Assembly: GCA_036320915.1 (NCBI GenBank)
Contig: JAXBDG010000023.1
Location: 124,001 to 188,000 of the forward strand
Length of the DNA stretch: 64,000 nucleotides
Direction: 5' to 3'
Origin: Linnemannia elongata
Lineage: Eukaryota; Mortierellomycota; Mortierellomycetes; Mortierellales; Mortierellaceae
Shown: positions 1 through 64,000 of the stretch, one piece after another
Position numbering within the stretch: position 1 is the first letter of the stretch
Layout of the letters: each line of letters starts with the position of its first letter
Notes under the pieces: model-generated
What the model was told of the DNA's origin: nothing
The model's input: the letters and a program-made list of their open reading frames with translations, nothing else
The model's database searches: none
Program-made: the position numbers and the translations under genes

Positions 1-171
1 CTTATCACCACAGTACAAGTCTAACCATCGAAGCCCTACAACAAGGTTGACCGAATCACTGAAGACAATATGTCCTTCGATAACTCTCCGCCTTTTGCCC
101 GTCCAAACATGCAGTTCTAATAAGGCTCGAATGGCCCTTTATATGAGCAGATTCAAGAACGGCCCAGGGAG

Positions 172-375
172 ATGGAAAGGTTGGAGGAGCAGAGCAGTTG
201 GAACTCATCGGTGATTGATGTGGCTCACTCGGAAGAAGTCCTGTCTATATATCGTCAGAGGTCTTTGGACCAGAGTCGTCCATGGGAGGAGAGAATGTTT
301 TACCTGTCAGATTCAAGGTTGCTTGAGGAAAGAGTTGACCGTGATCGCAAAGAGTTCCAACATTATGTAAGATAA
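172..375 (+). CDS. Small charged ORF, possibly one exon of an unrecognised gene
   Basis: A 67-codon ATG-initiated ORF, rich in Glu, Arg and Ser, with no recognised domain. The frame stays open upstream of the ATG, and a GTAAGA donor-like string sits just before its stop (about 367), so it may be an exon of a longer gene whose other exons I cannot place. There is no signal peptide. It could equally be chance ORF. Confidence 0.2.
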   Translation: MERLEEQSSWNSSVIDVAHSEEVLSIYRQRSLDQSRPWEERMFYLSDSRLLEERVDRDRKEFQHYVR

Positions 376-719
376 TGCAAGAAGTTTATCTTTGGTAGTG
401 TCTTTATGACTACTTCCAACAACCCTTAATATACTGTACACGCTATTGAGAATGGCTGGCTTCGTGCATCCAAAACCTTTAGATCACACCATGTTCCACG
501 GATGGATCAGCTTTGTAGTAAGCGCATTGAGCTTGTGGTATTAAAATAAAAAGTTTGATATGATATACTGTATATAAGGTTTCCTACCTTCCATTGTTTA
601 CTCCAGTTCTGTTCCCATCCCCTCAACTTCTCTGTTTAGTTCCAATTCCTCGCACAGCATAACAGGCATTCGTCAAGTTCTTTTATTAAGGCAAAAGGGT
701 GCAGTATGCGCTAACGTTA
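376..719. other. Intergenic, nothing recognised
   Basis: AT-rich stretch with a T/C-rich patch near 600-650. It lies downstream of the gene at 720-1409 (minus strand), so part of it may be that gene's 3' region. I see no ORF, repeat or RNA gene. Confidence 0.4.
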
Positions 720-1409
720 CTAATCCCAGGCGGATGTTATAGTCGTAAATTCCTTGTGGCTTAACGCATTGGCAATATCTTTTTGCTCAACGGTAAGACA
801 GCGACCTCTTTTCAGCGGCGTGTTCTTGAAGAGAAGTGTCGTTGTTTCTCCTTGAATGGCAAACACGGATACTACTGTGTAGTGCGATGTTACCATAACA
901 TCCTGTGAATCACCAGGTCCTAGCTTCAAGGCTGATTTGATTTCCCTCACGCCCACCAACTCTTTGGCGACATCCAATTTGATATCAACACCGGCTACTC
1001 CTGCATTGAGGCCAGCCCCTCCGCTATTCAAGACTGATGTGAGGTCTTGGGTGCAAATGATGCAGATTGGAGTATCTGTCTCATTTTTGATTTGGACAAT
1101 GGTCTTATTCTTTCTTCTTCGGAAGAAAAATTTTTCTGTTCGGTCGATGTCCTTGATGCCGCAATTCTCTTCCATCATATCGAGATCAGATTCGCTAATG
1201 TCGAAATCAAGCTCTGCATCGCGATGGCAAAAATCCTCGGAGATCTCATACGCTTCTGGCCGCTTCCCCGGGTCCTGCGCGCCAGAGCCGATGAGATTGC
1301 CAAAAGCCAGTTGAGACTAATGTGATCAAAATGAGAGACTATTTTATAAATGAGTGTTGTTTGGAAAGCACTCTATCGGTATCACATGCCTAACAAAAAT
1401 CCTTACCAT
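720..1409 (-). CDS. Hypothetical protein, 199 aa, ATG-only first exon
   Basis: Proposed structure: exon 1 is the ATG alone (1409-1407), then an intron with a GTAAGG donor and a TTAG acceptor (1406-1317), then exon 2 at 1316-720. This joins the start codon in frame to a 198-codon open exon; without the intron the first ATG would drop about 46 well-formed residues. Upstream (minus strand) are a T/C-rich leader and a TATATATA box near 1600, as for other genes here. The N-terminal part is acidic, residues 64-66 are three Arg after three Phe, and the rest looks like a beta-rich domain with a Gly/Ala-rich stretch (GGAGLNAGVAGVDIKL). There is no signal peptide or membrane segment. Family not recognised. 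The structure is inferred from splice signals only. Confidence 0.5.
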
Positions 1410-1677
1410 ACGTAGAATTCGTTTGGAGAGGTGCTTCGTCTGGAAACCGGTGAAAGTGTCGAGAATCTAGACGCTGGTCAGGGTTGACCTTTATGGATGG
1501 GCGGAACAGAGGTAAAGGAAGAAGGGTGAAGTGCGGGAAAGAGGCGAAGAAGGGTGTTACTCAAGTTACTAGATGAAGAGCAAACAAACTGGGACTAAGA
1601 GCTATATATATAATGATGGTGTGGCTATACTATTATAGTTTCTGGAGTGAAGTCAACTGCGCCTTTTGATCGATCAC

Positions 1678-1737
1678 TCATACCAAGAGTCGACTGATCA
1701 TACCAAGAGTCGACCGATCATACCAAGAGTCGACTGA
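1678..1737. repeat. Tandem repeat, 20 bp x 3
   Basis: Three consecutive 20-bp units containing taccaagagtcgac, beginning at 1681, 1701 and 1721, nearly identical. Noncoding. It lies upstream of the 199-aa gene's putative TATA box, beyond its core promoter. Confidence 0.85.
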
Positions 1738-2509
1738 ATAACCAATTGGTCCAGTGGGCGCGACAGAAGGGGTACACTGAAACGATTCAAGATGATGTAA
1801 GAGATAACAACTTGAATGAAGCAACTGCCTGAGAGGATTCGAGATCACAACTTTCATATTGATCAAGAATGGCATGATAGTGTCCCCATCCAATTGGAGA
1901 CGATAATCCACATTTTGTTACACAATGAACTTACATGCAATCGCTTTTTGGCTCGCTCGTGCAGACTGTACCAGGCTATAACAAGAATGGGCGGTCGCAA
2001 TCACTGTTTTATATGATAGTCAGTCCACTTCTGATTGTTACGAATGTATCAGGTCCTGCTGCAGGAATCACGACCCTCTAGCTGGACATTTAAGCCTGCA
2101 ATCTGTTAAATTCAAAGCATAGTTAATCACATTCAGTTCAGCGGTAATCCCAGACGCCTTTAATAAAAGGCTGACAAGTAAATAATAAGGCGACCTCGAG
2201 TTCCAGCATCGAAAGATCAAAAAGCAACGTCGCTATGAACGCTTGGCTGTCACAAAGCAGTTATCTCCATGTTGCCAGTAAAATTAGTTGTAATAGCAAG
2301 CACTGCAAATTGAGTTAGAGTGATCTTTATAGATTACTATAAATTTACATTATGTATGAGGCGGATTCCTGGGATCTAGTGTGGCGCTAGGAGCTGATGG
2401 CAAAGGATATGGAACCGGGGAAGAATGGATGTGGGACTATGGGAGGGGATGCCGTTGGTATACCATGCACGTTAGGGGCCATTTGTACAGTGTCTCTGGG
2501 AATCACATC
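1738..2509. other. Intergenic with one 28S rRNA fragment
   Basis: No supportable gene. ORFs in either direction are short and featureless. The only identifiable element is the 28S-derived fragment at 2207-2276, listed separately. Confidence 0.5.
2207..2276 (-). repeat. 28S rRNA fragment, about 70 bp
   Basis: Read on the minus strand this matches the highly conserved domain V segment of the large-subunit rRNA running from the GATAACTGGCTTGTGGC part through AGCGACGTTGCTTTTTGATC. A few substitutions are present. No other rRNA sequence flanks it, so it is an isolated fragment and not an rDNA repeat. Three more fragments of the same segment lie at 9137-9213, 11446-11469 and 11582-11632, all on the same strand. 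Confidence 0.85.
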
Positions 2510-2701
2510 TCATGGCTGAGGAGGATAAGGCTTCCCAATTGGTAGTGCGTCACGTAGAGCCTTTTCAAAGACGCATTTATCTTTTTCAAGCTCTGTTGGG
2601 CAGTTGGTACATTGATCCTCATAGGTACAGGCTTGAACAGTGTTAAGCACAAAAAGAATTGACATGGTTATGACGATGGCGATTGCTCTGTAGAACTTCA
2701 T
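2510..2701 (-). CDS. Small secreted protein, 63 aa
   Basis: ATG ORF of 63 residues with a clear N-terminal signal peptide: Lys at 2, then a hydrophobic run to about residue 22 ending VQA, probably cut before Cys25. The mature part is about 39 residues, with four cysteines in a C-x5-C-x2-C pattern plus one further Cys. It is acidic and has a Pro-rich end (KPYPPQP). The spacing could allow two disulfides. No family recognised. It is isolated, with an AT-rich upstream region. The size and Cys content are those of effector-like small secreted fungal proteins, but function is unknown. Confidence 0.6.
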   Translation of the reverse strand: MKFYRAIAIVITMSILFVLNTVQACTYEDQCTNCPTELEKDKCVFEKALRDALPIGKPYPPQP

Positions 2702-2857
2702 CCGGAAGAAGAAAATGAGTTGATCTGCCGAGTAGGGATATTAGAAATAGAAGTAAATGGGAGATTTTGTTGATAGTTAGACTTGTTAATATCCCTTCTC
2801 TTGTACATATAGGTAATTTCTATGGTTTTTTTTCCCACGTTATGTAGTCCATCGAGT

Positions 2858-3193
2858 GCGATTTTTTAACAAAGTATTTATGTGGCACAAGGCTGTTGCA
2901 TCCATATCTAAATGGGCGTTTGGATTCAATTTCCAAGAAGTATATGACTCGGGACCGCCGCCTTGCAATGAGGTATCAGTGTGAATATGGCACAATGACT
3001 GTGGCATCCTTGTCTAGAAGGGTGCGCGATTTTTTAACAAAGTATTTATGTGGCACAAGGCTGTTGCATCCATATCTAAATGGGCGTTTGGATTCAATTT
3101 CCAAGAAGTATATGACTCGGGACCGCCGCCTTGCGATGAGGTATCAGTGTGAATATGGCACAAGGTCTGTGGTGCCTTTGTCTAGAAGGGTAC
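2858..3193 (+). repeat. In-frame tandem duplication, 168 bp x 2
   Basis: Two adjacent 168-bp units (2858-3025 and 3026-3193) differ at only a few bases, mostly in the last 30 bp of the unit; a partial third start follows. The period is 56 codons and one frame stays open through both copies (about 2896-3204), giving a repeated basic peptide with RRVRD at the unit end. No protein family is recognised, and the open frame has no convincing start. Either a repeat-containing coding fragment or a noncoding minisatellite. Confidence 0.75.
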
Positions 3194-3204
3194 GCGATTC
3201 ATAG

Positions 3205-4548
3205 ATAGAGCGATCTGGTGCTCGCTCGTTGTCAGAGTTCCACTCTGATATGGTCACGCGACCAACGCCGCCAACCTTCCAGATGTTTCTAGCACCACTA
3301 GCCTTAAGATTCTTTTAACAATGATCTCTTTCTGACTAAGCAAACTGGAAACACCTACAACCCATACTGACCAATCAAGACAACACCTTCATACATAAAT
3401 ACTCACCACAACCACCTAGTCTTCACTATATTAAAAAAATATCACTTTTTTTTAAATGTTAGCGCCGCGTGCGGCAAAAAGGGGGAGGGAGCACTTTAGC
3501 GCGACCATCATGGGCATCTTGCGCGAAGCGCACAGAAGAAGAAGGTGTGAGGGCGTGGCCCGAACCAGGAGTACTATCTTGCCCAAAGCGCCGGTATTTG
3601 TGAGGGTGAAGCCCGAGCTATATGACCTTTGGCGCCAGTATTCTGTGAACGCAGCGCGCTGATGGAAGAAAATGAGGGCGTAGCCCGAATCAGTGGGTCT
3701 ATCTTGCGCAAATTGCCACTATATTGTAAGAGCAACGCCCGGGCTATGTGTTCCCTTCCCTGGCGCCGCATGCGGCAGAAGGGAGGGAGCACGCAGCAAC
3801 CGCAACCACCAAAGCAATCTTGCGCGACTTTTAAGCAAGCACTCTTTCCCCTGTTGATATCTTTTTTCCGATTGATGATCATACTATGTGTTACATCTTT
3901 ACCCTTTCCCTTTCCTTCACTCCAGATTCCTCCTTACCCCACTGGCCAACTTTCATGCCCAGGAAGACCCCGAAAATGTTAAGGCACAAGGGAGGCAATC
4001 AACACTGGAGATGCACAGCGGGGCTGGTATGTGCACAAGAACAGCCAAGAACACACGGGCCTGTCGTTGAAAAAATCAAGAGAATGAAGACCATAAGAGA
4101 GACCATTGAAATGAAAACAGCAGCAGTCCTTCTCCTCTCTTCTCCTCTTCCCTCCCCTCAGCTAACGGGACTGCAGTTTTGACGGCAAGAGAGGGCACGG
4201 GCACCCGAAGGGCATCATACAAGGCAGGCACGGGCACTCGAAGAGCACCCCGAAGAGCACCACCTAAGCGAAGGTGGCCGGACACACAACGCGCTTCTCC
4301 AGACAATGAAGATTTTTTTTTCTTTTTTTCGGACACCGAAGAAGCAAACCAACACAAAACAGTCACATTGGATCAATTTCAACTTAGGTCAACACTCACA
4401 CCCATAACTCTACATCCCAGAGTCCCAGAGAACCCAAAAAAGCACAAGAGCCTCCAAGAACCCCACTCCCTCTCCCACCACAGCACCAACACCAGCACCA
4501 ACACCAGCACCAACACCAACACCCGTGGCATCGCCCACGGGCACCCCC
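3205..4548. other. Low-complexity intergenic DNA with degenerate GC-rich repeats
   Basis: From about 3452 to 3800 a degenerate unit recurs that contains gagggcgtggcccgaa-like and ttgcgcaaagcgcc-like strings. 4186-4266 has repeated cacgggcac/gaagagcacc motifs. 4484-4524 is a 12-bp minisatellite of accaacaccagc type. 4523-4542 forms a perfect 7-bp stem (CCCGTGG/CCACGGG). ORFs here are by-products of this composition and I call no gene. Confidence 0.5.
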
Positions 4549-5108
4549 TTTTTTTTTGGAACGTCAAAGTTTTAATCCGAAAACGGAAGTCTAAGTGTAG
4601 CTCATGCGAGCACGGTATTCTACGTCGTTATAGCAAAACAGAATAGATAAAGTGTACTGCGCAAAACCGAGGAAACACAATCCGTATTCTGCGCCAGGCG
4701 CACCTGCGCATACCTCCGGATGACCCTTGCTGCCCTTCGGGGGCGGTTCAAGGGGGAAAACTAGGTGTCTTCCGTCTCGAACTCTTTAACTGTCATCGCT
4801 CCTCTTTTTTCCATAATATCCATTCTCCTCCGGCCTAGTAAGGCCTCGATCACCGCTCGGTCGGCTGCATGTGTATCATTCTGAACGCCAGGGCATCGTC
4901 CCTCCTCGTGCTCCGCCAGGGGCCGCCCGCACTCGCATTCATTCGCTCTGGGTTTCCGTCCATATATTTGTTGCCATTGGGACCTGGGCCGCTCCTCCGG
5001 GGGTTTGTGCTTCCGTCTTTCTTTGATACCCTGCTGTTTCTCCCATTCGACGGTTCTCTCGCATCGCGGTTTCCATATTTTTTCTCGGCCCTCCTTCTCG
5101 ATGAACTT

Positions 5109-8100
5109 TCAGAATAGTCGGCTGACGTGTTCGGCAATACTCTTGGGCATCTCCTTGAAGACTTTGGCCCACTCAGTGGCAAGAGCCTTGGGTACGAGTC
5201 CTCTGAGTATGTGGCAGACCGTCCACTTCTCATCGCCCGTGTATCCTTCATAGCGGTCCTCCGTGCTTGGCCATTGGATGATCCTCCTCAGCGCCGCTTT
5301 GCATGCTCTGACACTCGTCGCTACCCACTCGATCTCCTTGGGCTCTGTTTCTCCCTTCTTCCTTCTCTTCTTCCTCTCTCTGTTGTAGTGTTTCGTGGCA
5401 ATCTCTCCCCAGAAGTCGATCCTCCCGAGTCCGTCCTTCCAGATCTCGTCGTGGGCCTCCTTGCTCTCTGGACATAACCATACGTGCTCATTGTCCTCCG
5501 TCGTCGCATGACACTGTCGGCACCGGTCGTCTTTGTACAGGTCTGGTCGTCGGGCATGAGGGGCGTCCATTGTCGGTAGCATGCCATGGATTTTCTTTAT
5601 CCTGTGGCTGCGTAGTCGGGTGTCCTGCTGCGAGCTGAAAAATGTGTGTACTGGTTTGTTGTTGTGGATAATAGCAAGAGTACCGAGCCAGTCTGTGCCT
5701 TCATAGTCCTGGATCGACCTCTTGTGCATCTTGAGTGATCTCCATGTCTGGTGCCACCGTCTGGTTGTCTGCATCTTCAAGGCCTGTCTGGTATCGATCT
5801 CGAGTGTAGTGCCGGCCATTTTTGCTGTGTAACGCAGGTCGTCCTGATCCTCCGCTCTGGCCTCCCACTCTTTTCCTACCAAAGCCTGGGCCTCCTTGGC
5901 CGCTTTGTCTGCTGCCTCATTCCACTTGTCGCCGCGATGTCCCTTGACCCATTCGACGGTTATGGATCCTGTCCGCTCGCTGCATATCCGCGCTACTATT
6001 GCCCATTCCACCGCGTAATCGCACCTCAGTTTGGCCCTCACCGACGCTCTCCTCCTGTTGACAATAATGTCATTGAACATCTTGACCACCTTTTGATTGT
6101 CGAGTCGGATGCATACGTCCTGGTCTTGTGGTGTCGCGATGATGCCTGCTATGAGCCCCATGAGTTCAGGCTTGATGGATGATGCGAATCCTTTGACTGT
6201 TCCTTGTATGACCGGTTGCTGTTCTCCTACCACCGCGAAAGCCATCGAGCACTTGGCCTTCCCAAGATTGACCATTGATCCGTCCGAATAAATATATCGT
6301 ACTCCTGGCTGTGTGTGTTTCCTCCGTTCCTCCATGGCCGATTGTGTGGCCTCGTCCATGTTAATGTGGTTGTAGCTGTGTTTCGGTGTATTGCTTGTCG
6401 CATGATGTTGTATCCGTTCCTTGATGGCAAGGAGCAGCGGGTAAGCCTCCGTCTCCAATTCCTTTAGCCGAGCCTTTACCGCGCGTATTAGTCTCCGCTT
6501 GGGCGGGAGCGCTCTCTCTAGTTCTTGTCTCCGTCTGTTTAGCTCAGCCTGTTTCTCGGTCTTCTTTCGACGCTTCTCCTCCTCTGCGGCCTCCTTTGCT
6601 GCCTGTTGTCTGAGTTTGTCTCTGACCTCCTTCTCTCGTCGAATCTTTGTGTGACGGTCAACAATCTGATTGCGTCTCAGCTTGAACGCCCTAAAGTTCG
6701 CCCTATCCACTGCTTTGTCTCCTGTCGCCTTGGGTGGGGTCCATGGGATTCTGGGGTTTTCTGGCGTTTGCTGTAGTAAGTTGATGGTGCGTGTTGTTTC
6801 TGGTGTTCTGTTTTGTGTGGTTGATTGTGTTGCTGGCAGTGAATGGGGTGACGAAAAAGAAAAGGAAGAAGAAAAAGAAGGGGAATCTAAATCTAAAATT
6901 GGGGGTTGGGTTGACTGTGAAGAAACAAAAAGGGAGGGTTGTGTGTGTTTTGATTGTGCTGACGAGTTGTGAGTGGGAAAGAATATATTGGGCATACAAA
7001 AAGAAAGGGGTGAAGAAATTAAGAAAGGGGAATTCAAATCTGAAAGTGACGAGGAAGAAACCGAACCCAAAATACCCTCTTGTAGGTCCTTTTCTTTTTC
7101 TTTTTCTTTTTCTTTTTCTCTTTCTTTTTCTTTTTCTTTTTCTTTTTCTTTTTCTTTTTCTTTTTCTTTTTCTTTTTCTTTTTCTTGGCTTCGACAGCGA
7201 TGCTCAAATGGACCGTGGCTGTCGTCGCTTATCGCAACCGCCCTTTCCCTACCTCTTATCACCTCTTGATCGCTGCCGTCTTCTTTTCTTTTTTCATTCT
7301 TTTCACTGTTGTTGTCTTTTTCTTGTTGATTTTGTTGTTGTTGTTCCACCGGCGGCTCCTCCTCATCTTCGCTTCCGAACTCCCACAAGACGACCTCTTC
7401 CTCCTCGGCATCTTCCTGTGTTTCGCAAGCGTGCCCCTGGTTCTCCTCCTCGCGCTCCTCCACACGATTCATCTCGATCTGCGGGAACTCTGAAATGGCC
7501 TGACACACCGCTGCAAACCATACTCTGTCTCCCTTGATCCCATGTGTACGCGCAACTTCTTTCCACGGTCTGGTGTGACTCCGATCCTCGTTGATTATAT
7601 CCTCCAGGTGAAAGACCTTGTCCCTTTCCATCCCCTTGCTGTGCTTCACGTATATCTCAGGTGTCACTACCTTTGACAATAGCGCTCGTTCGCCCTCCTT
7701 TGCGCTCACATCGCATAGATTAACGTCTCGTTCCACCATTAGCTGACACACTCTGGCGATGAGGTTATGTTGGGTGTACTTGCTGGCGATGGCCAGATTG
7801 GAAAGTGGGGATTCCCGCAGTCTTGCCGCCCTTTGCAGGTCTTGAAGTCGGCAATGGGTTAGGTCTCCTATGAGCCCTTTCTGGGTGCTTCTCAGATGCA
7901 ATGTGCTGATGTGTTGTTCGGCGAGAGCGTCCTTGAGGTCCCGTAGTCCGTACAGCCTTGTGTGGTGCAGTATACTGGATGGTGTTGAGCTGGGTAAACT
8001 GAGCTTTTGTCGCACGACCGTCCTGTATTTCTTGGTGATGCGTTCTATGACTGTCCATGTTGGGATCTGCGCTGTCATCCGGTAGAGCAGCCTTGGGATG

Positions 8101-8283
8101 AGAATCGCGTTGATGATATAAATACACTGCTTATCGGTGACCGATTTCCTTAGCAGGATCCCGCATACCATCACATTCAAGGGATGCTGGAAAAGATCAA
8201 GGGACTCTAAAATCGAGTGGCAGATATCACGTGACTGTAGAAAAGTGCTAGGAATTGTTTGGTACGTGACAATTACTAACCCC
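5109..8283 (-). pseudogene. LINE polyprotein fragment with RNase H domain
   Basis: Open frame on the minus strand. The part beyond 8289 is antisense to the inverted copy and not native coding. RNase H lies at about 6310-5870: catalytic Asp in YSDGS, Glu in PELMG, Asp in IRLDNQKV, and the last His/Asp in WVKGHRGDKWNEAAD, so the DEDD set is complete. Near the C-terminus CRQCHATTEDNEHVWLC supplies a C-x2-C-x7-H-x4-C knuckle like the zf-RVT motif. Between RT remnant and RNase H is a Glu/Lys/Gln/Ser-rich linker with an alternating Lys-Glu run. The native start codon is lost with the 5' end, so this is a truncated, presumably inactive copy. Confidence 0.75.
7087..7194. repeat. Hexanucleotide microsatellite (tctttt)n
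   Basis: About 18 units of a 6-bp repeat inside the LINE reading frame, translated on the minus strand as alternating Lys-Glu. A few imperfect units interrupt it. Confidence 0.9.
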
Positions 8284-8289
8284 TGGTCC

Positions 8290-9023
8290 ATCATCCAATG
8301 GCCAAGCACGGAGGACCGCAATGAAGGATACACGGGCGATGAGAAGTGGACGGTCTGCCACATACTCAGAGGACTCGTACCCAAGGCTCTTGCCACTGAG
8401 TGGGCCAAAGTCTTCAAGGAGATGCCCAAGAGTATTGCCGAACACGTCAGCCGACTATTCTGAAAGTTCATCGAGAAGGAGGGCCGAGAAAAAATATGGA
8501 AACCGCGATGCGAGAGAACCGTCGAATGGGAGAAACAGCAGGGTATCAAAGAAAGACGGAAGCACAAACCCCCGGAGGAGCGGCCCAGGTCCCAATGGCA
8601 ACAAATATATGGACGGAAACCCAGAGCGAATGAATGCGAGTGCGGGCGGCCCCTGGCGGAGCACGAGGAGGGACGATGCCCTGGCGTTCAGAATGATACA
8701 CATGCAGCCGACCGAGCGGTGATCGAGGCCTTACTAGGCCGGAGGAGAATGGATATTATGGAAAAAAGAGGAGCGATGACAGTTAAAGAGTTCGAGACGG
8801 AAGACACCTAGTTTTCCCCCTTGAACCGCCCCCGAAGGGCAGCAAGGGTCATCCGGAGGTATGCGCAGGTGCGCCTGGCGCAGAATACGGATTGTGTTTC
8901 CTCGGTTTTGCGCAGTACACTTTATCTATTCTGTTTTGCTATAACGACGTAGAATACCGTGCTCGCATGAGCTACACTTAGACTTCCGTTTTCGGATTAA
9001 AACTTTGACGTTCCAAAAAAAAA
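8290..9023 (+). mobile_element. Inverted copy of the LINE 3' end (734 bp)
   Basis: 8290-9023 is the reverse complement of 4549-5282, with at least one substitution (near 8331 against 5241). It ends in an A run (9015-9026) as expected for a LINE 3' terminus, so it is a second 5'-truncated insertion placed head to head with the first element. A 22-bp string just after its A run (9028-9049) is the reverse complement of 8169-8190 in the first element. It encodes only the C-terminal end of the polyprotein. Confidence 0.85.
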
Positions 9024-9713
9024 AAATCCAGCATCCCTTGAATGTGATGTTATGCCTTGCTGTTGCCCCTTGGTGTTGTCCCTTGATTTTTATGCCTTGA
9101 TGTTGTCCCTTGGTGTTGTCCATGGTTTAGAATACAGTATGAGAGGTAGAGCCGACATCGAAGGATCAAAAAGCAACGTCGCTATGAACACTTGGCTGCC
9201 GCAAGCCAGTTATAGCAAGTGCTTTACTTCTGTACGCTGGCTTCCTTCCGGTCTTTGCATCACCGTTCAATCTTAAACCCCTTGATATTATTTTTTGACA
9301 CTCCTTGGTTTTTCAGTTCTCCCTTTTTTTGACGCTCCTTGTGTTTTTTCCTTTGATTGCCAGTTATCCTTCGACACTCCTTGATCTTTTGGGCGCCCCT
9401 TTAATTTTGTCCCCTTGATCTTCTAGGCAACCTCCTACCATTATTCGGCCTTTTGCAGCATCTGATCTCTCTTTTACCTGTCTTCTTTGGAAACCAGCAT
9501 ATCAACGTCGTATTTAAATGTCCCACTTCCCGCCCGCTTCTCAATTCTCTTCTCAACGTCCACTTCATTTCTGTTTCCTTCGTTCTGCTCCTGATTTCTC
9601 CATTTCAACTGCGTTTTCAAACATTCTTTGTCAATTTTCCCTCTCCATACCATCAAAAAAAATCTAAACACCCCACCCTCACAAGCATTAGCAGAAGCAA
9701 CACAACCGGCATT
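9024..9713. other. Degenerate ccttgatgttg repeats and T-rich leader
   Basis: 9035-9125 repeats variants of ccttgatgttgtcccttggtg. 9280-9420 repeats variants of ccttgatcttttgacgctcc. Between them lies a 28S fragment (9137-9213). The T/C-rich stretch from about 9460 onward is probably the promoter and leader of the small gene at 9714. Confidence 0.45.
9137..9213 (-). repeat. 28S rRNA fragment, 77 bp
   Basis: The longest and cleanest of the four fragments. On the minus strand it runs from ATAACTGGCTTGCGGCAGCC through GATCCTTCGATGTCGGCTCT to CTCATAC, matching the conserved domain V segment of large-subunit rRNA with about four changes. No adjoining rRNA. Confidence 0.9.
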
Positions 9714-9917
9714 ATGAAAGTCGTCATCGCTATATTTTCCGTCCTTTCTACAGTCGCTCTTCTGGCTGTTGCTGCCCCAGTTCCCGATGGTGGCACCTTT
9801 GACATTGTCGTTGTCAATGAAAGCGCGAAGAGGCCAATCTTGACCTCCTTCGGCAAGAGTGACGTTGGAAACAAAGAGAGAGTGACGTTGGAAACACAGA
9901 AAGATCCCCAGACTTAG
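9714..9917 (+). CDS. Small secreted protein, 67 aa, 3' end altered by a 23-bp tandem duplication
   Basis: The ATG at 9714 opens a 67-residue ORF with a textbook signal peptide (Lys2, hydrophobic core to about residue 20, AVAAP cleavage region). The longer upstream open frame is only T/C-rich leader, so I start here. The mature part has no cysteine and starts with a short Val-rich beta segment (FDIVVVNES). A 23-bp unit containing gagtgacgttggaaaca is duplicated in tandem at 9857-9902. Since 23 is not a multiple of 3, the C-terminus has been shifted out of frame relative to the single-unit state. It may therefore be a broken copy of a longer protein. Family not recognised. Confidence 0.45.
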   Translation: MKVVIAIFSVLSTVALLAVAAPVPDGGTFDIVVVNESAKRPILTSFGKSDVGNKERVTLETQKDPQT

Positions 9918-10329
9918 CAGTATCTTTGTTTAGTCAGCACCTAGCTAGAAACCTTCTCCTTATTCTTGCTTAGCAGTACTCAGCGCACGCGCAAGCTTAG
10001 TGTGCACGCGTGTGCATGCAAGCCTTTTTCTTTATCCTTAGTATTTTTGCTATGATAAAAGGAGCGAGTATTACTCTGCTAGATCAGTATTAATTCTTAT
10101 CTGAACTCAATAAACACTACCTTTAGCATACTTCTCATTCTCAGTCTTCCTTGGTGCTCTCACTACTCCTTGTAAGTCTGATCAACCTACTCTTGCTCAT
10201 AACTCCTGATCACCGATCTCTCGCCCTCTTTTCATCTTGACCTTCCTTCCACAACTCTAATCTTAAGCCCAACTGAAATAGCCATGCGATTGTGTTAATG
10301 GACAGTGTAGAAGCAAGCAAAAGAAAGAT
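9918..10329. other. Intergenic; possible LTR-like fragment
   Basis: No gene. 10060-10160 (tattactctgctagatcag, then an aataaa string near 10110, then a pyrimidine-rich run) recalls the R/U5 part of a fungal LTR, but no TG...CA boundaries or target duplication could be recognised. Confidence 0.3.
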
Positions 10330-11422
10330 TTTTTTTTTTTTTTTTTGAGATAAAAGGATTTTATTGTGGCTTAATCATTTTTGATCTATTATTCTGGGCT
10401 ATGGTTTTGCTGATTTCAAGCAGTATGGTGTGGATAATGTCATTGCTGGATTGTGTGTTTTAGTGTAGAAAAAGAACGGTGTTGGCTGTTAAAATGCCAA
10501 TAAGGCAACAAGCCAGTAGTTGTGGGGTGGTGATGTTGAATTGGGGTTTGATAGTGAAAGTTGGTGGTTGGAAAGACAAGACCTTGTCAAGGTCATCATC
10601 GGACCATAGTGTTTTGGAGGTGTGTTGCTTGAGGATTGTTTGCCATGCAATATACTTGGGAGTACACTGGAAGATGTGATGTGTCTTGTCCTCGCGTCGC
10701 TCTCGACATCCAGCCATGTTACAGTGAGGTTCCTGCTTCCATATTCTGTGACGTAGGGTTCCACAGGGCAGCCAGTCCTTTTTGAACCTCCACCACATGG
10801 TCCTAGCCCGGTGTGGTATCTTGGCTCTCCAGAACCGGCGCCATTGTTTTAAGGAACCCGCCTCTGGATGGGTTGATGAGTTTGGGTCTGGCGGTATGTC
10901 CTGTCTCAGAAAGGCCTGGAGATGTTTAGTTGTAGCCAATTCGAGAGTAATGGGATTCTTGGTGTTTGGTAGCAAAACTGAGGAGAGGATGCGTTGTGTC
11001 AGGGTGTCCTCCTGTGTGAGCTTGGGGGGGGGGGGGGGGGTTCGAGAGTGCTTGTTGCATGTTGTGACGCATCAACCGACGTTCCTGATAGGCTTGGATT
11101 CCTAGCTCCACTTGGACAAGGCGGAGCTTGGGGGTTAGGTTCGTTCGTCTGACAAGTCGGAGGAGCCCACTGTCGTTTGTGGAGAACTGGAAAAGGTCTT
11201 CCACTCGAAATCTGAGGGCCTTGATGGTGGTGTCCGTTGTCTCAAACCACCATTCGATCGGTGAGGAGGCGAGAGTTGCGGAGTCGGGCAGAGTGTCGGC
11301 AAGGGCCAGTGCTTTAAGGGAAGGAAGGGAGGATGCTACGGTCACCAAGCGTTGCAGGCTGGGAAATCCCGCCAGCAGTGATCTGTATTGTCCCTCCACA
11401 GGTGCTAGAAGGAATGCAAGGT
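10330..11422 (-). mobile_element. 5'-truncated copy of the full-length LINE at 22.4-27.7 kb
   Basis: About 1.1 kb, closely similar to 22397-23480 of the complete element and oriented the same way. The poly-A appears as a T run at 10330-10346. It keeps the C-terminal end of ORF2 including the Cys/His knuckle. A G run has grown from 7 in the full element to 17 (11024-11040), which breaks the frame into two pieces (10926-11399 and 10460-10975). Homology ends at about 11422. The next 10-12 bp repeat a string found inside the element at 10903-10914. Flanks share an aaaagaaaga string (10320-10329 and 11434-11443), a probable target-site duplication. Confidence 0.9.
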
Positions 11423-11445
11423 CTCAGAAAGGCAAAAGAAAGAGT

Positions 11446-11469
11446 GACATCGAAGGGTCAAAAAGCAAC
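11446..11469 (-). repeat. 28S rRNA fragment, 24 bp
   Basis: Short match (gacatcgaagggtcaaaaag plus caac) to the same conserved 28S segment as the other fragments, a few bases beyond the 5' junction of the truncated LINE and on the same strand. Confidence 0.6.
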
Positions 11470-11581
11470 ATTTTTACTATCCCTTAAATACAATTATCAT
11501 ATTGACTGGCCGCATATGCACAATCCAGAAACGCATACTGTAATGATGCTTGACTGATATGGGAGGGAGAAGGAACATAAT

Positions 11582-11632
11582 AGGATCAAAAAGCAACGTC
11601 GCTGTTGACGCTTGGTCGCCACAAGCCAGTTA
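11582..11632 (-). repeat. 28S rRNA fragment, 51 bp
   Basis: Again the same domain V segment on the minus strand, from AACTGGCTTGTGGC to TTTTTGATCCT, with several substitutions. Confidence 0.8.
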
Positions 11633-12138
11633 ATATACTCTAACGTGCCACTTACATGCGAACCACAAATGTGGCACTGAAGATTTCCAGGGGGTTAGGG
11701 ACGCCGCCCTTTTTGACGCCGCTGCAAGGTGTCACAATCAATTGAATCAGTTGCGCCATCAATGCACATAGTCAGGGGGTATTGTTTACCATTTTATCGG
11801 ATTTAACCTACAGAAGATCTAACCATCCAGACGATGAAAAAAATAAGAGAATACAGGACTTCTGGAGGGCTCTACACAAAGCATTTGTGTTCAAAATAGC
11901 GCGGCGCTTATCTACAGATAGTTATCTATAGACAGGGGATGATGAGACAGAATCGTTTAAAAATGAGGCAGAGTTGCACTCCCTTCCTTTTTATCATCGG
12001 TCACTCCATCCTTTAGCCCTTTCATCCCTCCCTTGTGATTCCCCCTTCCAGTCCTTTCCAGGATCCCTTTCATTGCCTTACCCTTCCAATATCCACCCTC
12101 TCCCCTTGCCTTGCTCTCCATCAAGACCCTTTCTTGCC
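11633..12138. promoter_or_regulatory. Upstream region and T/C-rich leader of the carboxylesterase gene
   Basis: No gene. From about 11975 to 12138 the sense strand is strongly C/T-rich, the leader type seen before most real genes in this window. TATA-like candidates lie near 11920-11960 but none is compelling. Confidence 0.4.
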
Positions 12139-14220
12139 ATGAAGACCTTCACCCTCTCCTGCCTCGTAGCAGTAGCCTCACTCCAGGCTGTCTTTGCCCA
12201 GGTCTTGATCGCTCCCGAGACCGACATGAACTCCACCGTTGTGTCCGACACCAACTCTACCGCCCCTACCTCCCGTCTCGGCGCCTCGACTCCCACCATC
12301 CTCAATAGTGTCCGTGTCTTGGTCGACAACAACTTGGAGGTCGGCGGTGCCAACTTCCCCTTCATCTATCTTCCCGATCAGCGCCTCGCCTTCCGTGGTG
12401 CTGCCTCCTGCGGAAAGCTCGGTGAGCTCCTCTACTCTGCCCAGAGCCGCTCCCTGCCCGCTATCCAAAAGATGTTGACTCAGGTTGCCCCTGACGTTAC
12501 CGAGTTTTGGATTGATACCGGTGCCAGAGATTCGCTCTACCTTACCACTTGTGACACCCTGGTCATGAAGAATGGCCAGGCCACTATCAAGACCGGTGGA
12601 TCTTGCGTGCGTCTTTTGCCCTCGCTTTGCTCCAACGCCAACACTTCAGGCAAGGTCACTGTCCAGACCACCCTTGGCCGTGTCACCGGTGCTCGTGATG
12701 CTATGGGTTTCCGCTTCCAGGGTATTCGTTATGCCCAAGCCCCTGTTGGCAACTTGCGCTTTGCTGCCCCTGTCCCTGTCACCACTAAATGGCTCAACGC
12801 TGTCGATGCTATCGCTCCCGGTAACAAGTGTCCCCAATTGGGTGATCTCCCCGGCGGCAACGAGGACTGCTTGTTTTTGAACGTCTTCACCCCTGTTCTT
12901 AATGCTGAGAACAAGAATCTCTTGCCCGTTATGTTCTACTTGCACGGAGGTGCCTTCATTACCGGTACTGGCTCCGACCCTGCTTTCAACGCCGCCAACA
13001 TGGCTTCCCGTGGTCAGGTTGTCGTCGTCACCATTAACTATCGTCTCGGACTCCTCGGTTTCTTGGAGCGTGTTGATGCCGGTATCAGCCGCTCGACTCT
13101 CCCCGGAAACCAGAGTGTTCGCGATATGCTTGTTGCCTTGAAGTGGGTCCAGGACCACATCGCCAGCTTCGGCGGTGACAAGACCAAGGTCACTATCTTT
13201 GGCGCGTCTGCTGGTGGCACCGCCGTCCGCACTCTTTTGTCCATGCCTGCTGCCACCAAAGGTCTCTTCCGCGCTGCCATTTCTCAGTCTGATCCCATCC
13301 ATCTCCCCTTCAACGACGTCAAGACTGCCTCGACCACTGTCTCTGGTGGCGCTATGACCCTTCTCAAATGCGCCGATCTTGCCTGTATGCGTTCCAAGAG
13401 TGTTGATGAACTCTTGAATGCCCAGAATACCATTGTTGGTCAGGCCATGTTCCATGCCCCCGAACAGTCCTATATCGAGTTGATCAAGCCCTCAATCGAT
13501 GGCATCCTCATCTTTAACAACTTTGACCAGTTGATTGCTGGCAAGAACGGAGGCTTCCATCAGGTCCCCTTGATGATCGGAACCATGAAGAATGACGCTG
13601 ACGGTTTCCTCCCCCTCATGGGACAGGTTACTTTTATGCCTCCCACTGTCATGGGTGCCACCATGAATACCCTTCTTGGTTACCGGCGCACTATGTTCAC
13701 CATCGGTTCCGGCATGTACCCCATCAATGGCTCCAACCCCGATGGCACCCGTGAGGCCGAGGGTCTCTTTGCTACAGACTATATCTTTGTCTGTCCCGCC
13801 CAGTTCATTGCCAAAGCATACGCCGCCACCAACACCCCCGTCTACCAGTTCCAGTTCCAGCGCGGTTACAACCCCAACCGCCCTGCTGACGACATTTGCG
13901 CTACCCGTGCCTGCCACGGTGACGATATTGCCATTGTCTTTGCCAGCCCTTCGCTCATGAACAATGCCTTGACTTACTCCTGGACAGCTGCTGATGCCGC
14001 CCTCTCCAGAACCGTCATGGACCGCTGGACTGCCTTTGCCGTCTCTGGCGGCAACCCCAACGTATCTGGCGACAACATCAACCCTGCTTGGCCTCAGTAT
14101 GATGGCAAGACCCAGAGCATTTTCATGCTCGGCACCACCAGCTCTGTAAGCACTGGCGGTATCCGCCCCCAGAACTGTGGATTTCTTGATCAGACTATCA
14201 ATTACGATTTCCAGCTCTAA
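12139..14220 (+). CDS. Secreted type-B carboxylesterase/lipase family protein, 693 aa
   Basis: Intronless alpha/beta-hydrolase of the cholinesterase/carboxylesterase family, which hydrolyses carboxylic esters. Start chosen at 12139 because it opens directly into a signal peptide (MKTFTLSCLVAVASLQAVFA); upstream codons translate leader. Residues about 20-175 are an N-terminal extension not typical of the family. The catalytic domain then begins with GKVTVQTTLGRVTG, the EDCLFLNVFTP signature and the oxyanion motif HGGAF near 268-272. The nucleophile is Ser357 in GASAG, and the His is 593 in ACHGDD. The acid position reads NDADGF (Asp486 or Asp488) instead of the usual Glu. Codon use is C-ending and strongly biased, suggesting high expression. 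Substrate unknown. Antisense ORFs over it are shadows. Confidence 0.9.
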   Translation: MKTFTLSCLVAVASLQAVFAQVLIAPETDMNSTVVSDTNSTAPTSRLGASTPTILNSVRVLVDNNLEVGGANFPFIYLPDQRLAFRGAASCGKLGELLYSAQSRSLPAIQKMLTQVAPDVTEFWIDTGARDSLYLTTCDTLVMKNGQATIKTGGSCVRLLPSLCSNANTSGKVTVQTTLGRVTGARDAMGFRFQGIRYAQAPVGNLRFAAPVPVTTKWLNAVDAIAPGNKCPQLGDLPGGNEDCLFLNVFTPVLNAENKNLLPVMFYLHGGAFITGTGSDPAFNAANMASRGQVVVVTINYRLGLLGFLERVDAGISRSTLPGNQSVRDMLVALKWVQDHIASFGGDKTKVTIFGASAGGTAVRTLLSMPAATKGLFRAAISQSDPIHLPFNDVKTASTTVSGGAMTLLKCADLACMRSKSVDELLNAQNTIVGQAMFHAPEQSYIELIKPSIDGILIFNNFDQLIAGKNGGFHQVPLMIGTMKNDADGFLPLMGQVTFMPPTVMGATMNTLLGYRRTMFTIGSGMYPINGSNPDGTREAEGLFATDYIFVCPAQFIAKAYAATNTPVYQFQFQRGYNPNRPADDICATRACHGDDIAIVFASPSLMNNALTYSWTAADAALSRTVMDRWTAFAVSGGNPNVSGDNINPAWPQYDGKTQSIFMLGTTSSVSTGGIRPQNCGFLDQTINYDFQL

Positions 14221-15353
14221 ATATTCTATACCGGAGTAATGTCGTGCCATTTTCATATTCCTTTTGAGAAGTATGGGTATAGAATTAACGAGAAGAAAGA
14301 GTGTGTTTTCTTTATTTTGCACCACAGAGCAGATAATAAGCAGTATCGGCTCGTGTGGCGTGATCGGTTGAGCGCTTCTTCGTTAAATAAAAAGGGATAA
14401 ATAAAAATACACCCGTACCGCCACACTTTTGCACATACTCTCATTCACCACCCTGTAATGTATGAATAAATTGACCCATCGCCTTCATATTCAAAGAGAG
14501 TCAAGACTCTTTATGCTTCTACGGGCAACCAAAGTTCCAGAGCTGTTACTCTCCTTTACAAAAAGTTTCTTTAAGAGGATGTTTTCTCGCGCTACCGATC
14601 GCAGCGGGTGAAATGTCTGTTGCTCTTTTCTCTCTTTTGGCTAATTGAATTTGGCTGAGACTTGGTATACATGATGAACTAGGGTAGTGCCAAAGGCATG
14701 AAGAGTTTCAAGGCTCTACGACCTCTGTAAAAAAGTTTCTTTTGGATGGTATTTTTCATAGGCACAAAAACCGCTCTTTATTGACCGACTTTTGATCAAC
14801 ACCTCTGATCGCCATGATATTCAAGGAGGATGGAGATTCCTGGTGCTTCCACCATCATCAAAAGTTTCAGGCCTCTAGGGTCTCTGTACAAAACGTTTCC
14901 CTAGCAGTACATTTTGCTCCGGCACTCTGACACGCCCGCACTCCCGCTCTCCCTACCATCTACTTTTCATCTACGCGTCGCCGCCACCCCTGTCGCTAAC
15001 AATCCTCTTCTTTCTACCCCTTTCCCCTTCCCCTTTATAATCACTTCAATATCTTATTCTTTGTGGAAGACTTAAGCAACTCTTGCAGGAGGTACCACGC
15101 AGTCTCAACTAGACTGGCAAAGAAGGGGGAAGAGAAAGAGGGAAAGAGAGTGATCACAACTAGATCACAGCTATCGATGCGCTGGACTGGCTGTGTTTTG
15201 CCGCCAAGAAAGATTGTTCAAATGGATCAGTGAAATCTACCAATTCACACATTCTCCCTTGTCCACTTTCTCCTTCACTTTTTCTCACCATCATCACTCA
15301 CCTCCGGCTAAGAGACTGGTATGTGGTAAGAATGAGAGTAGCACTTTGTTTAT
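14221..15353. repeat. Intergenic region with three degenerate ~45-bp repeats
   Basis: A degenerate unit around gtttcaaggctctacgacct followed by ctgtanaaaagtttct occurs near 14534-14580, 14700-14745 and 14860-14905, about 160 bp apart. No coding sequence is evident. The rest is T/C- or A/G-rich DNA. Confidence 0.5.
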
Positions 15354-15698
15354 TTATAAATAACAGCGAAAAGGATATCTAGTCCATCCTAGATGAAAAA
15401 CACCATAATAGTAAGTGCTTCCGACCAGATAACAACCATATCTTTTCGGGTTGTACCACTTAAACTTATTGCTGCATAAGCTCATAAGACAGCGCCAGAA
15501 CTTCAAGTCGCAAGAAACCATTCCTCCACACGCATCATAACACCCATCGTGCTTCTCACAACATTCTCCGAAATTCAAGCCAAAAGGTCTGTCGGGAACT
15601 AAACCATCGAGGGTATTGTCAGGCCCGCACTTGCAGTTGACTGATGCTACCAGACACAACGCCATAGTAATGTACCCGATCAATAGTGTTGCTTTCAT
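15354..15698 (-). CDS. Secreted phospholipase A2, 114 aa
   Basis: Small secreted phospholipase A2 fold, hydrolysing the sn-2 ester of phospholipids outside the cell. Signal peptide at residues 1 to about 22. A Ca-binding-loop-like Gly/Asp stretch lies at 25-32. The family signature CCEKHDGCYDACG is at 46-58, with catalytic His50 and Ca-ligand Asp51. A later CDLKFWRC motif places a second Asp where the catalytic-network Asp sits. Eleven or more Cys are consistent with a disulfide-rich fold. It is closer in pattern to the compact fungal/group XII-like forms than to venom groups. Complete in one exon with all key residues present. An AT-rich region lies upstream on the minus strand. Confidence 0.85.
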   Translation of the reverse strand: MKATLLIGYITMALCLVASVNCKCGPDNTLDGLVPDRPFGLNFGECCEKHDGCYDACGGMVSCDLKFWRCLMSLCSNKFKWYNPKRYGCYLVGSTYYYGVFHLGWTRYPFRCYL

Positions 15699-16629
15699 GA
15701 CGTCCTAGACATTTTGCCAATTGGATATATGGTATTTGTCATTGGTTTCATTAAAATTAAAATAAGGTCCATTAAAACACAACCTTCAGCGATTATTGTC
15801 GTAGCCTTGATGTAGCTTACAAAAAAGTTGAGAAGAGGGCAAGTCGGAGACGAGGAAGATTGAGAACGTTTAGGAGATCAGAACACTTAAGTGCTGAGAA
15901 CAAGGTCGAGAAACAAGTGAGTAGATTTTAAAGGCATTGTGTTGAATGGAAGAAAAAAGGTCTTGTTGGTTGGATTGACATTTGGTGTGAGATGAAGGAC
16001 TTTTTATACTAAGGGAAGAAGTTGCTGCGTTTTGTCGTTCGACACTTGTTGCTACATGAAGGTGAAAAAAGGTGGTGCATATGGGCAAAAAACGGTTCAT
16101 GCGGGCAAAAGGCGGTGCATATGGACAAAAGGCAGTGCATATGGGCAAAAGACGGCGCATATGGACAAAAGGACAAAAGGCGGTGCATGTGGGCCAAAAT
16201 CTGCTACCTGTTTTCGACTCTACTCACTTTATTGCGATGGTCACTCCTGTGGATGTTTTAGACGCTCGACTGTTTTGTTCCTCTATTAGATTTTACCCAC
16301 TGTAATTTTGTCATAGGTTTATGTCTGCCCTTTATGACTTTTTCTCTATAGCGGAAGAAAAAGACTGACCATGGATAAGCCCATTCCTCCTTTCCCCTCG
16401 GAACAGCCGTTGTTTAACAAATTGGCACAGATCACCTTTATTGCTTTCTTAGTTGAATGACGTCCCTCCCTCTCTTTCCCTTGATTGAGCGACCTTTTTT
16501 TGTCTCGGTTGTGCGATCTATCACTTTCTTTTCTTGGTTAAACGACTCAGAGGAGAGTGCGCCATGATCCCTTTGTCTCTGCCTCGCTTTCGTGCTGCTT
16601 GTCCCTTAGGTCCGTGGTTGCTGCTGAAA
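15699..16629. other. Intergenic with a 20-bp minisatellite
   Basis: Apart from the minisatellite at 16078-16195 this stretch is unassigned. Short ORFs on both strands of the minisatellite are composition artefacts. Confidence 0.4.
16078..16195. repeat. Minisatellite, 20-bp unit, 5-6 copies
   Basis: Units of the form catatgggcaaaaggcggtg repeat head to tail; one unit is extended by an inner 8-bp duplication (gacaaaag). Unit-to-unit variation is 2-4 bases. There is no spacer/repeat alternation, so it is not CRISPR-like. Confidence 0.85.
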
Positions 16630-17330
16630 AAAAAACCCCTCCTGGAAGGGGGCTTAAAAGTTCTAACGCAAGACAATGCTCCAGTAATAAGGACAGCAGC
16701 CGTAGATCCTCTCAACGACCAAACTCGATTCGCGGCCTCTTCGGTAGAACCAGAGGGACTTCCCGGTCGTACAAACATCCTGCTATGGCTTGCCCCGTTA
16801 CTTGTATGCCTTGACGCTCCAGTTATCGAAGCAGTGGGGCAGCATCCGGTGATAGATCATGAGTATCCAGTTCCAAAGTCTCGAGAGATGTTGGAAGGCG
16901 GAAACATAGTGCTTGGGCACTCTCTCACCATACAGCTCAACTCCGAAATGTAAGGTCGAGCTCCGTGAGCCTTGTAAGATTGAAGGTTGCCTGCACAAGC
17001 AAAAGAGCCTCGACCGATGATTGTATGTCGCATCCCTTCAGACGAACACGCGTCAACGAGGTATTGTTGTTGAGCATCCACATCAGTCGTGGGCGTCCAA
17101 AGATGTCGGCGTAAGCATCCTGAGTGGTGCAATATGGGTCGAGGATCTGCTCGGCCTTGTACTCCAGGCTGATAAGACGAGCCATCGTTGGGAGGCGGAC
17201 CTTACATGAGCTAGACTGTAGACCTCTGGAGACCCAGCTAGGTGACATGGTGTTTCTGATGTTAATCCGGAAGTGAATGCCTTTGTTGGTACGGAAGAGA
17301 AAGAACACGACACTGGGTTGCAAGGGCGAG
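16630..17330 (-). pseudogene. Decayed F-box/LRR-type protein gene
   Basis: On the minus strand one frame gives leucine-rich-repeat-like text interrupted by several stops: NNTSLTRVRLKGCDI and LTRLTELDLTF (17100-16940), LPTSLETLELDTHDL (about 16890-16850) and LLSLLEHCLALELL near 16690. This spacing of L-x-x-L-x-L is that of the F-box/LRR proteins that are greatly expanded in Mortierella-like fungi (family knowledge). At least four in-frame stops make it non-functional. No F-box was found in what remains. Confidence 0.6.
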
Positions 17331-17585
17331 CCATGCTGTTGACTATTTACATGAGGATGCGGGTCGAGACCTTGATGTTCTCGGTGTAGGTAATGCTCCT
17401 GCTCAGTGTTTAGCGCTCAGTTAACGTCTGGGACTGAAAAGAGAGTACTACTCGTGCGTCAAAGAGGTTCAGGGTTGTTCAAAACAAAGTGATGACAGTT
17501 TGAGTGGCAGCGGCGGTTGGTCATGGAGAGTTGTCTTTAGCCTATTCTGTCGTTGAGGAAACAACTGATGTCTAGGAGATCCGGG
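17331..17585. other. Intergenic, nothing recognised
   Basis: No supportable ORF, repeat or RNA. Confidence 0.3.
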
Positions 17586-18378
17586 ATCGCGACTCCCTTC
17601 ATGGCTACTCTATGCATTGTGAAGAATGCAGGTTGTGATGGTTGTGTTGTTGCTGTTGGCTGATTGTTTGTTGCTGATGCCAGGTCTCCTGCTGTTGGCT
17701 GTTTGCTGGATGCTGATACCAGGTTGTTGATAGTGTGTGTGTGCTGTTAGTCCTAGAGAAAAGTGAGAGAGAGAACAACAGAGGGAACAAAATAGACAGG
17801 GGCCACATGCCAACATCGTTTGTTTCTTCGTAATGGATCATTTCTTAAGGGTAGACAGGCCGCAAGGTACTTTTTTTTACAGGCGCCCAGTGCGGGAGCG
17901 TCAAAGGGATGCAAGGCGAGCAACGAGCAAGATGAATCAAGAAAGTGGATCTGATCACACCCTCAGGTGAAGATCTTGCTAATGTAACCGATCTCGCTGA
18001 ATCTGAGGATGATCTTGATTCAGATGCGAAATGAACAATCACAATCGCCTCAATCTTCTGCATCCCTGCAAAACTAAAGGTTCGAAAGGAGTGCTCGAAA
18101 TCAATTTCTGCCATGGACACCATGGCTAGAAAACAAGCCACACGCCACCAACGAAAATGGGGCTTAGTTCAGACACCGACCAGGAGACAGGGCCGAACGC
18201 TGACTGGGTGTGGCCACCAAAACGGCGCGGCGATCAACTGCAGTAAATATCAGTTCTAGAACCACGCTACGTTTGCTGTAATCCTTTTCTTTGGAAGAGC
18301 CACTCCGTAGGGACTGAGTTGTCCTTGCTGGCGTTGTGCAATGTGAGAGGGACTCACTTACGTGCATGCCACCGTGGG
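17586..18378 (+). repeat. Diverged copy of the segment at 61477-62310
   Basis: The two segments share long similar blocks in the same order, for example cttcatggct...gcattgtgaaga, gaatctgaggatgatcttga and tggggcttagttca, with many substitutions and small indels. At 61 kb the segment directly follows a Crinkler-like N-terminus; here the corresponding N-terminus (18783-19045) lies on the opposite strand and on the other side. So this copy is rearranged. Neither copy has a continuous reading frame, but conserved phrases suggest the 3' exons of a former gene. Confidence 0.65.
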
Positions 18379-18782
18379 CAATCGCAAAATGCAAGGAAAC
18401 AACAACACTCACCCACGACAACCAACCTTCGTTCACTCACAAACACAATCACCCACCATGCCAACAACTGCTTGCAACACATTCTTCACCCTCGCAGAAC
18501 TGACCTACTGACCTACCATCTTGTGAATTCCTCGCCAAACGAGAATACCCTCATTTCTCACACTCCGACAAATACATCACCGCCAAAGAAGACCCTCGTT
18601 CAGTTCTCGCAAACCCACGAACACATTTACTCCATTTGCATTCCAACAATATAAAAGATGTTGACATTACTCTGGGAGTTGCCCAACTACCTTGGGCAAC
18701 TCCTCGCCTCAGCTGAAGGGCTTACAGAATTCAGAAACAGTTTTCCTCATATCCGGTCCCTTAACTGTGCGATCGAGCCTCT
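18379..18782. other. Intergenic, C/A-rich
   Basis: C/A-rich on the plus strand. A 111-codon ORF here (18319-18654) is Thr/His/Asn-rich by composition and is not called. Confidence 0.3.
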
Positions 18783-19045
18783 TGTTTAGCCGCAAGATTC
18801 GGAAAGATCATACCAACTTACATGTCCACTAGGACAGGTTACTTGTCATCTTCATCAGGAATCGAGACGCGTTGAAGAATCAGCTCATCAGCGGCGACGT
18901 CGGCAAAGTAAAGAGCCTTTTTGTTCTTGATGTAGTTCTTGTGATCTATCTGGGGAGCCTTGACAGATAACACATTGAAGGTTGCGTCTCCATCAATAAA
19001 GCTAAATAGGGTTAGAGTCTTGGTGGTCATGTTGTTGCGGAGCAT
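18783..19045 (-). pseudogene. Crinkler-like N-terminal domain, interrupted
   Basis: The minus-strand ORF 19045-18839 reads like the ubiquitin-like N-terminal domain of Crinkler (CRN) family proteins: TLTLFSFIDGDATFNVLSVK, then FADVAADELILQRVSIPDED. The natural start is probably the second Met (19030). After IPDEDDK comes a TAA stop, and the same frame continues with PVLVDM and a GTAAGT donor (about 18801), as expected for the family, so the stop looks like a nonsense mutation in exon 1. CRN proteins are modular effector-like proteins whose C-terminus is a separate domain; none is attached here. Confidence 0.65.
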
Positions 19046-19345
19046 TGAGTGACAAAGAGAGATAGAAATCGACAGATAGGAGGTAGGAAGGAAGAGGAGA
19101 AGCCCGAAAAAACAATAAGAAGCGAGAGAAAGACGGAGGGAATGACAACAACCACTGCTTTTTTTATAGCTTCACGCCTGATGCCGCGGTCCGTGGGTAC
19201 TATTCTAGTGGGCAAAAAAAAAGAATTACTGCAGAGGAACAAAGTCTGTATCCCCACAGAGTATTTCAATAAGAAAGAATCGATATTGCAGACTATTTTC
19301 CTCTAATACCCATGCTTTGGTGATGACTCTATGTGTGCCACTGTC
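18839..19345 (-). repeat. Inverted diverged copy of 60835-61430
   Basis: Includes the CRN-like N-terminus and its upstream region. Near the outer end, aagggtggatggacagtggc is shared exactly between the minus strand here and the plus strand at 60837. Similarity continues through the promoter into the N-terminal coding part with many changes. Confidence 0.7.
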
Positions 19346-20350
19346 CATCCACCCTTTCCGCCATATTTACCACTGGGTAATCAACACACTCCCTTTCTCA
19401 TCCATTAAGCTCTCCCATTCTCACCTGTCAACCCTCTCCACTGCCTCAGCACATTTCTAATCAGGTTTCTCTTTCTCTCCTATCACTATTCTCTCTCTCC
19501 TCCGGTACTGTCTCCACACGTCTCATCAGCACCTCTCACTCTCACTCTCTTCCATCGCTCACATTTGCTTCTGATTTCCTCACACACGTGCACATTCATT
19601 CCATTTATCATAAACTCCCTCTAACTGTCTCGTGGCCCTCACTCTCTCACTTCTGCCATTCCCCTCCAACAATTCTTCACCTTCAAAATTGAGACGAGGT
19701 TAGTGCACAAAATAATGTGCCAAGATGTCAAGGTCTATTTGCCATTATACTTCGTAGTCGGGTGCATGGGGCGCATGGAGTTGAATACCTCACCTACTTT
19801 GTCCCATCCATGCGCGTTAGATATTAGTCGTCCAACGCCTCTTCAAGACTCGTTGTGCGAGAGTCTGAAAGTGGCAGTCTGTTTGTGTCCCCAGACAGAT
19901 TCATTAACGCTCCAGCAGAGCATTTTGAACCATACTGAAACTCAATCCCACCATCGGGAATTTAGTTCATAGCGACGGTGGCCGTTGCGCCCCATCCAAG
20001 TACGTTGAGCACCTTATAAACCGCCCAACACCACTTAAGGACTCGATATGCTAGAGTCCATTCGTGGCCGCTTGCTTGGAGTCCGAGGAGCACTCATTAA
20101 CGCTCTAGCAGAGTTTTTTTTTTGACTTGAGTTCACTCGTCATGTTTTATTTCCTTCCTCTATGAGTTACATTGGGCGAATGCTTCTCTTGAGTTATATT
20201 ATTAGACGCCGTCTATCATCATCACCCATGTCACGCGCTCGGAAGAAGCAGGACAAATCACCTAACGATATGAATGCTGACTGGAGAGCTGAATTGAGAG
20301 GGACCCTCACGTAGGAGTATATTATTAAAACCGGCACACACATCGCCGCC
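19346..20350. repeat. Intergenic; degenerate direct repeat pair
   Basis: Segments near 19809-19923 and 19996-20118 are degenerate copies, sharing ccaacgcctcttcaagactcg-like text and ending in attaacgctccagcagag. 19350-19690 is T/C-rich without genes. No ORF of substance. Confidence 0.45.
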
Positions 20351-21530
20351 ATGGATTATGAAGACCAACTCAAAATCTACATTGAGCTATTTGCACCATA
20401 TGCACCAGCAGACAGAATATGGCCTGTTTTCGGTAAGTCAAGGTTGGGGATAGTCGCACCAATTATCGAGCTTCAAGGCAAAGAATATTACGATCTGAGT
20501 GTCATCAAGTTAATGAGGATGTACTTAATGTATTTTCGATTGTCTGTTCTTTTTCGCTTCTACGCCGGTCTAAATTGCCCTTACAATTTTAGATCCGGAT
20601 GAATGATCAACGAAACAAAGTATTCGAGGTATTGGAGGGCAGCATGGATCGAAAGATGCGAGTGAAGTTTGCGATTTTGTAAGTGAGTTATGGTCTACTT
20701 CATTTGAATGAGGTGCAGCTGTTGAAACTCAACTCACTAGTATATACTATTTTGTCTATCAAATGGGATTTAGTACTTGCCCCTGGAAACGGAGAATCGG
20801 ATCGTTAAGGAAACGTGTGTTGCTAACTACATAGTGCCGATACACCTGAGAACGCTAAATTTAAGCGCAAGATCCCCATTCATTGGTATGTTAATATCCG
20901 CTTGCACTTGCCTTGTGAAGTGGCATGACTAAGCTTGAATCGGGGAACTAATTGAAAGGGAGGATTTCTCTCTTATATCTCAATAGCTTGAAACTATTAA
21001 AGACTGGACTGAACTCGAACACGAAAGAGAATATATATACCCTATACTAGATTGCACCATATTTCTCCACCCTTCAAACCGAAAGGGCTTACTCAATGAA
21101 ACTCACGTATGGACCTCTACAATGCGGCAACGCTTTGTATGAGGAATCGAGAATGCCGAAGGCACTTCAGTTGATGGATACTGGTACGCGATAGAGGGGA
21201 AAGTGGACGTGATCTCTGATAACGTTGGATCGCCAGATTACTTCATTTGTTAACGAAACGGTCCCATGAATGTTGCCAGAGAGTATCAAGTACTCGGTGT
21301 CATCGTTTGTGGTAAGTCCTTTTGTTCATTTGTTATCATGTTTTGGAATGATGCGCTGTGATTGTGACCTGATTGGCTCCTCGGTTGTTTAGGGGAAGAT
21401 CTGATTGTCTACGCGACTGACGAGTGTATCGGGTATGCAAGCTCCTTCAAGAAAAGTACGAGCTTTCCGCAAATCGACAGTCCAATGCCCTGATTCATCC
21501 CCACGTCTGCTTGGTGATCAAGGTAACTCT
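20351..21530 (+). pseudogene. Unrecognised multi-exon gene, apparently decayed
   Basis: The ATG at 20351 starts an exon (MDYEDQLKIYIELF...) that reads well to about 20516. Successive open blocks follow, bounded by plausible GT/AG signals: 20594-20678 ending at GTAAGT, 20775 to about 20884 ending at GTATGT, further phrases at 20988-21240 (EYIYPIL, LHPSNRKGLLNETHVW, GYWYAIEGKVDVISDN) and 21392-21500. In-frame stops occur at about 21137 and 21250 that no obvious intron removes, so it is probably dead. I do not recognise the family. Confidence 0.4.
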
Positions 21531-21737
21531 ATAATGCTACAACTTTGAGATTGTATCTTTTCATGCCTATTGTATTTTTTGTCTCTTACTAAACAATAGC
21601 CAAGCCCTAGGTCAAATTACAGGATCGCTTATACTCTTCTGCAATTGTCCTCCATGCCCTTTAACGAGGCAAGAACCTTCAGAAGCAATAACTACCAAAC
21701 AGACTGATTTGTTTGAAAAATCTTCCTTTCCCTCCAT

Positions 21738-21863
21738 CTACTTACTGCTAAATCCGGTGGAATCTGCAAGATTCACTAAAGTCAAGCAGACAGTGCAATC
21801 GAGCGAGACAGCAGCAGATACTCCGGCAAGTAGCAACATCAATAGGGGAGCCAAGTACTTCAT
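21738..21863 (-). CDS. First exon of a small secreted protein, fragment
   Basis: The ATG at 21863 opens a strong signal peptide (MKYLAPLLMLLLAGVSAAVS) followed by LDCTVCLTLVNLADS, a C-x2-C start reminiscent of saposin-B-type domains. The frame meets a TAG at 21738, but a GTAAGTAG donor starts at 21745, so the exon likely ends there and continues after an intron I cannot place. The upstream sequence is T/C-rich on the minus strand. Saposin-like identity is only a suggestion. Confidence 0.35.
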   Translation of the reverse strand: MKYLAPLLMLLLAGVSAAVSLDCTVCLTLVNLADSTGFSSK

Positions 21864-22383
21864 TGCGAGAAATGGATTCTCTAAAATTTGAAAGTCGATG
21901 AGGAATTGAAGACAGGACCAAGACAATAGACAGGCAGGTATATACACAGTTAAAGGAGAGAGGGTTGCTTACTTTGTTTGTAGGTGGAGAGTGTTGAGTA
22001 TGGAAAAAGAAAGTTACAGAGGGAGATGAAGGATGCTGTATTTATACAGGATTTTCATCAGCATTGGCTTAACCTAGCTGAAGAAAAAAGGGCAGGAGAG
22101 GGAGGGAGAAAAACAAGGCGGGGAAGTCACAGGGAGGGGTGAATCGCAGACGCAGAGGGGTGGGGGTAGGGGTGAATCACAGATGCCATCGCAGAATACA
22201 GAGAGAGGAAGGAGTGGGTGTCGAGGTCAAATATTGGAAGAAATAATCCATTGCAGAGTGCTGCAAATGGTTGAGCAAGGCAGCCTTTTCTGATTTTTGA
22301 TTGAATACGAATAGATAAATCCTTTGCAGACGACTTCTAAGAAACGCTATACTGTACTGTAAGCAGTCGAGCAGCCTTTTAGT
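21864..22383. other. Intergenic, G/A-rich
   Basis: Upstream region of the small minus-strand exon. G/A-rich runs (22080-22230). No gene. Confidence 0.4.
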
Positions 22384-22396
22384 CCATTAGCAGAGG
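22384..22396. repeat. Target-site duplication, left copy
   Basis: 13-bp ccattagcagagg directly before the T run of the LINE. The same 13 bp occur directly beyond its other end (27733-27745). Confidence 0.85.
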
Positions 22397-22435
22397 TTTT
22401 TTTTTTTTTTCTTTTCAGTACGATTTTATTGTGGC

Positions 22436-25400
22436 TTAAAAAGCCTTTAGAAAGTTATTCTGCGCTATGGTTTTCTGGATTTCTTGTAGAATGGTGTGGA
22501 TGATATCACTGCTTGATTGTGTGTGTTGGTGTAAAAAGAGAACAGTGTTGGCTGTTGAGATTCCAATAAGGCAACAGGCCAGTAGTTGTGGGATAGTGAT
22601 GTTGAATTGGGGTTTGATATCAAAGGATGGTGGTTGGAATGACAAGACCTTGTGAAGATCATCATCCGACCATACTGTTTTGGAGGTGTGTTGCTTAAGG
22701 ATTGTTTGCCACGCAATGTACTTGGGGGTGCACTGAAAGATGTGATGTGTCTTGTCCTCGTGTCGCTCTCGACAACCGGCCATGCTGCAGTGAGGTTCCT
22801 GCTTCCAGATCTTGTGACGTAGAGTTCCACAGGGGAGCCAATCCCTTTTAAACCTCCACCACATGGTCGTAGCCCGGTGTGGTATCTTGGCTCTCCAGAA
22901 TCGGCGCCATTGTTTTAAGGAACCCGCCTCTGGATGGGTTGATGAGTTTGGGTCTGGCGGTGTGTCTTGTCTCAGAAAGGTTCGAAGATGTTTAGTTGTA
23001 GCCAATTCGAGAGTAATGGGATTCTTGGTGCTTGGTAGCAAAACTGAGGAGAGGATGCGTTGTGCCAGGGTGTCCTCCTGTGTGAGCTTGGGGGGGTTCG
23101 AGAGTGCTTGTTGCATGTTGTGACGCATCAACCGACGTTCCTGATAGGCTTGGATTCCTAGCTCCACTTGGATAAGGCGGAGCTTGGGGGTTAGGTTCGT
23201 TCGTCTGACAAGTCGGAGGAGCCCATTGTCGTTTGTGGAGAACTGGAAAAGGTCTTCCACTCGGAGTCTGAGGGCCTTGATGGTGGTGTCCGTCGTCTCA
23301 AACCACCATTCGATCGGTGAGGAGGCGAGAGTTGCGGAGTCGGGCAGAGTGTCGGCAAGGGCCAGTGCTTTAAGGGAAGGAATGGAGGATGCTACAGTCA
23401 CCAAGCGTTGCAGGCTGGGGAATCCCGCCAGCAGTGATCTGTATTGTCCCTCCACAGGTGCTAGAAGGAATGCAAGGCGGTGAGAGGTTTTGGTTTTCCA
23501 TCGAATGATGTCGAGAATGATATCCTTACCCCAAGAGATATTGGTGGCGAGGGCGTTGCGTATGTGTTTGAGTTGAAACACTTGACCTTGAATGGCTGGA
23601 TCAATAACTCCCAGACCTCCTTTATCTCTCGGGGTAGTGATCACCTCCCATGATGGTCTTGGTTTGAAGGAGCACACGAAGCTAGATACGGCGGACTTCA
23701 CTTTCCGCAGAAAATCTGGCGGGGGTTTGACTACCCAAGAAAGGTGCCATAGTCTGGAGAGGATGAGGGAATTGACAATGGTCGCTCGGCCTAGAACGGA
23801 GAGGGAGCGGGAAGAGTGAATGGCTATGGTTGACTGTATTTTCTTCAGCATCTTGTCCCAGAATCCTTGTTCCTGGTTATGGTTGAAGGGGATCGGGAAT
23901 CCCAGGTAAATTAAGGCGTCAGCGGAGTTATGGTCATGCCATTGAATGTGCAGCTGTTCAAGTCGAGTTTGCAATTCAATGGAATAGGAGGGGGCCATTG
24001 GGAAGGCTACGGTTTTGGACAGGTTGACTTTGGCGTTGGATGCGCGGCCATAGGTCTGTAGACAGTTCTCCAATGCTATCCATTCTGCTGTGGTGGATAT
24101 AATGGTCATGAGGTCGTCTGCATAGGCGCCTAGTTTGATGGATTCCGTGCGACCAGGGATTTCGATACCGTGGATGGTTGGGGATTGTTGAATGAAGGCA
24201 AGCAACGGCTCAAAGGCGAGGTTGAAGAGAAGGGGAGATAGCGGATCACCCTGGCGGAGTCCTCTTGATTGTGGGAAGGTATCTGATACGAAGCCGTTGA
24301 TGTTGAGGGCAATCTTCGTGGAGAAGAAGAGTTGAACGACCGACTCGATGACACTTGATGGAAATCCAAAACGTCTCAAGACTTGTCGTAGATAAATGGG
24401 ATGCACACGGTCGTATGCTTTTTCCTGGTCCAGTAGTATGCCAACATGCTTTGTCTTCCTTGTGTTACAGTACTCCCGAAGGGTGGTAAGCACTAAGCCA
24501 TTGTCTGCTATGTGTCGTCCTGCCGTGAACCCGGTTTGGTATGCTCCTGTTAGCTTGGACATGTGTGGCTGAATGCGTAGGGTAAGGATTTTGGTGAATA
24601 GTTTGGCGTCCGAGTTGATGAGTGAGAGGGGTCTCCAGTTAGCCAGTTTTGTTGCGTCTCCTTTTTTGAAGAGGAGGATCATCACTGTCTCCTGCCAGGA
24701 TGCGGGGAAGGTGGCGTGAGTCAGCGCGTCGTTGATGATTGTGGTGAATAGTTCCTTGATCCAGGGTATGAGAAGGATGTGTCGGTAAAGCTCGAAAGGC
24801 AACCCATCCTTGCCTGGGGCTTTGCTGAGTGGTGATCTGCTCACTACGTCGTCTATCTCTTCTGGTGTGACGTCCCTTTGGAGACGAATGCTATCCTGAT
24901 CGGAGAGGATTGCCTGAGGGGGGATAGCGTTCAGTAGTTGGTTTGTCGCATCCTGGTCTGAGGGGTCACAGGAGTAAAGTTGTGAGTAAAAGTCTGTTGC
25001 TACGTTTAGTCGTTCTTCGGTTGTGGTTGTTAGGGCGTTGGTGGCAGGGTTGAGCAAGTGAGGTACAAGTCGTTTTTTGTTGCGTTGGGAGATCGCTCGG
25101 AAGAAGTAGGAGGTGTTGCCTTCCCCTTGTTCACGCCACAAAGTTCCCGAACGAAGGGCATAGGCATCCAGGTCTTCCGATGTGTGATGTTGGAGAGTTG
25201 ATTCCAGGGCTTCCAGTTCCAGTATGATGGTGTCCTTTGTTGCACCGGAAGCAAGGGAGAGCTGGGCTAGTTTGTTTTGACGTTGTATGTTGAGTTCTCT
25301 TATGGCGGATTGTTGATCCTGTTTCCTTTTGATGGAGGCAGAGATGCAGAATCGTTTGATTTCGGTCTTGACTCTGTCCCAGTGTTGAGTGTTGCTTTGG

Positions 25401-26215
25401 TGAGGATGTGGTGAGGAGAATGCGGTCAAGTGTTCGGTGAGTTCTTTGAGGAAGTCACTGTTGAGGAGCCGGGTATTCATTCGCCATATCCCTCGACCTG
25501 TCACAGGGGCGGAGGTGAGGGAGAGTGTCAGTACCAGCATATCGTGGTCCGAGAAGGGAGATGTACAGAGTTGCTCAGATTTAGATACCTGTGAGAGGAA
25601 ATGGATAGAGGAGAAAATGTAATCAATGGTATGGCGGGCTTTGTTTACTGTATGGGTGTGAGTGGGTTTGGGATCAGTGTGGGGTGGAGTGATGCAGTCT
25701 ACAAGATGAGTGTCAACCCAGTCCTGAAACAGGGGGTGGGGACGGGGATGAGTGTGGTGTTTGAAGTTGAGGTCGCCTAAAAGAAAGGCCTTTGGAGGAG
25801 GGGAGAGAAAGAAGGGAAGTGACAGGCAGTTCATCATAAATTGGCGTCGTGCCGTCTTGTTGGCTGGGGCATACATAATGCAGAAAGTGGCCGTGAAGGA
25901 TGTGGATGAGGAGGAGACAGTAGTAACAATAATTCTTCCTTCTTCTGCATAAGAGGTGTTAGAGAAAGAAAGGTCAGGGTCGCGAAGAAGAAGTGCACAG
26001 TGAGAAGACCAGACAGAGCTATGAGTGTTGAGATATTGATAGTAGTTGGTTTGTTCAGTGGTGGTTGGTGTTGACGGTAGGTTGATTTCCTGAAGTGCCA
26101 TTATATCAAAATCCGTTTTCCGAAGCCAGGTGAAAAAGTTAGATGGACCGGTTGCATTGTTGTTCTGAAGGTGTTGCTTTCGCAATCCTCGTACATTCAG
26201 GCTCACGATCCGCAT
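22436..26215 (-). CDS. LINE ORF2: APE endonuclease and reverse transcriptase, 1259 aa
   Basis: Enzyme for target-primed reverse transcription. Residues 1 to about 240 are an exonuclease-endonuclease-phosphatase domain: LNVRGL, catalytic Glu in ALQEIN, GDLNF, and FSDHDML with the SDH motif. Residues about 455-745 are reverse transcriptase: LFKKGDATKLANWRPLSL, LDQEKAYDRV, GLRQGDPLSPLLF and the catalytic AYADD box (nt about 24109-24126). Near the C-terminus CRERHEDKTHHIFQC forms the Cys/His knuckle common after LINE reverse transcriptases. All catalytic motifs are present, no stops or frameshifts. The ATG overlaps the ORF1 stop, so translation probably depends on termination-reinitiation. Confidence 0.95.
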   Translation of the reverse strand: MRIVSLNVRGLRKQHLQNNNATGPSNFFTWLRKTDFDIMALQEINLPSTPTTTEQTNYYQYLNTHSSVWSSHCALLLRDPDLSFSNTSYAEEGRIIVTTVSSSSTSFTATFCIMYAPANKTARRQFMMNCLSLPFFLSPPPKAFLLGDLNFKHHTHPRPHPLFQDWVDTHLVDCITPPHTDPKPTHTHTVNKARHTIDYIFSSIHFLSQVSKSEQLCTSPFSDHDMLVLTLSLTSAPVTGRGIWRMNTRLLNSDFLKELTEHLTAFSSPHPHQSNTQHWDRVKTEIKRFCISASIKRKQDQQSAIRELNIQRQNKLAQLSLASGATKDTIILELEALESTLQHHTSEDLDAYALRSGTLWREQGEGNTSYFFRAISQRNKKRLVPHLLNPATNALTTTTEERLNVATDFYSQLYSCDPSDQDATNQLLNAIPPQAILSDQDSIRLQRDVTPEEIDDVVSRSPLSKAPGKDGLPFELYRHILLIPWIKELFTTIINDALTHATFPASWQETVMILLFKKGDATKLANWRPLSLINSDAKLFTKILTLRIQPHMSKLTGAYQTGFTAGRHIADNGLVLTTLREYCNTRKTKHVGILLDQEKAYDRVHPIYLRQVLRRFGFPSSVIESVVQLFFSTKIALNINGFVSDTFPQSRGLRQGDPLSPLLFNLAFEPLLAFIQQSPTIHGIEIPGRTESIKLGAYADDLMTIISTTAEWIALENCLQTYGRASNAKVNLSKTVAFPMAPSYSIELQTRLEQLHIQWHDHNSADALIYLGFPIPFNHNQEQGFWDKMLKKIQSTIAIHSSRSLSVLGRATIVNSLILSRLWHLSWVVKPPPDFLRKVKSAVSSFVCSFKPRPSWEVITTPRDKGGLGVIDPAIQGQVFQLKHIRNALATNISWGKDIILDIIRWKTKTSHRLAFLLAPVEGQYRSLLAGFPSLQRLVTVASSIPSLKALALADTLPDSATLASSPIEWWFETTDTTIKALRLRVEDLFQFSTNDNGLLRLVRRTNLTPKLRLIQVELGIQAYQERRLMRHNMQQALSNPPKLTQEDTLAQRILSSVLLPSTKNPITLELATTKHLRTFLRQDTPPDPNSSTHPEAGSLKQWRRFWRAKIPHRATTMWWRFKRDWLPCGTLRHKIWKQEPHCSMAGCRERHEDKTHHIFQCTPKYIAWQTILKQHTSKTVWSDDDLHKVLSFQPPSFDIKPQFNITIPQLLACCLIGISTANTVLFLHQHTQSSSDIIHTILQEIQKTIAQNNFLKAF

Positions 26216-27717
26216 TATTTTTTCCAGCTGGTTCTAGAAGTAGATTTATTGATGGGTCTTCCTCCTTTGGTGTACTTCTTGTTAGTTGCTTTGGGGGTAA
26301 TCATATCTGTTGTGGCGATCGGAGGTCTGAAAACAGTGCGAGCCTTGATGCGAGCTGCTATCGAATTGTTCACCACATCCTTCATAGGCTCATCATTATC
26401 ATCAGATGAATTGGTAGGGGGTAAGTTGTTGATATTGTTGGCATCTCTGTCCAGGTCTTCCAAGTCAGCCTCCTCCAGACTGACATCACCATCCTGGTCC
26501 ACTTCTGTTCTGCCCTTACCCTGGCTCTCACTCACAGTGATGTCATCGTTGGAGGTGTTGGAGGGAGATTCATTTTCGATCAAATCCACTACATGGAGCT
26601 GGGAGATGACATCAGTAGTGGTCATAGCGGGCTGATTGGTGTTTGAGGCCAGATTAGGCTGCTGAGAGCCCTCAGGAAGAGGGGAAGAAGGAGAAGAAGG
26701 AGAAGAAGAAGAAGAAGAAGAAGAAGAAGAAGAAGAAAGTTCAGCAGGGGACGTATTGGTGGGTTGCCCTCTCACAGGCATCTTACCTTTCGCTCCCTTT
26801 GCATCTCTCGCCGAGAATCTCGAACAAGTAAAGCTGACATGACCATTGGCGTTGCACGCACTGCATACAATAGCCAGACGCTTGGGACACTGGGGAATGA
26901 GGTGCCCATCTCCCTTGCAGTAGTTACAGAAGGGGGAGGCACCCATCCAGCTGATTCGGCAGGGGGCCTTTTGGCGGCTTCCCAAAGACAGTAGGCGACC
27001 GATCTTGCAGTCTTCCGCGGTCTTGTCGCTTTTGACGTAGACAGTGAACTGACTGCGGGCTTCGTAATTACCGTTGGGGGTGGGGAACATGGGGATCTCG
27101 ATTTTGATGACTTTGCCCATTTTCATGGTGTCCTCAAAATACCAAGAGCAGAACTGCTCCAGGGGGACGCCAAAGTCAAGGGAAGAGTGGAATTGATAAT
27201 CCGTAAAGACGAAACGGGTGATAATGTGGGAGATTGTGGAAGATAGAGGAGCATACTTGGTGCCATCGTACATGATGGGGGTGGTGGAGAGAATGATGGG
27301 ATCCAGAGATTCGTGGTAGACAATTTCGATGCGGTGGTGGACACCATCAGCGCATGGGTAAGCCATGTTGCTGATGATGTGAAAGGGGTCCAGGTCGCTG
27401 TGGGCTTGGAAGAGGGTTGAGTGGGTAGATCTGGCAGCGTCCGAAAACGCACCAGGGGAGATTGTTCTGGGGGCGATATAGGCCACTGCTCTTGGGTTCA
27501 CCAGGTCTCCCAGACGAGCTCCCTTTGGTGCAAGGGCGGTGGCAGCAAGGTGACCCTCTGCAGGGTCAGTGAACACTGGGTGGAGCTTGAGTTTGTGCAT
27601 GTTACGGATTCCAGCTGCCTTGGAAGCGTAAGTGGGAGATGGTGGGGACCCGATTGAGGGCAGGGGTTGGGAGGGTGGGTCTCCATCTCGGTGTTGATGT
27701 TGCTCTTGGTTTGGCAT
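26215..27717 (-). CDS. LINE ORF1: gag-like nucleic-acid-binding protein, 500 aa
   Basis: RNA-binding partner of the LINE. About residues 255-300 contain two zinc knuckles, CNYCKGDGHLIPQC (CX2CX4HX4C) and CSACNANGHVSFTC, typical of LINE ORF1/gag proteins. A poly-Ser tract (encoded by the GAA/TTC microsatellite at 26681-26738) and an acidic region follow, and the C-terminus is basic (NKSTSRTSWKK). The ATG at 27717 is the first in frame and lies 15 nt inside the element. Intact. Confidence 0.9.
   Translation of the reverse strand: MPNQEQHQHRDGDPPSQPLPSIGSPPSPTYASKAAGIRNMHKLKLHPVFTDPAEGHLAATALAPKGARLGDLVNPRAVAYIAPRTISPGAFSDAARSTHSTLFQAHSDLDPFHIISNMAYPCADGVHHRIEIVYHESLDPIILSTTPIMYDGTKYAPLSSTISHIITRFVFTDYQFHSSLDFGVPLEQFCSWYFEDTMKMGKVIKIEIPMFPTPNGNYEARSQFTVYVKSDKTAEDCKIGRLLSLGSRQKAPCRISWMGASPFCNYCKGDGHLIPQCPKRLAIVCSACNANGHVSFTCSRFSARDAKGAKGKMPVRGQPTNTSPAELSSSSSSSSSSSSPSSPSSPLPEGSQQPNLASNTNQPAMTTTDVISQLHVVDLIENESPSNTSNDDITVSESQGKGRTEVDQDGDVSLEEADLEDLDRDANNINNLPPTNSSDDNDEPMKDVVNNSIAARIKARTVFRPPIATTDMITPKATNKKYTKGGRPINKSTSRTSWKK
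26681..26738. repeat. (GAA)n microsatellite inside LINE ORF1
   Basis: About 18 imperfect triplets, read on the minus strand as a Ser-rich tract. Confidence 0.9.
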
Positions 27718-27732
27718 TGTGGAAAGAAGTCC

Positions 27733-27745
27733 CCATTAGCAGAGG
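27733..27745. repeat. Target-site duplication, right copy
   Basis: ccattagcagagg, identical to 22384-22396, immediately 5' of the LINE on its own strand. Confidence 0.85.
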
Positions 27746-28552
27746 AAGTTAAGAACCATGTTGCATACTTTATTCTTTTTAAGGGGTAGAGAAAAGACCA
27801 CGGTACATGATCCTGGGGTGCGGTGAATAGATACTTCACGTGATTTCCCAAGCATCACTGGAATAGTACCCGAGGCTTAGCTCGCGGAGGGAGATGAAAA
27901 AACAAAAGAGGGAAGCACGGAAGGTCTAAATTCGCCTGACACAGTACTTCGATAGCTGGGGAAGGACTCTGTGTTGCTACAATCTGAATGATCGGTACGC
28001 CTTGTATTAGTGGCTATAACCTTTTTTTTCCACATTTGCAAAGGGTGCGGATTGACCCGCCAAGGTTCTTGCAGATTTGTCTCTAACTTTTTTGTTCCAC
28101 TCCCATGCAAACCCCGCTCATAACTGGATTAGCCGTTATTTTTTCTTCGTCGTTTCCCTTGAAAGGCACAAATATGCCCTTTAATAAGGACGTGCGGATC
28201 TTAAAGACAGACTCAATGTAGCCCGAAAAGAATACCCTCCAATTCTCTGGCATAAATAGCCCTCCTCGTCGTATTCCCTATGTCTCTTCCTCTGTGTGCA
28301 ATCTCAAACTACACAATTCTTGTGCTCTTTGGCCTATTCCTACCTTTCCCATGCTTCTCTGTCCATAACACTGTTCTCTTCGTCAGAAAAATGCAGAATG
28401 GTAAAAGATATCTCAGAGGAGGGCCCGAAATGGCAGGTTGCAATTCCTCGCTCAAATAGAATGTTGTGATAATATGCTTCAAGCTTTGTGAGTACAATTG
28501 TAGCATGTTCTATTAGAAAAATTATGTGTATCGGGTATTGGAGTTAACAGGC
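27746..28552. other. Intergenic, nothing recognised
   Basis: Short ORFs only. AT-rich near 28120-28180 and 28440-28540, the latter being the 3' flank of the NADase gene. Confidence 0.4.
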
Positions 28553-29326
28553 CTAAGTGTGCTTCAAGTCGACGCGTTCCAAGTATCCATCCTTGATGAG
28601 AGTCATAATGTTACTGAAGGTATGGTACTGAGTTCCGGCACCAGGTTGACCAAAGTACGGCGCGATAGGGCCAGCCTCGACTACAAAAGGCTTCACCACT
28701 TTGTATACGTGATAGTTGAAAGGATAAAGGGGCTGGTCCTTGGAGGTATTGAGGTTGGAGGGAGGGATTGCGCGCTGTGGATAAGGCGCCTCAGCAGGTG
28801 AGATAAAGGAGCCGTATTCGCTACCGAAGCGGTCGACAAAGGTACCAGCCTGGAGAGTAGCGTTACCCTTGATGGGCACGTTCGAGGTACTGATCACAAA
28901 GCCGTTGTTGTCCGGGTAGGTGTACGCCCCATTTACGGTCCACTTAGCAAGGAACTCGGCTGCACAGAGACCTCCGAAACGGTCATAAGGCTCGGTAATG
29001 TCGTTAAGAGGATAAAGCTTGGGCAACTTTTTAGGACCAAGTCGGGCGTCACGACAAAAGAAGTAAGTCGAGTTGACAGGTGCGATTCCTTTGCACATAT
29101 CAGGGCACTATTGGGTAATAACGATTCGTGTTAGGTGAATGAGAGAGATACAAAAACAAGTAGATCAGTTTGTAAGACGAACCTTCGCATTGTAGTTGTT
29201 CTCGGCGGAAAAGGCGTTTGGGGTGGTGGCAGCATGCTTGTTTGAGATGGGAAAAGCAGAGGCGGCGGAGAGGACAGAGCAGAGGACGAGGGCAATTGCA
29301 GCCAAACGAGAAGTGGTGATGACCAT
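28553..29326 (-). CDS. Secreted NAD+ glycohydrolase, TNT domain, 232 aa
   Basis: Two exons: 29326-29183 (48 codons) and 29107-28553, with a 75-nt intron (GTTCGT donor, AATAG acceptor) that keeps phase. Exon 1 carries a signal peptide (hydrophobic core to about residue 24, ASA-F site). Exon 2 is a TNT (tuberculosis necrotizing toxin)-type NADase domain, known from bacteria and from surface NADases of filamentous fungi. Visible landmarks are the DRFGSEYGSF block with the conserved Arg, QRAIPPSNLN, KPFVVEAGPIAPYFGQPG, the GTQY motif with the conserved Gln, and IKDGYLERV at the end. Paired Cys precede the domain. Expected reaction: NAD+ to nicotinamide and ADP-ribose outside the cell. No immunity gene is recognisable nearby. 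Confidence 0.85.
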
Positions 29327-30709
29327 TGTATGCAAAGGATGAAATGTGTTGCAGGGGATGAGGAGAAAGGGGACGAGATAGGTCTCCAGACTTTTATACT
29401 TTGCCGTCGAGGTGCCATGGCCAGCATGCTGCGTCCGTTGGTTATTGCGGTTACAGCTGGGAAAGGATTAGGTTTTGAGCATGGTTCTGGATGCCTCTAA
29501 TCGACTCCGCTGTTCACTATGAGATTTGGAATGAGTGCATGAGTAGTTCCTGTGAGTTGAATTTTGTATGCATCAAAGGAATTGGAAAATAAGGGGCATA
29601 ATCTTAAAATGGGCTCTAAGAGGAGATGAGCAAAGCAATTGAACAAAGCAGTTGAACAAAGCAGATGAGTAAAGCAGATGGCAAATTTAAGAAGAGAGAC
29701 GTCGCTGACAGAACAGGGTTCTTGCTCCCATGGTGGTATATTCTCGTCAAGGTCATTGTTTGCTCCAAGAAAACTGATCGGAGGGAAAGGAGGAAAGCAT
29801 GGGCAAAACAAAACAGAGTGCAAGAGGCGCTGGTCGCCATGTCATAATCAATATTCTCCCAGATTTTGGTATTCATGCTCATAAGGCTTCGTAGTCTAGA
29901 CAAAGGTAATAAGCGTAGGACTCTCTGTCCTGACCTTGATTTCGAGCCCATAGGACAAATATTACCAACTGGGCAGTACAGTGCAGAGAGCGGTCTCAAG
30001 TAAATCCAGAATCCCACAGCGGAATGTCCCAGACAGGAATGAGACAATGTAGTCTATATAGGATGTGGGAAGCGATCCTAACTGACGACCAAACTCTGTT
30101 TGTACCGGTTCAACAGTGATTTCCAACCCTACTCGTCGTTCTGTGCTCCATGTATGATGTAGATGTTCAAATTTAGAATAGAATGGAACCTGCATGCATT
30201 GGGGAATCGGTAAAGTGAATGACAGTCCATTGGTATAGATTGGGATAAATCTTTCGACTCTCAATGGTCCATTTCAAACCACGACTGCTCACCTACTCAA
30301 CAAACTCTCTGCACTCCTTGCTGGTTATAAACTGTTGGGCAGTACATTCTACGGTACTCCAGGTGGTTGTGGGTGAGTCTGATATTGAGGAATATGTAAA
30401 GCGTGGATATAAACCTAAAAGAATACATATGCACAAACCGGGAACTGATAAAAAGGGGGTAGAGGCGAGTCGAGTAGAAGAAAGGAATGGAAGACGATGA
30501 CGAGTCCGCGTATAAGTTGAGGGATGGCTCAATATCAAGGGTATGTAGCAATGAAGAGATGGTAAAATGTCAAGGAATGATAGAAATGGTCAAGATATTC
30601 CTTTAGACGTAAAGGGTTCCTAGGAGAATTATCGAACCATCCCGGGAAAATAATCAAAGGATTGGAATGGATCAAAGGATGGAAAAATGCAGGGTGTAAG
30701 AGAGGGGGG
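29327..30709. other. Intergenic with one doubtful ORF
   Basis: A 100-codon ORF on the minus strand (30264-29962) has mixed composition and an ATG but no recognised domain or leader, so I leave it uncalled. 29620-29680 has a short gagcaaagca-type repeat. The rest is unassigned. Confidence 0.4.
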
Positions 30710-30950
30710 TTTTTTTTTTTTGCTTTTCTTAACTCTTTATTTGTGCCTTTTGACTGTCTGGTGAAGGAGATGGTCGCTTAATGCTATGACTTCTATGGGA
30801 TACATTCAGTATTCTCCTCCGAGGACTGTGTGGGTGTGTGTAGGGAGAGGATGGTGTTTGTTGTGTTTACACCTATAAGGCAGTAGGCTCACAATTGGGG
30901 GAGGGAGGGGAGATGTTGTAGATAGGCTTGATAAGGTGGGGGGTTTGAAG
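30710..30950 (-). mobile_element. Diverged 3' end of a LINE of the same family
   Basis: A T run (30710-30721) precedes sequence whose minus-strand translation (around 30905-30800) aligns with the last residues of the intact LINE ORF2: CLIGVNTTNTI and HTHTQSS against CLIGISTANTV and HQHTQSS. Stops interrupt it. A short, old, 5'-truncated insertion. Confidence 0.65.
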
Positions 30951-33180
30951 GAGAGCAGTGTATGGAGATAATCGGTGTAATGGATACAGGCAAGGTATGA
31001 TCCACAAGACAATGGAACAAAACAAGGAAGCCTTAACAGACCTGTAACAGTCACAAAGGAATACGTACTCAAGGAAAGTGCTCCTAATTTAAGCTGACAA
31101 AAGAAAAATAAAAAAAAAGAAAAACAATGCATGCCCGCATGTGTTCTGCAAGGACACAATTAACAGCCTATTCCGCCTAGTTCTCGAACTTTAACTTCAT
31201 CCTACAAGGCACCTCCCAGATTTGGTCCGGGACCTATTCAACAACACGAGAAATTGTATTACCAGACACTGTTGTGTACCAAAGATCATGGATGGCACAA
31301 GGCAGCTAGTGGTCCACAATGAAGCACAGTTCCTTGGCGATGCACTCAGTGATTCCTTTCAGTCGGTGTCATCTTCAAACGAATCCCCATTACTTCTTGC
31401 TATCCCAACCCTTCACGCGACGCCGGCATGATCAGCTGACACTGGTCACCTGTGGCACTGACTTTAAGCATCAATACTTTGCTCTGGGTTCAGTGTTCAG
31501 GTTCTGGTCTAAAAAGACAGCTCTACCAAATTTGAGGTAAGCAATTCAACTTATTAATACTGGCTTTGTCCATCACTCTTCCTTCAATGAAACTGCACTC
31601 AAGAGAGGATCTGGTGTGTCAGTAAATGAATGATTTTTTTTATTCGCGGACAACTTTACGTTTTCACCCCCATATCCTTCATTTTACAATGAAATACAAG
31701 GAGTCCTCTGGATGGAAAGATCCATAGTCGATCAAGGCGTATATTCGACTGATGTGGGAGTGTCTGCCCAAGGACGGGTCAACCTAGTCATTGTACGAAC
31801 GTCTTCTACAGGAGGCCATGGACATTTTTTTTGAGAAGTGTGCGGGGCGCTTTCACCCGACAGCAGTTACAGTATGTTCCCTTGTGTTAATCGAGACAAA
31901 CACTAAAAAAAACCAAACGACACGACGAACAGAATGAACATGCACTTGGCACCTGTGCCCTTCCTATCTTGTTTTTGTCCCTTTCTCATTCCTTCTGTAG
32001 AATAAGCCAGTCGAAAGGAATGAAAAAGTTGCACAGAAGTTCACCATCGAGGACACAGAGGACAGGTTGGAACTTGACCGCTTCGAGATAAATAGCATAG
32101 GCAATCAGTGCTACGATCCTTTCGCCTACAACAAGCACAACACTCCTTCAATGCCTTAAAAGCCACCTTCTGGTTCACATTCTCTTGGTCCTTTGCTTAT
32201 ACACCTCCACTTAGCCCCCACTTGAGAAACTGTCTAGTCTGTCTTGCTCATCATAGGCCAGCTTCGCAACAGCTGCATCATTGGCAGTAGAGCAGTGTTA
32301 CATTCATTTTGTAGTGGTGAAATCGATAGAGACATGTGTCTAGTTTGAACAGGCAAATCATGCCCCATGAGAACATTTCTCTATGAGTCGTATCCTTGTG
32401 ATATGTGCGTTTGTACAAACAAAAGCCCTATGCTGAATGTTGGGAGGTGAGGCAAGAGACAAAGATTCAAAAGTGGTGACCGTGGGAAATAATCTGTTAC
32501 TGTATTTCTGTAGCCAGAGCCTAACGCCCGCTTCCTTCCCTACCAGCGTTCAGGGGTCACGCGGAACACATCTTTTTGCTCTCTTTTTTTCAATTTACGC
32601 CCACATAAACAGAAAATTATATGTTGCGACGGGAAAGAAATACGTTGCGATGGACTTTCAGTTCTGTCGACATAGACATCAGTCCACTTTTTGCTATGCG
32701 CCCATAGCTGCATGCACCCCGCGTGCAAATGGTCTACATTTTTCTTCCCGTTCTTTTGACTCAGGACAATCTTGCTAATATGTGAAGACGAGGAATGAGA
32801 GAAAGAGAAAGTAAAATGTGCAACTTTCGAGTGAGGATCCATTGTGTTAGGGCAGATGTGTGTGTATTCGTGTATGTGATAGGTGTGTTTCTGTCTCTGT
32901 ATGCATGCTGGAGGGCGTGTTAAGTGGGAGGTGCAAGTCAAATGTGCATGTCTCTCTACGTTAGCGCGCTGCGACTGGACAAAAAATGGACTGGTGTCTA
33001 TATTGACGGAAATTGAAAAAAAAAGAGAGCACAAAATGTTCCCCTGCCTCCATCTCCTCTCCCAACCCATCTTCTCCAGAAGATGTAGCTCACGTCATGC
33101 GTGGATGTCACTTCAAAGGAACATACATGACTGCGAGTTGCTTCCAATAAATATTCTCACGCGTACGATGTTGCAAATCC
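30951..33180. other. Long intergenic stretch, nothing recognised
   Basis: About 2.2 kb without a supportable gene. ORFs are short and unconserved in character; the one at 33070-32540 (minus) is His/Ser-rich and unconvincing. Alternating purine/pyrimidine patches lie near 32855-32910. Confidence 0.4.
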
Positions 33181-33224
33181 TTTCATCCTTTCCATCCTTT
33201 CCATCCTTTCCATCCTTCCCATCC
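33181..33224. repeat. 10-bp minisatellite tccatccttt x 4
   Basis: Short tandem array directly in the leader of the acyl-CoA dehydrogenase gene, ending 12 bp before its ATG. Confidence 0.85.
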
Positions 33225-33236
33225 TCAACCTCAATT

Positions 33237-35105
33237 ATGATCTCTCTCCGCTCCACCACTTTACGTCTCTCGAAGCGACTGAAAGGGCCTCTCATCGCAG
33301 TGTCGAACCAGGCCCGCCTATCAACGTTGCCCATTGATCGTACGTTCACACTTCTCTTGTATGCAATTGCCGTGGCCAAGACTTCTTTCTAATACCTAGG
33401 GCTTTTCAATTCGTCTTACACCAAACCAGTAGCTTCGATCGGCCTCACAGGTACAGTAGACTCTTAATGAGATGGAGTGTAGAAAGTTGACACTTATTGT
33501 ATGCGGCGTATTTAAAAAACGAGTTTTGTTCCTTTCTAACTTATGAATCGTATTGTAGACCGTCAAAAGGACCTTCAAGGCCTTGCCCGCGCTTTTGCGG
33601 ACAAGGAGTTTGCACCTAGGATGCAGGAAGTACGCACGAGCTAGCCAACATTTATTTTTACCTGTGGATATCTTTATCCACTCACATACTCACTGGACGC
33701 TACGCCTCGTTTTCTGTTTGCAATTGCTGATCTCGCCACAGTGGGATAAGGATGAGCACTTCCCAATCGATGTCATTCGCAAGGGTGCCAATCTTGGTTT
33801 CGGGGGCCTCTACGTACGTACAGATGTTGGCGGCGCGGGCTTTGGAAGGATGGAGAGTTCCTTAGTTTTCGAAGCACTCTCAACGGGTGATGTCTCCACT
33901 ACTGCGTACATGACCCTCCACAAGTAAGTGTGATTTGGCAAGCGGATAGCTCTGTGTTAATGTTACTTTGCGCTTTATAAAACAACTGGTGACTAACACC
34001 TTCAATTATCTTTGATTATCCTGGAATCATAGCATGTGCGCATGGATTATTGGTAATACTAAGTTGCAGTATTTCCTGTTGTCATCAACATCGAGACCTC
34101 ATAGACAGAACAGCCTAATCTTTTTATTATCTTCTAATTTGCATTTCCGAGGATAGATGCATTCGGCTCTGAGCAGCAGCGACAGAAGTACTTGCCTCGG
34201 CTTACAAGTATGGAGCTTCTTTCATCGTACTGCCTTACAGAGCCCGGGGCAGGATCCGACGCAGCCAACCTCTCAACAAAAGCAGTCAAGAAGGGGTCGC
34301 ACTATGTCCTTAACGGCAGCAAAGCTTTTATTTCCGGTGCAGGTGCCTCCGAAGTGTACCTGGTTATTGCTCGCACTGGTGATGCGGGGCCAAAAGGCAT
34401 CTCATGCTTCATTGTCGAGAAGGGGTTCAAGGGTCTTAGCTTTGGAAAGAAGGAGCGCAAGGTCGGATGGAACTCGCAGCCGACAAGAGCTCTCATAATG
34501 GAGGACTGCGAGGTTCCAGCAGAGAACCTAGTTGGCTTTGAGGGCCAAGGTTTTTTTATCGCCATGAACGGTCTAAACGGTAGCCGACTTAACATCGGTA
34601 AGAACTCGACGGAGATTATAATAGACTACTCTGTTTTAATGGTGACTATGCTTAATTTTACATTGCACAGACGAGTAACAAGAGCTTGATGTTTCAACTG
34701 CTAGGATCATGCAGCTTAGGTGCAGCTCAGGCTTCGTTGGAGGCAACGTTGCAACACGTTAAGGGCCGCAAGCGACTCCCTGACTCAAGTGCTGCATCTC
34801 AGACTGATTTCAAGTTAGCTGACTTGGCTACCAGTCTGATCTCATCGCGGCTGATGATCCGGCAAGCGGCGGCGGCCATGGACCGAAGTGACTCGAATGC
34901 CTCGTTGTTCGCTTCGATGGCCAAGCTGCATGCGTCGGAAAAATGTTTTACCATCATTGACGAATGCTTCCAGATGCTCGGCGGATCTGGATATTCGGAA
35001 AGTCACAAGCTGAATATTTACTTGCGGGATTCTCGAGTGCATCGTATCTTGGGAGGAACAAGCGAGATTATGCGTATGATGTTGGCACGCTCATTGATAC
35101 ACTAG
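33237..35105 (+). CDS. Acyl-CoA dehydrogenase, isobutyryl-CoA dehydrogenase-like, 405 aa, six exons
   Basis: Flavoprotein of the acyl-CoA dehydrogenase family, expected in the mitochondrial matrix in valine breakdown. Exons by GT-AG signals and phase: 33237-33339, 33559-33629, 33742-33923, 34033-34052, 34157-34597, 34705-35105. All phases join to an unbroken 405-aa protein, close to the usual ~415. The N-terminus (about 30 residues, Arg/Ser/Leu-rich, no acids) is a mitochondrial presequence. Seen: WDKDEHFP, the flavin-binding [33 protein letters not shown] and [12 protein letters not shown], as in ACAD8. Odd: the catalytic-Glu position of ACAD8/MCAD-type enzymes (ILEGT) reads ILGGTSE, Gly389, and the alternative Glu site used by IVD/LCAD reads NGSR with Ser. 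The RxQFGxPL segment reads RKRLPDSS. It may be catalytically altered. Confidence 0.8.
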
Positions 35106-35114
35106 TGTATATTT

Positions 35115-35271
35115 GGGGGTTTCAAACCTTGACATTTGATGGCGTGTAACCAAATGCGCCGTCAACCAAATCCGCCATCAAAATACGTCTGCTTGAGGGC
35201 TGATGTATTTCAAATACGCCATTGAAATACGCTTCGATTTGAATTGAACGATGTCAAAGTTTGAAACCCCC
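35115..35271. mobile_element. MITE-like element, 157 bp, terminal inverted repeats
   Basis: Ends are inverted repeats of about 20 bp with one or two mismatches: gggggtttcaaaccttgaca on the left, and the complement of tgtcaaagtttgaaaccccc on the right. The inside is AT-rich with repeated caaatacgcc/gaaatacgc words and no ORF. It starts 10 bp after the acyl-CoA dehydrogenase stop codon, so it likely forms that gene's 3' UTR. Target-site duplication unclear. Confidence 0.6.
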
Positions 35272-36814
35272 TATTGTTCTCATGGTAGACGAAAGTATTC
35301 ACCCACTCTAGACATATATTTAGACAATTTCTTTCAACCCCACAATGAAGTTGCAGGCGTCCTTGTGGCTTTTTTCCTTCTTTCTGTCTGAACCCTGAGC
35401 ATTGGTACATGTCCTAGCTAAAGTACGCAACAAAAATAATTCATCTTGTCTGGATTTCCACTTCTTTCAGTGTATATCCATACCAACAACCTCTCCCATG
35501 ATATCCATCCATGACCTAACCTAATAAGGGTCAACGTTGTCGGCTTGCAGAAGATATAATACAGGTTCTGTCGGGACGATGGACCGACACTAGATCTCCT
35601 ATGCTTATTTGCGTTGTTGCGTGAATCTCTCTTACGTCTTTCATCTTTGTGTGATGATGTCCATATGGCGGCGCTGACTCTTTTCTTTTCTGCCTCCTCA
35701 TTCACTTCTAGAGCTTTCTTTTCCTCATTCACTTCAAGTGCCTATCTTTCTCGTCCTCTCAAGCGCCTTCCTTACTCATTCATTTGACCGGGCAGCCATC
35801 GCCACTCTCTGCCAAGCGATGCGGGGCAGGCAGTCTTTCTGATAGCTGCTGGGTATGAGTTACTTTCTTTTACTTGCTGAGTTTGTATCAATGCATATCC
35901 TTTACGGTGGCATGGTCATGTACATGGAGCATTCCACCCACCTCTGGTCACTCTTCATTTTTGCTTACTTCTCCATCCCTTTAGACCCTACCCCAAACGG
36001 ACTGTTTTTCTTGGACAGCCCATCAGAAGCTGTCTCTCTGAGGAGGTACTTGCCACTTACTTCTCTTGCATACATTTTGCGAGCATAGCAAAGCGAGATG
36101 TAGTAGTAATGCTGATGTCTTTTTTTTTGTATTCGACATGGCAAACGCCCCTTGCAGGTATTCTACCGCACCTCAAAAACGACCGCTGCTGTCAAGGAGA
36201 CACACACATACATTACTCAAGAACGGATCACTCTGGCTCGCGGGAGCGGGGAGGAAGACTCTAGATGCATTGCATTTAAAGGTAAGTTTACAACACCCAG
36301 TAACGACAAAAAGCGCGCGAACGCCATTTTACTTGACGACAAGGTTCTGAAGATGAAAACCTGTTTGACACACGTGTAAGTCAAGTGGTGAGTGTTGTGG
36401 CTTAGCTTGGAGAAGACGAGGATTTAGTGCCACTAAATCCTCCTCTTCTCCTCCTATTACACTGGTGATAAGTCAGTCGCACGTGACCAGTCCCCTTCTG
36501 TTTAAGTCACTCATTGGCGTCGAAGGATAAACAACTCTCCTTCTCTTTCCCTCACCTTGCACACCACTGTCTTCTCGTGTATCGATCATAATAGAGATCA
36601 AAGGCCAGCTGCAAAGGAAGATTATCCGAACGAGAGAAGGGGTGGGCTCACGATTGACAAAAAAGTAATGACAATTGATTTGAGTGTTTTGTGTGTGCGC
36701 CATCTGAAAAACATGCCCGAAATGGAAAAGTTGTGTCGTGTGCCCATTCCTCCCTCTCTTGAGCTTAAAAAAATACAATTTGTATGACGGATCATCCCTC
36801 GGAAAGGAGTCTTC
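35272..36814. other. Intergenic, nothing recognised
   Basis: No supportable gene. A 75-codon ORF at 36152-36379 is hydrophilic and has a splice-like GTAAGT inside it; I cannot assign it. Confidence 0.4.
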
Positions 36815-37085
36815 GCATTTGGTGTAGGGAGCTGTATTCCGGTTGGCTGTTGGGCTGTTGGCTATTTCCTATGGTCTTGCCTCTCTTCCTTGAAGAAGGG
36901 GTCTGGGCATTTGGTGTACGGTGCTGTATCTCCTGTTAGTTGTTGGGCTGTCGATTGCTTCCTACGGTCTTCTCTCCCTCCTTGGCGATGAGGAGTGGTC
37001 TGGGCATTTGGTGTACGGGGCTGTATCTCCCGTTAGCTGTTGGGCTGTCGGCTATTTCTTATGGTCTTCTCTCTCTTCCTTGGGG
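36815..37085 (+). repeat. Three degenerate ~92-97 bp tandem repeats
   Basis: Units begin with gcatttggtgtacgg at 36815, 36907 and 37004 and contain gttgggctgt(t/c)ggctatttc and ggtcttctctctcttcctt-type text. They lie just upstream of the TATA box of the gene at 37358 and could hold its upstream regulatory sites. Confidence 0.75.
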
Positions 37086-37123
37086 AAGAAGAAGGGGTAC
37101 ACTACAAGAGCAAGAAAGGTGGC

Positions 37124-37130
37124 TATAAAT
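37124..37130 (+). promoter_or_regulatory. TATA box (tataaat)
   Basis: Good TATA element 230 bp before the start codon at 37358, followed by a long C/A/T-rich leader with no G-rich patches, as in other genes here. Confidence 0.5.
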
Positions 37131-37357
37131 ATCAATCTCTTTTCTCTTTTCCAGTTTCTAAATTTTCACAAATCACTCACACGACCTCACACAACCCCAC
37201 ACGACCTTTATTCATTCCTCTTTTGGTATCTACACGCGCACACAAAACCTCATCCTCTCTCTCTTGTCAACAGCAAATATTCCACACCACGCACTCAAAC
37301 TCAACAACTCTAGATAACTACGGCCCTCTCCCAAACTACACACACAACAACTTCGCA

Positions 37358-37825
37358 ATGAGCTCACCTGCCCCTTCACCCACCATCGCCACCTCCACGA
37401 TGAGTGTGCCCGCACCTCAAACCACCGGCCCCACCGGCCCCTCCAGCAACGTCACCTGGGTCTGCCAGGAGACCTTCCACGCCGATAATACCACCTCGTG
37501 CTTGCGTTACCCCAAGGTCAAACGCTGTATCACCGAAGGCCAAGCCAGCAACCAGACGTTCCTCTGTGTCGACCACGACTCGATCTCGGTGGGTGGATCC
37601 GGTCCTGTGCCACTGCCCGCGGGTATTTCACCCTTCATGTGCACCATGACCTCGTGTCCACTGGAAGCGCCCGTCAAGGAGAAGCCAACCCCGACCAACA
37701 ATGGCAATAACGGCAGCGGCAACGGCAAGAGCGGCGCTATGGGACTGAGGAGTACAGAGGCCGTTAAGTGGACGGGCATCCTAGTGCTGGCAATGTTGGT
37801 GGCGCCCATGGTGTTAGGTATGTAA
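37358..37825 (+). CDS. Cys-rich, Ser/Thr/Pro-rich protein with C-terminal hydrophobic anchor, 155 aa
   Basis: ATG in a good context (cttcgcaATGagc) after the leader; C-ending codons suggest a genuinely expressed gene. Residues 1-30 are Ser/Thr/Pro-rich. Residues 31-100 hold seven Cys and N-glycosylation sequons (NVT, NTT, NQT). Residues 105-130 are Asn/Gly/Lys-rich, and the last 20 residues (WTGILVLAMLVAPMVLGM) are a hydrophobic tail like a GPI signal or tail anchor. No N-terminal signal peptide is visible in this frame, which conflicts with the sequons and Cys. An upstream exon could supply one, but I found no clear splice site. Function unknown. Confidence 0.6.
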   Translation: MSSPAPSPTIATSTMSVPAPQTTGPTGPSSNVTWVCQETFHADNTTSCLRYPKVKRCITEGQASNQTFLCVDHDSISVGGSGPVPLPAGISPFMCTMTSCPLEAPVKEKPTPTNNGNNGSGNGKSGAMGLRSTEAVKWTGILVLAMLVAPMVLGM

Positions 37826-37847
37826 AAAGGAGGAGTACAGTAAAATA

Positions 37848-38288
37848 TTAATAATACATGTATTCCCATCCAAATGCAACCTGCTCGCTAGTCCTCCTTC
37901 TCCAGGCTTTCTTTGCCGTCATTATACAAGTCTTAATCAATAAAAAAAAGTCACCATTGTCGTATTCCACCAATAAAGCACCCTCCTGCTCAGAAACTGG
38001 AAGATAGAACCTCTCCTTCAGTAGAAGATCGTACAAAAAGCAAATAAACTGCAATTACAGCCCGAACCGGCGATCAATCGATGAGAAGACTGTTTTGGTA
38101 TATGACTTGAGGGTAAATAGAACGATTGACCAACTCTGCTCTTCGTCAGATGCTCGCTCCCATAGTGCCATTTTGGCCATCCTCAATGAAAAGAAACCCC
38201 CTTCGAAGGTAAACAGCCAAGGAAAAAAAAGCCCTAACGGTTGACGAGTCTTGAATCGTACCTCATATCCAGCCAGAATATACTTCAA
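37848..38288 (-). pseudogene. Possible decayed ORF, unrecognised
   Basis: Two minus-strand open stretches in the same frame, 38288-38055 and 38054-37848, separated by a single TAA. Together they give about 147 residues with mixed composition (for example LLLKERFYLPVSEQEGALLV). No family recognised and the start is uncertain. It might be one exon with a nonsense codon, or chance. Confidence 0.25.
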
Positions 38289-38621
38289 TATATCTTAGCT
38301 GCATTCAGCCTCCATCGCCCCCAAATCTCTTCCCTATTTCGATGCACAATTTCATTTCTCTTGTTAACACCTTTCCCTCTACACGGTTGTAATCCTTTGC
38401 ACTAGGATCATTTCTTTGACATTTCTTTCGCTTTGCTATATCTCGCACTAAAAAACGATGCTGCTAGCTTTGGCTATGAGTCAACGGTTATGTTGAAATC
38501 AAGTCAGAGTAATGATGATTGTTGTAATGGTGGAAGGGAGGGTCTATTGTCATATTATTTGTTCTTGTCACGTCGTTATCTAGATGCAAATATGTCATAT
38601 TTTTCTATGCTGTAAGCTACT

Positions 38622-41600
38622 CTACCATTCCAACTCCTTTCCTCCACATGATCCGGTGGCACAAGATGAGGATGGCTGCACGAGTTCAATGCTGGTCTGC
38701 CATGTAAACCTGTCTTGTGTCTCTTGAGCATGGATCATAACCTTGTCCGTTGCCAACATATCATCAAGGTCCTTTGTGGGCGGGAGCAGCAAAAATACTT
38801 GACCGTCCTCCTCAACCTTCACCTCGAATGTCTGGATCTTGTATTTGTCCTCGTCACCGGGTGTAAGGCACTTGCCATCTTCAAGCCCAAAGTTCTTCTT
38901 ATGCATAGGACAAGACACGTATGGCTGTGACTTGCTGGCTCCAGACTCAGAAACACTGTCACCCAACAGACCCTGAGAAAGAACCATGGCTCGCTTGTGT
39001 GGACACATGTTTTGGGTCGCATACCACGATCCGTTCGGCAAACGGAATACTGCAATCTGAACATCGCCATGCTTGACAGTCCGGCCAGCGTCCGTTGCAA
39101 AGTCATCGGTCTTGCCAACACATATCCATTTCTTGAGGACTTGAGTGTCGAATGGATCCAGCTTGGGCGAGATGGGTGAGGGAGGCAGCTGCACCTCCTC
39201 CTTGGGCCAGTCCGCTGGTCGTCGCTGTCCACGCTCAGAAATGAACTCGATGCCCTCTTGAGTGTCGTCCGTGTTTACAAACTGTCGGAACTGCTGGCGG
39301 CGCTCTTGATCCTCAACAACCACCTTCCATTCACACTGATAGGTCGCAATCAGGTATGCCATCTGCTCCTCGAGTTCGTTGCAAATGCCAAGGTAGTCCT
39401 CCAGAACAACCTTCTTCAAGTACTCGATTCCTCCCTCCAACTTCTCCAGCCATTTCGAGGTGCGTGTCAACTTGTCGGCAGTCGCAATGTAAAACATCAG
39501 GAACCGGTCCAGGTACTTGATACAGTTGGCCTCTGAGACATCAGCAACCAGCAACACCGCGTGCTTGGGCTGTGCTCCACCATTGCCACATACAAAAAGA
39601 TTGTAACCTTTCTCAGTGGCAATCTATTTTGCCATGTCCCAGGATGAATTCACTGTCAGATGGAAGGAATTGGTGCCCGTACATAAACAGACAATATTTC
39701 ATCTCAGACTTCAATCAAACATAAGAGATATACTTACAATACCAAAGTCCTTTCCGCGAGCCTCGGCGCATTCTCGGACACATCCAGAGACGCCTCCCTT
39801 GAGTTTGTGAGGTGCTCGAAGACCCTTGTAGCGGTTCTCGATAAGGATGGCAAACCCCACAGAGTCTTGAAGCCCATAGCGGCACCAGGTCGACCCAACA
39901 CAACTCTTGACTGTACGGAGCGCCTTGCCATAGGCATGACCAGATTCCAGTCCAGCCTTGATCAACCGCTCCCATATCGACGGCAGGTCCTCTCGCTTGG
40001 CTCCAAAGAGATCGATTCTCTGTCCACCCGTAATCTTGGTGTAGAGCCCAAACTCCTTGGCAACTTCAGCAATGGCAATCAGTTTGTCGGGAGTAATCTC
40101 TCCACCAGGGACACGGGGCACTACCGAGTAAGTTCCTCCTCGTTGGATGTTGGCTAGGAATCGATCGTTGGTGTCTTGAAGAGGGGCGTGGTCCAGCACG
40201 TGGTCGTTGAACAGTGATGCCACGATCGATGCAACAGCCGGTTTGCACACCTCACAGCCCAGAGCATGGCTGCTCTTACCAGCGTGTTCCATGACTTGTG
40301 CAAACGTCTTGAGTTTCTTGACCTTGACAACTTGGTAGAGCTCCGTCCGGGAATACTCAAAGTGCGAGCACAGGTTTTGCTTGATGACTTTGCCCATGGC
40401 CTTGAGCTCGGTTTCAAAGATATCCCCAACTTGAGGAATGCATCCACCACATCCGAGGCCGGCCTTGGTGCACGTCTTGACTTCGCCGATCGAAGAACAC
40501 CCCTTGGATCGAACTGCAGATCTGATCTGGCCCTTGGTGACGTTGTTGCATGAACAGATCTGGGTATCATCTGGCAGATCGGCGGCTCCTTGGCCTTGAC
40601 CTGGCTTGAGACCCAGAATGAGTTCGCTCGGGGGGATCTGGAGTGACTTTTTCGACTTGGACATGCCCAGTAGCTTGCCGTAATCGGTGGTGTCGCCGAC
40701 CATCATGCCTCCTAGAAGGTGCTTTCCGTCCTTGGTGAAGATGTACTTCTTGTATACAGCGCCGAATGGATCCCGGTAAAGGAGTTCCCGAGTGTCCCTT
40801 GAGCTGGCGAAATAATCTCCAAAGGACGCGACATGGACGCCCAACAACTTCAGCTTGGTCGACATGTCTGCTGAGGTAAACAGACGAGGTTGGTGAGCTT
40901 TTCCGAGGCCCTTGGAATGGATGTCACGAGTCAGGTTCCGTGCAACGACTTCGGCCATGTCGTATCCTGGTGCCACAAGACCGTATGTTTGACCGCGATG
41001 GCAAGCAACCTCTCCAATAGCATAAACATCTTGTATGTTTGTCGCCAGGAAATCGTCGACCAAGACTCCTCCGCGGGCATGACACTCGATTCCAGAATCG
41101 CGCGCGATCTTGTCTCCTGGAAGAATACCGATTGCAAACACCACCATATCATGCTCGACAACCGACCCATCCTGCAGCTTGGCTTTGGATATATGCAATG
41201 ATTCTCCGCTCGTCGAGTCTGACATGAATGCAACAGGAGGATTGCCCAAGCTGTGTCCAATCCCAAGTTTTTCAATCTCGCGGAGAACCATGGCTGCACC
41301 CTCGCTGTCAAGCTGCCGCGACAAGACTTGGTTGTTTCGCTCATAGATCGTCGTCTTGAGACCGAGATCCGAAGTCGCCTTGGCAGCCTCCAACCCCAGC
41401 AAGCCCCCTCCAATCACAGCAGCATGCTTGGCGGTCTTGGATCGTTCGATAATCAGATCCAGGTCATCAATGGTCCGGTACACGTAGACTCCAGGGAGAT
41501 CCAATCCAGGGACAACCTTGGGCGATGGAAGCAAGGCGTTTGATCCAGTGGCAATGATGCAAATATCGTATGGCGTGGTTGTCACAGCTGCGGTGGGGGT

Positions 41601-42044
41601 GTTGATATCCAGGGTCGAAACCGACTCGATGACTTTCAAGTCAGGGTTGATTTTTGTTGCTGTTTGGTGCATCAAGAGTGAAATGTTGTTTTCTTGGTAC
41701 CACGTTTCCGGCTGCATGAGCTGTTGGTCGACAGTCCTGTGAGAGAAATACTGAGTCAAACCCACTCGGTTGTATGCGACTATTGAAAAGTAATTGTGAA
41801 TATTAAGTAAGATAATCGGCCAATTTTCATTGAGATGCCCCTCTCATTCTTCTTCGAACGCGCCTTAAAAGCAAGCACTAATATCTTGCTTACCAAGTGG
41901 CTCCTGGCATATTGCAGTGATTGTATATTTTTTAGCAGTGTCATATTCGAGGATCTTTTCAATAAAGGAGAGTGCGACCATGCCGAGACCGATAATGACG
42001 ATGGAAGAAGACTCGGTCTCCCTCTGGTTGGTTTCTGGTGCCAT
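38622..42044 (-). CDS. niiA: Nitrite reductase [NAD(P)H], left copy, 1064 aa
   Basis: Exons 42044-41894, 41779-39738 and 39623-38622, the exact mirror of the right copy at 56891-60313; the domain description is given there. Nitrite to ammonium, six electrons, cytosolic. It is transcribed in the same direction as the left nitrate reductase, 1.6 kb downstream of it. Both introns, the splice signals and the stop are identical to the right copy, and no lesion is present, so it should be as functional as the other. The name niiA follows Aspergillus usage. Confidence 0.93.
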
Positions 42045-42634
42045 GACTGAGGGTGATTGAAAGTAATACGAGAAAAGAGGGAAAGGAGGCGTGGGGCGAG
42101 AAGAATAATAAAAGGAGAAAGGAGGGGGAAAGAAGAATATGTAAAAGAAAAGGAGAGACGGGGAGATCAAAGAATATTTCAAAGGAGAGGGGAGGCGGAG
42201 AGAAAGAAGAGTATGTGTGGTATGTGCGTTACAGTCGCGGGGATGGTTCAAAGACTGAGTGAAAAACAGAGTGGTGGCTGTCGGAGAAATGAAAAAGGTG
42301 GCTGTCAACAAATTGGTCAAACAAATTGGACATATATTTATATGCACGATGATCATGTCTCGGTAAACAGAGCGTGAGGATCTTTTTTTCTTTTTATTGA
42401 CTCACTCATGCTGCACTTTGTTTGTTTCGGAGCAAACCTTGACATGATGGTCCCTAGCAGATCCTGAAGCAATCTCGCTCTCTTGTCTCTTCCACATGTT
42501 TATATGTTTGGGGGGACATTTGGAGGGAACAGATAAAGAATTTAAAGTTCAACGTGCCTCTCTTGTACTTCTGCTACCGTCGGTGGCTTAGCTGACCAGA
42601 CTGGTCACATGTATAAATTCTAGAAGTGTGGTGT

Positions 42635-42694
42635 ATGCTCCGAATCCACGAGCTTACTATCCACGAGTCTACTATCCACGGGCTCAATATCCAC
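42635..42694 (-). repeat. 15-bp x 4 direct repeat in the left nitrite reductase promoter
   Basis: Mirror of 56241-56300. Units of gtggatagtagactc type on the minus strand, about 600 bp before the start codon. Confidence 0.8.
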
Positions 42695-43389
42695 ATGCAC
42701 AGCATCCCAAGGCGGGTCAGACCCGTGAAGCAGTATCACTGTAGTTATTCTTCCAGGTAAGAAAGAAGAAAAAGGAGAGTAGCCTATCTGCTGTTTTGTT
42801 GTCTCGTTCTAGCCCTTCCTCACGACATGGCCGATCTACTCGACACGGTCTTTGTACCGTACCGTATGTTGTTTTTCGACTGACATATGTTAGATCCTGA
42901 GCTGAAAGCATGTCTGGTTGTAAATAAACTTGTTGGGGGGGGGGGGGTGGCATGTGCATCTCGTCCATATTGGATCTTCGTCTCACCATGCCTCGGGTGG
43001 AATGAAGGAAAGGGAAAGGGGCGAGAGTGAAATAAGGTGAGAGTCGGGAATAAGATCCTTGGAAGATGCTTGTAAAGCGAACAAAGGGACGAAGTATGGC
43101 CAAGTAGACTCGTGAATAATAGGCTCATGCTGATCAGTGTCCTTTTTGTGAGTCAGCTTAAAACCTCAGCGAAATCGACCATCTGCGGCCGATGTATGTC
43201 GGCAAGGTGCAATAGTGTAATGATTTAGATGTTCAGGGACTAGCTGAAAGGAATAAAAAGGTGGAAAGTTGTTGCATTGGAGATTCCTGCAACCGACTAT
43301 TTAACTGTGGGGAGGAAAGTGGCTGAGCCATACTACTTGCACAAGGTCTGGCAAACAAAAACAACCACAAAAAAGAAAAAGTAATTAAA

Positions 43390-43618
43390 TGATAGACAAT
43401 AGGCATACTACAACCAAACGAACAAACAAGAGAAAGACAGAAGGGATACTATGACCATGGAAATAAACAAGAGAGTGACAATAGAGATACTGTAACCACG
43501 AGAATAAACAAGAGAGAGACAGTAGAGATACTGCAGCCATGAGAATATAAACAAAAGAGAGAGAATAAGGATACTGCGAACAAGAGAACATCCAAGAGGA
43601 TGAACAAGGGAGAGGGCA
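43390..43618. repeat. 41-bp tandem repeat after the left nitrate reductase stop
   Basis: Mirror of 55317-55545, about five degenerate units. Confidence 0.75.
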
Positions 43619-43673
43619 TGTCAGACTGAATCAAACCATGATCATCCATATTTATTTTTCTTCATCCTCTTCC

Positions 43674-46605
43674 TCAGAAGCAGAATACATTGTTATCTAC
43701 AAACTCCTTCCCGTAGAGCTCTGTCAGAACAGGGAGACAGCAGAGGTTGATCATGGGTGGAGGACCGCAAAGCAGTACAATTCGACTTGATAGATCGTCA
43801 ATCGAGTCTGGAGCGCTCCCCTGCCTTGGGAACAAGTGCTCCTCAATCATGCTCTTGTTGAGATAGCCCGTACCGTACTTCCAACCTTCGGGTTTCTCTT
43901 CCGACAGCACATGCCAAAGGTGGAAACGGTCGGGTCCAAGTCCATTACCAGCGTCTTCGATATCTTTCCGCATCAAGATATCGTCCTCTGTTCGGTTGCC
44001 AAAGAGCAGCGACACTTTGGTTGCATCTTGGGTCTTGTCGGCAAGGATGGCTTGTATGATCTGGTACATAGGAGTAAGACCCGTACCGCCGCAGATCATA
44101 CCAATCTGTAGACATTTGCCCTTCCTTCCAGAGGAGTGCGAGTATTGACCTTGGCCGTGGTATGTGAAGCTTCCGACAGGACCCTTGATCGCAATGCTGT
44201 CGCCGATCGCCATAGCACCGAGATACTGCGAAACAACACCGCCGGCTGGGAATCGAGGATCGGTATCCTTGAAATAAATCTTGACCACTAGATCGAGGTG
44301 ACCTTGTCGATCCGGCAGACTGGTTGGAGTGTAGGCTCGGACATGGAGAGAGTCGTTCGCCTTGATCCTCAAAAAGACGTGGCTGCCCAAAGGGAGACCA
44401 AGAAGCTGATCCGGATGTCCAAACGCGAAGCGGAAGAGCCTGGTGTTATGGGTCAGATGGATCTTCTCCACCAGCACTATGTCTTGCCATTTTTTCGGAT
44501 CCAAGAACGACCGCGCGGCAGCACTTAGGGACGGGGATGGAAGACCACTTGACAGCGGTATGAGTAGCCCGGTCGAAACAGACTTGACTTGGACACCATC
44601 ATTGGGCTCTGGAATGCTTGCAACAAGTTCCCCGCGGTAGTACTTGGCAAGCAACTCTCTGGCTTTGGCTGAATGGATCGCGTCAAAATCCTCGGTACAA
44701 TCCTCCCCAGCGTTCATGACAATACTGTCAGCCCCTCCTGGATGCTCCTGCAGGAACTCTGTGCAATCATAGACCTTGCCACCATGAATGATCCAACAAT
44801 CGTCCTCCGTTGAATGCTTGGAGACCTCATCTGCCGTATAACAATTGACCCCAGACGCTACAGCGTCGATTTTGTTGATGGTCGCAGTATTGATGTTGGC
44901 GGCATCTGATATCGCATTCTCCACCTTGGTTTCTGTCGTCTGGCGCTTGACAATTGCTGTAGTCAGAATAGGGGCGGGTGTTGTTGTGGGTTTCGACGTT
45001 TGTACAATGTTGTCCTTGTCCAGCCCTTCTCCTTTGGGCCTCATCCAGCCTCCGCCACTTTCCGATCCTGGCACTGTAGGGTGGAGGAACATAACGACTA
45101 GTCCACCATCATCCTTCCCAGAGACGGTCAAATCGACCTGGACGCGGTACCAGCAGTTGTTCATCATCCCCATCAGATTCCAGTTCAGATCCTTTGGCTG
45201 GGTGTTCATAGTGCTGTCCCAAGCTCGGACATGGATATCGTTGCACTTGAGTAGCTGGCGCACAGGGACCTTGATCGACCAAAAGCACCAGCACCAGTAT
45301 CGTTGCCTTGGGAACGGGTCGTTGCAGAACTGGTACTCTGGCCATTCCTCGGGATGTTCAAGATCAGTCACCAGCCAGGATATTCCAGAGTCGAGGGTCA
45401 CCTCTACCCGAGTGATTTTTTTGCATCCGCCGTTGTAAGCATAGCCGCTGATGGTGATGTCGTTGGTCAAGACTTGAGGATCCGAGATCGGTAAGACTGA
45501 TCCATGGGCAGGTGAGCAAATGGCACTGTTGATGTTGAGGTCGTTGATGGTGTATTCGGGTCGAGTCCACCATTGTTCCCGCTTCGCCATGTCGGCATCG
45601 CTGACAACCGACGGCAAGACTCGGTTATCATGGTAGTGGTACCAGCTGTCAGATCGAGCCTCAGAGACGGTAATCTTGGAGAGGAACTTGATCATCCGAC
45701 CTCCAATGACGCCTGGGACGATCAAACGGACGGGAAAGCCATGGTCTGACGTAAGCCGAGTTCCGTTCATCTCGTATGCAATCAGTACATCGTTCATGGG
45801 GTTCAGAGCCCTCTCCACAGAAAGACTTGTGCCGTAGGTGCCGTTGGGGAGTTTATCCGACCCGTCAAAGCAAACAAATCTTGCGTCCTTCCCAAGTCCA
45901 CCGCAAACGTTGAGCAATAGGTCCCTGACAAGTACGCCCTTCCAGATAGCTGTTGACACGGCTCCGGGACCCCAGTTGAATCCAATCGTTTGTTTAAACA
46001 TATTCTGCTCCTTCCGTCGGTTTCCAGCACAGACAAGGGTGACAGGTATGGTGATGCTTGGTAGTTGTGTGAGCATATCCATCGTCAGCGTCACCTCTGT
46101 ATTCACAAGTCTAAACAAAAAAAATAATAATAAAGTGAAGAAATAGAAGAGATCCGATTAGTGACAACTTGACAACTGTGGGCTTATGTAGATATTAACT
46201 AGGACCCTGACAGGCTGGTACTACTTACCCTTCAATGGACAAGCGGTGAGTATCCCATGAGAGCTGAGGGACTGGTCCATGGTTCCGGACATAGTGTATT
46301 GAACTTGGGGTGATGAACCCCTTGCTGAAGAGAAGTGGTACTGGTGGTTCGCAGTTAAATGGATGCTTTCCTATTGTACGAGGAGAATTGGATTTTAGCC
46401 GGTGGTCAGCGTTCAGAACATCCATAGACGATGGAGCAATAGTGTTTCGCTGTAAGATAGGTAAGGGTTGGTTGTCTGTACCTGTGAGTCGAATAAGTTC
46501 TGGATGCCTCTTTATCCATCTGTCTGGGGTGTTGGCATCACGGGGATCAAGTTGTATTTTTGAGTTGTCGTCGTCGTCTGTGTGATTGATCTTAACGTCT
46601 GGCAT
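43674..46605 (-). CDS. niaD: Nitrate reductase [NAD(P)H], left copy, 937 aa
   Basis: Exons 46605-46229 and 46110-43674, mirror of the right copy (52330-55261), where the domains are described. Nitrate to nitrite in the cytosol, with molybdopterin, heme b5 and FAD. Same intron and no lesion. Upstream is a full duplicate of the shared nitrate reductase/transporter promoter, but beyond 47598 there is no transporter gene, so the promoter's other side points into noncoding DNA. Confidence 0.94.
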
Positions 46606-47032
46606 TTTGGTAGGATGGAAGGGCAAAATTGTGTGAGTGTGCTCTTTTGTGGTAGCAGTGTGCTTTTTTATGGTAGGAGTGTGCTCTTTTGTGGTAAGAG
46701 TGTGCTCTTTTGTGGTGAGAGTATGTAATAGCAGCAGAAGAGGCCAAGGGAAAAAAGAGGCGAGGCCAAGGGAAGAAAGAGACAAGGTTAAGGGAACAAA
46801 GAGATGAGGCAAAGAGAATAAAGAGACGAGGCCAAGGATAGTAAGAGAAAAGGCTGAGGGAAGCAGCCTGCAGGAAAAGACGGGGACAAGGGAAGCAGAA
46901 AAAGACGGGGACAAGGGTTGAAGTGATGATGTCCTATGTTACAGCTGTATATAAATATACAGAGAGGGAACTAACTTTGAGTCATGTCTGGCTTGCCGGC
47001 TAGATGGTGATGGTAATGGTGGTTGTTGTTGC

Positions 47033-47065
<33 letters not shown>

Positions 47066-47598
47066 GGTGGTGGTGGTGGTAATGGTGGTGGGTGATTGAG
47101 ATTTTGACCTGTTCCTGTAGAGATACAGATAACCTAATCTGTCACAGACTGCTTTACCTGCCCTGAATCGTGATAAAAGCCCTGTTGGGAGAAAAAAAAC
47201 TACATGTGTTTCACACTGAAAATTCTCCTATCTGAAAAAGACCTCCGCACGCACGTGATCCATGTGCACTTCCCTCCCTCCCTCCCTCCTATACACGTTT
47301 CCCTTTACAAACGACACGTTATTAATTGTCTACGATGATCCGTTTCTGCACACGTTATTGTTCGTTAGCGATGATCTGCTTCTTTACACGTTATTGGTGG
47401 TCAGCGATGATCCCTATCGGCTGAAGACTTGATCCGGGCGCGTCCTATGGTACAAACAGTAAGAATTACTTACTCCCTTTTCCATCTGACAGTAATGAGA
47501 GAACTCATGGCGGCCAAGTGTCCAGAACCATTCCCTTCTCTGAGTCATTCTCACAAGCAGGAAGGATAGCATCAGACTGATGTGTTACAATGGCACTT
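46606..47598 (-). promoter_or_regulatory. Duplicated bidirectional promoter, orphaned on one side
   Basis: Mirror of 51337-52329. Carries the 36-bp triple repeat (47305-47412), the GTT array (47023-47064), the tgtatatttatatac palindromic TATA region (46950-46964) and GATA candidates. It ends at the arm boundary without the last 140 bp and the coding region of the transporter. Confidence 0.7.
47305..47412 (-). repeat. 36-bp x 3 direct repeat, left promoter
   Basis: Mirror of 51523-51630. Confidence 0.85.
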
Positions 47599-49508
47599 CT
47601 CTAACGTTGTAGAGTGACTGCTAGTGGTGCTTTCAAATATCGAAAGTTATAATCCATCTCAGACGACTTTAATTGAACGGGGAACCATAAGCAGAGCAGC
47701 ATCCTTGCTACGATCTGCTGAGATTAAGCCCAATGTTCAATAGACTTGTTCCTTTGAGAACGTATCTTTCCCTTCGCATCTTTCTTCTCTTTCTCGCTTG
47801 TGATGGTGTTCTAAGGGGCGGATAGTAAGCTTACCCATTGACGATGACGCATATTTACAACCACTTCAACCTAAGCCCTGTGGATGACACTGCTACCTTA
47901 AATAGGTGTACGAGTCACATAGGTAAACTGGTAACGAGCACCGACGTATGTGGCACAGGTGCATAATTAAGATTGGTCGAATGTATGATTCAGGTGCAAG
48001 CACAGTATGGTACAGATGCATTGTACAGGTTAAGGTGCTCTGGGTCCATGACCGGGTGCATGCACATCCATTAAGCCCACTCCATCTCTAACTTCATATC
48101 TTCAATTTAATACATATTCACTCAAAATGTTTAGCTAATAACTGATCCACTCTGTGTCGACGTAACAACACATACGTTCCAACCTTCTCGTACCCCACAC
48201 AGCATTAGTACTCAAAAAAAAAAAAAAAAAAAAAAGGCTAATTGTAGCGAACAAGGGGTGTGGGGTAAATAAAGGCCTTGTAAACTTCTCCAGTTGGTTT
48301 ATTAATATGTACTCGTCCAAGAGATCAATGCAGTCCAGCTTGCTACAGTGTGTGTACTAAGGTCACATCAGAGTACCTCTTTACACGTAGTACATTTGAT
48401 TGAGGGACGCGTTCAATCCTTAGTTCCCTATCAGTGTCAGTCCTTGACTCGTTTTCTGGCCCACTCTTATTCCTTCTCGCTCTCCTTCTCATTTCATCAT
48501 GCTCTCAACGATGTAAATGTGAGGGCTTTATTCTTGATCCCTCTGGTTTCACTCCCTCCTCAAGGTCTTTGTAACCTTGCGAATGATATGATGATGCCGG
48601 TCTGGACACGATTAACAGGTACTTGAACATATTAATAATAACAAACGGGTCAGCAGAGATTAAGCAATAAGAGGAGAATGGCAAAACAACGATCGTCAAT
48701 TTACTTTTTCATTTTCGGCACAGATGCTAAGCAGGGGCTGAAAGACAAAAGGAAGATACAAGAGGAGAGGAAGAAGGAGATGACATACTGAGCGAGATGA
48801 AGAGGTAATAGGCGGAAGCAGGGATTGATGAAGGAGTTATGAAAGGCAAAAAGGAGAATGGTGAGGACGGCAGAGGAAGTAAGGAGAGGAGTGGTTGCGG
48901 TGCGCAAGTGGGGGGCGAAGAATCAGAGAGAGTCAGAGGGAATGAAAGGAAAGAACTACAAGAGGAATGATGCAAAGAGTAGAGAGGCAAAGATAAGGGA
49001 GACAAAGAGAGGCTGTGCTCTATGATGCATAACATCATTTAAGGTTATCGTATGGGGTTGGTTCGTAAAATCTGCCTTGACTACAAATCATTTCCTCAGT
49101 CTTGGCCTTTGCTCTCCAATCTTGCGCTCCCATGAAAAAAGGCACCCAACTAACACTCCATGACCAGCAACACTCCTTCCCTCTCCAAACCACAGTACGA
49201 GGGTGACAATCAAATGACTACCTGTAAAAGGCATCTGGCGATGTCTGAACTATTCCACCACAAGCTCCTCGTATCCTACAACAAATCCAAACCCAAAAGG
49301 CTCCCCCGTCAACCATCCCTGGATTTGTGACACCTTCATCCCCTTTCCTTTGACCGGAATGTATTGCTGGAGACATTATGGACCCTCATATTCAATACAT
49401 GGTTATCTCAATTATAGTATATTTGCCGTGCAGGATAACTTGATACAGAAAAATAGATACAACTGCTAAATGTGTTTACGTATTAAATAAATCAAAGACC
49501 CTACAATT
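47599..49508. other. Palindrome loop, gene-free part
   Basis: No supportable gene over 1.9 kb. Holds a diverged copy (about 47990-48200) of the sequence just outside the right arm, an A22 run at 48214-48235, a G/A-rich patch at 48730-49000 (minus-strand ORFs there are Ser/Leu/Pro composition artefacts), and the 3' flank of the transporter gene. Confidence 0.5.
47990..48200 (+). repeat. Diverged direct repeat, loop copy
   Basis: Aligns over about 210 bp with 60370-60590 in the same orientation. Shared blocks include gcac(a/t)tccat(t/a)aa followed by catctct-like text, and cata(c/t)gttcca(a/g)cctt(c)ccgtac. Clearly older than the arm duplication, because it is strongly diverged. Confidence 0.6.
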
Positions 49509-51196
49509 TTATGGGTTCAATTTCTTGAAAAGTAGTCCGAGAAGCATTCGACTTTGGATCTTCAGTAGCAAAGTGAACATTGCTGCTGTAAGCGCTGCAT
49601 AGCCGATAACACGGAAGGCACCGGCATAGTTGGTGCCATATACCTTAAAGATGTAATTGAACACAATGGAGCCAATGCTTCCACCGGCACCAACGAGGCC
49701 ATACACGGCGCCCATGCTCTTCGGATTGGCAAATGGGACAATAGCTAACCAAAAGAAATTTTAAAACAAAATCAGTGTTAATAAATAAATACTTTTCAGA
49801 GGTTGAACGACAAACAGCGCCCGCAGACACAACACATGATGCAATAATAACTTACAGAATGTAGTACCACATCCGGCTTGAACACAGTAACTAAACAGGA
49901 CCAAGACGACAATTGAGGAGCTCAATGCTCCCATCGCAAAGGAGAACCCAATGAGAAAGGCTCCCTGAAAGAAAAAGACAGCGAAGTGGACAAGCATACG
50001 ACCTTGGATGCCCTCGCCGATCAGTGTGTTGACATAATCAGCCAGCATGCCTCCGCTGGCGCGAGAGAAGAGATTCATCAGTCCAAAGATAGATCCCAGC
50101 ATGCCAGAGGTTGTTTGTGAGAGCCCAAAATGCGAGTGGAAGAATTCTCCGATCATGTTGTCGACGGCCAACTCCACACCGAAGGAACAGCCGTACTGGA
50201 TCATTAGGATCAGCACAGCTGGGTTCTTGAGCTGTGACAGCAAATCCACCAAAATTGATGGTTGCTCAACAGGAGCGGGAACTCTGACGGCGTTTGGTGA
50301 TGTCTCCTTCCGACTGGTGGGCTTTTCGTCGTCCGAGTCGCCGAGGTCCAAGGAATCACAGTCGGAGGCTGTCCGTGGCAGTCCATGCTTTTCGACGTCA
50401 TGGCTCTCGAGGCTGGAATCGCGGTTCTTCCATTCATCGCCTGGACAATCATCACCCAGGAAATAATCCGCTGCGGCGATGAGAATACAGAGACAGGCAG
50501 GAACGACAAATGTGACACGCCACGCTTGGTGTGCAGGTAAGGCAAGGGCAATGGCGTTGTAAATCAATGGAATCAAGAAGTAGGACACTCCTGCCCCCAT
50601 GTTGCCGAATCCACCGCAAATCGCATTGGCTGTTCCGACAATGTTGTACGAAAACATCCGCGAGGCCCAGTATTGGCATGGTACAAAGGTAGCGCCGACA
50701 ATGCCAATAAAGAACCTGGTGATGATCAACCCGTTGGCGTCCGAAGCGAGTCCAGCCAACCCAATGGTAATAGATCCAACAAGGAGCAAACCCGCCATGG
50801 CTTTCCTAGGACCCCAGCGGTCACACAATGGTCCCTATAGGCATAAGAAGATGATTTTGGTTAGAATCATGAATTGCAAAATAGCTTTTCCATTCCTTTA
50901 CCCTTGCAAGTCCTGCCTCCATGTCTTACAATCATTAATCGGGCCAGAATAGTAGCACTGACACTGGTCAGATTGGCGTCTGAAATCTGGCTAGGAGTGA
51001 GCTTCAGATCAGCTTTGATGGTAGGCATGAGTGGAGGAATGGCGAACCAGCCTGTGAAGGCTATAAAGAAGGACAGCCACGAGAGGTGCATTGCTCTCAT
51101 ATGCGGCCGAGCAAATGAGAATAGTTTTATGTTGGTCGCTTTCCCATCTTCATCGACTAGGATTTGTTTTGGAAAGATCTTTGTTGCCAGCGTCAT
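49509..51196 (-). CDS. crnA: Nitrate/nitrite transporter, MFS NNP family, 493 aa
   Basis: High-affinity nitrate uptake at the plasma membrane. Exons 51196-50930, 50834-49856 and 49744-49509, introns of 95 and 111 nt with consensus signals; phases join to 493 codons, near the usual ~500. Start chosen at MTLATKIF, the first Met that gives the family N-terminus; the upstream frame is leader. Twelve hydrophobic segments are expected. Seen: GWFAIPPLMPTIKADL (TM1 side), the MFS loop GPLCDRWGPRKAMAG straddling intron 1, nitrate signature-like GGFGNMGAG near 163-171, a charged central loop, and GLVGAGGSIGS near 434 as the second signature. The only single-copy gene of the cluster; divergent from the right nitrate reductase. 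Also called nrtA. Confidence 0.93.
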
Positions 51197-51522
51197 ATTG
51201 TGTGTAGGATATTTTGGAGAAGAGGTTGTGTTTTTTTGTGGCGATTTTGAAAATCCATTTACAATATTTGGGATATATTTATGCAAGTCTCGAAAGTGTG
51301 TGGGGTAACCATTGAACGTTAAAGAAGATCTTAAACAAGTGCCATTGTAACACATCAGTCTGATGCTATCCTTCCTGCTTGTGAGAATGACTCAGAGAAG
51401 GGAATGGTTCTGGACACTTGGCCGCCATGAGTTCTCTCATTACTGTCAGATGGAAAAGGGAGTAAGTAATTCTTACTGTTTGTACCATAGGACGCGCCCG
51501 GATCAAGTCTTCAGCCGATAGG

Positions 51523-51630
51523 GATCATCGCTGACCACCAATAACGTGTAAAGAAGCAGATCATCGCTAACGAACAATAACGTGTGCAGAAACGGATCAT
51601 CGTAGACAATTAATAACGTGTCGTTTGTAA
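51523..51630 (+). repeat. 36-bp x 3 direct repeat in the shared promoter
   Basis: Units start with gatcatcg at 51523, 51559 and 51595, and each carries ataacgtgt at the same offset. The last unit is the most diverged. The position between divergent promoters and conserved cores suggest clustered binding sites. Confidence 0.85.
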
Positions 51631-51869
51631 AGGGAAACGTGTATAGGAGGGAGGGAGGGAGGGAAGTGCACATGGATCACGTGCGTGCGGAGGTCTTTTT
51701 CAGATAGGAGAATTTTCAGTGTGAAACACATGTAGTTTTTTTTCTCCCAACAGGGCTTTTATCACGATTCAGGGCAGGTAAAGCAGTCTGTGACAGATTA
51801 GGTTATCTGTATCTCTACAGGAACAGGTCAAAATCTCAATCACCCACCACCATTACCACCACCACCACC

Positions 51870-51870
<1 letters not shown>

Positions 51871-51902
<32 letters not shown>

Positions 51903-51912
51903 GCAACAACAA
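51871..51912 (+). repeat. (CAA)n microsatellite
   Basis: About 13 CAA units with one CAG, preceded by a CCA array. Identical in length to the mirror tract at 47023-47064. Confidence 0.9.
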
Positions 51913-52329
51913 CCACCATTACCATCACCATCTAGCCGGCAAGCCAGACATGACTCAAAGTTAGTTCCCTCTCTGTATATTTATATACAGCTGTAACATA
52001 GGACATCATCACTTCAACCCTTGTCCCCGTCTTTTTCTGCTTCCCTTGTCCCCGTCTTTTCCTGCAGGCTGCTTCCCTCAGCCTTTTCTCTTACTATCCT
52101 TGGCCTCGTCTCTTTATTCTCTTTGCCTCATCTCTTTGTTCCCTTAACCTTGTCTCTTTCTTCCCTTGGCCTCGCCTCTTTTTTCCCTTGGCCTCTTCTG
52201 CTGCTATTACATACTCTCACCACAAAAGAGCACACTCTTACCACAAAAGAGCACACTCCTACCATAAAAAAGCACACTGCTACCACAAAAGAGCACACTC
52301 ACACAATTTTGCCCTTCCATCCTACCAAA

Positions 52330-55261
52330 ATGCCAGACGTTAAGATCAATCACACAGACGACGACGACAACTCAAAAATACAACTTGATCCCCGTGATGC
52401 CAACACCCCAGACAGATGGATAAAGAGGCATCCAGAACTTATTCGACTCACAGGTACAGACAACCAACCCTTACCTATCTTACAGCGAAACACTATTGCT
52501 CCATCGTCTATGGATGTTCTGAACGCTGACCACCGGCTAAAATCCAATTCTCCTCGTACAATAGGAAAGCATCCATTTAACTGCGAACCACCAGTACCAC
52601 TTCTCTTCAGCAAGGGGTTCATCACCCCAAGTTCAATACACTATGTCCGGAACCATGGACCAGTCCCTCAGCTCTCATGGGATACTCACCGCTTGTCCAT
52701 TGAAGGGTAAGTAGTACCAGCCTGTCAGGGTCCTAGTTAATATCTACATAAGCCCACAGTTGTCAAGTTGTCACTAATCGGATCTCTTCTATTTCTTCAC
52801 TTTATTATTATTTTTTTTGTTTAGACTTGTGAATACAGAGGTGACGCTGACGATGGATATGCTCACACAACTACCAAGCATCACCATACCTGTCACCCTT
52901 GTCTGTGCTGGAAACCGACGGAAGGAGCAGAATATGTTTAAACAAACGATTGGATTCAACTGGGGTCCCGGAGCCGTGTCAACAGCTATCTGGAAGGGCG
53001 TACTTGTCAGGGACCTATTGCTCAACGTTTGCGGTGGACTTGGGAAGGACGCAAGATTTGTTTGCTTTGACGGGTCGGATAAACTCCCCAACGGCACCTA
53101 CGGCACAAGTCTTTCTGTGGAGAGGGCTCTGAACCCCATGAACGATGTACTGATTGCATACGAGATGAACGGAACTCGGCTTACGTCAGACCATGGCTTT
53201 CCCGTCCGTTTGATCGTCCCAGGCGTCATTGGAGGTCGGATGATCAAGTTCCTCTCCAAGATTACCGTCTCTGAGGCTCGATCTGACAGCTGGTACCACT
53301 ACCATGATAACCGAGTCTTGCCGTCGGTTGTCAGCGATGCCGACATGGCGAAGCGGGAACAATGGTGGACTCGACCCGAATACACCATCAACGACCTCAA
53401 CATCAACAGTGCCATTTGCTCACCTGCCCATGGATCAGTCTTACCGATCTCGGATCCTCAAGTCTTGACCAACGACATCACCATCAGCGGCTATGCTTAC
53501 AACGGCGGATGCAAAAAAATCACTCGGGTAGAGGTGACCCTCGACTCTGGAATATCCTGGCTGGTGACTGATCTTGAACATCCCGAGGAATGGCCAGAGT
53601 ACCAGTTCTGCAACGACCCGTTCCCAAGGCAACGATACTGGTGCTGGTGCTTTTGGTCGATCAAGGTCCCTGTGCGCCAGCTACTCAAGTGCAACGATAT
53701 CCATGTCCGAGCTTGGGACAGCACTATGAACACCCAGCCAAAGGATCTGAACTGGAATCTGATGGGGATGATGAACAACTGCTGGTACCGCGTCCAGGTC
53801 GATTTGACCGTCTCTGGGAAGGATGATGGTGGACTAGTCGTTATGTTCCTCCACCCTACAGTGCCAGGATCGGAAAGTGGCGGAGGCTGGATGAGGCCCA
53901 AAGGAGAAGGGCTGGACAAGGACAACATTGTACAAACGTCGAAACCCACAACAACACCCGCCCCTATTCTGACTACAGCAATTGTCAAGCGCCAGACGAC
54001 AGAAACCAAGGTGGAGAATGCGATATCAGATGCCGCCAACATCAATACTGCGACCATCAACAAAATCGACGCTGTAGCGTCTGGGGTCAATTGTTATACG
54101 GCAGATGAGGTCTCCAAGCATTCAACGGAGGACGATTGTTGGATCATTCATGGTGGCAAGGTCTATGATTGCACAGAGTTCCTGCAGGAGCATCCAGGAG
54201 GGGCTGACAGTATTGTCATGAACGCTGGGGAGGATTGTACCGAGGATTTTGACGCGATCCATTCAGCCAAAGCCAGAGAGTTGCTTGCCAAGTACTACCG
54301 CGGGGAACTTGTTGCAAGCATTCCAGAGCCCAATGATGGTGTCCAAGTCAAGTCTGTTTCGACCGGGCTACTCATACCGCTGTCAAGTGGTCTTCCATCC
54401 CCGTCCCTAAGTGCTGCCGCGCGGTCGTTCTTGGATCCGAAAAAATGGCAAGACATAGTGCTGGTGGAGAAGATCCATCTGACCCATAACACCAGGCTCT
54501 TCCGCTTCGCGTTTGGACATCCGGATCAGCTTCTTGGTCTCCCTTTGGGCAGCCACGTCTTTTTGAGGATCAAGGCGAACGACTCTCTCCATGTCCGAGC
54601 CTACACTCCAACCAGTCTGCCGGATCGACAAGGTCACCTCGATCTAGTGGTCAAGATTTATTTCAAGGATACCGATCCTCGATTCCCAGCCGGCGGTGTT
54701 GTTTCGCAGTATCTCGGTGCTATGGCGATCGGCGACAGCATTGCGATCAAGGGTCCTGTCGGAAGCTTCACATACCACGGCCAAGGTCAATACTCGCACT
54801 CCTCTGGAAGGAAGGGCAAATGTCTACAGATTGGTATGATCTGCGGCGGTACGGGTCTTACTCCTATGTACCAGATCATACAAGCCATCCTTGCCGACAA
54901 GACCCAAGATGCAACCAAAGTGTCGCTGCTCTTTGGCAACCGAACAGAGGACGATATCTTGATGCGGAAAGATATCGAAGACGCTGGTAATGGACTTGGA
55001 CCCGACCGTTTCCACCTTTGGCATGTGCTGTCGGAAGAGAAACCCGAAGGTTGGAAGTACGGTACGGGCTATCTCAACAAGAGCATGATTGAGGAGCACT
55101 TGTTCCCAAGGCAGGGGAGCGCTCCAGACTCGATTGACGATCTATCAAGTCGAATTGTACTGCTTTGCGGTCCTCCACCCATGATCAACCTCTGCTGTCT
55201 CCCTGTTCTGACAGAGCTCTACGGGAAGGAGTTTGTAGATAACAATGTATTCTGCTTCTGA
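52330..55261 (+). CDS. niaD: Nitrate reductase [NAD(P)H], right copy, 937 aa
   Basis: Cytosolic molybdoflavoprotein reducing nitrate to nitrite. Exons 52330-52706 and 52825-55261; the 118-nt intron has GTAAGT and TTTAG and restores the frame. ATG chosen because the preceding open codons are T/C-rich leader. Order: molybdopterin domain of sulfite-oxidase type with ligand Cys153 in VCAGNRRKEQN; Mo dimerisation domain about 290-430; cytochrome b5 about 545-620 with heme His582 (EHPGG) and His605; FAD domain with RAYTPTS near 717; NAD(P)H domain with GGTGLTP near 799 and CGPPPM near 907; C-terminal FCF as usual. All cofactor residues seen are intact. Divergent from the transporter; the nitrite reductase follows 1.6 kb downstream. 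Identical in sequence to the left copy. Confidence 0.96.
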
Positions 55262-55316
55262 GGAAGAGGATGAAGAAAAATAAATATGGATGATCATGGT
55301 TTGATTCAGTCTGACA

Positions 55317-55545
55317 TGCCCTCTCCCTTGTTCATCCTCTTGGATGTTCTCTTGTTCGCAGTATCCTTATTCTCTCTCTTTTGTTTATATTCTCATGGCT
55401 GCAGTATCTCTACTGTCTCTCTCTTGTTTATTCTCGTGGTTACAGTATCTCTATTGTCACTCTCTTGTTTATTTCCATGGTCATAGTATCCCTTCTGTCT
55501 TTCTCTTGTTTGTTCGTTTGGTTGTAGTATGCCTATTGTCTATCA
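55317..55545 (+). repeat. 41-bp tandem repeat, about five units
   Basis: Period 41 bp, marked by (g)cagtatctct with tctcttgtttattctcatgg-type text between. Starts 56 bp after the nitrate reductase stop, so it should lie in the 3' UTR or just past it. Confidence 0.75.
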
Positions 55546-56240
55546 TTTAATTACTTTTTCTTTTTTGTGGTTGTTTTTGTTTGCCAGACCTTGTGCAAGT
55601 AGTATGGCTCAGCCACTTTCCTCCCCACAGTTAAATAGTCGGTTGCAGGAATCTCCAATGCAACAACTTTCCACCTTTTTATTCCTTTCAGCTAGTCCCT
55701 GAACATCTAAATCATTACACTATTGCACCTTGCCGACATACATCGGCCGCAGATGGTCGATTTCGCTGAGGTTTTAAGCTGACTCACAAAAAGGACACTG
55801 ATCAGCATGAGCCTATTATTCACGAGTCTACTTGGCCATACTTCGTCCCTTTGTTCGCTTTACAAGCATCTTCCAAGGATCTTATTCCCGACTCTCACCT
55901 TATTTCACTCTCGCCCCTTTCCCTTTCCTTCATTCCACCCGAGGCATGGTGAGACGAAGATCCAATATGGACGAGATGCACATGCCACCCCCCCCCCCCC
56001 AACAAGTTTATTTACAACCAGACATGCTTTCAGCTCAGGATCTAACATATGTCAGTCGAAAAACAACATACGGTACGGTACAAAGACCGTGTCGAGTAGA
56101 TCGGCCATGTCGTGAGGAAGGGCTAGAACGAGACAACAAAACAGCAGATAGGCTACTCTCCTTTTTCTTCTTTCTTACCTGGAAGAATAACTACAGTGAT
56201 ACTGCTTCACGGGTCTGACCCGCCTTGGGATGCTGTGCAT

Positions 56241-56300
56241 GTGGATATTGAGCCCGTGGATAGTAGACTCGTGGATAGTAAGCTCGTGGATTCGGAGCAT
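56241..56300 (+). repeat. 15-bp x 4 direct repeat in the nitrite reductase promoter
   Basis: gtggata...ctc units at 56241, 56256, 56271 and 56286, about 300 bp upstream of the TATA box. Each carries a GATA core (GGATAT/GGATAG; the last is GGATTC). Confidence 0.8.
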
Positions 56301-56890
56301 ACACCACACTTCTAGAATTTATACATGTGACCAGTCTGGTCAGCTAAGCCACCGACGGTAGCAGAAGTACAAGAGAGGCACGTTGAACTTTAAATTCTTT
56401 ATCTGTTCCCTCCAAATGTCCCCCCAAACATATAAACATGTGGAAGAGACAAGAGAGCGAGATTGCTTCAGGATCTGCTAGGGACCATCATGTCAAGGTT
56501 TGCTCCGAAACAAACAAAGTGCAGCATGAGTGAGTCAATAAAAAGAAAAAAAGATCCTCACGCTCTGTTTACCGAGACATGATCATCGTGCATATAAATA
56601 TATGTCCAATTTGTTTGACCAATTTGTTGACAGCCACCTTTTTCATTTCTCCGACAGCCACCACTCTGTTTTTCACTCAGTCTTTGAACCATCCCCGCGA
56701 CTGTAACGCACATACCACACATACTCTTCTTTCTCTCCGCCTCCCCTCTCCTTTGAAATATTCTTTGATCTCCCCGTCTCTCCTTTTCTTTTACATATTC
56801 TTCTTTCCCCCTCCTTTCTCCTTTTATTATTCTTCTCGCCCCACGCCTCCTTTCCCTCTTTTCTCGTATTACTTTCAATCACCCTCAGTC

Positions 56891-59800
56891 ATGGCACCAG
56901 AAACCAACCAGAGGGAGACCGAGTCTTCTTCCATCGTCATTATCGGTCTCGGCATGGTCGCACTCTCCTTTATTGAAAAGATCCTCGAATATGACACTGC
57001 TAAAAAATATACAATCACTGCAATATGCCAGGAGCCACTTGGTAAGCAAGATATTAGTGCTTGCTTTTAAGGCGCGTTCGAAGAAGAATGAGAGGGGCAT
57101 CTCAATGAAAATTGGCCGATTATCTTACTTAATATTCACAATTACTTTTCAATAGTCGCATACAACCGAGTGGGTTTGACTCAGTATTTCTCTCACAGGA
57201 CTGTCGACCAACAGCTCATGCAGCCGGAAACGTGGTACCAAGAAAACAACATTTCACTCTTGATGCACCAAACAGCAACAAAAATCAACCCTGACTTGAA
57301 AGTCATCGAGTCGGTTTCGACCCTGGATATCAACACCCCCACCGCAGCTGTGACAACCACGCCATACGATATTTGCATCATTGCCACTGGATCAAACGCC
57401 TTGCTTCCATCGCCCAAGGTTGTCCCTGGATTGGATCTCCCTGGAGTCTACGTGTACCGGACCATTGATGACCTGGATCTGATTATCGAACGATCCAAGA
57501 CCGCCAAGCATGCTGCTGTGATTGGAGGGGGCTTGCTGGGGTTGGAGGCTGCCAAGGCGACTTCGGATCTCGGTCTCAAGACGACGATCTATGAGCGAAA
57601 CAACCAAGTCTTGTCGCGGCAGCTTGACAGCGAGGGTGCAGCCATGGTTCTCCGCGAGATTGAAAAACTTGGGATTGGACACAGCTTGGGCAATCCTCCT
57701 GTTGCATTCATGTCAGACTCGACGAGCGGAGAATCATTGCATATATCCAAAGCCAAGCTGCAGGATGGGTCGGTTGTCGAGCATGATATGGTGGTGTTTG
57801 CAATCGGTATTCTTCCAGGAGACAAGATCGCGCGCGATTCTGGAATCGAGTGTCATGCCCGCGGAGGAGTCTTGGTCGACGATTTCCTGGCGACAAACAT
57901 ACAAGATGTTTATGCTATTGGAGAGGTTGCTTGCCATCGCGGTCAAACATACGGTCTTGTGGCACCAGGATACGACATGGCCGAAGTCGTTGCACGGAAC
58001 CTGACTCGTGACATCCATTCCAAGGGCCTCGGAAAAGCTCACCAACCTCGTCTGTTTACCTCAGCAGACATGTCGACCAAGCTGAAGTTGTTGGGCGTCC
58101 ATGTCGCGTCCTTTGGAGATTATTTCGCCAGCTCAAGGGACACTCGGGAACTCCTTTACCGGGATCCATTCGGCGCTGTATACAAGAAGTACATCTTCAC
58201 CAAGGACGGAAAGCACCTTCTAGGAGGCATGATGGTCGGCGACACCACCGATTACGGCAAGCTACTGGGCATGTCCAAGTCGAAAAAGTCACTCCAGATC
58301 CCCCCGAGCGAACTCATTCTGGGTCTCAAGCCAGGTCAAGGCCAAGGAGCCGCCGATCTGCCAGATGATACCCAGATCTGTTCATGCAACAACGTCACCA
58401 AGGGCCAGATCAGATCTGCAGTTCGATCCAAGGGGTGTTCTTCGATCGGCGAAGTCAAGACGTGCACCAAGGCCGGCCTCGGATGTGGTGGATGCATTCC
58501 TCAAGTTGGGGATATCTTTGAAACCGAGCTCAAGGCCATGGGCAAAGTCATCAAGCAAAACCTGTGCTCGCACTTTGAGTATTCCCGGACGGAGCTCTAC
58601 CAAGTTGTCAAGGTCAAGAAACTCAAGACGTTTGCACAAGTCATGGAACACGCTGGTAAGAGCAGCCATGCTCTGGGCTGTGAGGTGTGCAAACCGGCTG
58701 TTGCATCGATCGTGGCATCACTGTTCAACGACCACGTGCTGGACCACGCCCCTCTTCAAGACACCAACGATCGATTCCTAGCCAACATCCAACGAGGAGG
58801 AACTTACTCGGTAGTGCCCCGTGTCCCTGGTGGAGAGATTACTCCCGACAAACTGATTGCCATTGCTGAAGTTGCCAAGGAGTTTGGGCTCTACACCAAG
58901 ATTACGGGTGGACAGAGAATCGATCTCTTTGGAGCCAAGCGAGAGGACCTGCCGTCGATATGGGAGCGGTTGATCAAGGCTGGACTGGAATCTGGTCATG
59001 CCTATGGCAAGGCGCTCCGTACAGTCAAGAGTTGTGTTGGGTCGACCTGGTGCCGCTATGGGCTTCAAGACTCTGTGGGGTTTGCCATCCTTATCGAGAA
59101 CCGCTACAAGGGTCTTCGAGCACCTCACAAACTCAAGGGAGGCGTCTCTGGATGTGTCCGAGAATGCGCCGAGGCTCGCGGAAAGGACTTTGGTATTGTA
59201 AGTATATCTCTTATGTTTGATTGAAGTCTGAGATGAAATATTGTCTGTTTATGTACGGGCACCAATTCCTTCCATCTGACAGTGAATTCATCCTGGGACA
59301 TGGCAAAATAGATTGCCACTGAGAAAGGTTACAATCTTTTTGTATGTGGCAATGGTGGAGCACAGCCCAAGCACGCGGTGTTGCTGGTTGCTGATGTCTC
59401 AGAGGCCAACTGTATCAAGTACCTGGACCGGTTCCTGATGTTTTACATTGCGACTGCCGACAAGTTGACACGCACCTCGAAATGGCTGGAGAAGTTGGAG
59501 GGAGGAATCGAGTACTTGAAGAAGGTTGTTCTGGAGGACTACCTTGGCATTTGCAACGAACTCGAGGAGCAGATGGCATACCTGATTGCGACCTATCAGT
59601 GTGAATGGAAGGTGGTTGTTGAGGATCAAGAGCGCCGCCAGCAGTTCCGACAGTTTGTAAACACGGACGACACTCAAGAGGGCATCGAGTTCATTTCTGA
59701 GCGTGGACAGCGACGACCAGCGGACTGGCCCAAGGAGGAGGTGCAGCTGCCTCCCTCACCCATCTCGCCCAAGCTGGATCCATTCGACACTCAAGTCCTC

Positions 59801-60313
59801 AAGAAATGGATATGTGTTGGCAAGACCGATGACTTTGCAACGGACGCTGGCCGGACTGTCAAGCATGGCGATGTTCAGATTGCAGTATTCCGTTTGCCGA
59901 ACGGATCGTGGTATGCGACCCAAAACATGTGTCCACACAAGCGAGCCATGGTTCTTTCTCAGGGTCTGTTGGGTGACAGTGTTTCTGAGTCTGGAGCCAG
60001 CAAGTCACAGCCATACGTGTCTTGTCCTATGCATAAGAAGAACTTTGGGCTTGAAGATGGCAAGTGCCTTACACCCGGTGACGAGGACAAATACAAGATC
60101 CAGACATTCGAGGTGAAGGTTGAGGAGGACGGTCAAGTATTTTTGCTGCTCCCGCCCACAAAGGACCTTGATGATATGTTGGCAACGGACAAGGTTATGA
60201 TCCATGCTCAAGAGACACAAGACAGGTTTACATGGCAGACCAGCATTGAACTCGTGCAGCCATCCTCATCTTGTGCCACCGGATCATGTGGAGGAAAGGA
60301 GTTGGAATGGTAG
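56891..60313 (+). CDS. niiA: Nitrite reductase [NAD(P)H], right copy, 1064 aa
   Basis: Cytosolic siroheme flavoprotein reducing nitrite to ammonium. Exons 56891-57041, 57156-59197 and 59312-60313, introns of 114 nt each with GTAAG and AATAG; phases join. Order: FAD/NAD(P)H module beginning IIGLGMVALSF (about 17) with a second Rossmann motif AVIGGGLLGLEAA; BFD-type [2Fe-2S] domain with CSC near 459-461 and CGGC near 494-497; sulfite/nitrite reductase ferredoxin-like halves; siroheme/4Fe-4S cysteines in SCVGSTWC (677, 683) and GCVREC (717, 721); fused C-terminal Rieske domain with CPH near 937-939 and CPMH near 969-972. The fusion of NirB- and NirD-like parts is the normal fungal form. All ligands present. 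Ends 49 bp before the arm boundary. Confidence 0.96.
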
Positions 60314-60369
60314 AGTAGCTTACAGCATAGAAAAATATGACATATTTGCATCTAGATAACGAAAGCAAA

Positions 60370-60590
60370 GTGTCGTACATGGGTATAGTGCAGGGTGATG
60401 GTTGCACTGGCCCATTGTTCGAGTGTCTGCACTTCCATAAACCGCACTCTATCTCTATTCTATGTATATCCTCCATTTTATTACCTACTCCCTCGAAGTG
60501 TTTAACTCGTACTCGAACCACTCACAGTCGTCGCACCTGCACCACTCACAGTAAATGCATATGTTCCAGCCTTCCCGTACCTCTACCCGT
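60370..60590 (+). repeat. Diverged direct repeat, outer-flank copy
   Basis: Homologous to 47990-48200 in the loop. It begins within about 10 bp of the right arm's outer boundary. Confidence 0.6.
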
Positions 60591-60834
60591 GCATGCACTT
60601 GCACCAACTGGTTCCGTACGCGCACGTACCACTCCCAAGACCATTACCATTACCCTATGCCCCCCATTATCTGTTTCCTCCACACACCCTGTTGATTTCC
60701 TTAAGAGGTACGTCTTCACGTCTTCATCACTAAGAGAAAGCTCTTCAAGTCCAATAGATAGACGTGTATATACAGCTGTCGATCGGCTTTACTGGCGTCC
60801 TCACAGTTTATAAATGAAGATCGTAGCATGGCGC
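60591..60834. other. Intergenic, C/A-rich
   Basis: No gene called. The overlapping 158-codon open frame (60337-60813) is Ser/Thr/His-rich from composition. Confidence 0.35.
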
Positions 60835-61495
60835 AAAGGGTGGATGGACAGTGGCACACATGGAGTCATCACTAAAGCATGGAAATAAGTGGGTGGAAAA
60901 TGGTCGGCAGTAACGATTTATTCATATTGAAATACTCTGTGGGGATACAGACTTTGTTCCTCTACAGCAATCGCTTTTTTCTGCCACGACAGTTGTACTC
61001 GCGGCTTCCTTCACGGAGGTGTGAAGCAAATATGAGGATGTAAAAGAAGTAGCAGTCGTTGTCATTCCCTCGGTCGTTCTCTCTCTCTCGCCTCATTTCA
61101 TGGGAGGTCATTCTTTATAACTTTTCTGCCTTGTCTTTGTCCATTTTATCGCTTCTCTGTCGATTTCTCTCTCTCTTTGCCACTCCATACTCTGTAAAAA
61201 CATAGCCGCCAACACCCTGACCGTGTTCTGCTTTGTTGATGGAGACGAAACTTTTCAATGCGTTCTCTTTCAAGGCTCCCCCCAGATGCACTGCCGATGA
61301 CCCTCAAGAGCCTTATGAAGACCATAAAAAAAAGAAAAAAAAACCCCCCTCTTCACTTTGGCGACGTCGCAGCCGATGAGCTGTCTCTTTAGCGCATTTT
61401 GATTCCTGATGACGACGAAGAGCAGCCTGTCTTGTTGGACAAGGCCCCGGACAAGACGAAATTCAAGGCGACACGATCGCGAGCACCTTCATGGC
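60835..61495 (+). pseudogene. Crinkler-like gene relic: promoter and N-terminal domain
   Basis: After an upstream region shared with 18839-19345, 61216-61490 translates in pieces as a CRN N-terminal domain: NTLTVFCFVDGDET, then after a frameshift a Pro/Lys patch, then FGDVAADELSL-stop-RILIPDDDEEQPVLLDKAP. The stop sits where this family has Trp (a TGG to TAG change). A run of A/C at 61325-61346 marks another lesion. No intact start codon is placed. The gene's later part is probably 61477-62310. Confidence 0.65.
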
Positions 61496-62310
61496 TGCTG
61501 CGTGCATTGTGAAGAGTGCAGGTGGCGGTAGTATTGTTGCTGCTGGCTGTAGAGTTAATGGTAGTTGCTTGTTTGTTCAGAGGCCAGGTCTCCTACTGTT
61601 GACTGATTGTTTGTTGCTGATGCCAGGTCTCCTGCTGTTTACAGTGTCTGTGCTGTTAGTCTTGGGGAAAAGTGAGGGAGAGAGAACGACGGAGGAAACA
61701 AGAATGACAAGGATCACACCACTTCTTTTTTTTTCCTTGCTTGCACTTGATCGTCTCTTAAGGGTTAAAGTCGCAAAGCCATTTACATTCGTCTATTTTA
61801 CAGGCACCCAGTCAAGAGCTTCAATGGGATGCAAGGCGAGCACGATGGATCAAGACGGAAAGTGGATCAGATCACACCCTCTGGTAAAGATCTTGCTAAT
61901 GTAACCGACATCGCTGAATCTGAGGATGATCTTGATTCAGATGCAAAATGAACAATCACAATCGCCTCAATCTTCTGCATCCCTGCAAAACCAAAGGTTC
62001 GAAAGGATTGCTCGAAATCAAAGGCTCCATGGCTAGAAAACAAGTCACACGCCACCAACGAAAATGGGGCTTAGTTCAGGCACCGACCAGGAGACAGGGA
62101 CGAGTGCTGACTTGCTGGATGTCGCCACCAAAACTGCCGATGGTCAGTTTTAGATGAAGTTCATTTCAACCACTCCAATTGTGCCTTTTCTTTTCTTTGA
62201 AAGGACTCTCTTGCAGTGACCAGGTTCCCTCATTTTTTCTTTTCTCTTTTTTTTTTTGCTACTGGTGCTGTACCATGTGAAAGGGACTTACTCATGTGCT
62301 TCTCACCAAG
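61477..62310 (+). repeat. Diverged copy of the segment at 17586-18378
   Basis: Same order of shared blocks as at 17.6 kb, here directly following the CRN-like N-terminus. It includes an open acidic phrase (GKDLANVTDIAESEDDLDSD) and further broken frames. Probably the remains of the CRN gene's downstream exons or introns. Confidence 0.6.
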
Positions 62311-62694
62311 AACCTCGTGGCCGCAGGATCTAATCCTCCAGACGCACAAGGCGTGGCGACCGACTTAACCTTCAAAGACTCATGCCTTTCAGGTATCCTG
62401 GCTGTCGAAGACACCACAACCGGACGGATCGAGTTCCTATCACATTGGTCCGGATTGACCAAATTTCCAGAGATTAACGGCTCATTCTCGGTTACGACCA
62501 AGGAAGCAAGTGCAAGGATAGGCGAGCGCGAGGAGTACTGGTTCGAAACCATTTGTCAGATGTCACTTGGACCACATTATTGTCGCTTCCATGTAGCCGC
62601 GCCTTTACAACTTGAGCTTACAGGATCGACTCTTCCGCGGTCAATAGCTATCCAAAAGTTATTAGGAGCTGCTGCAACGACGACCGGGCCTTGA
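62278..62694 (+). pseudogene. Open exon-like segment, unrecognised
   Basis: An open frame of about 138 codons with balanced composition (for example DLTFKDSCLSGILAVEDTT, YWFETICQMSLGPHYCRF), but no ATG in frame near its beginning and a stop just upstream. It follows the CRN-related segment, so it may be the C-terminal exon of that gene. No domain recognised. Confidence 0.4.
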
Positions 62695-63009
62695 TCCGGT
62701 AGCTTTCGTTTAGTAAACGATGTCATGTCACTTGTAAGTGGTGCGGAGCGAAATAAAAGTGTATGCGAACCTTCTCATTTGCCTTCGCGCTCCGGGTACT
62801 TAGGCATCTAGTCACTACTCTACTACGCGACTGTTTGATATGAGTTCTATTTTTCTTTCATCAATTGGTTCTTTTGGGTACCACACGTCAGTTCACTATG
62901 CATAGCGTATGCAACGCCTTGTTGGATAGCAATACCGGGTCGCCGCCACCTCAGTCAGGAAATGTCTTCTGGAGCCATGTCGATAGTAAGTAGATTTTCA
63001 GGTACAATG
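62695..63009. other. Intergenic, nothing recognised
   Basis: No ORF or repeat stands out. A GTAAGTAG splice-like string occurs at 62988. Confidence 0.3.
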
Positions 63010-63740
63010 GGGGAATCCACAAATGTGGGCGAAAAGCTCAACGACCTTCAACTTTGGTCAGTGAGCCAGCATCCCCTCTAGCTCCCCTTGACCGAGAATA
63101 TTGGACATCCTCAATCTCGTAACTTGCACATGTCCCCGCAGCTCTCTCGACTTTGTCAATTTACCCAACCGGCTCAAGTACCCTGGTCTACCCGCCAACA
63201 TATCGCCCAAAACAAGAACCCGCGAAAAGTGGCGTCGGCATCGCCTATATCGAGGATATCCCAAAGTTGCATAAGGTCGTTTGAATCATTATCGTCAAAT
63301 CGGAAGTCATCTCAGGTGAGAAAGACCTAAGTTCTCGAGGTAAACGTTTACGGTGTACTCCTTCAGTGATTCATGAAGGAAAAATTGTTCGCCATCGGTG
63401 CTGACAAGTATAAGAACTACGACAATTGCTCGTTTGAGATATTATGGTATGGACAATTCTGACCATTAAAGGGAAGCCGCATATGTCGATGGCCAGGGAC
63501 ATTGGAGAGAGTTTGCGGATACAGGGTAGAGTTGATATAAATAAAAAATACTTTTTGTGATAATGAATGAAAAGGACGGAAGAGGCGCCGTTGATACAAA
63601 CAGCCTTGCTGCAACATTTCCAAGTGATGTTGTGCCAAAATGATCCTCCTTGGTGGAACGTGGCCCTTGCCTAATTCACCCACCTTCACGCTTAACGAGA
63701 TATGAAATTGAAGATTTACTGCACTATATTCAAACGTGTC
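63010..63740 (-). pseudogene. Decayed F-box/LRR-type gene, second relic
   Basis: On the minus strand, LSRLGKLTKSRELRGHV and ILGQGELEGMLAHWPKLKVV (63190-63020) are the LRR plus terminal phrase typical of the expanded F-box/LRR proteins of Mortierella-like fungi (family knowledge). An upstream stretch near 63690-63590 (HHLEMLQQGCLYQRR) fits the same family. Frameshifts and stops separate the pieces. Confidence 0.5.
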
Positions 63741-63766
63741 TGGTATTTTAGAATGTGATTTACTCC

Positions 63767-64000
63767 TTAGCTCCAGCATTGAGGGGTGCCTCCGATATTC
63801 TTGCAATTAGAGGTAAAGAAGCTGTATTTTTGTGGGGAGGGGAGACCGCAGCTACCGCCATCCCAATTTCCATCGGCAACATGACACACGTTCTGCGTGC
63901 GACGGGAATCGCCGCAAATGCACCAAATGGCCCAGGCATCGGCTTGGTGGCTGCTAACGATGACCAGAAGCACGACGACTGCGAGCAGGATGAGAAAAGG
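63767..64000 (-). CDS. Small secreted Cys-rich protein, 5' end beyond the window
   Basis: The minus-strand frame runs off the right edge. Visible: a hydrophobic signal-peptide core (FLILLAVVVLLVIVSS), a likely cut after HQADA, then about 55 mature residues with six Cys (C-I-C, then four more), Gly/Asn/Ser-rich, ending CWS. No ATG is seen in frame, so the start must lie past 64000. Six Cys suggest three disulfides. Family not recognised. Confidence 0.6.
   Translation of the reverse strand, partial: PFLILLAVVVLLVIVSSHQADAWAIWCICGDSRRTQNVCHVADGNWDGGSCGLPSPQKYSFFTSNCKNIGGTPQCWS

Follow-up and report, generated by a model that had tools for sequence, protein, structure and literature searches.

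A palindromic duplication of the nitrate and nitrite reductase genes around a single nitrate transporter gene in Linnemannia elongata

How does a fungus come to carry its nitrate and nitrite reductase genes twice, on the two arms of a perfect palindrome, with a single nitrate transporter gene between them? An earlier note on a stretch of Linnemannia elongata DNA, made from the sequence alone, described such an arrangement and offered three options: a very recent duplication, arms kept identical by gene conversion, or a fold-back made during assembly.

Two identical arms around a single-copy loop

The window, the whole 64,000-nucleotide stretch analyzed, corresponds to C16:124001-188000 in a genome of 51.1 Mb and 32 contigs, and coordinates given below without a contig are those of the window. 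It contains two inverted arms of 9,026 bp, the left at 38573..47598 (minus strand) and the right at 51337..60362 (plus strand), with 0 mismatches between them, on either side of a loop of 3,738 bp (47599..51336). Although a repeat search first gave arms at 38573-47604 and 51331-60362, base-by-base comparison about the mirror sum 98935 set the exact limits, as the arms are mismatch-free from 38573 to 47598 and mismatches occur at 38572, 47599 and 47601. Both the arm and loop lengths and the coordinate sum reported in the earlier note are borne out by this comparison.

A genome search with a whole arm returned 14 matches: two full-length ones, which were the arms themselves, and 12 short repeats no longer than 138 bp. 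Two pieces of the loop, 47700-48700 and the transporter piece 49761-50828, each had one full-length match in the genome. The 2-kb outer flanks likewise each had one full-length match, with no other match for the left flank and 16 partial matches (70-83%) for the right. The palindrome begins 162.6 kb into contig C16, which opens with a telomere-like array at base 1, runs through the locus (162-184 kb) and reaches 668 kb. The array (C16:1-409; L034) consists of 41.5 copies of the 10-base unit AAAAAACCCT, longer than the common TTAGGG unit.

As had been proposed, each arm contains complete niaD and niiA genes, with the nitrate reductase gene inner and the nitrite reductase gene outer. In the right arm, the niaD-type gene lies at 52330..55261 on the plus strand (exons 52330-52453, 52565-52706 and 52825-55261; 900 amino acids) and the niiA-type gene at 56891..60313, also on the plus strand (exons 56891-57041, 57156-59197 and 59312-60313; 1064 amino acids). 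These spliced models, which draw on Pfam and on mapping of the proteins P0001 (niaD) and P0241 (niiA), are open to their stops. The left copies, niaD at 43674..46605 and niiA at 38622..42044, both on the minus strand, are mirrors of the right. The Pfam domains of the inner gene (Mo-co, Mo-co dimer, cytochrome b5, FAD and NAD) are those of assimilatory nitrate reductase, and those of the outer gene (Pyr_redox_2, BFD, NIR_SIR and a C-terminal Rieske domain) are those of NAD(P)H nitrite reductase. Protein searches of the genome found two identical copies of each enzyme, together with one weak match (29%) for the nitrite reductase and 28 weaker matches for the nitrate reductase. The latter include a diverged nitrate-reductase-like gene at C31:209006-211796 (L011, L012, L014 and L016), which matches in five pieces at 37-57%; a stop inside one matched piece may be intronic.

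The loop encodes an NNP-family nitrate transporter (nrt; 49509..51196, minus strand, with the ATG at 51196 and the TAA at 49509-49511). It was assigned to the MFS transporters by Pfam (MFS_1), P0126 and P0121 map to it, and high-affinity nitrate transporter 2.1 is a frequent annotation among its close relatives. The description of this gene as the only transporter gene is supported for the transporter query used, which had one genome match. With nitrate transporter, nitrate reductase and nitrite reductase genes clustered, the locus has the membership of a fungal nitrate assimilation cluster of the fHANT-AC type.

The inner arm boundary is 140 bp upstream of the transporter ATG. Since the outer boundary is just 49 bp beyond the nitrite reductase stop, it may be within the niiA 3′ UTR. 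Both reductases are intact in both copies.

How is the cluster arranged in relatives? The proteins nearest to the reductases and transporter are 99% identical and named Linnemannia elongata. In protein records, from which gene order was deduced using locus tags and equal contig sizes, niaD and niiA have consecutive tags in Entomortierella beljakovae, Linnemannia zychae and Lunasporangiospora selenospora, each of which also has a transporter on a contig of equal size. Consecutive tags place niaD beside nrt in Actinomortierella wolfii, Mortierella sp. AD094 and AD010, and Entomortierella lignicola. These tags fit the order nrt-niaD-niiA, although in AD094 and E. lignicola the niiA that was found sits on a different contig, which counts against a fixed cluster. 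As the tags give no orientation and nrt adjoins niaD in both arms, the relatives do not tell which copy is older.

The left edge of the loop carries a diverged fragment of the 28S rRNA 3′ end (47608..47794, plus strand), which scores 28.2 bits against the Rfam LSU model (gathering score 50; E 1.5e-4) and is 75% identical to the LSU-bearing locus L005; at gathering thresholds, Rfam finds nothing in the window. At least 38 dispersed fragments matching the 28S 3′ end are present in the genome (L003-L008 among them). All six that were checked end at LSU model position 3399, with four starting near 2390 and two at 3006, and they look like a 28S-derived mobile or retrocopied family.

Several other repeats surround the locus. 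A multi-copy retroelement with an RNase H domain, whose copies are variably truncated from a shared end, occupies 4549-9023, and a second 734-bp end piece of it is present in inverted orientation at 8290-9023 (99.9% identical). This pair was the one other inverted repeat of at least 300 bp that megablast found in the contiguous 94 kb C16:114001-208000. We considered it as a second case of fold-back and rejected it; because both of its arms stop where the variably truncated copies of this multi-copy retroelement have their common end, we regard the pair as two insertions in opposite orientation. A repeat family with copies at 60828-62299, 17585-19364 and C16 ~118.8 and 197 kb (70-94% alike, in both orientations) is mostly local to C16, with a few short matches on C4, C17 and C31. 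A direct repeat of 1.1 kb (91% identical) links 10326-11421 and 22394-23477, the second copy running over the end of an ORF that encodes reverse transcriptase and endonuclease domains, and a tandem array with a period of ~84 bases lies at C16:205143-206256 (L029).

Junctions and proposed origin

For the junctions, we call the left outer flank A, the right outer flank B and two similar blocks in B and the loop b and b′, respectively. Gapped alignment with 60 shuffles per comparison detected no homology past the arm ends: the left outer sequence against the reversed right outer sequence scored 15.5, and the left inner sequence against the reversed right inner sequence scored 17.5, both within the shuffled values.

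Read outward, the left loop end is ...CTCTACAACGTTAGAG followed by the arm sequence AAGTGCC, and the right loop end is ...AACGTTAAAGAAGATCTTAAAC followed by AAGTGCC. The left end (47599..47608, minus strand; AACGTTAGAG in outward reading) has inverted microhomology with 51315-51327 (plus strand; AACGTTAAAGAAG), a site in the transporter-niaD intergenic region that we propose as the fold-back priming site. B starts AAGCAAAG. When the reversed loop is joined to B, the resulting AACGTTAGAGAAG matches AACGTTAAAGAAG at 12 of 13 positions, a value attained by 0 of 20,000 simulations, in which loops of equal length were taken from window positions 9101-36000; this was tested once the match had been noticed, and the simulated spacers overlap and all derive from this one 27-kb stretch. 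With A as the native neighbor, the match drops to 10 of 13, and 361 of the 20,000 simulations reach at least 10. For the inverted match at the inner junction, a single-anchor null gives 4.5e-4 (post hoc). The outer joint has no microhomology.

Block b (60363..60581, plus strand) starts exactly at the end of the right arm and resembles b′ (47998..48194, plus strand), with a local score of 59 and 67% identity over the first 180 columns. When 463 arm bases were added to the query, the b/b′ alignment still started exactly at the arm end. When the right flank (400 bases) was compared with 96 pieces of C16, one was the flank itself, one was the loop and the other 94 scored at most 18.5; among the loci compared, b scores 59 with the loop only. 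That b and b′ belong to a dispersed repeat is unsupported by a genome search with b, which finds b alone, although b′ was also missed and copies at 67% would thus escape this search. A genome search with b′ gave eight matches, the query itself and seven that fall immediately beyond b′, at 48206-48295. This stretch beyond b′ also accounts for a score of 46.5 between L002 and the b′ query (47795-48400).

Which arm is the new copy? Placing the reversed loop next to B makes b′ and b an inverted pair 399 bp apart (score 59) with the junction at the edge of b, whereas A joined to the loop gives no such pair (score 13). It is mainly for this reason that we prefer the right arm as the new copy, with a later flip of the loop: an originally reversed loop would place b and b′ as an inverted pair at the break, make the right copy the derived one and require the loop to have turned round afterwards. 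As the microhomology and the b/b′ resemblance were both noticed before testing, the probabilities attached to them are optimistic.

We conclude that the palindrome probably arose by recent interstitial inverted duplication through fold-back (template-switch) DNA synthesis. Among the options in the earlier note, recent duplication is thus favored, because homology ends abruptly at the arm ends and the inner junction bears a fold-back signature, and a simple assembly fold-back is disfavored; gene conversion may have acted on the arms afterwards. The ancestral order would have been A, niiA-niaD, the divergent nrt, the left part of the loop in reverse and B, with b′ and b as an old inverted pair ~400 bp apart. 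A DNA break at the inner edge of b could have left a 3′ end, AACGTTAGAGAAG. Folding of this end onto AACGTTAAAGAAG, which lies 3.7 kb away between nrt and niaD, would have primed synthesis, a step whose signature is seen at the junction. Priming synthesis would then have jumped 12 bp between two AAG triplets, as the junction also suggests, before copying niaD and niiA. The observed outer junction implies that synthesis ended 49 bp beyond the niiA stop and that the end of the new copy was joined to B without microhomology. Finally, the loop may have been flipped by recombination between the identical arms, or its orientation may have been chosen by the assembler.

Some features count against this model. 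It needs a later loop flip or an arbitrary orientation in the assembly, the outer joint is without microhomology and, unlike in human inverted duplications with terminal deletion (inv-dup-del), the distal chromosome is kept.

How recent might the duplication be? The 0 differences in 9,026 bp place a 95% upper bound of 3.3e-4 per site on arm divergence. Relative to the L. elongata proteins P0001 and P0241, which may come from different strains, 17 of 1,964 residues differ (11 of 900 in the nitrate reductase and 6 of 1,064 in the nitrite reductase). Taking 17 as the expected number of changes, the probability of zero differences between arms that had been separate since the split from P0001/P0241 is ~4e-8. 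Since zero differences would otherwise be improbable, we place the duplication, or the latest conversion, after the split from P0001/P0241.

Alternative explanations

Could the palindrome instead be older, its arms homogenized by gene conversion in the manner of Y-chromosome palindromes? Gene conversion works well on long inverted repeats, and these arms match perfectly along all 9,026 bp, including introns and the DNA between genes. However, conversion tracts are expected to fade past the arm ends, where no diverged homology is found, and we consider this origin unlikely. The transporter also bears weakly on the question. In the L. elongata record BGZ90, P0121 is on a 23.8-kb contig, longer than the loop alone; if the record was assembled from short reads, such a length would be unexpected had identical arms been collapsed, which would argue against an old palindrome. 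The argument is weak because another L. elongata-labelled transporter, P0134 (84% identical), is on a contig of 3.2 kb, a size that collapsed arms could give.

It is also conceivable that fold-back or template-switch synthesis made the left arm, with A originally joined to the loop and the loop never flipped. This would require no loop inversion, and the inner junction would still have 9 of 10 inverted matches. However, the coincidence of block b with the end of the right arm would be unexplained, and the match does not extend into A. We consider a new left arm unlikely, slightly more so than gene conversion. A separate argument, that the left copy is derived because the transporter faces the right arm, was dropped, since orientation is uninformative once loop flipping is allowed.

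That the second arm is an assembly artefact, absent from the chromosome, is distinctly unlikely. Perfect identity is what an artefact would give, and the sequence evidence comes from the assembly itself. However, a fold-back caused by a missed adapter has no unique loop, and here the loop is 3.7 kb. Nor would a simple fold-back rejoin unique sequence on both sides, as seen for the outer flanks, which each match one place over their full length. The position of the locus well inside a contig of 668 kb with a telomere-like array at its start, and the fold-back signatures at the junctions, also argue against an artefact.

Finally, a transposon-mediated or origin-dependent inverted-repeat amplification (ODIRA)-type event, later eroded to two copies, is very improbable: short inverted repeats are also used in ODIRA (PMC8150848, in the part available), eroded triplications have been proposed to yield inverted duplications (PMC10766186, likewise) and a 28S-derived fragment abuts the loop edge in a window with retroelements, but by eye the junctions show neither terminal inverted repeats on the arms nor a target-site duplication, and the arms occur as two genome copies, not as three with an inverted middle.

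Related systems and possible consequences

The preferred origin, recent fold-back duplication, has its closest parallel in human fold-back inverted duplications. In the accessible portion of that study, the spacers of 21 sequenced junctions range from 766 to 70,466 bp (median 3,428 bp), 13 of the 21 junctions have 2-8 bp of inverted microhomology, three are in inverted LINE/SINE copies and five have insertions (Hermetz et al., 2014; PMC3907307). The L. elongata locus resembles these cases, as described there, in having a single-copy spacer of a few kb (3,738 bp, with the two searched parts each matching one place) and, where the spacer meets the arm, inverted microhomology (12 of 13 with B, found post hoc). 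It is unlike them in that the arms are 9 kb rather than much larger, the duplication is interstitial with the distal chromosome kept, both copies are intact and the organism is a fungus. The contig continues on both sides, with no distal terminal deletion, translocation or ring. The locus therefore works like the fold-back inverted duplication class but falls outside the inv-dup-del class.

Other systems share some of these features, as far as the available parts of the reports describe them. ODIRA gives triplications (PMC8150848), and those at yeast SUL1 are also inverted copies of a nutrient locus with short inverted repeats at the junctions (PMC8150848, PMC10766186, PMC4689423), but they comprise three copies rather than two around a unique loop (PMC8150848, PMC10766186). 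Candida albicans provides a fungal example of copy gain with fold-back-like inversions at long inverted repeats; there, however, the inverted repeats pre-exist and breakage-fusion-bridge cycles take part, whereas here we see just ~13 bp of inverted match (PMC7371428). The three clustered nitrate assimilation genes resemble fHANT-AC as reported, except that two of the three are doubled as a palindrome around the third (PMC4347624). Among the papers listed in a literature search, judged mainly by titles and the starts of abstracts and with few subscription papers, none describes a nitrate cluster duplicated in inverted or palindromic form. According to the available part of PMC10766186, long palindromes are unstable and seldom present in natural genomes, also when a short spacer separates their arms; the longer loop here may help this one to persist.

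What might the palindrome do? From the gene content, reductase dosage would be expected to be twice that of the transporter. Both niaD copies retain an identical 993 bp upstream, and the shared promoter contains four HGATAR (GATA-type) sites, compared with ~3 expected by chance in a hand calculation. The arm edge is 140 bp from the transporter ATG, on the upstream side, and nrt thus retains its divergent promoter and neighbor in either orientation of the loop. We tentatively suggest that the locus is a natural interstitial fold-back dosage gain with a freely flipping loop, and that it could represent a reversible copy-number state for nitrate use, perhaps under selection and differing between strains. 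Since the shared promoter is present at both ends of the loop, the loop could in this dosage reading flip freely with transporter control remaining identical.

In this locus, a primary-metabolism gene pair is carried intact and the breakpoints are clean enough for a mechanism to be proposed. It thus offers a natural fungal case in which to test within-chromosome fold-back duplication, loop inversion between perfect arms and selection on the dosage of nitrate assimilation genes.
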